From Paulownia fortunei (taxonomy: Eukaryota; Streptophyta; Magnoliopsida; Lamiales; Paulowniaceae): 64,000 nt of DNA. The DNA lies in NCBI GenBank assembly GCA_019321725.1, contig CM033109.1, positions 17,019,993 through 17,083,992 on the forward strand, given 5' to 3'. Shown piece by piece: positions 1-64,000 of the stretch. The position numbers were made by a program, and so were the translations under genes. Below the pieces are notes generated by a model. The model was not told where the DNA came from. It did no database searches and worked only from the letters and a program-made list of their open reading frames with translations. Positions within the stretch are counted from its first letter, which is position 1, and every line of letters begins with the position of its first letter.

Positions 1-739
1 GTGCCATGTCAATGGAGACCTTTGGAAGTCATGAAGTAGATCCCCTTGAAGTATTAACCGCCCAAATCAATGCTTAGTCTTTGAAGATTGATAGATTTCC
101 GGCACATACTACTCGTACATCCTTCGCAATGCAAAAGTCATATCGGTGGTTTTCATGTAAGATCAGAATACCAAATGAGCAATCCATGGGCAGCACCATA
201 GGTCAATCATGTTCAATATATATGGGATTACAATGAGCAATATGATACTCTTTTCTCCATCATGTACAATTAAAGATGGCAAGTTCACCCAAATTTCTCT
301 TGGGAAAATGATCACAATATGACATGGTGTGAACACGCTTATCTACCTCAAGAAAATGAGTGAAATCTAGAACAAATACTGACTCAATTCATGGTGAATA
401 CCAAGGCTAGATTAAAAAATACATCAATATCCCTTAAGAGATTGGAAGCCCAACTTAGTGAACTGAGCAGTGCACTAGTTGATAAGCAACTAGCTAACTT
501 ACCTAGCACATTTGAGGTAAATAAAGTAGGGGAAGAGCGCGGTAATGTTAATATTTTAACAAGTGATGAAGAGTTAGAATCCCCCTTGATAGTTGATGAA
601 TTGGGTAAGAGTGGACAAAATGATACAACACAAATGCCTATTTTGGAAGAGAAAGAAGGCGTAGTTGTAATTCAATCAAGCCCTTCCCAAAAGCCATCAT
701 CGAAAGCTTCTTGCCCTCAACTCTTAGAGAAGAGCAAAG
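1..739 (+). pseudogene. Athila/Tat-type Gypsy gag remnant, 3' end cut by Copia-1
   Basis: This is a decayed piece of a Ty3/Gypsy gag polyprotein. Around 270-330 a broken frame reads like the HPNFSW motif of Athila/Tat-type gag. The open stretch 391-750 then gives QFMVNTKARLKNTS and RLEAQLSELSSAL, matching the charged segment these gags carry before their acidic, Glu-rich tail, which is also present here. Upstream frames contain stops. The sequence stops matching gag where the Copia LTR begins at 740, and CAAAG (735-739) would be the 5-bp target copy. It is not a host gene. Whether it belongs to the same family as the LOG-carrying element at 22,371 cannot be decided, because that element has lost its gag. 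Confidence 0.6.
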
Positions 740-2877
740 TATTAGAGTAATACTCGGTGCGCCAATTAGATTGGATGTCTTTTATACTCTTGTATTTGTT
801 AAAACAACCTTTTTCAAATATTATTAATAAAATAGGCAAATTTCTTTATCTTAAATTGCATTTTTGTAATTAGATAAACTCCATAGACCAAACTTATCTA
901 CGAGGTATTGTCACACATTTGATGGTGATCATGAAATATGCATTTATGGTTTTGGTCTTAAATTAGTTTCGAATCGAGAGCTTTTTGATATGGAATATTG
1001 AATAGCCTAATAGACTCACGTATATGATGCATGTTCGCATGAGAAGGATGTCTCGCTCTATGGACATTGACTTAGTTATGCTAGTGCATGTATGCAGGTG
1101 CTTGTTAGGGAACAAGTACTCTAAACAGGCCTGATGGAAATTCTTAATTGGAAAATTATTTGTCCAAATAAAAATTTCTATATTACAATATACACGATTA
1201 GTTCTTTTACTTGATGCACCATGGTAGCCTTGTGCATATCATGTTTCATTTTGATGTATCTTTTGATAGCCTGACAATCACAAAGGGGATATGTTGGATG
1301 TTGCATTGATATGTCTGGAGGTTAATAAGTGGCCAACAAAGGATCAGTCACTTGTTTGGTAGAACAAGTGAATCTCTTATATTTTCATAGTTCATGACTC
1401 AAAAGTCCTTAACCAAGGCAGGATGAATGTTGGACGGGATTTTCTAATGATTCGTTATGAGTCATTCAAACTTGAAATGGAATCATAGTTATTGAGCACT
1501 TAGGGTTTCGACTATTAATCTATGCCCTATGGTTTCGACTATTAATCTATGCCCTATAATTAATCGAGTGATTAGTTGATGGAAGGACCTTACATATATG
1601 ATACTTGTTATTAAAATAGGTTCACTCGGTATTTTACCTAAGTCTAGGTAGTCATGATACACTTGCTAGATATTTCCCATGACTTGTGAGGTTCTTGAAA
1701 TTAAAGAGTTAATTTCAAGTGGATTAATAAATTGGTTTAATTAATCAGATTAATTATTATTATTCATATGTTAAAAATATTGCAAGCCCACTGCTAGCTT
1801 AGTTGTGAACCTAAATGGAACATTTCCAACTTAGGAATTGATCCTAGGGGTTGGATCTAATTAATTAATGAAGATTAATTAATTGGGGTTTAAATTATTT
1901 CAATGAGTTGAACTAATTATTCAATTAAATATTTAGATTATTTAATTGGATCTAATAAGATTAGGAAATTACTTGATTGGATCAAATTAATTGTATAGTC
2001 CATAAGTTAATTTAATTGTTAAATAAATTTACTCAATTAAATAATTGAGTTATTTAACTAGGCTTAATTTGATTAAGTGGGCTAGATGGAATTAATTAAT
2101 TAAATTTGGGCTAAAATAATTAATTGAATTAATTGTGGAATTTATTTTAATTCCAAGACCAATTCAAAAAGGCTCATTATGAGAGGCACATAAAGGTGAT
2201 TGAAAAAGGATGAAAACTCAAGAGTTTGAAATTCTTGGAAAACCTTAAATATCTTTGGAAGATATGAAAAGGATAAAGTTGAAAAAAGTTTTGATAAATC
2301 AAAATATCTTTCAACCAATCAAGAGGAGATAAAAAATACTAAAAGTGGGACTCTTGAAATTTTTGAATCTCCTATACAAACACTACGTGTCCGAAAATTA
2401 AAATAAAAGTAATAGCCTTCAATTTTCAGCTATTTAGAAAGAGAAAGAGAAAGAAATTGTTTTCTCCTTCATTCTTTGTCCTATAAAAAATTTTATCTTT
2501 TATTTTAAGTATTAATTCTTTTATCACAAGTTGATAACAAAAATTAATATTGTAGATACACATTCCACAAACTAGGCTAGAAAAGAAATCATAATTGCTA
2601 GCAAAATTCTGATTTTGTATTCTTGCTCAAAGTGTGGAGACGCATGGATTCCTGTAAACCAAATTTAGAAAAGGTGCTAGCAATTAATTGCTTCAAACCC
2701 TAAAATAGCCAAAGTGCATAGAAAGTTATAAATTAAAATTTTAATTATTTTATTACAATCGTTGGAAATTGCAAGATTGTTAGAAATCACATTAGATCTG
2801 GGGTATTGCTATAATTATTATGGTATGATATTTTTAATTTTTTGCTGAGCATACCCCGGGATCACGTGAACCCAATA
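740..2877 (+). repeat. 5' LTR of Copia-1
   Basis: About 2.1 kb. It begins TATTAGAGTA (family start TGTTAGAGTA) and ends just before the primer binding site. The middle (about 1,720-2,150) is extremely rich in AATTAATT palindromes, the family hallmark. It contains a perfect 27-bp tandem duplication at 1,504-1,557. The first 560 bp align with 8,345-8,907. Confidence 0.85.
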
Positions 2878-2878
2878 G

Positions 2879-2891
2879 TAGTATCAGAGCC
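2879..2891 (+). other. Primer binding site of Copia-1
   Basis: TAGTATCAGAGCC is one base from the common plant PBS TGGTATCAGAGCC, complementary to the 3' end of initiator tRNA-Met. It lies directly after the 5' LTR. Confidence 0.8.
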
Positions 2892-4455
2892 ATGATTTGC
2901 GAAATTTCAATCGAATTTGATTTATGCCTATGAATTTAATTGGTACATTATGATTGATTTATTCTATTCTTGATTGGGATACAAATATTTTACAATTAAT
3001 TTAATTGTTAAACATAACATGTATGATTGAATTTGATTCAATTAGAAGAAAAAAAATACATAGCACGACAACGCGCAGTGGACAGCCCGCGCGTATTTGG
3101 TGACACACCAATAGCCCGCTCGCGCTGGCATCATGCTGCCGCATGCTGTAGGCAGTGCAGTGCTCGACAACGTACTGTGCGCGATGCATAGGGATCTTGA
3201 GCATCCTCATTGTTGAATTGCAAATTTTAATTTTTCAATTTTATAATTAAAGTGTTAATTTTAAAATTTTGAAAAAGGGGTTTTTCTTGAAAAAATGAGA
3301 TTTAATCCCAAGTCATGAAATTAAAATTTAAAAGGATGGTAAATTTACATGCTTTAATAAATTCATGTGATGTATTTATTAGTATGTATGGGATGATCAT
3401 GGAGTCTTTTGGAGCAATGTGATTGAATTTATTTATCTTTAGATTTTTGAAATGGGACCTACGAGTCTCTTATTCTTTTCTTATAAGTACTTTACATTTT
3501 TTAAATGAGAGTAGAATAGGGTGAGAATTTTATTTATTTATTTTTTCTTTTTGGTGGACGAGAAGAAGGGCCAAGATGAAGAATCAAAGAAGACCATGAA
3601 TATATGTGATATATTCATATAATAGAAATTAGTTTCTATTTCAATTCGGTTACCCTTAGATTGACCTAGATCTTTTTTTAACTCAAATGGATCCCATAGG
3701 ATTGACCCAAGATCATCGGGATTATGTATGTATCAAATGTATGCGTAGGGTTTATTTAATATTTTCAAATGATATACTTGCCGTCAATTGAATGCAAACT
3801 CATTAAATAAATTAAGATTAAAATTGATAAGGTCTTGGTTAAAATAAATACCCCACTTGAATTAAAGAATCAAGTAAAGGATTTTTTTAAATTCTGATTT
3901 CAAGCAAATATGGATAAAATTGGATTGGACTCAATAATCTATGCCCACCATCAAAAGTAATTAACATGACGATGCTACCTTACTTTGTCATTGGCCATGA
4001 ATCGTGGAATGACTCTATAATGGAAAGTTGTGATCTCTACTAAGTACGGTGAAGCCCATGGGATGGACTCGTCTCTACATTAGCCATGAGTTGTGGAACG
4101 TTTTGATGCTATATCTACATGGAGTCTTACTTGACATTTAGTACCATATGGGCTCATAAAATTGGGGTATATAGGAAGAAGTGAGGTAAAATATCTTGAG
4201 GGTTTCATGGAGATATAATCGTTAAAAGTTAATTACCTTTCAATATATTTTATGGGCTCGTAAAATGGCGCATATGACATATTGATTGGGCTTTAAGCCC
4301 ACTAGGAAATATAATTTCTCTAATTGCCTTTAGGGGTGATGAAATTCAAATAAAATAGTGGGAGACATTTATTACTAAAGACCTTGTTATAAATGAATAT
4401 AATTTTGAAAGGATGTTAATTTTTTTCCTCATTTAAATTTATAGATTGTCTATAA
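2892..4455 (+). other. Copia-1 leader, non-coding
   Basis: A 1.5-kb stretch between PBS and gag start. No open frame of interest is visible: the minus-strand frame at 3,001-3,210 shows no recognisable motif. It is probably the untranslated leader of the element transcript. Confidence 0.6.
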
Positions 4456-5260
4456 ATGGCTAAAAATTCACTTGCATCAATTCTGGAAGCTAATAAATTA
4501 ACTGGCCCCAACTATGTCAATTGGTTGAGGAACCTTTAGATTGTTCTACAGTCCGAAAAGAGCGATTACATATTTGATGTGATCCTGCCGCCGACGGCTT
4601 GTCGGCGAATGCTACTGAGGAGAAGCTTGCGAATTATCACAAGTTGGTATATGATGATCTGCAAGCGCAATCCTACATGATGGCATCATGTCAAATGAGT
4701 TATAGAGGCAACACGATGTACATTCGCATGTGCATGATATCTATGTTCACTTATAAGAGTTGTATGGTGAACATACTAGGCAGGCAAGATATCAAATCTC
4801 AAAAGAGCTTTTTAGGACCCATATGACGGAGGGCTCTTTAGTCCATGATCATGGATTGAAGATGATAAGCCTGATTGATCAGTTACTTGGAGTCATTACA
4901 GATACCAAGCTCTATTTGGATCTCATCCTAAAGTCTTTGCCTCCATCGTTTGACACCTTCATTGTCAACTTCAACATGAATAAAATGGAAACTAGCCTTG
5001 CTGAGGTGGTTAACATGTTGAAGACAGCAGAGTCCACTATGAAGAAGGACAAGCCGATCATGTTTATTGGATCCTCATCCAACTCAAAGGCTGCAAAGCC
5101 CAAGAGAAAGAAGGGGAGAGGAAAGCATTCCACAAAATCTAAAAGCATGAAGCCAATAGATAGCATCTCTAAGAGTTTCAACAAGACTGATGACAAGTGC
5201 ACTACTGCAGCAAACTTGGGCATTGGAAGAGGAACTGCAAGGAGTATCTTGCGAGCCTGA
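4456..5260 (+). pseudogene. Copia-1 gag (UBN2-type) pseudogene
   Basis: The capsid-like protein of the element starts at ATG 4,456: MAKNSLASILEANKLTGPNY, the typical Copia gag start. It is stopped by TAG at 4,537 after 27 residues. The same frame family resumes, and a long open part at 4,760-5,260 holds the helical gag core (LDLILKSLPPSFDTFI) and a basic Lys-rich linker. A CCHC zinc knuckle follows at about 5,197-5,240 (HYCSKLGHWKRNC). Its first Cys is read in a different frame because one base is missing between TGC and ACTACTGC. Two lesions at least, so no functional product. Confidence 0.8.
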
Positions 5261-5559
5261 AGAGTTCAGGTATTTATTTTGTTGAAGTTAACTGATCAGT
5301 TAACAATGCTTCTTGGTATTGGATACCGACTGTGGGTCTCATCTTTATAATGATTTGCGGGTGATTGCAAGAAAAAGGAAGCTAAGTAGAGGAGAGACAG
5401 ACTTGTAGCTGGGAAATAGAGTAAAAGTTGTTGCGTTAATTATAAGAAGTGTCAGCTTAGCTTTAGGAAATAGAGTAGTTTTAGTTTTAGACAATTATCT
5501 TTATGTTCCAGAGATAGTTAAGAACATTATTGCCATTCCTATTTTGGATGGAGAAGGTT

Positions 5560-8338
5560 TTACTTTTTTAATAAAACATGGAAGCTATTCCATTTTTTAA
5601 AGATTCAATTCTGATTACCTTTGGCATATTAATGAATGGTTTATATTCTATTACTTCCGATAATTTCTTTTTCCATGTTCAAAAAAATAAAATAAAAATA
5701 TATAATCATAGTTCCCAACTCTTATGGCATGCTAGATTAGGTCATATCTCTAAGAAAAGAATTTATAAGTTGGCCCAATTGCTTAATCATTCGAGAGAGC
5801 AAGGAATGTCAACCTGTAAGTCATGTCTCAAAAGAAAGATGACCAAATCACCATTTATTGGACAAGTGGAGTGAGCCAAAGATCTATTAAATTTGATCCA
5901 TTCGAATGTATGCGTGCCACTAAATATTAGTGCTCATGGAAACTATCACTACTTCATAACCTTTATCGATGATTATTCTATGTATGGTTATGTCTAACTT
6001 ATGAGGTATAAATTTGAAGCTTTTAAAAGTTCAAAGAATTCAGATGTGAGTTGGAGAAACAAACTAGGCTAAGTATCAAGGCTCTTTGATCAGATCGAGG
6101 AAGTGAATACTTGAGCACATAGTTTCTTAATTATCTAAAATAGAATGGGATTCTCTCTCAGTGGACCCCTCCTACTACTCCTCAACTAAACAGAGTTATG
6201 GAGAGTAGAAACCAAACCTTGTTGGACATGGTTTGATCGATGATGAGTTTCACTAGGCTTTCTATTTCATTATAGGGCTATGCTCTAAAAATGGTGGTAT
6301 ATCTACTAAATAGAGTATCATCAAAGTCAGTGCCTAAAAAACCATATAAGATGTGGTGTGGGAAACTAATATCTTACAAATACCTTAAGGGTGGGGGTAT
6401 GCTGCTTGCGTAAAGCAACAAGTAGGAGATAAATTGGATATGAGATCCTATTTATGTAGGTTCGTGGGGTATCCAAAGAAATCCATTGGGCACTAATTCT
6501 ACCACCCCTCAGAACAAAAGGTGTTTGTTTTGAGGAATGCCATCATCTTAGAGAAGGAGTTTCTATTAGATAGACATGGCGAATTCGTAGAACTTGAAAA
6601 AATTCAAGAACCAAAAAGCCTCCCATCAGACGCAGTAACGGGCCAACCAGCTGAGGTTGGCCCTTTGAACACACAATCTCCTAAGAAATCCAATAGGATC
6701 TCAAAGCCACCTGAGAGGTATGGCTTTTTGTTAGAAAATAACAAGTAGAATATATCCTTAGATAGTGATCTAAGGACTTATGGAGAGGCGATGACGGATA
6801 TCAACTCGAGAAGATGGCAAGAAGCTCTATAATTCGAGATGGATTATATGTACTCCAACAAGGTATGGACCTTGGTGGACCCATCACAAGGAATAGTTCC
6901 TAGTCTACGAGCAGAAGCTTGGAGTAAATGGAAAGGTGGAGACCTACAAAGCATGATTGGTCATGGAAGGTTATACTCAAAAGCAAGGAATTAATTATGA
7001 GGAAACTTTTTCGCTAGTAGTGGTGCTTAAATCCATCTGGATACCGCTAGTCATATCAGCATATTATAACTATGAGATATGGCAGATGGATGCCAAAACT
7101 GTTGTTCTTAATGGAAACATTAAGGAAAAGATCTATATGAAGCAGCCAGAAGGCTTCATATTTAGAAGGAGTGAGCAAAAGGTTTGCAAACTCTAGAGAT
7201 CCATTTATGGAATCAAGCAGGCTTCTCGAAGGGGGAACATCTAGTTTGATGAGGTAATTAAATCATTTGATTTCCACAAGAACCCGGATGAACATTGTAT
7301 CTATAAAAAGGTTAGTAGAAGTGTAGTGACATTTATTATGCTATATGTTGATGACAGCCTACTTATTAGGAATGATGTAGGGATGTTGTAGTCAACTAAG
7401 ATGTGGTTGTCTGACCAGTTCTCCATGAAAGATTAGGGAGAAGCATCCTTTATTCTTGGAATAAAGATCTATCGAGATAGGTCGAGAAGGATAATTAAAC
7501 TATCTCAATCTATGTATTTAGACAAATGCTAAAGAGGTTTAGCATGGATGAATCCAAGCAAGGATTTTTACCAATGAGTCATGGTGTTACTCTCTCAAGG
7601 GCTATGTCTTCTAAGAATCCTGAGGAGAGGGAAAGGATCACCCGCATACCTTATACATCTGCCATAAGGAACCATAATGTATGGTATGCTATGTACGAGG
7701 CCAGATGTAGCATATGCTCTGAGTGTCACAAATAGATATCAGTCCAATCCAAGTGGTGAACACTTGAAGGCCGTAAAGATAATCCTGAAGTACTTGAGAA
7801 AGATTAAGGATATCTTTCTTATATACAACTCTAGAGAACTGAAACTAGAAAGCTATACTAATTCTAGTTTTCAGTTCGATATAGATGGCTCAAAGTCAAT
7901 GTTCGGATATGTATTCCCCTTAAATGGTGGTGCAGTCAGCTGGAAGAGTTCCAAGTAGGAGACGACCACAGATTCTACCACCGAGGCTGAATGTATTGTT
8001 GCATGTGATACAATAAAGGAATCTATTTAGATGAGTAGCTTCATCCAAGAGTTGGGTTTGGTTTCATTCGTTGTTGATCCTATATTGATATACCACGATA
8101 AAAACGGAGCTATTGTGCAAGCAAAAGAGCCAAGATATCATTAAAGATCTAAGTACATCATGAGGAGATACCATCTAATAAGAGAGATCATTGGTAGAGG
8201 CAACGTTGTAATGGATAAATTCCCCTCGGTAGAAAATATAGCAGACCCACTGACCAAACCTCTACCGTAGAAGGTATTCGATGGACATCTCAAGAAGATA
8301 GGCCTGAAGTACATGGGCAATGGGCACTTGGGCAAGTA
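5560..8338 (+). pseudogene. Copia-1 pol (integrase, RT, RNase H) pseudogene
   Basis: Domains in order: GAG-pre-integrase zinc finger at 5,700-5,850 (LWHARLGHIS and CKSC), integrase core at about 5,880-6,500 in broken frames, and a proline-rich linker at 6,600-6,720. Reverse transcriptase runs from about 6,780 to 7,500 (YTQKQGINYEETFS, YEIWQMDAKT, and catalytic YVDD at 7,344-7,355). RNase H runs from 7,500 to 8,335 (GAVSWKSSK; ends MGNGHLGK). Stops interrupt it at many points, for example TAG after KVCKL at about 7,195. The catalytic RT residues survive, but the polyprotein cannot be read through. Confidence 0.85.
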
Positions 8339-8344
8339 GGAGAT
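8333..8344 (+). other. Polypurine tract of Copia-1
   Basis: CAAGTAGGAGAT directly precedes the 3' LTR. The equivalent CAAGTGGGAGAT precedes other LTRs of this family on the minus strand. Confidence 0.6.
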
Positions 8345-8907
8345 TCTTAGAGTAGTGCCTAGTGAGGCAATTAGATTGGATGTCTTTTATGCTCTTGTAT
8401 TTGTAAAAATAAACTTTTTGAAGTTATTCTAATGAAATAGGCAAATTTCTTTATCTTAAATTGCATTTTTGTAATTAGATAGTATCTAACAAAACTTGGC
8501 TATGGGGCATGGTCACGCATTTGATGGTGATCATGGAATATGCTTCTATGACTTTGATCTTAAATTAGTTTCGAGTCGAGGGCTTTTTGAGATGGGACAA
8601 TGAATAGCCCAATATTCTCATGTATACAATGCATGCTTGTATGAGGAGAATGTCTCACTCTATAAAAGTTTCCATGTTATGATAGTACACAATTAGTTGT
8701 TTAACTTGAGGCACCATGGTATCCTTGTGACTATTGTGTTTCATTTTGATGTATCTTCTGATTGCTTAACAATCATAAAGGGGATATGTTAGATGTTGCA
8801 TTGATATGTATGGAGGTTAATGAGTGGACAACAAATGATCCATCACTTGTCTGTCAGATCAAGTGAATCTCCTATGTTTTCATAGTTCATGACTAAAAAG
8901 TCCTTAG
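8345..8907 (+). repeat. 3' LTR of Copia-1, truncated
   Basis: It begins TCTTAGAGTAGTGCC and follows the 5' LTR for about 560 bp. It stops where TGTAACACCCC of the Gypsy LTR begins at 8,908. Confidence 0.85.
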
Positions 8908-11188
8908 TGTAACACCCCTTAACCTAACTGCAGAGCCCAAACAAGCTGATACAATTAAGTCAAGAAATGTTAATTTTTCATCATTACTAGAGTTATGGTT
9001 TTAATAAAAGTTCCCATTTTTAGTTATAAGAGAAAGAGCTTGAATTGTTTTAAACACACCATATACATATATCAAAACTGAGTACATTCAAAACCATAAC
9101 AAAGCGGCTTATTTAAAAACAAAATAGAGTTTTCAAAATATGATACAAAACAGCTCGAAGCAGCGCATATGAACAAATCTCTGTCCGTCTGCTCTGGAGA
9201 CTCAGTCAACCTCTAAATCTGTACATTTCCACCTGCATCACATGAATCTAATGAGCTAAAGGCTCAGTAAGGTTAAACTGATGCAATAACAAATAGCGTA
9301 CATACAAATCACATAAATGATTAAATGCCATATTCAATTTAATAACTTTCTTTCATAAATCATTCTTTAGGGCCCTTGAAGTCTAGTACCTAACTAATAG
9401 TGATAGACCGTGGTTTTCAGAACTTGCTCATAATGATTGGTCAATAAGAGAACTAATACGGGGTTTTCATACTTGGTCTTTCAACCTCAGATATTAGCCG
9501 TATTCTATATCATTCATTGTGGCTTTCCTATACTGGTTTTTCAACCTCATGTATTTGCCACCATTTGTTGGGTCCGTCGGTCCCTCCAGCGTCCCTTGTC
9601 TACCCGACCATCAATCAAGTACCATGCTTCCTTTTCAAAAACCTCATTATATTCTTAATAGTGTCATGCTTCATGAACCATAAATGCATCAAACATTACA
9701 TCATTTGATAAATAATAACAATCACATTAAAACATAAATAATATTATATGATTCTTGTGATACAGCAAATGAAAGCTTCAACTTACCTCAAGTCTACTTT
9801 GTGTTAAGTGAAAAGGCCAATCTCTTTGGAAGATAGGATATGTTAAAGGCCTAACATAATCAAATCATGTACCTTTTAATATCCTTTTTATAAATCATAT
9901 AGTCTGTTCTAGTTAAAATCGTATACATTTTTCAATCTTTTGTAAACAATTCAATATCAATTACATAACCTTAAAAACAATGCATACTCCATATTTTACT
10001 ACTAATTCAAGACATTAAACGTTAGGGAAGCCATTAAATAACTAATAATTCAAACATAATTATTAGGGCAGCCCACAAAACATGAACACAATCCGAATTA
10101 AAATGACGTAAACTTGATTCTAACTTAAATTGATTCTAACCTTCAATTAAGCAAACTAATTGCTAATGTTCACAATAATTTGTAGGCACCTTAAAACACA
10201 ATATAAGTATTACAAAATCAATAGAAACAAGTAAATTAAATAATTTCACAAGACTATCAATTTTGCTAAAAACTAGCTTAACTAGCTTGGTTTTGGCTTC
10301 AAGTGTAACTTACATAAATTTTCAATCATACAAAAACATACTAAAACATGTAACCATACAAGATACTACAAATACATCATAAGAAACATTGAAAAAGAAC
10401 ATACCTTGATTAAGTTGGAATTAAGCTTCAAAATCAACAGTTTTCAAGCTTAAAAGGGTGGAAACTTGTTCTAGTTTGTGCTCTATGGATTCCTATGGAT
10501 TGAATTCAATTTTTGTAAGTATGAGAGTGTGGAAATTTGGAAGAAACTTATAAGAATAAGGGTTGGTCATTTTTGAGGTGCTTCCACAAGAAATATGGAT
10601 GAAAATAATTTCTTTGATTTTTCAAAGAGAGGTAAGTGGGGGGCTATGATTGGTTGCATCATGCTTGGTGCCTTCTCATGTCAAAAGCCATGTTTATAGG
10701 CTAGGGAGATGATAAAAATTGATGCTTTGGTGTTATAATCAAGTGCAATACGATTTAGAATGATTCCATGCAACCTAGTCAACCAACCAATCAAATTGCA
10801 TCATTTTGCCTACTTTTAGTTCTTAGCCAAATGTAACATATTTCAAGTAAATATTTAGGCAATTAATCACTTTAGCATATAACTAGTATGGAACAATACA
10901 AATAATTCATCTCATGGCCATTTAATATATCAATCTTCCTTAATCGAGATATCGAGCTTTTCACTACAAAAAGACACTTAAGGAATATGTTAAATCAAGA
11001 AACAAAAGTTTGATCTCATATTTCATGTACTAATACATGTTAAAGTATAATTGAATCATATAATAACAATTATTCATGTTCGTGCAATCATGCTATTTGT
11101 GTGCCATAATTCGATAATGCACATTGATTAGATGCAAAATGCTTATTATTTTGGCTATGTAGGAGAGAATTGAGAATTGGGCATTACA
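8908..11188 (-). repeat. 3' LTR of the chromovirus
   Basis: About 2.28 kb with TG...CA ends: TGTAACACCCC at the window-left end, and on the minus strand it starts TGTAATGCCC right after a GGAGGAAGAAT purine tract. The window-left 260 bp match the truncated 5' LTR at 15,779. The interior is AT-rich without any supported gene. Short open frames at 9,437-9,708 are not similar to any family I know. Confidence 0.8.
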
Positions 11189-11189
11189 A

Positions 11190-12660
11190 TTCTTCCTCCT
11201 TATAAAAAATTCATTCTCAAAGTTTGACGTAACAAATAATTTTGGATATTTGCTCTGCATTTCTGTTTCTCTTTCCCATGTTGCTTCTTCTATAGCATGA
11301 TTCCTCCATAATACTTTAACAAGTCGAATCTTTTTCATTCTCAATTCTTTTCGTTCTCAATTCTAGAATTTGCACTGGTTTCTCTTCATAAGTTAAATCA
11401 GGAGTCAATTCCAACAGTTCATAACTCAACACATGAGAGGGGTTTGAAATGTACTTCCTCAACATAGACACATGAAAAATATTGTGAACACTAGATAGAT
11501 AATGATGGAGGTAGAGCCACTCTATAAGCTTTATCACCAACTCTTTCGAGAATCTCGAATGGGCCGACATACCTTGGGCTTAGTTTTTCTTTCTTTCCAA
11601 CTCTAATGACACCTTTTATGGGAGCTACTTGTAAGAACACATGATCCCCAATAGCAAACTCTAGATCTTTTCTCCGTTTATCTACATAACTTTTCTGTCC
11701 ACTCTGTGCAAACTTCATTCTCTCTCGTATCTTCTCCACTACCTTAGCGATATGTTGCACTATTTTTTGACCAAGTAGGCTTCGTTCTCCAACTTCATCC
11801 ACTGAACTGTAGATCTACATTTCCTTCCATACAACGCTTCGTAAGGCATCATTCTAATTGTTGATTGGTAGCTATTATTATAAGTAAACTCTACTAATGG
11901 AAGCTTAGCATCCCAACTCCCTTGAAAATCTAGCACACAAGCTCTTAACATATCCTCTAATATCTGAATAAACCTCTCTGATTGTCCATCACTTTGTGGA
12001 TGAAATGTTGTACTAAATGCAAGTTTTGTTCCCATGGCACTGTGTAAGCTCTTCCAAAATTTAGATGTAAATTTAGGATCTCTGTTGGACACTATTGAAA
12101 CTAGTACCCCATGTAACTTGACTATCTATTTAATATATTATTGAGCATACTGATCCATATTGTATGTGGATTTCACTATAAGAAAATGGGTTGATTTAGT
12201 TCATCTATCAACAATCACCCATATGGAATTATACCCCTTTTGTGTTCTAGAAAATCTAAGCACAAAGTCCATTGTAATGTGCTCCCATTTCCACTCTGGA
12301 ATCAACAAAGGCTTCAACAACTGATGGTATTTGATGTTCAATCTTAACTTGTTGACAAGTTAGACATTCAGCAGTAAATTTTGCTATATCTCTCTTCATT
12401 TTAGGCCACCAATAATGTTGTTGTAAGTCCTTATACATTTTTGTGCTACCTGGGTGTGCTGAGTAAAAAGTAGTATGAGCTTCTTATAAAATATCTCCTT
12501 TCATAGCCTTGTCAAACGGCACACACAGTCTCCCTTTATATCGAATAATCCCATCATCAGTAATAGAGAAGTCTGACCTGTTTCCAGCCTCAATCATTCT
12601 TTTCAATCTACACAATTACATGTCCACCTTTTAACCTTCTCTGATTCTATCTTGAAGTGC
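11190..12660 (-). pseudogene. Chromovirus integrase with chromodomain-like end, pseudogene
   Basis: The minus-strand frames 12,438-12,256, 12,092-11,760, 11,802-11,491, 11,570-11,316 and 11,344-11,093 form one broken integrase. The H2C2 zinc finger shows YKDLQQHYWWPK and CLTCQQVK. The core has SNRDPKFTSKFW and FHPQSDGQSER. The GPF-like C-terminal module includes SPRYVGPFEIL. The end LWRNHAIEEATWE resembles the chromodomain that targets such integrases to heterochromatin. At least four frameshifts separate these pieces. A better preserved relative of the middle part sits alone at 23,317-24,459. Confidence 0.8.
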
Positions 12661-12726
12661 AGGTCTCAACACTGAGGATGATAACGAACACTTTTTCCCT
12701 TTAAGTACAATTTCAAGCTCTAATCT

Positions 12727-13990
12727 CTACAAATCTAGTAATATTGACTTTTGTATAACAAAAAGAGAAGACATGGATTTTCTATTCAATGCATCTGCAA
12801 CCACATTCGCTTTACTAGGATGATAGTTGATTACACAATCATAATCCTTCACAAGTTCTAACCACCTTCTTTGTCTCATATTCAGCTTTTTTTGGGTAAA
12901 AAAGTATTTCAAACTCTTATGATCTGTGTATATCTCACACTTCTTATCATACAAATAATGTCTCCAAATTTTTAAAGTAAAAAACCACAACAGCAAGTTC
13001 CAAATCATGGGTTGGATAATTCTTTTCATATTCCTTCAATTACCTTGAAGCATAGGCAGTAACCTTCCCATTTTGCATCAAAACAGCACCCAAATCATTT
13101 TTCAAAGCATCGCTATATACTACGAATCCACCAATTCCCGTCGGAATGGTAAGAACAGGGGTTGTAGTCAATTTATGTTTCAGTTCTTGAAAACTTCTTT
13201 CACAAACATCGGTCCACAAGAACTTCACATTCTTTCTTGTCAACATTATTATTGGAGTTGCTGCTAATCTCAAGAAACTCCTTACTTCTGATACATTCGT
13301 TGGTGTTGGCCACTTAATAACAGCTTCCATCTTGCTCGAATCAACAAAAATACCATCCTTTGATACTACATGACCTAGGAATACCACTTGTTCAAGTCAA
13401 AACTCACACTTCTTGAATTTAGCATACAACTGTTTTTCCTTAAGAACTTGCAGCACAATCTTCAAATGTTCTTTGTGCTCTTCTTTATCTTATGAATAAA
13501 TTAGGATATCATCAATAAACAAAATCACAAATTTATCAAGATATTGGTTAAACACCCTATTCATTAGATCCATAAAAGTTGTAGGGGCATTGGTTATACC
13601 AAAAGGCATCACTAGAAATTTACAATGTCCATACCTTGTTTGGAATGCAATCTTTGGTATGTCTTCTTCCTTGATTTTCAATTGATGATACCCAAAGTGC
13701 AAATCAATTTTAGAAAATACAAATGCTCCTTGCAATTGATCAAACAAATCATCTATTCTTGGGAGTGGATACTTATTCTTGACTGTTATTTTATTCAACT
13801 CTCTATAATCAATGCACAACCGCAATGTACCATCCTTCTTTTTCACAAACAACACAGATGCTCCCCAAGGAGAATAACTAGGGCAAATAAAACCCTTATC
13901 AAGCAATTCTTGCAATTGAACTTTTAACTCTTTCAATTATGTTGGTGCCATTCAGTATGGTGCTTTAGAAATAGTAGTAGTTCCTAGCAT
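12727..13990 (-). pseudogene. Chromovirus reverse transcriptase and RNase H pseudogene
   Basis: RT (13,936-13,490) reads [32 protein letters not shown] and the catalytic box FIDDIL, where Gypsy RTs usually have Y/F-x-DD. A TAA at 13,487-13,489 then breaks the frame. The thumb and RNase H follow at 13,387-12,727: FLGHVVSKDG, VVYSDALKNDLGAVLMQNGK, and [11 protein letters not shown] with the conserved YTDH. The aspartates are retained, but a frameshift near 13,035 splits the RNase H. Confidence 0.85.
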
Positions 13991-14225
13991 AACATCAATC
14001 ACAAATTCGATCTATTGATTCGGTGGTAGTCCCGATAAATCATCAGGAAATACCTCAAGAAATTCTTGAACCACATTTTTATTTTCTGGCTTCAATTGTG
14101 TTTCAACTGAGGTGTCCAGAACACTTGCCAAATATCCAACACAACCTTTATTCAACATCTTTTGAGCTTTTCAAAGCAGATATAATTGGTAAGGACCGTG
14201 AGAATAAGGTACCACTAAACACAAA

Positions 14226-14570
14226 TTATTCTTCTCCAGGTGGCTGAAAAATCACAATCTTCTTATTATAATCAATTGTTGCATGATATTTGGTAAGCCA
14301 ATCCATACCCAGAATAACCTCAAAATTTGGCATCGATAAAGCAACGAGATCTGCATAGAGAGTCCTATCACTAATCTGAATAGAACAAGCCCTTAACATT
14401 TTGTTGAAATCCATTTCTTCCGCAGATAGAACAGTCATGTTGTACCTTACTTTTAATAAATCTGGTGTAATGCCCATTTTTCTCACAAATGAATGTGTAG
14501 GTCCAGAATCTATCAATGCAATTGCAGGTATCCCATAAATTAAAATAGCATCTGTAACTACGAAAGCATC
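14226..14570 (-). pseudogene. Chromovirus aspartic protease remnant
   Basis: A pepsin-like retroviral protease fold: MIDSGPTHSFV contains the active-site D-S-G (the usual following Ala is Pro), and VILGMDWLTKY is the conserved ILGMDWL flap-side motif. It lies between the gag zinc knuckle and RT, as expected for Gypsy. It is open for 96 codons and then broken before RT. Confidence 0.8.
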
Positions 14571-14579
14571 TGCATCGGC

Positions 14580-15611
14580 TTATTCTTGTGTCATTACATA
14601 CACTCTCCCCTGAACTTTCCCCTGCACTGTTGGGAAATCATTTGCTATATGTCCAGGCTTTTTACACTTAAAGCAACTATTAGTACCACTATAGCATTCC
14701 CCAAAATAATTCTTCCCACACTTAGCACATTTAGGCCTTTCAACTGTAGTAGAAGTCTGTCCAACTCTAGGACATTTTTCATTCCCTTGGTTTGATTTTT
14801 GCTTTCCTTTCTTCCACTGATTCAGATTTCAGGGAGTGAATACTTGCTTCTTTTGTTGATGAAATTTCTCAATCTCTTTCTTATCTAAGTCAGCCATCAA
14901 AGCCTTGTCCACCAGTTCCCTGAACTCTATTATTGAATACATTCTCACATCTCTTCTAATTTTAGGATTAAGTCCCCTCAAGAAATGATCCATCTTTTCA
15001 TTGTTATCTCTGGCGATGTATGGCACATACTTGCAACCCTATTTAAATTTTCTCACAGAATCACATACAGACATCCCTCCTTGTTTTAACTTCAAAAATT
15101 CTTTTACTTTGAGCGATCTATAATCTCTAGTGAAATACTTATCATAAAATATTATTTTAAACTCTCCCAAGTTAGCTCTTCCATATTCACTGCAAGTTTA
15201 GCTCCTTCCCACTAAGTTCTAACATCCTTCTTCAATAAGAAGATTGCATAAAGTACCTTCTCAGCATCATCAATTCTTATGTAGTTAAAGATAGTATCCA
15301 ATGATTTAACCCATTCCTCTGCAATGATCAGACCCACCAGTAAAATCAATAGGTTCCATCTTTCTAAACTTCTCGTATACAGTCTATGAAGGATCCTGTC
15401 GAACTTGTGGTGGAGGAAGTCGTTGATTCTATTCTTGGGTTCTTTGTTTCATACCTAGCAATTGTTGGATCTGTTCACTATGCATTCTAGTTTGTTGTTG
15501 AATAAGATCGGTCAAATTGTCTACCCCACTATGATTACCCTCATGATCATCCGTTGTCTTCCTTTTTGGTGTCATGACCTGATATATATTACCCAATCTC
15601 ATTCTATTCAT
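14580..15611 (-). pseudogene. Chromovirus gag with defective zinc knuckle
   Basis: The gag start lies at about 15,611 ([18 protein letters not shown]). The retrotransposon gag core includes [13 protein letters not shown] (about 14,990-14,940) in a different frame from the start. The zinc knuckle at about 14,640-14,690 reads CFKCKKPGHIANDF: the last Cys of CCHC is Phe here, so zinc binding should be lost. The N-terminal third is only partly open. It is the first reading unit after the PBS on the minus strand. Confidence 0.7.
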
Positions 15612-15761
15612 TAGCCAATAATAAATGCATAATCATGACAATAACATGGAATGAAATATAATAAAATAAACATAAAGGCAAATAAACAAGTAGTTGACCT
15701 AGTTTCCCAACCAAGATGTATTCATAGGCCTTCTTCTATCTACAGGAATGACTAAACCTCT

Positions 15762-15773
15762 GCTCTGATACCA
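15762..15773 (-). other. Primer binding site of the chromovirus
   Basis: On the minus strand TGGTATCAGAGC, an exact match to the usual plant initiator tRNA-Met PBS, five bases from the LTR end at 15,779. Confidence 0.9.
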
Positions 15774-15778
15774 CAAAC

Positions 15779-16170
15779 TGTCACACCCCTTAACCTAACT
15801 GCATAGCCCAAACAAGCTGATACAGTTAAGTCAAGAAATGTTAATTTTTCATCATTACTAGAGTTATGGTTTTAACAAAAGTTTTCATTTTTAGCTATAA
15901 GAGAAACAGTTTAAAACAAAATTTTTCATCATTACTAGAGTTATGGTTTTAACAAAAGTTTTCATTTTTAGCTATAAGAGAAACAGCTTAAATCGTTTTA
16001 AACACACCATATACATATATCAAAACTGAGTATATTCAAAACTATAACAGAGCGACTTATTTAAACACAAAACAGAGTTTTCAAAATATGATACAAAACA
16101 ACTCGAAGCATGGCATATGAACAAATCTCTGTGCGGCCGCTCTGGAAACCCAGTCAACCTCTAAATCTAT
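15779..16170 (-). repeat. 5' LTR of the chromovirus, truncated, with a 77-bp tandem duplication
   Basis: It matches the window-left end of the other LTR (TGTCACACCCC against TGTAACACCCC) up to about 16,170, then passes abruptly into Copia LTR sequence. A segment starting AATTTTTCATCATTACT is present twice (15,843 and 15,920) and only once in the 8,908 LTR, so the duplication arose in this copy. Confidence 0.8.
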
Positions 16171-17673
16171 ACATTTTTTGTAGGACTCTTCTTCATTTCT
16201 TATCTCCAACTCTTTTAGGAAGTTTTCTTATCTCATAAGGACTTTTCTTTTTCCTTATTACCTCTTAGGAAATGAATTCACAATCCAACTTCCTCTAGGA
16301 ATTAGATTCCCAATCCAATTTTCTAATGAGCTTCCTACAAGCCCACACCTAATGGATCTAGACATAATTAATCAATTAGGCCCTAGTTTAATTGATTCAA
16401 TCAATTAAATTAATTCATCTAATTAATTAGGCTCAACTTAATTAATTGATCCAATGTATTAATTAAACATTCCAATTGGGCTCCCTAATCTAATTAGGTC
16501 CAATCAATTAATATAATTAATTAATTAAATTAATTCCACACTTGAAATAATTTAAGCCCCATTAATTAATTATATTAATTAATTTAATCCATCACTTGGA
16601 TTAATTTCTAGGCTAGAAATGGACTTGTCCAAGTTTTGTGAGTGATCCCTTAGGTTCACTCTAAGCTAGTCATGGGCTTATAACTCTTGACTTAGTTGAA
16701 TAATTAATTGTTCTGATTAATTAATCTAATTAATTAATTCTCTTGGAATTAACCCATTAATTTTATGAACCAATAAGTTATGGGAAGCACCTAGCAATGC
16801 ATCATGACTCCTAGTCTTAGGTGAATGTGTGAACCTATTCCAATTACAAATACTATGTAAGTACGGTCATTTCATCATATAATCTCTTGATTGAACCAAG
16901 GACATAGATGATAAAATCCTATTAGCACAATAACTATGTTTCTATTTCTAGTAGCTTAACTCGATGATGAACAATTCGAAAACCCCACGTCTAATTTCCA
17001 TCTAACCTTGACCAAGGATTTTAGAGTCAAGTATAGTAGAACACATAGGAGATTTACCTATTCATCTAAATAGGCGATGGATCCTTTGTTAGCCACTAAT
17101 TAATCTCCATACATGAAGATGTTACACCCAATGTAAATCCCTTATGATTGTCATGTAATCAGGAAATATATCAAAGTGAAACATGTCATGCACAAGGTTA
17201 CCATGGTGCCTCAAGTCCAAGGACTAATTTTTGCACTATCATAACAAGGAAATTCCCATTTAACAATAGAATACTTTCAATTGGAAATATTCAGGTGGGG
17301 TAGTTCAGTGCACTTGTTCCCCAACAAGCACTCACATACATGCACTAGTGTCTCTACATCAATGCCCATAGAATAAGGCATCCTCCTTTCGAGCCTGCAT
17401 CATATGCACAAGTCTCAACAGGATCAATGATGTTCCATCTCATTGATCCTTGACTTGGACCATTTTAATACCACAACCTTAGAGGCATATTCCATGATCG
17501 CCATCACATTTGTGGCCACGCCCCGTAGCTATATGTGATCTAAGGACTTTATCTAATTCTTATGATGAATTTAAGATAAATTTTGACATTTAAATGATAT
17601 TAATATGAATAAGAATGATTCATAAGAGTATAAGAACAACCAAATCAATTAGCTCGTCGGGCACTACTTAACA
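16171..17673 (-). repeat. 3' LTR of Copia-2, truncated
   Basis: A minus-oriented family LTR, about 1.5 of the usual 2.1 kb. The AATTAATT-rich block is at 16,370-16,760. The LTR start reads CTTAACA at 17,667-17,673, followed by the complement of the purine tract (ATCTTCCACTTACC). Confidence 0.75.
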
Positions 17674-20570
17674 ATCTTCCACTTACCCTAAAGACAATTG
17701 TCCTCGTATTAAGGTCCATCTTTCCCAAAATATCCTTCAAATACGTATCGAGAGGGTTAAATCAATGGTTTAGCTATATTTTCTATCGAGGTAAATATTT
17801 CCACGTTGATGTTACCTATACCAACGAATTTCAAAATCATAGTATCGCTAATCTATTTTTGCTTGGTTCCTTTGATGAGATCTTGGCTTCTTTGCTTGTG
17901 CAATAGCCCCCATTATTATCGCAGTACTCTAGTACTCACTCAACAATGGTTAAAACTACATCTAATACTTGGATTAAGTTCCATATCCAAATAGTCCATT
18001 ATCCAAGCATCGCATGCCCCGATGTATTCAATTACGGTGGTGGAATCTACAGTTGTTACAAGTTTGGAACTCTTTCCAACTAACCGTCCCACCATTTAGG
18101 ATGAACACAAATCTAGACATAGACTTCAAGTCATCTGCTTTAGACTAAAAACTAGATGAAGCATCTTAGTTTCAGTTCTCCATAATCGTACTCTAATAAA
18201 AAATCTTTAGTGCTTCATAAGTACTAAAGATTGTCTTTATGGCTTCCAATGCTTTTCTTTCATTGAAATAATGGATATCTACTCATGACACTCGGAGTAT
18301 TTTTGATATCAAATCATGTACATAGATTTTCATAGTTTATGGTTTCTTTCAAGAATGCATAAAGTATGTGAGACATTATTTCTCTTTCTTTCAAAAGTCT
18401 TTAGGGATGAGGATTTTGAAAGAGAAGTCCCATGACTCAAAAACAAGAATCTCTTCTAGGATTTGTCCATGCTAAACCCTTTTAGCATCTAATCTATGTA
18501 CTTGGATTTAGGATATTCCAAGCATCCTTTCAGATTTATCTCCATAGATCTCAATCCCTAATCCCTAGAATACTTCTCCCAAATCCTTCACGGAGAACTT
18601 TGTAGATGACAATCTCAATTGACTGTAACATTCCTACATCATCCCTATGAGTAGAATGTCATCAACGTAGCTCATTTTCATTCCTAAGGAAATTAAACCA
18701 TTTGATTGTTTGGCAAATCGAATGTTCCATATTCGGAAAATTTATTTTGAGTCCTTAACAGATCTCTGAAGCTCGTAAACCTTTTACTTGCTTCTATTTG
18801 ATATGAAGACCTCAGGTCACTTAACTTATTTTCCATTCTCAATATCCCTATTAAGAAAAAAGATCTTCACATCCCTTTGCCATATCTAGTAGTCGTAATA
18901 CATAGATATAGCCAGCATAATCAAAATGGACTTTAGCATCACATCTTGTAAAAGGCATCCTCAACAGTCAACACCTTGACTTTGAGCGTAATACTTTACT
19001 ACCCGTCGTGCCTTTATAGGTCACCACATCTCCATGTTCTTCAATTTATATTTGTAGACCAGTTTGCAGCCAACAGGAACCATTCCCACTAATGGGCCCA
19101 CCAAGGTCAAACCTTATTGGAGTACAAAGAGCCTATCTCGGATTGCATGGCATTTCTCCATTTTCTAAATTGATGTCATATATCATTACTCCTTAGTTAG
19201 ATCAATATTCAAAAAGGAGATCCTCCTTGCTGCTCTCTAGCAAAAGGCTCTTATCTTATAAGTGGCCCCGAGATCCTTTCAGATCTCATTAGAGGTTGTG
19301 TACTAGAACTTTTAATAATTTTTTCATACACCATTGCTACTTGTGAGACAAACTATAGTTCTTGAACTGTTTCAAGTTCTATGATCTAGCCATTTCTATC
19401 TAATAGAAATTCCTTCTTCTCAAGAAGGTGATGTCCCTAAAAAATAAACACTTTTATTTCTTAGGAACCATAGAAATGGTATCCTTTAGATTTCTTTGGA
19501 TACCCCATAAATTTGCACAAGATGGATTCACATCCATCTTGTCTCCCACTAACCGCTTTAAAGAAGCAGGCCCCTTTATACCCTTAGGTATGTATGCGAA
19601 GGGTCTTTTACCACATCATATCTCATATGATGTTTTAGGCACCGACTTAGATGATATCCCTTCTTGATAAGAATATCGTCGATTCTAGGGTAAATTCGTA
19701 GAATGAAAGAGGAAATAGGTGTAACTCAACTTGGATTCACTTAAAGTGGGAATCTAATTCTCTATTTGATAATCAAGAACTTACCACCTTAGTATCCTCT
19801 ACCTCGATCATATTGATGGATTTAATACTTTAGCTAGTTTAATTCTCTAGTTCATGTCTAAATTCTTTATACCCTTCAAAGGATCTTTAAATAATAAAGA
19901 ATAGTTAGTTTGTGCACTAATACTTAGTGGACTGCATACATCCCTTTGGATCACATCCAAAGGCGTGGTCTGCTTTATTTGTCCAACAAATGGTGATTTT
20001 GTCATGTTTTCCTTGAGACAAGATTTACAAGTTGACACTTTATGCAAGTCCAAAAGGTCAAGCAAATGTACCATCTTGTGAACTGTTTCTTTAGAGATAT
20101 GACCTAATCTAACTTACCACAAGTATGCACTATTTTAATTATCTAATTCTTATATTACTTTGTTGATTATGTAGCGTGGAATGTTGGGATTGTATAGTTC
20201 ATTTGTTAATGTAGCAAAGACAAATAACTAATACTATCATAAGTCCATCCAGAGTTAAGTGGATTATTCCTATAGCCAATAAAGCAACGCTTACCTTATT
20301 CTCAAGCTTAATGATCGTCTTTTATCTTAGTCTCCATTTTCTTGTCATCCACTGCAACCCATTTCAAAGATGGGATCATATCCGATATCCAATACCTAAG
20401 AAAAAAATTATCAACCTTAATGGTTGATATCAACAAAGTGTAAACTTGAATTAGAACCCCTTCTAATTCAAACTAAGCAAATCAATACTTGTGTTTCCTC
20501 TTTCTATGACATAAATATCCACAATGATGACAAATATCTATATTGAGCCGGTGAGTTTGTTTGTTTGTCT
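17674..20570 (-). pseudogene. Copia-2 pol/gag remnant
   Basis: It aligns along its length with the pol of Copia-3 and Copia-4 but is full of stops. Recognisable pieces on the minus strand are KVSTCKSCLKENMTKSPFVG of the integrase zinc finger (20,025-19,965), the region around 19,430-19,660 matching the other copies' integrase end, and a gag CCHC knuckle remnant near 20,520-20,560 (CHHCGYL). A protease-linked stretch lies near 20,340-20,390 (WVAVDDKKM). No functional product. Confidence 0.65.
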
Positions 20571-21896
20571 AGATTATTCTATGTGGAATTACTAGCAATA
20601 ACCATTATCCTCTACAAGACAGAAATTTAAGCATTTATTCAATTAATATCCATTTATTGCTTTATTTCTTAAAAGTAGCGGTTGAGAAGTAATGGTGTCA
20701 CGACATTACTTGAAATGAGATGATAATTTCTGGGAAAAAATTTCATTTTAGAAAATAGAATTTTCTTGTGATATCTAAAAAAAACCAATAAAAATGGTAA
20801 ACTTGGAGGCAAATATTTTATAAAGTAATAAAAGTAGCTACATTTCATACTAATTACATGTAGGTCAAGTAATTAGTTTCTTTTTAGTAGATAAATTGTA
20901 TAATTACTTTTCAATAAATAATTTATAACTGAGTTTTAAAAACATAGATATAGCTATATAGTGTGTGTGGGTGATGAATTATGTTTGTGTGTGTATGGTG
21001 TATCAATCAAGAGCATCACATGAGTAATGATGTATAGGTATATCTAATGTGTATATCTTACACAAAAAGCCAAAATTCGTAACTGAGCGCCACTTATCGC
21101 ACAAAAATAGCATCAACTTGATTTATTAATAAGTAATTTAATATTGGAAAATGAGGTGTAAATTATAATGGCTTGAAATTTGAACATAGTAATAGTAGGA
21201 ATTTATGTCGTGACAAGATTTGAATTTTTTATCTTTAAATGAAATTGCCCTACAGTAGTGCTAAATGAAATCACGATAATCTTTTTTTGAGATATAAAGA
21301 CCACTCTTGAGATAGCAATACTACAAATCTCAAGCTCAATTAACCAAAAAAGTATTTTCGAACTTTTAAATGTCAGAAGAGAAGTGCATGGATCATAATG
21401 AAATTTACAATTGGAGGGGGTTTATTTATAATTATTGAAAAATTGTGGCTAGTAGACACAATTATTGAAAATGTGGCGATAATTGAATAGATACGCATGT
21501 CCATTTGGTGCTGATAAGATAGAGACATCTATTCTTCCATTTAATTAACAATTGACTATACAGTCACATCTTTTCATACGGTCATTAGGTTAGCTGCCAC
21601 GTGTTGTTCTTTGAGCCATGCAATTTACTTCTCACATTCTGATTGGAAGGAAATTAAATGAAAATTTTATAAAAATTTTAAATTATTTTGTAAGAAAAAA
21701 ATACATAGTATTTTGGCAAAGCTGGGCAGGTTGGTCATGTGCATGTGGGCTTTGGTATAAACTACTAGTATATAGATCTTCCCCTTTTAAAAATTAGTAC
21801 CTCTTAAGCTCTATTAAGTCTACGATTAGCATTTCTGGCAACTTAGATGAAAAATTCACACACAAATTATTATGTTGCAATATGGAAAGTGCATAA
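20571..21896 (+). other. No recognisable gene
   Basis: 1.3 kb of AT-rich sequence between Copia-2 and Copia-3. It contains a GT-rich patch near 20,960-21,000 but no open frame, terminal repeat or RNA gene that I can support. It may be old host intergenic DNA or the unrecognised gag/leader of Copia-2. Confidence 0.4.
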
Positions 21897-22370
21897 TATT
21901 GAGTTCGCAAAATCATGGGATAACATGCACAACAAAAAATAAAAGCTTTTGAAAATTTTAAATATACATACATCTCATTTATAATAAAACTAATCATAGA
22001 TTTGATGCGAGTATTGATTTGTATTTTTGACTTTTCACTTAACATAATTAAATAACTTAGTTTCACAAATTTATACCTTTCACATACTCTGGTTGACGAA
22101 GGGTATGAAGGAATTCCTCCAGCTCCACACGAACTCCTTCGTTGGATTCTTCCAAAAAGATTCACCAAGAGCTCCAAGTGTAACTCTTCCAATGATATCC
22201 ACACCTCAAGCAAACCCACAAGTACTAAATTCTGCTAGAGAATTTAAAATCTTTGTTTCTCATTTAATTTGGGTGTGAAGTATTAATTCTTAAATCAACA
22301 AGTGTTTAGAAGAATTAAACTTAATCAAAGGGATGAGACCTTTTAATGGAAAAGTATCTTGTATGTAAAG
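21897..22370 (-). repeat. Copia-3 3' LTR, first piece
   Basis: It starts TATTGAGTTC, the minus-strand form of the family LTR end, and aligns with the ends at 2,877 and 48,502. It runs to the target duplication TAAAG (22,366-22,370) of the nested Athila-like element. Confidence 0.7.
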
Positions 22371-22888
22371 TGATAAGTGCATATTTTGATATATATTTGT
22401 ATTAAATCCTTTATACTTTTCTTACTTTATTCTTGTTAATATTATAGTTTTATTAATGCTTTGTGTTAGGAAATCAATGAACAAAAAGAAATCAAAAAGA
22501 GCCAAAATAAAAAATCGAAGAAGACAATACGTTTTGTGAGCAAGTTGAGAGATAATATTTTATTGGATCAAAGAAACATCACAATTAGAAGAAAAGGGCC
22601 ATTTTTGCTTAAGTCCATCATGTGTCGATCAAAATATATATAAGAAATCACTTGGACTTTGTAAGTGATTGTTGGACTTACATTAAATTCAAAATAAGCA
22701 TGTTTGTAGACTTGGGCAGTTTTTGTATTTTGGGCATAGGTCCACGTTCTATAGCCCCATGGACCTAAATCTTACTTCATTTAATATAATTTTTTTGTTG
22801 GAAGCTCAACCCAATTTAGCCTTGATTAAAGCAGAAAATTCATCCAAGTGGGTGTATTAGAAGAAATCTATTTATGCTAACACATCTC
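22371..22888 (+). repeat. 5' LTR of the LOG-carrying element, truncated
   Basis: It aligns with the first part of the 3' LTR (27,560 onward) from TGATAAGTGCATATTTT to about CACATCTC at 22,888, then jumps into integrase sequence. About 0.9 kb of LTR is therefore missing from this copy. Confidence 0.85.
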
Positions 22889-23100
22889 TTTATAATTCTT
22901 GATTACATTTATTTTCTGAAAAATTGAGATCAAGGTAGAGTGGTCATTTTGTTATAAAAGAGGCATATCCTTATGGGTTGATTGACATTGAGAATCCTAG
23001 AAATAGTAACGTATTCAAAGTTAATGCACAAAGACTCAAACCATTTCTAGAAAATCAATTTTCACAACAGGATTTTTTTTCTAACATTAGTTATGATTAG
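22889..23100 (+). pseudogene. C-terminal integrase piece of the Athila-like element
   Basis: From 22,921 the frame reads KLRSR, a stop (TAG at 22,936), then SGHFVIKEAYPYGLIDIENP and NVFKVNAQRLKPFLENQF, ending at TAG 23,098. This is the conserved end of Athila/Tat pol polyproteins (YGAxDIExP...FKVNGxRLKxF in the family). It shows that everything from here to the 3' LTR is post-pol sequence of the same element. The stop replaces a Trp codon. Confidence 0.85.
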
Positions 23101-24766
23101 TATGTGTATATATATGTACATATTTTCTCTAACTTTGTTTGTTTTGTAGGCTTCTTTCTTTTTTTTCCCAATTAAGTGGCAAAAAACAGTTCTATTTGGC
23201 TATTGAAGTCGGATTAATCAGTTTCCCAAACAACTGAAATCTCTATATAAAGTTTCTCTCATTTTTTCTTTTTTTTTGTTCTTTTCAAAATGGATGATAT
23301 TCTTCTAACTCTCAAGATACAATACTTCATAAGGTGCCATTCCAATTGTTGATTGGTAGCTATTATTATAAGTAAACTCCACTAATGGAAGCTTTGCATC
23401 CCAACTCCCTTGAAAATCTAACACACAAGCTCTTAACATATCCTCTAATATCTGAATAACCCTCTCTGATTGTCCATCACTTTGTGGATGAAATGCTGTA
23501 CTGAATGCAAGTTTCGTTCCCATGGTACTGTATAAGCTCTTCCAAAATGTAGATGTAAACTCAGGATCTCTGTAAGACACTATTGAAACTGGCACCCCAT
23601 GTAACTTGACTATCTCTTTAATATATTGTTGAGCACACTGATCCATATTATACGTGGATTTCACTGGAAGAAAATTGACTGATTTAGTTAATCTATCAAC
23701 AATCACTCATATGGAATTATACCCCTTTTGTGTTCTAGGTAACCCAAGCACAAAATCCATTTTAATGTGCTCCCATTTTCACTCTGGAATCAACAAAGGT
23801 TTCAATAACCCTGATGGTCTTTGATGTTCAATCTTAACTTGTTGACAAGTTAGACATTCAACCACAAATTTTGCTATATCTCTCTTTATTTTAGGCCACC
23901 AATAATGTTGTTGTAAGTCCTTATACATTTTTGTGCTACCTGGGTGTACTGAGTAAGAAGTAGTATGAGCTTCTTCTAAAATATCTCCTTTCATGGCCTT
24001 GTCAAACGGCACACACAGTCTCCCTTTATATTGAATAATCCCATCATCAGTAATAGAGAACTCTGGCCTCTTTCCAGCCTCAATCATTTTTTTTAATCTA
24101 CATAAATGCGTGTCTACCTTTTGACCTTCTCTAATTCTATCTTGAAGTGTAGGTCTCAACACTAAGGTTGGCAACAAACACTTTTTCCCTTTAGGTACAA
24201 TTTCAAGCTCTAATCTCTGCAAATCCAGTAATATTGACTTTTGTATAATAAAAAGAGAAGACGTGGATTTTCTGCTCAATGCATCTGCAACCATATTCGC
24301 TTTACCAGGATGATAGTTGATCACACAATCATAATCCTTCACAAGTTCTAACCATCTTTTTTATCTCATATTCAACTCTTTTTGGGTAAAGAAGTACTTC
24401 AAACTCTTATGATCTGTGTATATCTCACACTTCTCACCATACAAATAATATCTCCAAGCGATTTCCTTTTCTTTTTAAAAATATAATTTTAAAAATTTAT
24501 AAAACCAAGTTTGAAAGATTAAGGATGCTTATGCATAAGGGCATCCCATGAGACATATGATGAATAAATGAAGCAAATGTAAGAATAGCATGTGAGTTTT
24601 CACATGAGTTTTCAAATATACTCACTAGGCACATGTTTGGTTTTGGTAAAAGCACATATTTAAAAAATCAAAGGGCAGAAAAATTTGTGCTTGATGGACT
24701 TGCAATACAAAGTGTCGTTCCTTAGAAATAGTTTTTAAAATTTGAGTAGATAAAATTCTATTCATT
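23101..24766 (+). other. Post-pol spacer of the LOG-carrying element, split by a chromovirus fragment
   Basis: Non-coding, T-rich with several poly-T runs. It is interrupted at 23,317-24,459 by an unrelated fragment. The flanks match, joined, the reverse complement of 63,563-64,000, which lacks the fragment. No gene is recognised. Confidence 0.7.
23317..24459 (-). pseudogene. LTR-less chromovirus pol fragment (RNase H end to integrase core)
   Basis: About 1.14 kb aligned with 11,829-12,985 of the chromovirus, in the same orientation. RNase H end: CVINYHPGKANMVADALSRK. H2C2 finger: YKDLQQHYWWPK and CLTCQQVK. Integrase core: VDRLTKSVNFLPVK, DPEFTSTFWKSLY and FHPQSDGQSERV. It is better preserved than the copy at 12 kb, so it comes from another source copy. 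It has no LTRs, no target duplication and no gag. At the left it begins after CTCAAG, and at the right GATTTCC resumes the spacer. The matching empty site keeps about 4 bases (AAGT) that are lost here. Confidence 0.85.
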
Positions 24767-24973
24767 ATGGATGGATTGAGTAAGGAGCTTTTAGATGACA
24801 TTATATTGACTCTTGAGATGCATTCATGTGGATTAGTGCAACGTGCAATTCTTGATTTATGTAATTACTTTTGGGATGAATATGAACATTATAGTCTTGG
24901 GAATCTGATATTAAAATATTCTGTTTGCCATTTTGTAAGAAAACTGAATAGGAAGCATATCCTCGACCTTTAG
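24767..24973 (+). CDS. Unknown ORF between integrase and LOG
   Basis: A 68-codon open frame from ATG 24,767 to TAG 24,971-24,973. The product starts MDGLSKELLDDIILTLEMHS and has a Cys/Tyr-rich middle with a basic end; I recognise no domain. Its start region (up to GTAAGGAG at 24,787) recurs, inverted, next to the second LOG copy at about 63,563-63,585, so it belongs to the mobile cargo. It could be a chance frame, a remnant of an env-like or additional ORF of the element, or 5' sequence captured together with LOG. Nothing seen decides. Confidence 0.3.
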   Translation: MDGLSKELLDDIILTLEMHSCGLVQRAILDLCNYFWDEYEHYSLGNLILKYSVCHFVRKLNRKHILDL

Positions 24974-25213
24974 AGGGCGTTTAAGTTATTACTGGATGTA
25001 AACCAGAGGAAGATTTGAGCCACAATCACAACTACATGTACATTCACATGTAAGTAGCAAATTTTTAAATTTTGTGTTCTTATTTTCAACCTTTGTGACA
25101 AAAGAAAAAAGCATGTAATAATTGCATTCCTTGTTCACACCTCAATAAATAACACCACACTTACTCTATTTTTGCACAACTCACTTAAAAAAAAGAATAT
25201 AAAAGAAAAAAAA

Positions 25214-25868
25214 ATGGAAGAGTTTTCCACTCGCAAATTCAATTGTATTTATGTCTTTTGTGGAACTAATTTAGGAAAAAAATGGTGAGTTTATAGGGGC
25301 AACCAATAAACTTGGCAGAACCTTAGTAGAAAGAAAAGTTCATTTAGTGTACAAGGGAGACAATTTGGGATTAATGAAGAGTACTGCTACTTCTGCTCAT
25401 GTAGGAGGAGTTAAAGTTTTAGGAGTTATCCTAAAACTTTTAACAGTACAAAATATCATAGGTATAATCATTGGAGATGAATTAAAAGTGTTACATATTC
25501 AAGATAGAATGCTTAACATGTTAAATAATGCAGATGCATTCATCACTCTAGCTGGCGGTTTTGGTACATTGGATGAATTATTTAAAATTATCTCTTGGGT
25601 ACAACTCAACATTCACCAGAAATTTATAGGTATTCTTAATGTTAATGGTTTCTTTGATGGTTTGCTATCTTTTGTAGATCAAGTTGTTGAAAAAAGTTTT
25701 ATTTCACCATCTCCAAGATAAATTCTCATTTCTGCTCCAATACCGGACCAACTGATTGATCAACTTTTAACATGTATGCCATAACCTAATCTAGCCTTGG
25801 CTCATGTGGATTGGTTCAACAAGGACAATGGTCAAAAACACAAAATGAATTTTACGCTCAGGTTGTGA
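25214..25868 (+). pseudogene. LOG-like cytokinin-activating phosphoribohydrolase, intronless copy inside a retrotransposon
   Basis: LOG enzymes cleave cytokinin nucleotides to active free bases. ATG 25,214 opens KFNCIYVFCGTNLGKK, the LOG N-terminus, which ends at TGA 25,286. The frame shifts after an A-run, and the rest is open from about 25,289 to TAA 25,719: TLVERKVHLVYKGDNLGLM, ADAFITLAGGFGTLDELF, and GFFDGLLSFVDQ. After two stops (25,719 and 25,782) the LOG C-terminus continues to TGA 25,866 (ILISAPIPDQLIDQLL, VDW, FTLRL). The span of about 218 codons is the full family length with no intron, although plant LOG genes have several. The family motifs PGGxGTxxE and GGGxxGLMG are altered (LAGGFGTLDE; KGDNLGLMK). 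It is dead as an enzyme gene in this copy. Confidence 0.85.
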
Positions 25869-25986
25869 AATTTATCCTTAATGGATTCAACGAATAGTGT
25901 ATATATTGTGTTGTTTCAGCTTTATTTTTCAATGAGTCACATTTCAGGTAATATCTTCTAAACTCTACTTTCATGCCTATTTTCGA

Positions 25987-26024
25987 CATTGGGGACAATG
26001 TCTTGATTAGGTTGGGGGAGGGGA
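25987..26024 (+). other. Athila/Tat-type G-rich motif after the cargo
   Basis: CATTGGGGACAATGTC followed by GGTTGGGGGAGGGG. Athila/Tat elements commonly carry a GGGGACAATGT ... TTTGGGGG block between the coding region and the 3' LTR. The second LOG copy has the same block at about 61,589-61,626. Confidence 0.6.
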
Positions 26025-27559
26025 TAGTTGATATCATGTTTTGTATGTTCAATGTGTGTTTTTCTAGTTTTTTTTTTTAAATTCAAGTGTGTTTTCTTTT
26101 TGGTCCATTGAAACCATGAAAAAATATGGTAGAGTAAAGGGTAACTTTAAATTCTTGAGATGTACCCCTATTTTTTTTTTTGCATAACATGAAAAGTGTG
26201 TGAAGTTTTTAACAAAAGTTTGTGAATTGTCAATTTTTTTTTAGTCGTAGATGTTCTTCCAACTTCAATAATTAAAATTAAGCACGAATAATGTGGTTTG
26301 ATTAATGATGGGTGTTGTTTTGGATTTTGATATTGTTCTTTCGTTAATATATTTTGTGATAATTATACTCAAATTATTTTGCACAAATAGTTATGTTATT
26401 CTGTGTGGAGACAAGCATGTCAAAATAGAAAGTTTTTATGCCCTCATTTTAATTATTACTTGATTTTTTTGACATGATAGGGTTGAGTGTTAGAATTTTT
26501 TTTTGGTCTATTGAGGCGAATGATTGATTGTGCACCACTTGAAAAATTATTAAGGTATTAAGATTTCTAGCACCATGACCAAATCAATTTGTTTCCCATA
26601 TGATGTTCCAAGAGAACATCCCCTATAGTGAGCCACTTTGAATCTTTCAATAAACAAGCATTTTTTTTTTGTAACCATATCATCTTACCTACCCTAAATA
26701 CACTATTATCCTACCCTTGTTTTAAAAATAATTTAAAGTTTAAGAGATATTCCATTGACAAGGTGAGCTTGCAAAAAAAATTTGGGTTGAAATAGAACAT
26801 AAGTGTGGGGGAATTTTTCTTCTAAAAAAAACAAAAAAAAAATTTGCAAAGTGTTAAAAATATTACGAGTTGAAACTAAAAATGGGATGTTGTAAAATCA
26901 ATAAGAATGATGAAGAGGGGTCCAATTCAATAACAGTACGCCTGTGTGTTGAAATTCGTGGTTTATGAGAATTCTTCAATGATATGATCTATGTCTCTAA
27001 CCCCATGAAATTTTTTATTCTTTAGCCACATCATTACCCATTGGCTCTATTACAACCTTTGTTGAAAACTTTTTGATTTTATGTGGTGTCTTTGGTGTAG
27101 TGGAGATTTGTACCAAAGGAAGAGCATATGACGTTTAAGTTTCCATTAGAGATTGGGTGATAGTTTTTGTGAGGTTTTATGGGAATTCATTTATTTGAAA
27201 TATGCATGGTTTCATCACTGTTGATATTAACTATTTACACATACACTTGAATATGCTTATTGTGGAAATGTATTAACTTTTGAATGAGTAAGAGTTATAT
27301 TCAACACTTTTTTGATTTCATTTCCTTATTACTTTGTTGTTTCCTGATAATAATAGTTAGAAGTTAGTTATTATAGGTGTTTATGGGTATCATCGCTGAA
27401 AACCCTTACGAGACTATGACTCATCCTTAATGGGCCACCTAAAGGTTTAAAAGCTTGTTGTATATGCTAAATGCAATCGTGATTTCCTACAAAAGTAGAT
27501 TAGTTTAGGTTTGTTTTGGACTTGCTCGAAGACGAACAAGGGTTAAGTATGCGGGAATT
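26025..27559 (+). other. 3' untranslated region of the LOG-carrying element
   Basis: Non-coding, with many poly-T and poly-A runs, ending in GTATGCGGGAATT, the likely priming purine tract just before the 3' LTR. Its first 250 bp match 61,627-61,860. No gene is seen. Confidence 0.6.
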
Positions 27560-28993
27560 TGATAAGTGCATATTTTAATATATTTTTATACTAAATCTTT
27601 TATACTTTCTTGCTTTATTTGTTAATACTATAGTTTTATTAATATTTAGTGTTAGAGAATCAATGAACAAAAAGAGATAAAAAAGAGCCAAAATAAAATC
27701 GAAGAAGATATTACGTTTCGTGAGCAAGTTGGGAGATAATATTTCATTGGATCAAAGAAGTATCACAATAAGAATAAAAAGGTCATTTTTGCCTAAGTTT
27801 ATCATGTGCAGATCAAAATATATGCAATATATCATTTGGACTTTACAAGTGATTGTGGGGCTTGCATTAAATTCAAAATAAGCATATTTCAAAACTTAAA
27901 TAGTTTTTGTATTTTGGGCATAACTCTATGTTCAAAAGCCCTATATACCTGAATCTTACTTCATTTGAAAATCAAAAGATAGAACTAGAATTTTGTTGTT
28001 GGAAGCTCGGCCAAATTCAACATTGATTAAAGTAAAAAATTCATCCAAGTAGGTGTATTGGAAAGAATTTATCTATGCTGATACATCTCCTCAAATCAAG
28101 CATAACTTTCTCCCTAATAGTTGGAATTAGGTGATTCAAGTTGAAAAATGATATCTACATCTTACATGTTGATCACTCTCTTAAATTCAACTAATTTCAT
28201 GGAGAAAAATATGTGAAAAAATTTGGATCTAACAAGAACATGTGAATTTAGAGCACATTTGAAATTAATTTGGAGTGAATTTGGAGATGCCAATTTAGGT
28301 ACTCTTCTACTATAAATAGGGGCTCTTGGATGACATTCAAGATACATAAAAATTCTTATAGGGGAAAGAAAGTTTTATTGTTGTCTTACTTTAGGTTATT
28401 TTTTTAGTAATGTAAGTTTTCTAGTAGTAATAGAAATGTATTCTCTAGTTTGTCTTCTATTTTTAGTCTTTTTTACTTTCATTATGTCTTTCTAAATTTT
28501 ATTGAGATGAGGAAAAAGGGTGAAGCTTTTGATGGAAGAAGAAGAATGGTTATAAATATGCATAATGTTATGATTATCTTAATACATAAATACTTGATTC
28601 CATAAATAAGTATTGGTATTAAGAGATAATTTACAAATAGTAAGACAATATTATGATTATCTTAATGCATGAGTTATTTAATAACATCTTCCCATTGGAA
28701 CCTTCATTATGTACGAATTCTAATTGTAGCATTTAAAAGAGGTAAAAAGAATAAATAATCGTTCCTCTATCCAAAACTCAAGAACGGATCCCTAATCCTC
28801 AGTACTTTTATTACTTTGATTTCTTAATTATAGCATAAACTTTTCTTTATATTGTAAACCACATTCAGCCAATCTTTTACAAAATATAAACCAAAAAACT
28901 TCAAATAACTTTCCTGTGGATCGACCTCGGACTCCAAAAAATTTATTACTTGACATAACATGCACTTGGGTTTGCAATCTTAAAATTGTAGCA
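27560..28993 (+). repeat. 3' LTR of the LOG-carrying element
   Basis: 1,434 bp, from TGATAAGTGC to TTGTAGCA. Its end, with GTGGATCGACCTCGGACTCC and GCACTTGGGTTTGCAATC, is typical of Athila/Tat LTRs and recurs inverted at 61,888-62,000. TATAAATAGGGG at 28,311-28,322 could be the TATA box of the LTR promoter. Confidence 0.85.
28311..28322 (+). promoter_or_regulatory. Possible TATA box in the 3' LTR
   Basis: TATAAATAGGGG lies mid-LTR, the expected U3/R position. It is a motif match only. A poly-A-signal-like AATAAG follows further downstream. Confidence 0.4.
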
Positions 28994-30214
28994 TAAAGAA
29001 CAAAACAAGAGAATAAAGAGAGAGAGAGAGAGAGAGGAGGGGGCTGATTTTTATGCAAGAATGCTAGTTCAAATTTGGCCCCTTTATGGTGTATTTATGT
29101 ACACCATGAAGTTTTGACCCAATCCCATTACGTCTTATCTTCCTTCCTTATTTATCTCTTTCTTATTTCTTTCTTTCTCTCCAAGACATAATCCTTTCCA
29201 ACTTTAAGTCGAAGTCTTTGATTCTCTAATCATGACACCATATTAGGCCTCCTAAGAGCCCATCAACCCTTGGACTTGAACTTTAATTAGTTAATTAAGT
29301 CTATTTAATTGATCCCCATCCATTAAACAAGCCCAATTTATTTAATTAATTGGTTCCATTAAGGCAACCTAATCAACTTAGGCCCAATTAAAAATAATCC
29401 TACTATTTTAGTTGGTTAAATTAATTTAACTCAAATTAATTTGAGCCCATTTAATTAATTGATTGAATTAATTAATTAATTAATTGAATTAATTAATTAA
29501 TTTACTTCCAATTGCCCTTGATCTCTGTTAGGTCTAATTAAATAATTTTATTAATTAGAATAATTAATTTAATTCATTAAATTAATTATAGATCAAGTTA
29601 ATTAATCAGCATTAATTAACTTAATCCAACACATTGGATCAAATACTAGATTAGAAGTAAATCATCTCAATTTGTGTGTGACCCATTAGATTCACAACTA
29701 AGGTAGTAGTGAGATTACAACTATTACAACATAGTGAATATATTAAAAATATATATTCTTGATCAATTAATCCAATTATTGATCAATCTTGAATTAACTC
29801 CTTAATTCTAAAAGCCTCACAAGTCAAGAGAAGTACCTTGCAGTGCATCTTGATTGCCTAGTATTAGGTGAGTAGTAAGTGAACCTTTTATGTTACGAGT
29901 GCTAAGCAAATATGATCCTTCTATCAATTAATCTCCAGATTAAAACCCTATTTTGACTTAATAACTATGATTTCATTTTAAGTAACATTGATCCTTTGAT
30001 AAAGCATTGGAAAAACTCTCGTCTATTATTCACCCTACCTTAGCCAAGATCTTCAAGATCAAGGGCTATGAAAACATAGGAGATTCATCTATTCCACTAG
30101 ATAGGTGACAGATCATTTGTTGGCCACTCATTAGCCTCCATACATGAGACTATACACCTAACACAAACCCTTTATGATTGTAATTCAATTAGGAAATACA
30201 TCAAAGTGTATAAT
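28994..30214 (-). repeat. Copia-3 3' LTR, second piece
   Basis: It resumes at the second TAAAG copy (28,994-28,998), passes a (GA)n run at 29,017-29,037 and the AATTAATT-rich block at 29,280-29,620, and ends at the lone LTR. The first two pieces joined align with the uninterrupted LTR at 62,686-63,200. Confidence 0.75.
29017..29037 (+). repeat. (GA)n microsatellite
   Basis: About ten GA units inside the Copia-3 LTR; the corresponding part of the LTR at 63,140 has only a few. Confidence 0.9.
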
Positions 30215-31880
30215 TGTTGGGTTAGCTTTACCAAGGGGCGATCATAACTGAAATTTTAAAAAAATTAGAACATGCATTTCAACGATTTAAATGCTACACC
30301 CCAGTGCACTTAGCAATTCATAACGACCACATGTTAACTAGTATTTTATATACAACTATTGTATATAAAAGAGAGTGTGTATTCTTACCCTTGTAGAACA
30401 CTTCAATTGATGTATGGTGAGAGGCAATCAATTTCCAGATTGGTGCAATACGTCTCACCTAAGGAGCCTAAATGTTCTCTCTCAAAACAAGTCCACAATG
30501 GACAAGAACCATCAGATCACTATTGTGCTAGTAATGATGATTCATTTTCTTAAACCAAAATAATGGAGTGTTATAAAAAGCACCAATTCTTAATCCAACC
30601 AATGGAAATAAGAGTTATGTTGACAGAATAATCAAGAACAATTTCTTGATTATTCTTGGAAGAAGATAAGAAGATGTAGAAAGTATGAAAAATAAAGAAG
30701 AAACCTTTTCTCATAATGGCCGAATTTTTCCTTGTTGTGTTACCAAAGGTTTTTTTTCAAAATCCTATATGTATATTGAAGGAGGCCAGGAAGTAGTCTA
30801 GATCCATAATCTAAAACTTTCTTCTTCAAAATGAGGCTAAGAAGTAGTCTAGATTCATAATCCAAAACTTCCTCCTCCAAAATAAGTAGCGGCCAATTTT
30901 AGCACATCTACCATGTGCATAAATCAATCATTATGGTAAGGTTGGTTGAGGATTTTGATTGATTCTTAATCAATTCAAAATCTTCAACCCCTTTCAATAT
31001 TGGATGACAATCATCCTTTAGAATATTTGCAAAAAGGTCCTCCATCTTTTAAATCTTCCAAATACTCTGTGGGCCTTTACTAATGGGCTATGAATTAAAT
31101 ATTTAGGCTTGAACTTTTAATCCAATTAATAAGTCCAACAATTAATTCTCAATTGATTGATTAGGCCCAAAATAATTTAATTAATCAAATTAATTAATTC
31201 CATCAAAGCTAATTAAATAATCTAATTATTTAATTGGCTAGATTAATTTAATAATTTAAATTAATTTAGTCTTTAGTTAATTAATTGATCATGTCAATTA
31301 ATTATTTCACTCGATTAGCTTCCTAATCAAATTAGGTTCAATTACTTAACATATTATTTTTGTGATTGTAAAGCAATTAAAAGATATATCAAAATGCTGC
31401 AGGGTATACAAAAGGCTACCATGATGCCTCAAGTCCGAGGACTAGCCGTGTACTATCGCAACATGAAAATTTTTATTTCGACAAGTGAAGCCTCCAACTA
31501 AGAATTTTCTATGGGTCAATTCAGTGTACTTGTTCTCTAACAAGCACCCACATATATGCACTTGTGTCTCTACGCTATTGCCAATGGAATGTGGCATCCT
31601 TGTCTTACGAGCATGCATTGCATGAGCTAGTCTTACTGGGCTATTTGATGTCCTGTCTCAAACAACCCTCGACCCAAAACTCATTTAAGACCAAAGCCTT
31701 AGAGACATATTCTATTATCGCCATCATATGCACCCTATAACTAAGTATGGTCTAGGGACTTTATCTGATTATCTAAGTGCAATCAAGATAAAGAAACGCC
31801 TATAAGTAATATATCGAATAAGATTGTCTATTTTAAGAATATAAGAGTAGTCATTAATTGATACGTCGGGCATTACTCTA
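30215..31880 (-). repeat. Lone Copia LTR nested in the Copia-3 LTR
   Basis: It begins TGTTGGGTTAGC (the complement of a family LTR end) and runs through the AATTAATT block to GGGCATTACTCTA. Outside it, the Copia-3 LTR continues on both sides. ATAAT precedes it (30,210-30,214) and follows it (31,881-31,885), a possible 5-bp target duplication, although this would leave the outer LTR terminus three bases short. No internal region is present, so it is a solo LTR left by LTR-LTR recombination. The open frame at 30,359-30,553 within it shows no known domain. Confidence 0.7.
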
Positions 31881-32380
31881 ATAATTATATTGTGCACAAG
31901 GCTACCATAGCGCCTCAAGTTGAAGGACTAATTATTGCACTATCGTAACTAGGAAATTCTTTTTTGAAAAAATAATATTTCCAATTGAGGATTTTCTGTG
32001 GGCATATTCGATGTACTTGTTCTCTAATAAGCATCCACATACATGCACTAGCATTACTATGCCAATGTCTATGGAATGAGATATTCCTTTTTCAAGCATG
32101 TATCATTTATGCGAGTCTATCGGGCTTATCGATGTCATGTCTTAATGAACCCCTAACTTAGAACAAGTTTAAGATTAAAGCCATAGAGGCATGCTCCATA
32201 AATGCCTTCATATGTGCGACCATGCTATGTAGCTATTTATGATCTAAGAGCATTATCTGATTAACAAAAATAATTAAAGATAAAGAAAATACCTTTTATT
32301 AATAAACTTCATGAATAAGATTATCTTTACAAGAATTTAAAATCTTGCTATTAATTGGCTCATCGGTCACTACTCTAATA
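31881..32380 (-). repeat. Copia-3 3' LTR, third piece
   Basis: It continues the LTR from GTGCACAAGGCTACCATAG to its outer start (CTCTAATA at 32,373-32,380). The complement of the purine tract, ATCTCCCACTTGTCC, follows. Confidence 0.75.
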
Positions 32381-34842
32381 ATCTCCCACTTGTCCTAGAG
32401 CCAGTTGCCCATGTATCTAATACCCATATTCTCAATCTATCTTTTAAATACTCTTTGAGCTAAGGAGGGTTAGTGGATTTGCTATATTTTCTATCAAGGA
32501 TACTCGCTGCACGTGAATGTTGCCTCTCCCAATGATTTTTCAGATCAAATAGTATCACCTCATAATGTGCTTAGATCTTCGATGAGATCTTGGCTCATTT
32601 GCTTGCACAACCATTCCATTGTTGTCACAGTAGACTGTAATTGGATCAACAGATGGAACCATATCAAACTCTTAAATAAAGTTCCTCAACCAAACACCAT
32701 CACATATAGTGATGTATTCAACCTCGGTGGTGGAATTCGCAGTTATTTCTTACTTGAAACTCTTCCAGCTGACTGTCCCACCATTTAGGGTGAATGCAAA
32801 TCTTAACAAACTTCAAATTATCTACATCAGATTGAAAGCTAGAACTGGTGGAGCCTTCTAACTTTAGTTCTCCATTATTGTAAACCAAGAAGACATCCTT
32901 AATCTTTCACAAGTACTTAAGGATTATCTTTGTGGCTTTCCAGTACTCTTTGTCTAGATTAGACTAGTATCTTCTCTTGACAGTCAAAGTATATGTGACA
33001 TTAGACCGTGTACAAATCATAACATGCATAATACTTCCAAATAGTGGATGCATAAGGTATGCAAGTCATTCTTTCTCTTTTTCTGGAGTCTTTGGAGACA
33101 TAGAGTTCGAAAGAGAGACCCCATATCTTATGGGTAAGAATCCTTTGTTAGACTCTTCCATGATAAACCTCTTTAGTATTTTATCTATATACATGGATTG
33201 GGATAGTCCAATTATCCTGTTGGATCTTTCCCTATAGATCTTAATCCCTAAGATATAAGATGTTTCTCCCATTTTTTTCATGGAGAATTGAGTAGACAAC
33301 TAAATCTTTGTTGACTGCAATATTCTCACATCATTCCATATGAGTACGATGTCATCAACATAAAGCACAGTAAACGTCATCGCACTCCTAGTAACCTTCT
33401 TATACACACATAGTTCATCCTGATTCTAGAGAAAACCAAACATTTTGATTACCTCATAGAATCAAAGGTTCCAGCTTTGGAAAGCTTATTTGAGTCCATA
33501 AATGAATCTTTGGAACTTGCAAAACTTTTACTCATTTCCACTGGATACGAAGCACTTTGGCTACCTTATATAGATCTCTTCCTTAATACTCCCATTGAGG
33601 AAGATGGTTTTCACATCTATTTACCATATCTCATAGTCATAATATACTGATAGGCAAACAATATCCAAATAGATTTTAGCATCGCCAATGGTGAGAAGGT
33701 TTGCTCATAGTTAATTCCTTACCTTTGAGTATAACCCTTCACAACCAATTATGCCTTATAGGTCACTATCTCTCCATCTACTCTAAGTTTCTATTTGTTG
33801 ATCTATTTACGACCAATGGATACAATACCCTGTGATGGGTCCACGAAGGTTCAATCTCATTAGAGTACATGGAGTTCATTTCTGCTTGCATGGCCTCTTG
33901 TCGTCTTCCCAAATTGATTTCAGATATTACTTCTCCATAATTCCTTGGATCACTATCTAAAGAGTCCTCTTTCTTGTTGTTCTATAGCAAAAGACCATAC
34001 TCTCCAGTGGCCTTGAGATTCTTTTGGATCTCCTAAGAGGATATGTGATAGATGTGTTAGTTGGTGGTGGTTTTGGCACTATTGCCTCTTATGGGATGTT
34101 TTATGGTTCTAGAATTTCTTCAAGTTCTACAACTTCACCTTTTATCCAATAGAAACTCCTTCTATAGGAATGTGGCATTCCTCGAAACAAACACCTTTTT
34201 GTTTCAAAGGGTCATAGAAATAGTATCCAATGAATTATATTGGATACTTCACAAACTTATATAAGATGGATTTAGGATCTAACTTATCTCCCACTAGTTG
34301 CTTCACATAAGCAGTGTAACTCCATATTCTAAGGTATTTGTATGAAGTGGTCTTGCCACACCACATCTTATTTGGTGTTTTGAGTATCGATGTACTTGTC
34401 ACTCTGGTTAATAGAACTGCTGTTGTTTCCAGAGAAAGAATAAAAAAAGAATCCTACTGAAACTCATCATGGACAAAACCATATCTAACAGGATTTGGTT
34501 CCTTAGTTAGCAACCCCATTGAGTTGTGGAGTTGTAGGCAAAGTCAACTGTGAGAGAATCTCATTCTCTTTTAGATAATCAAGAAACTCCAAGCCTAAAT
34601 ACTTGCCTCCTTGATCAGATTGAAGAATCTTAATTCTTCGCCCAGTTTATTTTTCCACTTCATGCCTAATTGTCAATGTCCACAGTTGACTTCAACAAAT
34701 ATAAATTTGAACCACAAACCTTTCTAATTTAAAACTCTATTTAGAACATTTTTCTAAATCATTGGGCAAGTCAATTCTTGCATTACTCTTTCAATGCCCC
34801 AACATTCCGCAGTAGTGGCATGAACTTATCTTATCCAGACTA
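32381..34842 (-). pseudogene. Copia-3 pol and gag-end remnant
   Basis: Minus-strand order from the right: gag CCHC knuckle remnant near 34,770-34,830 (CHYCGMLGH, then a stop in place of Trp and a lost base), a deletion junction near 34,680, integrase, RT and RNase H. The best frame is 33,299-33,066, with TSYILGIKIYRERSNRIIGL and MYIDKILKRF. Numerous stops are present. The gag knuckle is only tens of bases from the N gap, so the assembly breaks inside gag. Confidence 0.75.
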
Positions 34843-34942
34843 NNNNNNNNNNNNNNNNNNNNNNNNNNNNNNNNNNNNNNNNNNNNNNNNNNNNNNNNNN
34901 NNNNNNNNNNNNNNNNNNNNNNNNNNNNNNNNNNNNNNNNNN
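34843..34942. other. Assembly gap, 100 N
   Basis: Exactly 100 N, a placeholder size. It lies inside Copia-3, whose gag start, leader and 5' LTR are otherwise unaccounted for. Confidence 0.95.
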
Positions 34943-35901
34943 GTTCCAATCGCAATGCATGCTAGTGAACAATGCCTGAAGCTTTTCAGATTGCATGCTC
35001 CTCCGGCCTTGGCCCTAATATATAACTATATACACACGTTAATGGTATATGATCAACTGGTTCTTGCTTGTTTTGTGGCGTCCTTGTAGGCTATTTCATG
35101 GCCTCCAGGAGACATAGTATGAAAACTCAGATGGTCTCCCTCATTTATCCATCTGGGATATTTTCAGATTTTCTTTATTTTTACCTAAGCAGGTCTCTTG
35201 TTGACCATCTATATGGAGTATCATTACCTATATCCATTGCCGATCTTCAATAAATATGCATAGAAAGAAATGCATTAACTAAAATGATCTTTTCTTACAC
35301 CGGAAAAGGTAAATTAAGAATCAGTGATAGACAAAAATGGAAAACCTGCTCTGGCGTACTAAGCTGTCAGTATTTCTACAATACCACACACAATGAAGAC
35401 TGTAAATATAACCCCCATAACTGCAGATGGAAAACCCTGCCATCTTAAAGGTAAAACTTATTATAGTATGACTTTTGAGTGCCAGTATATGTGCGAACTT
35501 GTTACGTTGCCTGCTCTTAACAAAATTATATGCACAAAAGTTAGACCAAAAATGGAAGAGGGAAGCTGTATCACAATGGTACAACACCAACAAAGATACA
35601 AATAATTTACCAAATCAAGCGCCAGTATATTTTAAACTAATAGAGAAGTAATTTTGGTATCAATACCAAAATCTTCCACGGGTATTGTAAATGAAATTCT
35701 ACATGAGTCAAGATTCATTAAAACTTAACTCAACACATTGGAGCCAAAACTCTGTATGTACATGTGGGCATCACAACTCATTCTAATTTTTTTGAGTTCT
35801 CATTCAATAAGAGAGACCAAAGACTATGAATAAGATAATAAAAGTTCTCTGGTTTTCCTCTGAACTGAGCATTCAAGCCATTTGGCATTTCTCCAACAAA
35901 A
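34943..35901 (-). other. Downstream flank of TFIIA-L
   Basis: No recognisable gene or repeat. The part next to 35,902 probably holds the TFIIA-L 3' UTR on the minus strand. No clear AATAAA was found within the first 300 bp. Short frames at 35,068-35,605 lack motifs. Confidence 0.4.
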
Positions 35902-38900
35902 TCAGAAGTCAAATTCTCCGGTTGCCTGAGAAAGAACCCAGCAGCAAAACCATTATATTAAATTCCCAGACAAATAAGCACTGAATTATGTAAAGATGAG
36001 CACATAGGTCAAAATGGAAACAAGGCCTTCCTTCAATAGTATAGACAAAACATACCTTGTTGAACAGAATGTCTTTATTATTTATGTGCATAATGCCATC
36101 CTTCAATGTGCATTTCCACCTGCTCTTGGTTCTTGTCACCTAAATAAAGAAGTATCCATTTAAGAATAACATCGTCACAGTGAAAACACAGCTGAAAGAA
36201 TGAGATCAACATCATCAAAAGAAACCATGAAAAACCACCAGCTGGGAAAAATTCAGCTCAGTACCTTGTCAAACTGAGCTAGAACCAAATGTGTTGTGTT
36301 CAGATCCTCCCCTTGGTCCACATCATCCAGATCATCGTCATCATCTTCATTCAAGGGTTCATCATCATCATCATCTCCAGTGTCATTCTGAACAGGAGCA
36401 GGAGTTGCTGCTAGCATCTCTAGTAGTGAAGATAGTAGGAAATCAACATTGGAGCATAAATAGGCTTAAGACATGCCAAGTGATTCAAATTAGATGATTA
36501 GTGTTACCGTTTGGCATAGGCGTGTTCACTATATTGTAGTCTTCATTGACAACTCCTTGATAATTGTATATCTTTCAAAGTAAGAATAAAGCAACCAAGT
36601 TAGTTTAGAGAATAACCAACGGTAAATTCATATTACACAATATATGATGTATCTTACATTGGAAAGAAACAAAGAATAATAACAAAATAAAGGTAGAAGA
36701 TTACTGAGAAGAAAATAATCAAGATGAATAAGGTACAGACAAGGCCCACTTGATTAACATTGTTTTCAAATTATAGCAACCAATAAAATGTGAACGCATA
36801 ATCCTGCTTTTCAATCACCATGATTAAAGTAAGTATCAATTAAAATAATCTCAAGATTGCTTCCACATATCAGATTTTAACTAAACAAAAATTGAATACT
36901 TTTTTAAGAGCCAATTACTCAAATGAGATTCAAAGCTTGCATGCAAATGGCTGCTTGTCATCGGAAATATTAAGGAGATGCTAACAGCTTTAATAGCCCA
37001 ACAACTATGAAGATCAAGGAATCGGACATAGACAAGAAAAACATGTTAGATTTCTAAGATCATTGAAATCCAGGCTCTGCAGCATTGTTTAGAACAGGAG
37101 TATCCATTACAACAAGCAGTTCATTTTGCAAAACTATAGTATCAATGAAGCCCAAATAAAAGTCGAAAGATTTCTTGTCTGAATTTACAAAGCCACCAAA
37201 GTACCGTTAAAATTGATCTCAGTTTTTCAAACATAAATGGTGACTCAAATAAGAAATATAAGTAGGGCGTCTGTAGTCCTGGAAGGGGGACAGCTTGTCA
37301 CGGTAACAGTGGAAATTTACAAGTTGCTTCTTGTCAAATTACAGTTGTTTACATTTTGGGGAACCACATTTGAATAAGCAGCGCAAAAAATGGGATAATT
37401 ATCACATAAATGGTTTTTTATCATACTGTCATACCAACATCATTCCACAAGTCCATCTTTTGCCTAGTACAAAAGATGCAATCGAAAGAAAACAATAATT
37501 GTGTCTATAGTAAGAATTTTGTTTTTTAAAAAGGGCTGCAACAGAAGGCACACTTATAACATCAAGATAGACGATCCAAACTTTACCTCTGCAGAAGATT
37601 ATGTACAAGTTAAACCTCTCAAGAGAACAGGACATGCTCTGACATATTAGTATGTAGCTTTCTTAACTAATTACAAGCTTGTGATTAAATTAGTCTGCCC
37701 CAGTTGTTGAAGAAACAATTGAATGAAAGATAGAAAATCCATAAAGCTTAGGGAGCTATAGGAATCCCTTAGCACCACCACCCCACCCAAAAAGAAAGAA
37801 AAAAAAAACAAAAACCTTTAAATCACCAAATCGGGCCCTAACTTCAATTACAACCAAGGACCCCAGCCTTTCCACACCTTCATTGGTACCAGTTCCCACC
37901 AATATTTGAATCATACATGTTCCTTGCGTCATCACTACTGTAATAGAATGATGGTTGAAGATAAGGGATATGTACAATTCCAGACAGTAATAAGAATATA
38001 CCACAAAATCCACACCTTTAGTCATAAAACTGCAAGCATAAAGGAATGGGCCACAAAAAAGGTAAAGATAACAAGCAAAATGTGTCAGAATCAAAATGAA
38101 GGAATAATGCCAGCATAGAGCCATCACCATCAAAAAGACTTTTACCCAGTGAAAACAAGATATCACCAGATCCACAAAATCTGCTTTTCAGTGGATATAG
38201 AAGGCACAAGGGAGCTAATCTACAATTGCAGCTGTGATGATGGTGATGAAGAACAATAACAACGTAAACTGCTATTTTGTGATGGTAATACCATAAATAT
38301 AATGAGTTTCACTATTTGCTTGTGTGTTATTTGCATATTGCAAGAAAACAGGGGGACAACTCACATTGGGTGTAGAAAGCACATCATCATATGGATCAGG
38401 TATGGGACCATCCAACTGAGGTATTCTTAAAGACAATGTTCCCCCTTGAACAAACATTTGTTGAACGCCCCCTTGAACCACCTGCCAAACGACAATTAGA
38501 AGTTTGTGAAGCTGCAGTGAATAGAGAAGCGAACAAATATCCTATGAGGTCGAAAATGTCTAACCACCCATTAAATAGGCTAGCACGGTGGATGAGAGTA
38601 AATCATCAGAGAGGTCAAGGTCACCCTCGGCTTCCTCCATGTCCATGGCGATCATTTTTAGAATAGAATTCCTTAGCACACTAACATGTTGTACAACAAG
38701 CCGACCTTGTTTAACATGCAACTCATTGGACAGGCCTATTTCCAATTAACAAGGAAGCCAATTGAACTACCACTGAGTAGGTAGATCCTATGTTTCTCAT
38801 TTTCTCACATGGAGAGAAGTACAAAAATGATAAATCTCAAAATGTAGCACTACCAATCACATCAAGGCCTCGTTTGGTTCAATGAGGGGAAAGGAAAGTG

Positions 38901-41900
38901 AAAGAGGAAGGGGGAGTGAAGCTTACTTTATACAGGGGAAGTATAGTAGTTTCTCTCGGGAAGTAAAATGGGAAGGGCCCAATTAACCACTTTTTCTTTT
39001 TATTTAACATACTATTAAAAGAATTTTGATTACTAATCATTAAGTGAAAAATTAAACTTGAAAACTTCTTCAACAATAATTAACTAGTAAGCAAAAAGCA
39101 AGAAAGAAAATGAAATATTTTCTGGACGCCAACATCTAAGAATTACTAAAGGTTTTCCATGTATTAGAGCTCGTTCAATTAGGGGCAAGTGGCATCACCG
39201 ATTTTTCTTTTTTCTTTTAACTAGGGATGACCCTAAAAGAAGGAGAAGATAAACAGTTTATTTCAGCCGAAGATAAAAGTAAGCATGGTAGGATAAAAAT
39301 GAGAAAATAGAGGTGAGGAAAAATTGTAGTATGGAAAACACGGTAAATGAAAATATAATTGAGGATTTTTATATCTTTTGAGCTTTATACTTCCATTTTT
39401 CTGCCCGACTTTGGACAGAAACAAAATTGAGCTCCAGAGAGGTTTCATATACCTCCTATTTTATTCCCTTTATTATTCTCACACCTAATAAGTAAATTTT
39501 TCTTATACACCCACTTGTACTTCCACTTCTATTATACATTAACATTTTACCCCATTGGATTGAGACAATATTCCCCTCCAATTATTCTCCCAACCCTAAC
39601 ACTTCCACTTCTCTTATACATCCACTTTTCACCCAACCAAACAAGCTCTAAGACAACAAAAAATTGATAAGTGGAATTCATCCATCTTTTCATATTCTCA
39701 ACTTTAGTCTTTCTTTAGCGACAAAGGTCATATATCATTTTTATAGCAACAAATTAGGTTCTAAATCATGAAATTAAAAATGGTTGAGATTTACGTAATT
39801 AGTTCCCCTGTATTTCAATTTATAAAATATAGGTGCTGTTCAATTTCTAAAAGTTTAAAAATTAAAACAGTAAATAAACCATTTGACTAACAATTCCAGT
39901 CCACGGCATGGGAAGCTACTTTTTGGTGTTTACGCAAAATCAAAAGAAGTTTACACAAGAAAAATTGAAGAACATGGAGATTACATAAAATGACTAATTT
40001 CAATTATTTCCAGAGATGACTAAGATAAGTTTATAATCACGAACAATATCTAAGCTTAGCAATGAATTGAAAGTAAACCATATACACTTTATAAGTTGAA
40101 GTGCATAGGAGCTTGGTGTTACTGAATGTATGCCTTTGGCGTGTGCCATTTTGTCCATGATATTTTGTAGTACCTTCACAATTTGCATGTAATACTCATC
40201 AATGAGACATCCTACAGAGCAGAAGACTGATCTAGAAATTTTCCTGAATTATCAAATGGAGGTCAACAGTTCACAAGTTGTTGAATGATGCACTATTAGA
40301 CCAAAACAAATAACTGAGTTCATTAAGGAACTCTGAACTCTACTAACAGCCTGGCATTTTCAGCAATGAAATAAACAGAGTTAATCGATGCATGAAAAAA
40401 ATCTACCTTCAACTCATCTGATAGAATGTCTCCAGCTCCATCTTGCTGTGGGATGTATCCACCAGCACGGTAATGTGGAGCGATGTCCTCCCGTTTTCGC
40501 TTTCCAGAAGACATGAAGAAATCCTGCAATTATTTCTCCAGCATTATCTCTTACTGAGTGAAAATGCAATCAAATTTTGCAGAGAAATAGAGTGAAAATG
40601 ATAATCCCAACTTCCCACAATGAATGTCTTGTTTTCTTTTCTTTTTCTCTTTTCCAAAAAGGTTGGTCCTTTACTATAAAAAGTAGCCATTTATTGAGGA
40701 AGTGACTGTCATACCCTTCTATTTAAATTTCAAAAGATAAGTTTAATCATTCTTGCCATCACACAATAGCCTTACATATGCAAAGTAAAGGAGTTTCAGA
40801 CATTGATAGAAGCAACAAATAAAAATCCAACATTCATTACATTATGCAAGGCAATTTTTTTGCTCTTTTTCCGTCCATAATCAATTCCCACAGATAATCC
40901 CTTTATTTATGGAGTTAAATATGTGGCTGATAAAGGTTTTGTTTTTTGTTTTTTAAATTCTCTGTGTGGAATATTAACTATACATTAATTTACTTCCTTT
41001 TTTATAAGCTTTAACAAACAAGGGTAATTTTGGAAGAAAGTGTCACAATGCTGAGTTTTATTATTTCTTGGAAAAAGTCAAACAAGACATCCTTAACGGG
41101 AATGGAGTATATTATAATGAGAGTGGTCATGGACACTAGAGAATCAGTCTTCAAACTTGAATCGGTAGATAGAAAAAGAGAGATAAAAAATGAAAAGAAC
41201 ATCCCCACCAGTTTAGAGAATCATATGTTAGTCAAAGTGATTCAATCGCAAAAACAACACAAAAGATATAGCCATATACATCTAGCTATTTCAGAATATC
41301 ATTATTGCAAAATTTCTATTCCATATTATTTCATCTAATCGTATCTAGGGATGCAAGATAAGTCGAGCAAACTTCAGTGAAGCTATACTTGAGCTCGAGC
41401 CAGGTAAGGAGACGAGCTTGAGCCCAAGCATAGGTATTCAAAAGCTTATGAGTTTTATTTTTAAATCTTCGTGTTTTAAAATGTAATGTAATATTGTTAA
41501 TAATATTGGCGATAATAATATTATTATTCTTAATGACATCACCAATCTTAATAATGATTTGTATAATAGTAAGTCTATATTATAGTATAAACAATAACAA
41601 TTTAAAACTAATATAATATTATATGATACATCAATGGTGATTGAATTTGGATAAGTATTACCTTATTCACAATGATAACATCAATAATACAATAATAAAG
41701 TCTTATAGTACTCAAAGAAACAGAAAAAATGAATTTCAAATACAGGTGACTGGAACTCAAGCTCAAACGAGCAGAGCTCGATCTCAAGCCATAACTAACA
41801 AGCTCGTCGAGCCTAAAAATTTTAAAGGCTCAACTCAACTCGACTTATTTGCAGCCCTAAGAACAATAAATCACAATTAGAAATGTAGCTTTATTATGGT

Positions 41901-42816
41901 TGCATGAAGGCCACCAGAGAATTTCACCAAGCCATATGAAATTTGAATCATCGGTCACCACATTAGTTATAATTAAAAAGAATATGAACATTTCTGTGGC
42001 CCTCTTGGTTGTGTCCCCTTTAATATGTCACTGTCCTAAAATAGTTATTTGCTGCCTCGCTTCAATGTCAATCAAAAAAATATGTGCCCTATGTCAATTA
42101 TCAAAAACATATTATGTGGGTTTAAGAGGCCGTTTGTTTTAATCTCTACTAAATTGTTTGGACATTTAGTACTATGTGAAAGAGCAGCACATTTTCAGTT
42201 AAAAAGGAAATATAAACCGAAAGAGAGAGAAGATTCTATACATATCTCATAATTAACAGTATCGATGGTGAGCATTCAGTCTTTAGGAAGTATCTGATTC
42301 AACAGAAAAATGATCCAGCAAGAATAGGGGATCTAGGCTCAAAGTCACACAGAGTAAAGGACATAAATGAGCTAGACTTTACGCAAAGGCCATAAATTTA
42401 AAGCCTTTTCACACCATCTCCTTTTATTAGTTATCTGAAACTTGTCAACAAAATGATTCACATAATAATGAACTCCATTAGATAAGCAAAAGCAGAGACA
42501 AAAGGTCTAAGCATACACTCCTACAAGCATTTGAGACCACTGATTCAATTTCTGACAACAAACATACCATTATAAATCCAGATTTTTTGGTAATTAGTAA
42601 AAGAGAAAAAAAATTGATTGGTTTATGTCTTCGCCAGTTCAAACCCAGCTTGGCAAGTCACTAGCAGAGTCAGAAAGTAGAAACCCACGTAAAACCATTA
42701 ATCCAGTTGCCTCTCCAACCAATAAAGGGAAACAAAATTTATGACGTCTGTAATTAATGAGCTTCCCAGGGAAGCCCACAATAAAAGCTAATACCTTCAA
42801 ACATTATAACCATAAG

Positions 42817-42880
<64 letters not shown>

Positions 42881-42918
42881 ATTCAGTGTACATGTGCATG
42901 CCGCCTCCCTCCCTTCCT

Positions 42919-42965
<47 letters not shown>

Positions 42966-43050
42966 CCTCCCACACACACACACACAAAAACACAAGTAAA
43001 TGCAAGCACATACACTCGCCCACAATTCAGTGTAGCTAATGCCTCTCCCA

Positions 43051-43106
<56 letters not shown>

Positions 43107-45985
43107 GCACACACACACACACACACAAACTCAAGTAGTTGCAAACACATACACTTGGCCACAACTCAGTGTGGCTAATGCCTCTCCCACCAGCTTCAAT
43201 ACATGAACACGTGCATGCACCCGGTACCACAGATGGATAATTTTTTTCTTCTTCCCCCACATATAAAACCAAGAATCTCTATAAAAACCCTGGGTTTATA
43301 CCAAATAAATTGGAAATAAGTACTAACTTCATAAAACTCTTGAAATATTTTCTTCAACATATTCCTCTATCAAACCATGACCCAAATGAGCTCAAGTTCA
43401 TAGATGTCAAGAACTAATTATAGAATATCATAAAATCGGACATGGATCTGGATCACCAGATGCAATCATCTATAAATAATTATTTTCACAAGAGTAATCT
43501 GATTAAATTATCTCAGAGTTCTCTGTATCACAGCCATGTTAGCAAATGGACAAAACCAGTAGACATCCTCATGCCCCTTATATATATTTGGTTAGCTGAT
43601 CATAAAAATGATCAATTATATATTAAATGATGCAAAGTAACCATAGAGATTGTGGACCTTTATCTGAACTGAATTAAAAACAGCGTTTGTCATTTTCACA
43701 CATTTCCTTGGATTGTATGCAATACAGAAATTTCAGTTTGGCTACCTGATCTACCTAGTGTGGCAAAATCCCCCTTATGTAATATTGAATTTCACACACT
43801 TCCATTTTGTCATGATAAATTATATAAAGCACTTATGTTTAAATCAACAATTAACTTTATTGATTGTCAAAAAGGGAACAAAAGAAAAAAATGTTAATAC
43901 GCATCTTCTGTTTTTCACTTCCCTTCTCCAGAGGGAGAAATTGCACAGTCTACAATAACTAACTGTCACTAATTAGGTGGAGTCAAATACAATGGGGCTA
44001 AATATCATTCATTCTGATGAACTTTCAATGTCTCATACCCATTTTTCCCTTCTTTTAGCAGAACCATGATCTTCCTAGGTAAGATGTGAGTTTTTAACTT
44101 CTTATATAAAAGAAAGTACCAGGAAACAGAAAAATATCAATTCATCTTCACTTCCAAATGAAGAGCACATGTATTACATAATTGACATATTTGGGATGAA
44201 AAATTTAAAGCTCATTTAGTCTTGAAAAAGATGCATATAAAAATTTTAGCTTGTGACCCCCTCTTAAAAACATAAGATCTCAGAACTTCAGAACCAAAGC
44301 AATTAAATGTAAAACATGACATCAACCAAAATCTCTAGCCCACAATGCAGCAGTGGCAACTAGCTTTCAGTATCATGCAGTTCATCCAACAAAATCAAAA
44401 GAATAAAGTAGTTCTTTAGATGCAAGTATCTTTAGATGCAAGTACCAGTTGATGTTTTGGCATCCCCCATCTTTTTACCATTAAAAAGTGCTTAATAAGC
44501 ACTTAGTGTTATAGGAAACCCAACTCGCTTTTAGCAATAAGCATCAGCAGCATTCTCTTTGTTTTAAGCAAAACTAACTCAATTAGTATAAAACTGATCC
44601 ACAAATGACAAAACCTGAGTTGTTGGCTGATGAGGGGCTCCCCTCTCACCCTCTTCCCGCCCTTCCACATAAGCTGCAAAAAGAAAGAGAAGATTTAATA
44701 TAAGGAACAGAGAAATTAATACACAACAGTTCACATTGTTATTTAGACACTACCGCTATTTTGCATCTCTATGTAGATACTGTACATAATATAATGCTCG
44801 TTTATAAGGCTTCTACCATCATACTCACCGACATTCACATCAAGAGGAGGCCTTTGATTTAACCAAGAAGAAGGTGGCTGCTGCAGGATTAAAATAAAAT
44901 TTTCAGTTTTACCACCCACCAAAAAGAAAAAGAGACTGCTGAAATTTCTCATGACCTTATTTAATGCAAGAGGGTTTCCATACATATAACATCACTATAA
45001 CAAAACACATAAATGCAGAGGAAAAAGCATGGTAGATGAGATTTCTGGAAACGAGTTTCTTAACTAAATGTGACAAAGAAAAGTCACACCCACCAACAAA
45101 AAAGAAGGTTCAGGAAATGATGATACCATATATGGGCTAGGTCTTCCTGGTGCAGCTTTTATCTCAGGAACACCACCATTTTCATTACTAGATGCATACT
45201 CATTAGGGGTGATTGGGGTGCCACCAGTAGGAATGTTATACAATGAACCACTATCACTTCCAGGAAGAGGAGTCTGAGCTGTCCCAGGCAATGGCGTCTG
45301 AGCCATTCCGGGCAATGGTGTCTGCACAGTTCCAGGCAGTGGTGTCTGCATAGGAGTTTGCAACGGAGTCTGCACACCCCAAAAACCAACAATTTAACCA
45401 CAGAGCATTTAATACTTCATCATCAAGTTCAAATTTTGAACTGCCGGGATACAAAAACCCAGCTCTCACCGGAGGAAAGAGTAAATCAGCAGTGGGAGTT
45501 TCATACTCCTCGGTGCCTTCATAGGGTACGTTGAGGTCATGCACAGGATTAGGCGTGATAGGACCACCTGCTGCCGCCTTTTGAGTTGCCGACCTGTCTA
45601 TGGGACCCAAAATTGCTCCAGCTTGCATCATCTTCAGTTCCCATAACTGTAGATTTCCAACATAAACTCATCAACACTTCGATTCCAACCACAGATTCAA
45701 GAATTTCAAGACCCTAAACTACCCAAGTCAATCTTAATCATATGTTACCCAATAATTCACATATGCCACACAAAGTACGCCGCAATAAAATATTTTTCCT
45801 AAACCCTAAAATTAATTGCAAAATCAAGCATTCAATTATATATAAAAATGAGAAATCATTACTCCTTGGAGCTCATTGAGTACGCCCTCTCCCGGGCCGC
45901 CATTGTTGATGAACTCATCGCGGACCTTGCTGATGACGTCCTCGATGACGTGGATATAAACATTGCTGGTGGTAGAGCTGGCCAT
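35902..45985 (-). CDS. Transcription initiation factor IIA large subunit (TFIIA-L, alpha/beta)
   Basis: TFIIA-L binds TBP at the TATA box and stabilises the RNA polymerase II preinitiation complex in the nucleus. Coding exons (minus): 45985-45863, 45646-45470, 45369-45127, 44880-44829, 44673-44615, 40523-40407, 38481-38365, 36571-36508, 36419-36265, 36139-36056, 35925-35902. Every junction is GT/AG and keeps frame; the total is 1,215 nt, 404 residues. Residues 1-60 (MASSTTSNVYIHVIEDVISK, NNGGPGEGVLNELQ, WELKMMQ) form the helical domain. The middle is variable with QTPLPG repeats and SGKRKRED. An acidic run (DDDDDEPLNEDDDDDLDD) precedes the beta-barrel end HLVLAQFDKVTRTKSRWKC and KDILFNK, finishing GEFDF. 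Plant homologues as I remember them are near 375-400 residues. Introns 5, 6 and 7 are 4.1, 1.9 and 1.8 kb and hold repeats. No lesion is seen; this is the one clear functional gene. Confidence 0.95.
36290..36400 (-). other. Acidic-run coding segment of TFIIA-L exon 9
   Basis: GAT/GAG-rich sequence encoding two Asp runs. The plus strand reads as a His-rich frame here (HHHHHL), which is only the antisense of the acidic tract. Confidence 0.8.
38866..39648. mobile_element. MITE-like element in TFIIA-L intron 6
   Basis: The left end is GGCCTCGTTTGGTTCA. The right end reads ACCCAACCAAACAAGCTC, whose complement GAGCTTGTTTGGTTGGGT mirrors the left. GTTTGGTT-type inverted ends are common among small plant DNA transposons. 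The interior is about 780 bp, AT-rich, without transposase. No matching target duplication was found, so the limits may be off, and it could be two overlapping elements. Confidence 0.4.
41346..41859. mobile_element. Non-autonomous TIR element in TFIIA-L intron 5
   Basis: It begins TAGGGATGCAAGATAAGTCG and ends CGACTTATTTGCAGCCCTA, an imperfect inverted repeat of about 20 bp. Inside each end are GAGCTCGAGC/GCTCGTCGAGC-rich subterminal repeats. This layout resembles short hAT-like plant elements. It is 514 bp with no transposase frame. An 8-bp target duplication is not evident, so the superfamily is a guess. Confidence 0.6.
42818..43192. repeat. (CT)n/(CG)n/(CA)n microsatellite within a tandem 139-bp unit, TFIIA-L intron 5
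   Basis: Long CT runs at 42,818-42,864, 42,922-42,962 and 43,054-43,104, a CG run at 42,865-42,880, and CA runs at about 42,971-42,985 and 43,107-43,126. The sequence after the CA run (CACATACACT, TCAGTGT, GCTAATGCCTCTCCCACCA) is present twice, offset about 139 bp, with a partial third start at 42,881. On the minus strand, which is the pre-mRNA sense, it is a GA-rich, GT-rich tract. The Ser/Leu- and Arg/Glu-rich frames across it are artefacts. Confidence 0.9.
45253..45348 (-). repeat. Four 24-bp in-frame repeats in TFIIA-L exon 3
   Basis: Four units of exactly 24 bp (45,325-45,348; 45,301-45,324; 45,277-45,300; 45,253-45,276). Each encodes QTPLPG plus two variable residues (TV, MA, TA, SD). 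The flanking TPLQTPMQ suggests older decayed units. Confidence 0.95.
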
Positions 45986-46177
45986 TCTCGCAGATTTTTT
46001 GGAAAAATTGAAATCCGAGAGCACAAATAGAGACACCTGGAATCGATTTTCTGTGAATTCAATAAATAAGGGTGTACGATTTGAGAATCAGAGAGTTTTC
46101 TAGCGAAAGAAACGATGTCCAACGGCGGGGAGAGAGATGAGAGAGAAGAGGCGGAACAGAAAGGGGGAATAAAGAGT

Positions 46178-46192
46178 GGAATATAAATAGGT
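46178..46192 (-). promoter_or_regulatory. Possible TATA-like element upstream of TFIIA-L
   Basis: On the minus strand CCTATTTATATTCC, about 200 bp upstream of the start codon. It is an A/T-rich motif in a plausible place, but plant TATA-less promoters are common and no transcript data are at hand. Confidence 0.3.
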
Positions 46193-47779
46193 TTGCATCC
46201 GTTTATGTGCTTGGATCCACGTGGCAATATCTGATGGATCTGTATCCTTTTCTTTTTCTTCTTTTTTTTTTAAAAGAAAAATCCTTGAAAATTAGAAATC
46301 AGCTTAACACAGAAGAGAAAATTTGAAATGGAGTCCAATAGTAGTTGGGACAGCAATACATTGGTCCAATTCTTAGAAAAGTCACTTTCCTATCTTTACC
46401 TCAAAAAATCTGTTTCTTTTTCTTCCTTTTTTTTTTCAAGAAACCAAATACTTGACAAATTAAATTGTACTAATTTAACTTTTTATTCAGAGATTTATTT
46501 AACTTCAGAGAAGTTTAGAAGAAAAAAAATTATAAGTCTATGCGGTCAATTGAAGTTCATGAGTTAATTTTGATTATAATGGTGCAAAAAATTTTGATTT
46601 ACAGAAAGAATATATTAACAAAACAACTTTGTAACTCGTTTAGCGAAAACACACATTGCTCTTTCCAAAACCTTCCATCATTTTAGTGAATCTAGGGTTG
46701 TTTGCAAGCTTGTCTTGTTATCGCCTTTTAATGTTGCTTTTTATAGATTGATCACATAGGTTTCGGATTTTGATCAACTAAGATATCATTATTATGGCTT
46801 AAAGTACACCTAGTTATTAGGTCTAAGTGTTGGGCCGCATTGTGTGCATTTGAATTTTATCTACGAGTAAAAGAAAAAAGCTTACAAATTGGGCTTAGTA
46901 AGGGACCTGAATGGGTTAAGTTGGATAAGAATTTGGATAGAGTCCGACCTGGAGAGGCCAACCTCAGGGCTATTATGTTTTCAAGGTTGACTTGAGCTAT
47001 TTGGGCTGACTTGATATTTTGGTTAACATACATTATGAAAAGGGTCATAAATTGTTCTTGTCGAAGCTGACCTACATAGGTTTGTCTTATTTCAATACAC
47101 CTTTGCATGCATAAAGGAAAAACCCTAAATATTTTCGGAGACCTGATAAGAAAAGAGAATTTTACCTTAATTAAACTCCCGATTTTGATAGCATAACCCT
47201 AGATTGATGCTTATCTCAAAAGGTAATATCTTGAATTAGTGAAATCAAACTTTGAAAAGATTCAATTACTTTTACACCTATAATATGCACGTTGAAAGTA
47301 AAATTACATTTTTATGATTTTACCAGCACTTTACAATATTGTATTGCTTATCTACCTTTAAAATATCTTTCTAACCCAAGCATCGAATGATTTTTAATGG
47401 GCAAACCCCACCATCCATAACCCTTATTTTGTAAGTATTTTTGGAGGAATTCATTAAGGAATTTCAGAATTTTAGATACGCATTATTTTGAGATACATCA
47501 AGTAGCGTTTTAACTTAAGACATCAGAACATAGCTGATAAGGAAATACAGCAGAATCATGAAGAGCAGGTTCCCATCTAAGAGAATGGCACAGTAGCAGT
47601 AACTCTGGCAGTCCCATCTCACTAACCAGGTATTTTCCATTGTCAAACCCAAAAGGGGACTCGCCCCTGATTAGTGTATACAAATGATTATGAGAGGACT
47701 TACTAATAGTGACTCCCACAGAGCTAATAGAGTGCTAAATCAGCCTATCTCTAGCGAGAATAGGGGCGCCACCAAGAGA
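46193..47779 (+). other. Intergenic region upstream of TFIIA-L
   Basis: It probably contains the TFIIA-L promoter at its left end. No gene or repeat is recognised. A 69-codon minus frame at 47,510-47,719 (with GFDNGKYLVSEMGLPELLLL) looks protein-like but matches nothing I know. Confidence 0.4.
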
Positions 47780-47787
47780 CCAACGAG

Positions 47788-48496
47788 GTAGTGCAAAGCT
47801 CTATCGTTCAATTCAAACCTTGGGATACGAGGGGCCTTCACGTCCATCACAACATTACCCTAGTCATCACAGCTACTATTGCAAACTATGATGTGGCTAA
47901 GGTGTTCATTAATTTAGGAAGCTCAGCTGATATCCTTCTCTATGAAGGGTTCAAGCTAATAGATTTGGGCGAAGCGAAGCTGCAACTAGTAGATACTACA
48001 CTTTTTGGGTTTGCTGGCGGAGCAGTATGACCACTTGGGCAAGTGATTCTACCCCTATCTTTAGAGAAAGATCCCTAGAGGAAGACTAAGAGATAGTGGC
48101 GTTCCTGGTTGTGGACATCCCCTCAATGTACAATGTTATTTTAGGTAGATCAGTGCTCAATATGTTCCAAGTAGTGATCTCCACCTTCCATATATAAATA
48201 AAATTCCCAGTAGAAGATGGAATAGGTGAAGTTGAGGGAGACTAATTTGCAGCACGGAAGTTCAATGTTGAAGCTTCCAGGAAGTGGGAACGCCCTGAAA
48301 AACATAAAGAGAAAGAGAAGGAGTTGGATCTTTAGCCTTCATCTCATATCCAACCATATAAAGAGCTAATGACCATTAAGTTGGTTCTAGGCTACAAGGA
48401 AAAATATAAGTTAGATCACACGTCGAGCCTTAACTGGTTAAATTGTTGATTTTGGCTCCTGAGGCGAAATGAGGATGTGTTTACCTAGTCAACGTA
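47788..48496 (+). pseudogene. Tat-type protease remnant
   Basis: The frame 47,791-48,030 reads VITATIANYDVAKVFINLGS, ADILLYEGFKLIDLGEAKLQ and TLFGFAGGAV, then a stop. PLGQVILPLSL and, in another frame, VPGCGHPLNVQ/YNVILGRS-like pieces follow. This matches the Tat protease order. The active-site Asp of D-x-GSS is Asn here (INLGSS), so catalysis is lost in addition to stops and frameshifts. Confidence 0.75.
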
Positions 48497-48501
48497 GGAT
48501 T

Positions 48502-50437
48502 TGTTGGGTTCATTATGACCATGAGGTAAGCGCAGTAGAAATTAAAAATTTAATAAAAACATGCATTAACAATTAATGCACTACCTTAAGTAATCGAAAG
48601 CGATTTAATAATCGACAATATATAAATAATATAATTAAATAGTGTGAATATTGATACCTTTTTCACTCCTTCATTAATAATGCAAGGAATGGGGCAATCA
48701 ATTACTGGATGGTTGCAAATACGCCTCAAAGGAGTCCACGCATCCTCCATCCAAAAAAAAGTCCACACGTTGGACAAGAACACTGAATATAATAAAATTG
48801 CTAGTTTCTACTATTTTCTTTTCTAGCCCAGTGTAGAGTGAACTTATAACCTTTTAATCCAACTTGTGAATTAAAGATTAAAGTTTATTCAATTGTTCTA
48901 ATTTAACTTGTAAAAGAAGAACAATTAAAAAATGCACTTGAGCAATATAAGAGAAGAGAAAAGGAAGACAAAATGAAGAAAATAATTTTTCTTCTAATTC
49001 TTGCTCTAACCGAAAATTACAAGAGTATTGGAGATAAAAAAATTTGTGTTCAATATATCATATATATTGAACACATGGTAATTAGTTTGTATGGAAAAGT
49101 CTCACTTTCCTTAACAAACTAAAAACATAAGCACAAAATAAAATCTTTCCTTTTTTTTTAATTATGGCCGAATTTTGCTTGCAAAAATTAGGGCAACATT
49201 TGCTCCTTTTGTCTTGTCTTCCCATAAATTCTTATGTATAATATCATATATTATTTAAATAAGTAAATCTTATTAACTTATTTAATTTCTCTTATTTTCA
49301 AGTGGGCTTCCAACAAGCCTAGTTAAACTTGAGCTTGGACTTCTCCAAGTCCATTTAATTAATCCAATAAATTAAATTAGTCCAAGTCTAAATTAATTGA
49401 TCCAATCAATTAATTTATTCACTTCAATTGGATACCTAATCTCATTAGGTTCAATTATATAGTCATACTATTTAATTGAATAATTAATTCAACTATTTGA
49501 ATTAATTTAATCTTTTAATTAATTAATCCAACTAATTAATTATATCAATCCCTTGGATTGATTATTAGGTGAAATAGCAAGTGATCTTATTCCAGTTACA
49601 AGTACCGTGCACGTAAGGTCCTTCCATTAACTAATCTCCCGATTGAGTCTAGGGGGATAATAGTCGAAACCCTAATCGACTCAATATCTATGATTTCATT
49701 TCATGTTGCAGTGACTCTTAATGAATCATTAGGAACCCTTTTCTGATATTCACTCTACCTTAGTCAAGGTCTTCCAAGTCACGAACTATAAAAATATAGG
49801 AGATTCACTTGTTCTACCCAATAAGTGACGGATCCTTTATTAGCCACTCATTAACCTTCATACGTATAAATACAATACCCAACATAACCCCTTTATGATT
49901 GTCAGGTAATTAGAGAATACATCTAAGTAAGGCATTACACGTATAAGGTTACCATGGTGCCTTAAGTCAAAGGACTAGTCATATACTTTCATAACATATA
50001 AATTCTTAATTCAACATTTGGGATTTCCAACTAAGAATTTCAAGCAGGTCAGTTCAGTGTACTTATTTTCTAACAAGCACCTATATACATGCACTTGTAT
50101 CTTTATGCTGATGTCCATGGAATGGGACATTCTCGTCTATGAGCATGCATCGTATGTGCAAGTCTTATTAGGCTATTCGATATCTCTTCTCAAAAAACCC
50201 TCGACTCGGAACATAGTTTAAGATCAAAGCCATAGAGACATATTCCATGATCGCCATCATATGCATGACCATGCCCCATAGCTATAATTGATCTAGGGAC
50301 TTTATGCAATGTGCAATAAATAAATGCGAGCCATAAGATAAAGAAAATACCTTTAATAAATGTATTACAACTGAGAAAGTCTATTACAAGAGTAAATAAC
50401 AGCTAATCTAATTGGCACACCGGACACTACTCTAACA
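48502..50437 (-). repeat. Copia-4 LTR a (complete 3' LTR)
   Basis: 1,936 bp with both termini. Relative to LTRs b and c it lacks about 220 bp at 49,565, where GGATTGATTATTAGGTG joins directly. Confidence 0.85.
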
Positions 50438-53012
50438 ATCTCCCACTTATCTTAGCGCCAATTGCCTATGTATGTGAGGCCTATCTTTTCAAAATGTTCG
50501 TCAAATGCTTTATGCATTAAAGGCTTAGTTAGTGGGTCTGCTATATTTTCTGTCAAGGCGATTCTATCCACCATGACATACCTCTACCAATGATCTCTCT
50601 GATTAGGTGGTATCGTCTCATTGTATGCTTGGACTGTTGATGAGAACTTGCTCCCTCGCTTGCGCAATAGCCCCATTATTATCACAGTATATCAATGCTG
50701 GATTAACAATAGATGGAACTACACCCAACTCTTGGATGAAGTTATTTATCCAAACAACCTCCTTATCTAAACAACCTCATTTGTTGAATCATATGCAGTA
50801 GTATACTCAGCTTCAGTAGTGGAGCCTGCGATCGTCTCTTACTTGGAACTCTTCTAGCTAACCACACCACCATTCAAGTTGAATATGAATCCAGACATCA
50901 ACTTTGAGTCATCTATATCCAACTAGAAACTAGAATCGGTATAATCTTCTAGCTTTAATTCCCCATCGCCGTATATTAAGAAGATATCCTTAGTCATTCT
51001 CAAGTACTTAAGGATCATCTTCACAGCCTTCCAGTGCTCTTTGCCTGGATTGGACTAATATCTGCTCGTGACACTTGGAGCATGTGCGATATTAGGCCTC
51101 GTACATAGCAAATACATAAGGTATGCGAGTCATCATTTCTCTTTTCTAAGGAGTCTTAGGTGATATAAACTTCGAGAGAGAAATGCCATGACTCATTGAC
51201 AGGAATCCTCTCTAGATTTCTTCATGCTAAACCTCTTTAGCATCTTATCTATGTACGTGAAATAGGATAATCCAATCATCTTTCTAGATCTATCCCTATA
51301 GATCTTTATACCAAGGGTGAATAATGCGTCTCCCAAATTCTTCATGAAGAATTGGTTAGACAACCAAGTCTTAGTTGACTGCAGCATCCCTATATTATTC
51401 CCAATGAGTAGGATGTCATTAATATATAGCACAAAAAATGTCACTGCACTCCCACTAACCTTCTTGTACACTTGTTCATCCGAGTTCTTATAAAAATCAA
51501 ATATTTTGATTATCTCATCAAATTGGATGTTCCAGCTTTAGAAAGTTTGGTTGAGTCCATAAATGGATCTCTAGAGTTTACAAACCTTTTGTTCACTCCC
51601 ACTGGATATAAAGCCCTTAGGCTACCTCATGTAGATCTCGTTCTTAATGTTTCCATTTAGGAAAGCGGTCTTCACATCCATCTGCCATATTTCATAGTTA
51701 TAATATGCAGATATAGCAAGCAAAATTCGAATGGATTTAAGCATCGCAATTGGTGAAAAAGTTTCCTCATAGTCAATTCCTTGCTTCTAAGAATAACCTT
51801 TTGCGACCAATCGAGCTTTATAGGTCACTACCTCTCCATTTACTCTAAGCTTTCACTTGTAGATCCATTTGCAGCCAATGGGAACAATTCCATGTGGGGG
51901 TCCACCAAGGTGTATACCTTGGAGTACATAGAGTCCATCTCGGACTGCATGGCTTTATCCTGAATTAATGTCTGACATCACTTCTCCATAGGTACTTGAG
52001 TCACTATCCAATGGGAGACTCTCCTCGCTTTTCTTTAATAGAAAGCCATACCTCTCATGTAGCTTTGAGATCCTCTCAGATCTCTTAGGAAGTTGTGTAT
52101 CAGAAGGTCCAGCCTCAACCGATGGGACTTCCATTGCGGTATTAGTGGTGTTCTGTGGTTATTAAACTTCTTCAAGTTCCACGACTTGCCCATTTCTATC
52201 TAATAGAAAGTCCTCCTCTAAGAAGGTGATATTTCTCAAAACAAATACCTTTTGTTCTGAAGTATTGTAGAAATAGTATCCAATTAACTCTCTTCGACTA
52301 CCCCACGAACTTGCATAAATTGGATCTCATATATAACTTATCTCCCACTTGCTGCTTCACATAAACAGCACACCCACATACCCTAAGGTATTTATAGGAG
52401 GGTGACTTGCCACACCATATCTCATATGGTGTTTTGGCATAGCTTTTGATGGCACTTTGTTCAAAAGATATGCCGCAGTTTCTAGGCATAACCTCAAAAT
52501 GAAAAAGGTAATGTAGTGAAGCTCATCATAGATCGAACCATGTCTAATAGAGTTCGATTTCTATGCTCAACAACTCCATCGAGCTGGGGAGTAGCAGGTA
52601 GAGTCTACTGTGAGAGAATCCCATTCTCTTTTAGATAACTCAAAAACTCAGCACTCAAGTACTTACCTCCTTGATCTGATCGAAGAGCCTTGATACTTAG
52701 TCTATTTTATTTCTCTAATTCATGTCTGAACTCCTTGAACATTTTAAAGGCTTCAGACTTATACATAAAAAGGTACACATAACCATACCTAGAGAAATCA
52801 TCGGTAAAGGTTATAAAGTAGTAAAAATTCCCTTGGGCACTAACACTTAGTGGCCCACAAACATCTGTGTGGATCAAATCCAATACATTCTTTGCATGTT
52901 CCACTTGTCTAAAAAATGGAGACTTAGTCATTTTTCCTAGACATGATTCACATGTTGGCAGTCCTTGCTCTCCCCTAAGGTCAAGCAATTATTGCCAACT
53001 TGTTAATCCTCT
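50438..53012 (-). pseudogene. Copia-4 pol block a
   Basis: RNase H, RT and integrase on the minus strand. Best frames: 52,988-52,707 (LPTCESCLGKMTKSPFFRQ, FTDDFSRYGYVYLF), 52,489-52,298 (KTPYEIWCGKSPSYKYLRVC) and 51,471-51,193 (VSGSAVTFFVLYINDILLIG, where RT YVDD is YIND). A 30-bp deletion near 51,110 relative to block b removes part of the GSIMYGML segment. The RT catalytic Asp change and many stops make it defective. Confidence 0.8.
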
Positions 53013-54501
53013 CCCCTAAAATCTTTCCTTTTTTTTTTCATTATGGCCGAATTTTGCTTGCAAAAATTAGGGCAATATTTGCTCCTTTTGTCTTGTCTTC
53101 CAAGCATATAAATTTATCCTATAAATTTATATGTATAATATCATATATTATTTAAATAAGTAAATCTTATTCACTTATTTAATTTCTCTTATTTTCAAGT
53201 GAGCTTCCAACAAGTTTAATTAAACTTGGGCTTGAACTTCTCCAAGTCCATTTAATTAATCCAATAAATTAAATTAGTCTAAGTCTAAATTAATTGATCT
53301 AATAAATTAAGTTATTCACTCTAATTGGATTCCTAATCTCATTAAGTCCAATTAAATAGTCCTACTATTTAATTGAATAATTAATTCAACTCTTTGAATT
53401 AATTTAATCCTTTAATTAATTATATCCAACCCCTTGGATGATTTATAGACTACAGATGTTTTATTCCAAATTGTGTGTGACCCTTTAGGTTCACTTCTAT
53501 GCTAGTAGTAGGTTTGCAATATTTACAACTTATGAATAATAATTATTCTGATTAATTAATCTAATTAATTGATCTGCTATGCATTAACTCCTTAATTCCT
53601 AGAACCTCACTATCCATAAAACCACATAGCGAGTATTCACGACAAACTAATCTTAGGTGAAATAGCAAGTGATCCTATTCCAGTTACAAGTACCATGCAC
53701 GTAAGGTCCTTCCATTAACTAATCTGCTGATTGAGTCTAGGGGGATAATAGTCGAAACCCTAATCGACTCAATATCTATGATTGCAATGACTCTTAATGA
53801 ATCATCAGGAACCTTTTTGTGATATTCACTCTGCCTTAGCCAAGGTCTTCTGAGTCACGAACTATAAAAATATAGGAAATTCACTTGTTCTACCCGACAA
53901 GTGACGGATCCTTTATTGGCCACTCATTAACCTTCATACGCATAAATACAATACCCAACATAACCCTTTTATGATTGTCAGGTAATTAGAGGATACATCT
54001 AAGTAAGGCATTATACGTATAAGGTTACCATGGTACCTCAAGTCAAAGGACTAGTCATGCACTTTCATAACATAGAAATTCTAATTCAACATTTGGGATT
54101 TCCAACTAAGAATTTCAAGCAGGTCAGTTCAGTGTACTTGTTCTCTAACAAGCACCTACATACAAGCACTTGTATCTCTACGCTGATGTCCATGGAATGG
54201 GACATTCTCGTCTACGAGCATGCATCGTATGTGAAAGTCTTATTGTGCTATTCGATGTCCCTTCTCAAAAAGCCCTCAACTCAGAACATAGTTTAAGATC
54301 AAAGCCATAGAGGCATATTCCATGATCGTCATCATATGCGTGACCATGCCCCATAGTTATAATTGATCTAGGGACTTTATTCAATGTGCAATAAATAAAT
54401 ATGAGCCATAAGATAAAGAATAAATGTATTACAACTGAGAAAGTCTATTACAAGAGTAAATAACGGCCAATCTAATTGGCACACCGGGCACTACTCTAAC
54501 A
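53013..54501 (-). repeat. Copia-4 LTR b (truncated, internal)
   Basis: It lacks the first 0.6 kb (window-left part) of LTR a. It starts at AATCTTTCC..ATTATGGCCG and ends CTCTAACA before ATCTCCCACTTGTC. Confidence 0.85.
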
Positions 54502-57112
54502 ATCTCCCACTTGTCTTAGCGCCAATTGTCCATGTATTTGAGGCCTATCTTTTCAAAATATCCGTCAAATGCTTTATGCATTAAAGGCTTAGTCAGTGGG
54601 TCTGCTACATTTTCTGTCGAGGCGACTCTATCCACTATGACATGCCTCTACCAATGATCTCTCTAATTAGGTGGTATCGTCTCATTATATGCTTGGACTG
54701 TTGATAAGATCTTGGCTCTCTCGCTTGCGCAATAGCCCCATTATTATCACAGTATATCAATGCTGGATTAACAATAGATAGAACTACACCCAACTCTTGG
54801 ATGAAGTTCCTTATCCAAACAACCTCCTTATCTAAACAACCTCATTTGTTGAATCACATACAGTAATATACTCAGCTTTAGTAGTGGAGTCTGCGGTCGT
54901 CTCTTGCTTGGAACTCTTCTAGCTAACCGAACCACCATTCAAGTTGAATATGAATCCAGACATCAACTTTGAGTCATCTATATCCAATTAGAAACTAGAA
55001 TCGATATAACTTTCTAGCTTCAATTCCCCATCGCCGTATATTAAGAAGATATCCTTAGTCATTCTCAAGTACCGAAGGATCATCTTCATAGCCTTCCAGT
55101 GCTCTTCGCGTGGATTAGATTGATATCTGCTCGTGACACTTGGAGCATGTGCGATATTAGGCCTCGTACATAGCATACCATACATTATGCTTCCAATGGC
55201 GGATACATAAGGTATGCGAGTCATCATTTCTCTTTTCTAGGGAGTCTTAGGTGATATAGACTTCGAGAGAGAAATGCCATGACTCATCGACAGGAATCCT
55301 CTCTTAGATTTCTTCATGCTAAACCTCTTTAGCATCTTTTCTATGTATGTGGATTGGGACAATCCAATCATCCTTTTAGATCTATCCCTATAGATCTTTA
55401 TACTAAGGGTGAATAATGCAACTCCCAAATCCTTCATGAAGAATTGGTTAGACAACCAAGTCTTAGTTGACTGCAGCATCCCTATATCGTTCCCAATGAG
55501 TAGGATGTCGTCAACATATAGCACAATAAATATCACTGCACTCCCACTAACCTTCTTGTACACACAAGGTTCATCCGAGTTCTTATGAAAATCAAATATT
55601 TTGATTGTCTCATCAAATTGGATGTTCCAGCTTCAGAAAACTTGGTTGAGTCCATAAATGGATCTCTAGAGTTTGCAAACCTTTTGTTCACTCCCACTAG
55701 ATATGAAGCCCTCAGGCTAGCTCATGTAGATCTCATTCTTAATGTTTTCATTTAAAAAGGCGGTCTTCACATCCATCTGCCATATTTCATAGTTATAATA
55801 TGCAGATATAGCAAGCAGAATTCGAATGGATTTAAGCATCGCAATTGGCAAAAAAGTTTCCTCATAGTCAATTCCTTGCTTCTGAGAATAACCTTTTGCG
55901 ATCAATCGAGCTTTATAGGTCACTACCTCTCCATTTACTCCAAGCTTCCACTTGTAGACCCATTTGCAGCCAATGAGAACAATTCCATATAGGGGGTCCA
56001 CCAAGGTGTATACCTTGTTTGAGTACATAGAGTCCATCTCGGACTGCATGGCTTTATCTTGAATTGATGTCTGACATCACTTCTCCATAGGTCCTCGGGT
56101 CACTATCCAATGGGAGACTCTCTTCGCTTTTCTTTAATAGAAAGCCATACCTCTCATGTAGCTTTGAGATCCTCTCATATCTCCTAGGAGGTTGTGTATC
56201 AGAAGGTCCAGCCTCAGCCAGTGGGACTTTCATTGCGGTATTAGTGGTGTTCTGTGGTTCTTAAACTTCTTCAAGTTCCACGACTTGCCCATTTCTATCT
56301 AATAGAAACTCCTCCTCTAAGAAAGTGGTATTTCTCAAAATAAATACCTTTTGTTCTGAGGTATCGTAGAAATAGTATCCAATTAACTCTCTTTGGATAC
56401 CCCACGAACTTGCATAAATTGGATCTCATATCTAACTTATCTCCCACTTGCTGCCTCACATAAACAACACACCCCCATACCCTAAGGTATTTGTAGAAGG
56501 GTGACTTGCCACACCACATCTCATATGGTGTTTTAGGCACAACTTTTGATGGCACTCTATTCAAAAGATATGCCGCAGTTTCTAGGGCATAATCTCAAAA
56601 TGAAAAAGGTAATGTAGTGAAGCTCATCATAGATCGAACCATGTCTAATAAAGTTTGATTTCTACGCCCCACAACTCCATCGAGCTGGGGAGTAGCAGTT
56701 GGAGTCCACTGTGAGAGAATCACATTCTCTTTCAGATAACTCAAAAACTCAGCACTCAAGTGCTCACCTCCTCGATCTGATCGAAGAGCCTTGATACTTA
56801 GTCTAGTTTGTTTCTCTACTTCATGTCTGAACTCCTTGAACATTTTAAAGGCTTCAGACTTATACATCAAAAGGTACACATAATCATACCTAAAGAAGTC
56901 ATCGGTAAAGGTTATGAAGTAGTGAAAATTCCCTCGGGCACTAGCACTTAGTGGCCCACAAACATTTGTGTGGATCAAATCCAACACATTCTTTGCACGT
57001 TCCACTTGTCTAACAAATGGAGACTTAGTCATTTTTCCTAGACATGATTCACATGTTGGCAGTCCTTGCTCTCCCCTAAGGTCAAGCAATTATGCCAACT
57101 TGTTAATCCTCT
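54502..57112 (-). pseudogene. Copia-4 pol block b
   Basis: The best-preserved Copia pol in the window. Integrase is at 57,089-56,595: CESCLGKMTKSPFVRQ, FTDDFFRYDY and the DDE-region LRSDRGGEHLS. Its end is at 56,564-56,295 (PYEMWCGKSPFYKYLRV). RT is at 56,049-55,717 (YSQKQGIDYEET, WQMDVKTAFLNENI) and 55,563-55,237 (FIVLYVDDILLIGNDIGML, with YVDD intact). RNase H begins at 55,227-54,988 (IGSIMYGMLCTRPNIAHA). Several stops separate the frames, so there is no full polyprotein. Confidence 0.85.
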
Positions 57113-57114
57113 CC

Positions 57115-58634
57115 CCTAAAATCTTTCCTTTTTTTTCATTATGGCCGAATTTTGCTTGCAAATTAGGGCAACATTTGCTCCTTTTATCTTGTCTTCCAAG
57201 CATATAAATTTATCCCATAAATTTATATGTATAATATCATATATTATTTAAATAAGTAAATCTTATTCACTTATTTAATTTCTCTTATTTTCAAGTGGGC
57301 TTCCAACAAGCCTAATTAAACTTGGGCTTGAACTTCTCCAAGTCCATTTAATTAATCCAATAAATTAAATTAGTCCAAGTCTAAATTAATTGATCTAATC
57401 AATTAAGTTATTCACTCCAATTGGATTCCTAATCTCATTAGGTCCAATTAAATAGTCCTACTATTTAATTGAATAATTAATTCAACTCTTTAAATTAATT
57501 TAATTCTTTAATTAATTAATCTAATTAATTAATTATATCCAATCTCTTGGATGATTTATAGACTACAGATGTTTTATTCCAAATTGTGTGTGACCCTTTA
57601 GGTTCACTTTTATGCTATTAGTAGGTTTGCAATATTTACAACTTATGAATAATAATTATTCTGATTAATTAATCTAATTAATTGATCTGCTATGCATTAA
57701 CTCCTTAATTTCTAGAACCTCACTATCCATAAAACACCTAGCGAGTAATCACGACAAACTAATCTTAGGTGAAATAGCAAGGATCCTATTTTAGTTACGA
57801 GTACCATGCACGTAAGTTCCTTCCATCAACTAATCTACTGATTGAGTTTAGAGCATGGATAATAGTCGAAACCCTAATTGACTCAATATCTATGATTTCA
57901 TTTTATGTGACTCTTAATGAATCATCAGAGGCCCTTTTCTGATATTCACTTTGCCTTGGCCAAGGTCTTCCGAGTCACGAACTATAAAAATAAAGGAGAT
58001 TCACTTGTTCTAACCGAAAAGTGATGGATTCTTTATTGGTCACTCATTAACCTTTATACATATAAATACAATACCCAACATAACCCCTTTATGATTGTCA
58101 GGCAATTAGAGGATACATCTAAGTAAGGCATTACATGTATAAGGTTATCATGGTACCTCAAGTCAAAGGACTAGTCGTGCACTACCATAACGTAGAAATT
58201 CTTAATTCGACATTTGGGATTTCCAACTATGAATTTCAAGTAGGTGAGTTACGTGTACTTGTTCTCTAATAGGCACCCACATACATGCACTTGCGTCTCT
58301 ATGTTGATGTCCATGGAATGGGACATTCTCGTCTTATGAGCATGCATCGTATGTGCGAGTCTTATTGTGCTATTCGATGTCCCTTCTCAAAAAGCCCTCG
58401 ACTCCGAATATAGTGTAAGATCAAATCCATAGAGGCATGTTCTATGATCATCATCACATGTACGACCATGCCCTATAGCTATAATTGATCTAGGGACTTT
58501 ATCTAATGTACAATAAATAAATACGAGCCATAAGATAAAGACAATGCCTTTAATAAATGTATTACAACTGAGAAAGTCTATTACAAGAGTAAATAATGGT
58601 CAATCTAATTGGCACACTGGGCACTACTCTAATA
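57115..58634 (-). repeat. Copia-4 LTR c (truncated inner end, intact outer end)
   Basis: It matches LTR b over its length and ends CTCTAATA at 58,634, directly followed by the GGATT duplication. Confidence 0.85.
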
Positions 58635-58639
58635 GGATT

Positions 58640-59525
58640 TAGTGGGAATAAGGGACCATGCATCACCTAATTATGGACACAACCCATCAAACAAAAGAAA
58701 TGACATTTTGGGCTAGAGAAGAATAAGATTATCCAAGGATAGGTACAGAAGTTGTTAGAGGTTGGCCACATCAAGGAGATGCAATCCCTGAATGACTTTC
58801 CGACACAGTTCTTGTACCAAAACTCTAAGGAAGTGGAGAATGTCTCTAAAGATCACTATTCCCTACCAAATATAGATCAACTAGCGAATTCCACATCAGG
58901 CTATGAGCTGCTCAATATGATGGATGCTTTTTAGGGATACCACTAAAATACTATTTCACCCTAAGGATCAAATGAGTTTCAGTTTCATAACCTTATCAGG
59001 TACCTATTGTTATGTTGTTATGCCTTTCAGACTTAAAAATGCTAGTTCTAGCTACCAGTAGCTAATGAACCGCATGTTAAAAAATAAGCTCAGATGAAAT
59101 ATGGTGGTGTAAATGGAGGATATGCCAATGAAAAGTAGCGAGGTTGAATCTCATATAACTAGCCTAATTAAGACCTTTGAGGTGCACAAGAAGTACTGCA
59201 TAAAGCTAAATCTAGGTAAGTGCGCCTTTTGAGAGTGGTGGAAAAATTCTTATGTTACATGGTCATAAAAAGAGGAATTAGAGTAAATCCCAAGAAGTAA
59301 AGGCATGCTGGACATGCAACCTCCAAAAAATATTAATCAGGTACGATACCTTATAGGTCATGTAGCGATGATGAGTTACTTCATATCTAGATCAGTAGGG
59401 AAGAGCTTGCCCTTCTTTAAGGTATGAGGAAGGGGAGCACATTTAAGTGGATTGAAGAACAACAGAAGGCTTTTGATGACTTGAAAGAGTTCTTCGCTAA
59501 GTTACTTGCTTACCAAGCTAATTCA
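58640..59525 (+). pseudogene. Tat-type reverse transcriptase remnant
   Basis: Frames read ITHKLWTQPIKQKK, VQKLLEVGHIKEMQ, HYSLPNIDQLANSTSGYELL, MMDAF, then stops. Further on come KSLPFFK and DLKEFFAKLLAYQ. The order RT fingers, palm (SFPLPHID...DAFSGY in the family) and tether to RNase H fits Tat elements. A plus-strand frame 58,752-58,934 covers part. It ends at ATTCA, where a Copia LTR was inserted. Confidence 0.75.
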
Positions 59526-60692
59526 TGTTAGACTAGTGCCAACGAGCTAATTAGTGGCAAGTTTTTATACTCTTGTAAAGACAATCTTACTCATAATGTT
59601 TATTAATAAAAGTTATTTCTTTATCATAATTATTAGATAATGTCCCTAGATCATCATACATAGCTAAGGACATGGCTATACATATAATAGTAATCATGAT
59701 ACATGCATCTATGGATTTGATCTTAAACATATTTTGAGTCTATGGTTCATTGAGATGGGATGTCGACAAGCCTAAAAGACTCGCACACATGACACATACT
59801 TGGAAGGATGATGTCTTATTTCATAGACATTGGCATAATGATACTAGTACATGTGTGTAGGTGTTTGTTAGGGAACAAGTATACTAAATAGGCCCATGGG
59901 AAATTTTCAATTAGAAACACTGTTTGTCGAATGAGAATTTCCTAGTTATTATAGTGCATTAATTAGTTCTTAGACTTGAGGCAATGTGGTAGCCTTGTGT
60001 ACGACATCATACACTTTAATGTATTTTTATATTGCATGACAATCATAAGAGGTTTACGTTTTGGTGTATGCTCTTTGTGTATGGAGACTAATGAGTCATT
60101 AATAAAAAATCCATCACCTATCTGGTAAAATAGGTGAATCTTCTATGTTTTCATAGTCATTGATCCCAAAGATATTGGCCAAGGCAGGATGAATAATAGA
60201 CGTAGGTTTTTTCATTAATTCACAATGTAACTTGAAATGAAATCACAGTTATCAAGTCAAAATAATTTCAATTAATAATCCAAGCCTCAGATATAATCGA
60301 GAGATTAGCTGACAAAATGATCATATTTTCATGGTACTCATAACCAAAATAGGTTCGCTCGCTATTTAATTAAAACTAGGTAGTCATAATACATTATTAA
60401 GTGCTTCCCATAACTTGTGAGGTTTTTAAAATTAATGAGTTAATTTCAAGTGGATCAATTAATTAGATTAAGTAATTAAAATATTAATTTATTCAATAAG
60501 TTGCATGGCCATTGCTAGCTTAATTGTGAACCTCAGAGATCACACACATCCATTTCTAATCTATTTATTGTAATCCAAGGAGTTGGATTAAGTTAATTAA
60601 TAAAAATTAATTAGCTTGAATTAATTAAATAATAAGATTATTTAATTAGATCAAATTAAGATTAGGGGCTCATGGAGAGTAAGATTGATTAA
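59526..60692 (+). repeat. Copia LTR, first half, plus orientation
   Basis: It begins TGTTAGACTAGTGCC, the family start, after ATTCA (59,521-59,525). It runs to the AATTAATT-rich middle and then passes into LOG-cargo sequence near 60,693. Its missing second half is probably the inverted LTR piece at 62,686-63,562. Confidence 0.75.
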
Positions 60693-61870
60693 TTTAATTT
60701 TTAAATTTTGTGTGTCCATATTTTCAATCTTTCTGATAAAAGAAAAAGACATGCAATAAGTGCATTCCCTATTCACACCTCAATAAATAGCACTGTACTC
60801 GCTTTATTTTTCACAACTCACTTTCAAAAAAAAAAAAAGAAAGAAAATAGAAGGTCTTCCACTCACAAGTTCAACTGTATTTGTGTCTTTTGTGGATCAA
60901 ATCTAAAAAAAAATATGAGTCTAAAGGGGTAGAATTTGAGCTAAAAGAAAAATCCATTTAGTGTATGGGGGAGACAGTTTGGGGCTAATGGGGAATGTCG
61001 CTACTTCCGCTTTTGTAGGAGTCAATATTTTAGGAGTTATTCCAAAAAATTTAACAGTATAGAATATTACAGGTATGACTATCGGAGATGAGATAAAAGT
61101 ATCACATATTCAGGACAGAATGCCTAACATGTTAAACAATGTGGATGCATTCATCACTCTACCTGGTGATTTTGGTACACTGGAGGAATTATTTCAAGTT
61201 GTCTCTTGGGAATAACTCAACATTCACTAGAAATGTGTAGGTATTCTTAATGTTAATGGTTTCTATGATGGTTTGATATCTTTTGTAGATCATGCTTTGT
61301 AAAAAGGTTTTATTTTACCATCTGCAAGATAAATCCTCATTTTTGTTCCAACTGATTGATCAATTTCTAGCATATATTTTAGAACCTGATCCAGTCTTGG
61401 CCCGTGTGGATTGGTCTAATAGGAACATCGGTTGAAAATGCAAAATGAATTTGATTCTCAACCTTTGAAATTTATCCTTAATGGTTTCAACTAATAGTGT
61501 GTATTTTGTTTTGTTTCAACTTTATTTTTTTCAATAAGCCACATTTCACGTGATATTTTTTAAACTCTACTTTTCTGTCTATTTTCGACATTGGGGATAA
61601 TGTCTCGATTAGGTTAGAGGAGGGGTTAATTGATATCATGTCTTGTGTATTCAATATGTGTTTTTCTAGTTTTTTTTTAAATTCAAATGTGTTTTCATTT
61701 GTGTCCGTTAAAACGATGAGTAAGGGTAGACAGAGTAAAGGGTAACCTTTTGACACTTTTGAAGCACACCCCTATTTTTATTTTTTATTTATTTTTGCAT
61801 AACATAAAATGTTTGTGAAGTTTTTAACTGAAATTTTGTAAATTGTCAAAATATAATTGCAATTCTTTTT
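60693..61870 (+). other. Second copy of the LOG cargo segment
   Basis: It matches 25,061-26,250 of the LOG-carrying element end to end: upstream AAATTTTGTG, the CTCAATAAATA region, the LOG copy, the GGGGATAATGT ... GAGGAGGGG block and the following T-rich part. Similarity stops near AATTGTCAAAATATAATTGC. Confidence 0.85.
60847..61468 (+). pseudogene. Second LOG-like pseudogene copy
   Basis: Same cargo as at 25,214. The start codon is ATA (60,847). HKFNCICVFCGSNLKK is open in one frame, and after the A-run a different frame carries LVYGGDSLGLMG, TIGDEIKVSHIQDRM and DAFITLPGDFGTLEELF. Four or more stops follow (for example TAG after NLTV and TAA after VSWE). The C-terminus EPDPVLARVDWSN leads to TGA at 61,466. 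Intact here but lost in the first copy are GG-x2-GLMG and the Pro of PGG; lost here but kept there is the second Gly of PGG. It is dead, and its lesions differ from the first copy. Confidence 0.8.
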
Positions 61871-61887
61871 TTGTTAGAGTCCAAAAG

Positions 61888-62390
61888 TGCTACAACTTTA
61901 AGGTTGCAAACCCAAGTGCATATTGTATTAAGTAATAAATTTCTCGTGAGTCCGAAGTCGATCCATAGGAAAGTTGTTTGAAGAATTCAAGTTTATATTT
62001 CTAAAAAATTGGAGTTTATGTGAATTGAATTTAGAGTTGATAAAAAACCTAATAGTAAATAGCGATTTACGTTCGTTCCAAATCCCATAAACACAATCAT
62101 AGATCGGAATTAATGAGTTGAAGACTACTAGTATAGTCTAAATCACGAGTGGGCATCTAATGTGTGGATACACGTAGAGGATCAACGCTTGATAATATTG
62201 GCGAATTCAACTAGCTGTGGGGTTCGAAGATTGACGAAGTTTTGAAAAGGTTTAGAGTGTTCTTCGTTAATTCAATTCAAATATAAATTGTTTATCTCAA
62301 ATCTATTTAAGATATTAATTGTATTTTAATTAGACGTAACCGATCAAATCGCAATGAACCCAAGACACACATATATGTTATTGATGCATG
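61888..62390 (-). repeat. LTR piece of the Athila-like family, minus orientation
   Basis: It starts TGCTACAACTTTAAGG, the complement of the LTR end at 28,993. Over about 120 bp it follows that LTR closely (GGTTTGCAAACCC, GTCGATCCA). Further right the similarity fades and no TGATAAGTGC start is seen. Confidence 0.65.
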
Positions 62391-62399
62391 TTGTTTAAA

Positions 62400-62680
62400 A
62401 TTTTAAATTTTGCTATGCTTGGGGTCCTCTGGTATTGCAAATCATATAATGGTAAGTTAGTACAAATGATGATATTGTGGAAAATAAAATACGGCCTCAG
62501 TCATCTGGCCGTAATTACCAGAGCTAGTGCTTCTTTCTCAATCTCAAAACATCTTTGCTTAGCCCCTTCCAGTAAGTTACTAATGTAGTAAATGGGCTTC
62601 TACAAAGCTCATTCCTCTCTAATAAGAACTGAGCTAATAGCCTGTTCTCCCATTAACAAGTAGACTTCCAAGTTTCCCAA
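62400..62680 (-). pseudogene. Tat-type RNase H piece, inverted
   Basis: On the minus strand: SLGNLEVYLLMGEQAISSVL, IREE, a stop, then KPIYYISNLLEGAK, EIEKEALALVITAR, a stop, and LRPYF. It matches the RNase H start of Tat elements (LYLYLAVS...AVLVREE...PVYYIS...LEK.ALALV..ARKLRPYF). It is the expected continuation of the plus-strand RT that ends at 59,525. Confidence 0.7.
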
Positions 62681-62685
62681 GGAAT

Positions 62686-63562
62686 TGTCAAGTTCGTATA
62701 TCCCAATATAGGTAACACAGAGAAAATTTAAAGATTAATAAAAACATGTATAATAACATAAATATGCAATATCGGGAATCAATATAATTAATCGGTTTGT
62801 AATTTACTTGCTTAAATATATAAACAACAAAGTTTCACAAATCAACACCTAAAAGCACTCTTGCTATATTAAGGATTGAAACAATTCAAATTGCTAAGCC
62901 TGGGTTTGAAACTAGATCGCAATGAATCCAATCATTTTCCTTCTAAGTGATCTACTCTTTGGGCAAGTCTACGAATAATTGATTCTTGCTAGTGAATCAA
63001 TGTTCATTTTCTAAACTAATTTTGAAGTGCAATTTTATTCTTAAAATAAACAACTTGTGTTTAAAGAATAAAATTGAATCAAGATAGAATGAAACCAACT
63101 TCATGAAATGGATTTTTATTGCTAAAAAAGAAAACAAAGTAAGAGATAAGAGAGAAGGAAAAGGGCCAAAATTTTGCTCCAATGCTTGTGTAATTTTCGA
63201 CCCCTTCAATTGTATGGTGTGTGTGTATATATACATATTGTGATCTTAACCTAATCCCATTAGGCCTCCACTACCTTCTTTTCTTATCTCCATCCTTTAT
63301 ATCTAAGACTAGGATCCATTATCTTGCTTTTCAGGACTCCTAGTTGGATCTTTTAATCTCTTGGGCTTAGACTCTAATAAACTAAAGTAAATTAATTGGT
63401 GATCAATTAATCAAACCCAATTTAATTAATTGATCAAATTAATTAATTAATTTATTTATTCTATAAAGTTTTCCTAATCAAATTAGGTCAAATTAAACAA
63501 TCATGTTATTTTAATTGGATTTAACCCGTTAAATTAATTTAAGTCTATTTAATTTCTAAAGA
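62686..63562 (-). repeat. Copia LTR, second half, minus orientation
   Basis: It starts TGTCAAGTTC (the complement of a family LTR end), with GGAAT before it (62,681-62,685; ATTCC on the minus strand). It covers the LTR end through the AATTAATT-rich middle, then joins LOG-cargo sequence at 63,563. Confidence 0.75.
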
Positions 63563-64000
63563 CTCCTTACTCAATCCATCCATAATGAATTGAATTTTAT
63601 CTTCTCAATTTTTAAAAATCATTCCTAAGAAATGACACCTTGTGTTGCATGTCCATCGAGCACATTTGAGACAAACTTACATTTTTTCACCATTCGTTTT
63701 TTGAATATGTGCTTTTACCAAAACTAGGCATGTACCTAGTAAGTAAGTTTGAAGATTCGCATGAAAACTCACCTGCTACTATTACTTTTGCTTCAATTAT
63801 CTATCATATGTCCTCTGGGATACCCTTGTGTGTAAGCATCCTTAATCTTTCAATCTTAGTTTTATAAATTTTTAAAATTATATTTTTAGGAAGAAAAGGA
63901 AATCACTTCTTGAGAGTTAGAAGAATGTCATCCATTTTGAAAAAAATAAGAAAAAAAAAAGAATGCGAAAAAGAGAGAAACTTTGTATCTGACTTTAATA
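63563..64000 (-). other. 5' part of a LOG cargo segment, inverted
   Basis: The complement matches 23,250-23,316 joined directly to 24,460-24,787, including the start of the unknown ORF (ATGGATGGATTGAGTAAGGA). The chromovirus fragment found at 23,317-24,459 is absent here, so this is the empty site. The sequence continues past the window end. Confidence 0.85.

Follow-up and report, generated by a model that had tools for sequence, protein, structure and literature searches.

How does a LOG-like gene, of a family best known for cytokinin activation, come to lie behind the integrase of a plant LTR retrotransposon, and what does it do there? The window analyzed here, a stretch of 64,000 nucleotides of Paulownia fortunei DNA, contains such a gene within an element at 22,371-28,993. 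An earlier note on this DNA read the element as one that had picked up a processed host LOG transcript after its pol gene and that might alter cytokinin dosage. We find that the window element is a dead, internally deleted and nested copy of a high-copy Ty3/gypsy-type family. The LOG is an element gene in this family, and its sequence suggests an old rather than a recent arrival.

Results

Anatomy of the window element

The features of the window are collected in Table 1. The element has TG/CA ends, TAAAG on both sides and a repeat pair (22371-22888 and 27560-28089) of 81.5% identity over 535 columns (K2P 0.171), which bears out its description as an LTR element. Joined together, its flanks give an alignment with 62723-63610 that spans the junction (61%, 975 columns), as expected of the nested insertion, into a putative Copia LTR, that had been proposed. 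The 5' LTR match stops at 22888 and gives way directly to the integrase end, whose sense C-terminus at 22888-23013 is 62% identical to Primulina gene model P0262, with stops inside, and so the integrase end was correctly recognized. The G-rich block was also located. We take the Athila label, which goes back to integrase-end and LTR motifs, to be an assumption; no ATHILA domain appeared among the Pfam matches listed for 17 gene models.

Table 1. Features of the LOG-carrying element and of the second copy in the window
Feature	Positions	Strand	Remarks
Left target-site duplication TAAAG	22366..22370	.	
5' LTR remnant, first ~517 bases	22371..22887	+	81.5% to 3' LTR; remainder deleted
Integrase C-terminal end	22888..23097	+	Stops present
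ORF A start	23291..23316	+	Interrupted by insert; copy at 63988-63908 uninterrupted there
Later antisense insert, pol fragment with H2C2 domain	23317..24457	-	91.7% to 11829-12967
Remainder of ORF A (zinc-finger protein)	24450..24973	+	Broken; tblastn, Citrus ORF A, E 2e-26
LOG-like gene, full length	25214..25868	+	Broken; ends ...HKMNFTLRL
G-rich block	25984..26023	+	Common to copy 2
3' LTR	27560..28993	+	CA end
Right target-site duplication TAAAG	28994..28998	.	
Second LOG copy, including G-rich block at 61586-61625	60696..61849	+	LOG matches 60855-61465, in pieces, stops
LTR-end fragment of LOG-carrying family	61888..62012	-	
Second ORF A copy	63555..63988	-	Broken; strand opposite to LOG copy 2

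The element is incomplete: it keeps only the integrase end from pol, and gag, RT and the larger part of the 5' LTR are missing. An antisense pol fragment (presumably chromovirus-like), the split ORF A and the second LOG copy had all been missed. The LOG itself matches PF03641 (E 3.8e-28) and is full length and intronless, as stated earlier, but its frame is not intact: it is shifted near 25280 and contains two in-frame stops. Note that its extent is 25214-25865 when set by the match to the Paulownia fortunei protein P0002. The second copy is 78.6% identical to the LOG region of the element over 1,194 columns, and comparison of the two window LOGs gave no third-position excess indicative of selection (37/208, 42/206 and 41/208). 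Rfam and tRNA scans of the 64,000-nucleotide window gave no matches.

A high-copy family with a fixed gene order

The earlier note proposed searching the genome with the element. A DNA search returned 2,230 first-look candidates, and all 40 that were scored were matches. With a canonical LOG3 query there were 3,356 candidates; all 150 scored matched at 44-53% identity, and by hand count 100 of these had no internal stop. The family is thus multi-copy, and restriction of the LOG to the window site is excluded by the many family copies elsewhere in the genome.

Twenty loci, the choice of which was biased to intact copies, were examined for gene content. Integrase, ORF A and LOG followed one another in fixed order in 18 of the 20, which upholds the view of the LOG as cargo placed after the integrase; of the other two, L090 had neither integrase nor ORF A beside LOG and L104 had no integrase. 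RT was found on the same strand at 14 loci, as was gag (within the first 3,300 bases; 14/20). The LOG lies inside long LTR pairs at L092 (98.1%) and L095 (97.8%), and LTR pairs were found at L091, L094 and L098 when the upstream stretch was included (99.2%, 97.4% and 97.0%). Short edge repeats compatible with LTRs are present at L101, L103 and L105. Target-site duplications were examined in the window copy only.

The LOG frame is open over 217 codons at 17 of the 20 loci, and among 16 open LOGs the polymorphic columns fall 17/9/27 by codon position (p 0.01). ORF A is open for at least 150 codons with its finger present at 12/20. Many of the RT, integrase and ORF A matches in these loci were split or contained stops, and hence the sampled elements may not be fully intact. 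Nonetheless, gag, protease, RT, RNase H and integrase are found in cis in the sampled genomic copies, with the RT-RNase H-integrase order of Ty3/gypsy elements. The order of the family is LTR, gag, protease, RT, RNase H, integrase, ORF A, LOG, LTR. Leaving function aside, we hold the window anatomy and the existence of a LOG-carrying, high-copy retrotransposon family with high confidence.

Relatives in other plants and the LOG tree

Retroelement and LOG-family domains occur together in 23 of 43 long gene models (19 from Citrus and 4 from Primulina, by hand count), although neighbouring genes may be wrongly fused in such models. In the Citrus and Primulina models ORF A and LOG stand behind pol, in the same order as in Paulownia. 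Cargo LOGs from Lamiales, Reevesia, Diplodiscus, Populus and Citrus form one clade outside the sampled canonical land-plant LOGs, a set that includes conifer LOGs and LOG8; the clade is either sister to these or of deeper branching. In a LOG search of genome contigs all 80 retained loci came from bacterial records, and 16 of them were used as outgroup. No relative was found in viral contigs scanned with P0061, P0053 and ORF A. The position of the cargo clade argues that the capture is old. The LOG probably entered the element lineage long ago, the source probably being a plant, and was then kept as an element gene.

ORF A

ORF A encodes a protein of ~185 residues that is basic over one stretch and carries a C-x2-C-x4-C-x3-C finger. 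Carla_C4 (PF01623) was the best Pfam match of all four open Paulownia frames, which are near-identical, with scores of 23-25 bits against a cut-off of 20.9; Viral_NABP came second in all four, below its own cut-off. For the ORF A pieces of Citrus and Primulina, Carla_C4 was best in three of four and above the cut-off in one of four, whereas among whole gene models it passed in two of ten and fell narrowly short in another two. The match is weak and short, covering ~35 residues of the basic, cysteine-rich motif. For ORF A, neither the PDB (E up to 1) nor NCBIfam yielded a match. We suggest that ORF A weakly resembles the carlavirus nucleic-acid-binding proteins. It is almost as probable that this basic zinc-finger protein is unrelated to the plant-virus proteins, given the shortness of the match, the low scores and the lack of a PDB match. 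Against this stand the consistent first and second places of two viral families in the Paulownia frames, with Carla_C4 above its cut-off in each.

Active site and tail of the LOG-like protein

The LOG-like cargo protein has 217 residues. Cargo LOGs score above the cut-offs for PF03641 and TIGR00730. The cargo proteins scanned fell below the cut-off (300) of the NCBIfam equivalog NF058542, as did canonical P0121. The catalytic pair (Arg99 and Glu122 in the numbering of CgLOG) is largely kept among 74 full-length cargo proteins, with Arg in 67 and Glu in 71, and the exact PGGxGTxxE motif was found in 77 of 109 readable proteins of the cargo set. The Citrus copies have the Arg in 5/7 and the Glu in 0/7. 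Lys100 and Glu125, proposed sites of the adenine/prenyl pocket (in the portion of PMC4979012 drawn on here), are each absent from all 74 cargo proteins and present in 109/109 canonical and 16/16 bacterial LOGs. These losses, together with that of the Citrus catalytic Glu, make the cytokinin dosage effect raised in the earlier note doubtful. Note that the bacterial MmLOG also differs in this pocket, according to the same portion of PMC4979012, and thus pocket changes need not alter the reaction.

A C-terminal [LF]x[LF]xL motif was found in 49 of the 74 cargo proteins versus none of 109 canonical LOGs, and thus most of the cargo proteins have a basic, LxLxL-like tail. In shuffled sequences the motif occurred with a mean of 0.22 and a maximum of 3. 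The EAR motif is LxLxL. The strict tail was missing in 25/74, all of them Orobanche by name, although Orobanche minor P0041 has the tail. Because the tail is missing in these Orobanche proteins and the catalytic Glu is missing in Citrus, neither of the functions considered below (catalysis or tail contact) fits every lineage.

Discussion

The earlier note knew of no LOG in this position, but LOG-family cargo had already been published. A YgdH (LOG-family) domain has been described in LTR retrotransposons of Citrus sinensis, C. clementina and Populus trichocarpa (PMC9289625, citing Steinbauerova et al. 2011), and these resemble the present family in having a LOG-family extra domain in plant Gypsy-type elements. 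Our protein comparisons likewise found Citrus and Populus relatives of the Paulownia cargo LOG. The text of the report consulted gives the domain and the species, whereas the element position, ORF A, the clade, the pocket, the tail and the Lamiales do not appear in it. PMC9289625 was the only direct prior art found in the literature on LOG/YgdH, extra ORFs, Carla_C4 and EAR/TOPLESS in LTR elements and on EAR/TOPLESS with LOG; in the part consulted it regards extra enzyme domains fixed in plant LTR elements as rare. It also describes there a Phalaenopsis Gypsy element with an AlkB-type RNA demethylase, again a host-like enzyme as an extra gene, although the enzyme and the plant are different and in vitro activity was shown. 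Retand elements share the placement of extra ORFs between pol and the 3' LTR, but in the section of PMC11963269 used here those ORFs are mostly antisense (TRP28) and the surveyed sense ORFs are without known domains. AtLOG3 and AtLOG8 belong to the same protein family as the cargo LOGs, most of which keep the catalytic Arg and Glu; the cargo proteins differ in the absent pocket Lys and Glu, in the basic LxLxL-like tail that most carry and in their element context.

It is extremely improbable that the LOG copies are scattered retrocopies of a host gene and only happen to have retroelements as neighbours. They are intronless and dispersed, and the LOG at L090 has neither of its usual neighbours, but LOG keeps a fixed spacing to integrase and ORF A at 18 of the 20 loci, and long LTR pairs enclose the unit at five of them. 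This led us to reject the explanation, and the equal order in the Citrus and Primulina gene models also speaks against it. A recent capture of a processed host LOG transcript, able to raise cytokinin dosage, would account for an intronless gene behind the integrase and for many open copies with the catalytic pair kept. We consider it very unlikely and reject it, as the cargo LOGs form a clade to which none of the sampled canonical land-plant LOGs belongs; two pocket residues that all compared canonical and bacterial LOGs possess are absent from all 74 cargo proteins, and the window copy is broken.

An old capture could instead have preserved an active LOG of normal specificity, because local cytokinin would favor cell division and the element is expressed in dividing cells. 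The catalytic pair retained in most cargo proteins and the exact PGGxGTxxE motif agree with this, but the pocket is changed throughout, and Citrus proteins lack the catalytic Glu while the tail is retained in those Citrus models that extend to the C-terminus; this alternative is improbable, though less so than a recent capture. We favor an old capture in which ORF A and the LOG-like protein would be accessory proteins that serve the element, probably in the nucleus. ORF A would bind nucleic acid. The LOG-like protein may be a nucleoside-monophosphate hydrolase with an altered base pocket in most lineages and would be non-catalytic in Citrus, and its basic, EAR-like tail may provide nuclear entry or contact with a co-repressor.

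A hydrolase acting on another substrate is our tentative first choice for the function of the LOG, and a co-repressor contact through the tail is possible though somewhat more doubtful. Some other function is unlikely, and standard cytokinin activation is less probable again. The fullest form of the proposal is a two-gene nuclear module of eudicot retrotransposons, in which a virus-like zinc-finger protein and a substrate-changed LOG recruiting TOPLESS-type co-repressors would shape host expression or silencing for the element; we regard it as speculative and unlikely in its entirety.

Many copies of the LOG cargo have an open frame, its relatives occur among both rosids and asterids, and a virus-like gene travels with it, so that its benefit to the element is open to test. 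Moreover, some annotated LOG genes may be retroelement genes, for example the relatives of Populus LOGL10 and a 244-member Orobanche cluster. If annotated LOGs do belong to retroelements, counts of cytokinin genes would be distorted.

A LOG-bearing element family in the Paulownia genome

A search of the Paulownia fortunei genome (509,145,858 bases, in which the window is C5:17019993-17083992) with the DNA of the window LOG-like gene gave 2,230 first-look candidates. All 40 that were scored matched, these being the window copy plus 39 others at 85-86% spread over many contigs. When a canonical LOG3 was the query, 3,356 candidates were obtained and the 150 scored were all long intronless frames matching at 44-53%, 100 of them free of internal stops by hand count. 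The earlier note had raised the possibility of a family, and the scored part of these candidates indeed holds many further copies beyond this site.

Twenty 10-kb loci were then sampled, 16 from the upper and middle parts of the LOG3 list and four from lower down. The order integrase, ORF A (a zinc-finger gene) and LOG on one strand was fixed in 18 of the 20; of the two exceptions, L104 retains ORF A without integrase and L090 lacks both. Reverse transcriptase (RT) lies upstream of LOG on the same strand in 14/20 loci, and gag, sought within the first 3,300 bases, was also found in 14/20. Because splits or stops occur in many of the pol and ORF A matches, intact elements are not claimed. Long LTR-type repeats flank LOG in L092 (98.1%) and L095 (97.8%), and the upstream 8 kb of three loci contained a matching 5' LTR in every case (99.2%, 97.4% and 97.0%). 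With long LTR pairs in these five loci, the position of LOG between integrase and 3' LTR described for the window element recurs in further elements. Short repeats at the stretch ends of L101, L103 and L105 are compatible with an LTR pair. Over 24456-27665 the inspected genomic copies share about 80% identity with the window element.

In 17/20 loci (exceptions L106, L107 and L108) the LOG frame stays open for 217 codons and finishes with the C-terminal tail, and an ORF A frame of at least 150 codons, finger included, is open in 12/20. Polymorphic columns in 16 of the 17 open LOGs (L105 excluded) fall 17/9/27 by codon position (chi-square p 0.01), a pattern that fits protein-level constraint and, the copies being related and chosen for openness, may be taken as support only. 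Two local rearrangements were seen: a tandem duplication of ~1 kb (98.3%) inside pol of one copy (L089:2222-4270), and in L090 a LOG copy adjoining part of another family member in inverted orientation, where window 26080-27665 matches both strands.

Anatomy and insertion of the window element

The TG...CA ends, TAAAG duplications, integrase end, G-rich block and 3' LTR described previously were all located. The LTR repeat opens with TGATAAGTG and the 3' copy closes with CA at 28993. The remainder of the 5' LTR, gag and RT are absent. The ORF A bases that flank the inserted pol fragment are uninterrupted in the other window copy (63988-63908 and 63908-63555).

Features of the window element and of the second LOG copy
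Feature	Position	Strand	Remarks
Target-site duplication TAAAG	22366-22370 and 28994-28998		both element ends
Direct repeat (LTR pair)	22371-22888 / 27560-28089		81.5% over 535 columns
5' LTR			first ~517 bases only
Integrase end	from about 22888	+	62% to Primulina gene model; contains stops
Pol fragment inside ORF A	23317-24457	antisense	91.7% identity to 11829-12967
Remainder of ORF A	24450-24973		downstream of pol fragment
LOG	25214-25868		after ORF A
G-rich block	25984-26023		between LOG and 3' LTR
3' LTR			length 1,434 bases
LOG copy 2	60696-61849	+	78.6% over 1,194 columns; takes in pre-LOG bases and G-rich block; stops

As the earlier note had held, the surrounding sequence, a putative Copia LTR, is continuous once the element is removed: the joined flanks align over the junction to 62723-63610 (61%, 975 columns), and thus the element inserted into sequence of that kind. 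Its LTR divergence (K2P 0.171, 513 sites), taken with substitution rates of 1.3e-8 and 7e-9, suggests an age of 6.6-12.2 million years.

The open stretch 25275-25721 (148 codons) matches PF03641 (E 3.8e-28), TIGR00730 and AtLOG3 (PDB 2a33, E 1.5e-35). The coding sequence proposed as full length does span the entire protein, but it is broken by a frameshift near 25280 and two stops. Between the two window LOG copies no selection was seen, the differences being even over codon positions (37/208, 42/206, 41/208); the flanks differ at 22/149 and 55/363. The second LOG copy runs on the plus strand and its ORF A (63555-63988) on the minus strand, and LTR-like sequence separates the two, which suggests inversion following nested insertions. 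Elsewhere in the window, overlapping ~5-kb blocks (49565-54499 and 53653-58632, 91.9% identity) amid Copia-like reading frames are a local duplication or a nested pair.

Active-site residues and C-terminal tail of the cargo LOGs

Sites and tails were counted in proteins of at least 213 residues, which left out 46/120 cargo-set (element-borne) and 11/120 canonical proteins. Residues follow CgLOG numbering; the part of PMC4979012 dealing with CgLOG site roles proposes Lys100 and Glu125 for the adenine and prenyl sites. Catalytic Arg99 is retained in 67/74 and Glu122 in 71/74 cargo-set proteins, His97 in 12/74 and Trp129 in 48/74. Lys100 and Glu125 are present in 0/74; both are found in 109/109 canonical and 16/16 bacterial LOGs. 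The pocket differences need not alter the reaction, since in the same part of that source bacterial MmLOG also has different residues at the site (PMC4979012).

A C-terminal [LF]x[LF]xL ends 49/74 cargo-set versus 0/109 canonical proteins, and a basic run is present in 52/74 versus 0/109; in 2,000 rounds of shuffling the tail pattern occurred in a mean of 0.22 and a maximum of 3. The tail also ends 10/43 long gene models. EAR motifs follow the pattern LxLxL, by which the tail is putatively EAR-like. The 25 cargo-set proteins lacking the strict tail are all named Orobanche; P0041 (Orobanche minor) has it. In Citrus (P0244-P0250) 7/7 copies compared have Ala in place of Glu122 and PGD at the PGG turn, and the models that reach the protein end retain the tail. 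With the catalytic Glu gone in Citrus and the strict tail gone in most Orobanche copies, any one function may hold for only some of the cargo LOGs.

Origin of the cargo LOGs

A 54-row tree combined 30 cargo and 21 canonical sequences with 3 from algae or protists. In it the cargo LOGs form one side of a branch (support 100/98), and they are again one clade (100/99) in a 43-row tree including 15 cargo, 9 canonical and 16 bacterial LOGs. In the latter, cargo and the 9 canonical rows, conifer LOG and LOG8 included, group at 97/91. By these trees, in which canonical rows are mainly of LOG1/LOG3 type and the cargo branch is long, placing the cargo as the earlier note had advised indicates a single old clade outside the sampled land-plant LOGs. 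Two green-algal LOGs are closer than cargo to canonical rows in the 54-row tree (96/82), and an AU test did not reject the arrangement with algal LOGs nearer canonical (p 0.477); the cargo split may therefore lie either within land plants or before them.

Relatives in other plants and the companion ORF A

Among the best 120 of 247 protein matches are proteins of Paulownia, Rehmannia, Orobanche, Reevesia, Populus and Diplodiscus, many multi-copy; a single cluster from Orobanche hederae comprises 244 members. Three Populus proteins named LOGL10 (P0053, P0090, P0097) have the cargo tail, and P0053 sits in the cargo clade.

A search limited to long proteins gave 43 matches. By domain listing 23 (19 Citrus, 4 Primulina) combine retroelement and LOG-family domains, P0276 being counted on a retroviral-type protease only and P0274 on SLOG domain PF18306 only. 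The remaining 20 comprise fusions of other kinds, canonical LOGs, algal, bacterial or fungal proteins, and proteins without a listed pol domain. Among the 17 gene models scanned, the order is gag-protease-RT-integrase zinc domain-LOG in P0258, RT-integrase-LOG in P0246 and P0250, and integrase-ORF A-LOG in P0262. In P0244, P0261, P0263, P0266 and P0275 LOG comes before the pol or gag portion, an arrangement that would result if a following element were appended. The domain order agrees with the Paulownia DNA, which is support rather than proof, as automatic models may fuse neighbours. In Citrus P0266 a viral movement-protein domain (PF01107) stands beside LOG and RNase H domains; it is probably a neighbouring viral insert joined by the gene caller.

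Carla_C4 was the best Pfam match in 4/4 open Paulownia ORF A frames, near copies of one another (23.1-25.4 bits, cut-off 20.9), with Viral_NABP second in 4/4 (17.3-20.3, cut-off 23). Among Citrus and Primulina ORF A pieces Carla_C4 was best in 3/4 and over cut-off in 1/4, and it passed in 2/10 whole gene models. This match of about 35 residues is a lead, not proof, that ORF A may be akin to plant-virus nucleic-acid-binding proteins.

Steinbauerova et al. in 2011 reportedly also found YgdH in Citrus and Populus LTR retrotransposons, in line with the study cited next. Where it treats YgdH, the domain of LOG proteins, PMC9289625 reports it from consensus sequences of LTR retrotransposons in two Citrus species and, at a level below that study's filter, in Populus LTR retrotransposons. 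This kind of element was therefore already known, and the LOG-family domain is common to those elements and the Paulownia family. In the literature searched, no account was found of Lamiales members, of ORF A as a companion gene, or of the pocket changes, the tail and the grouping in one clade. Annotated cytokinin genes, for example those of the Populus LOGL10 proteins, may be retroelement genes.
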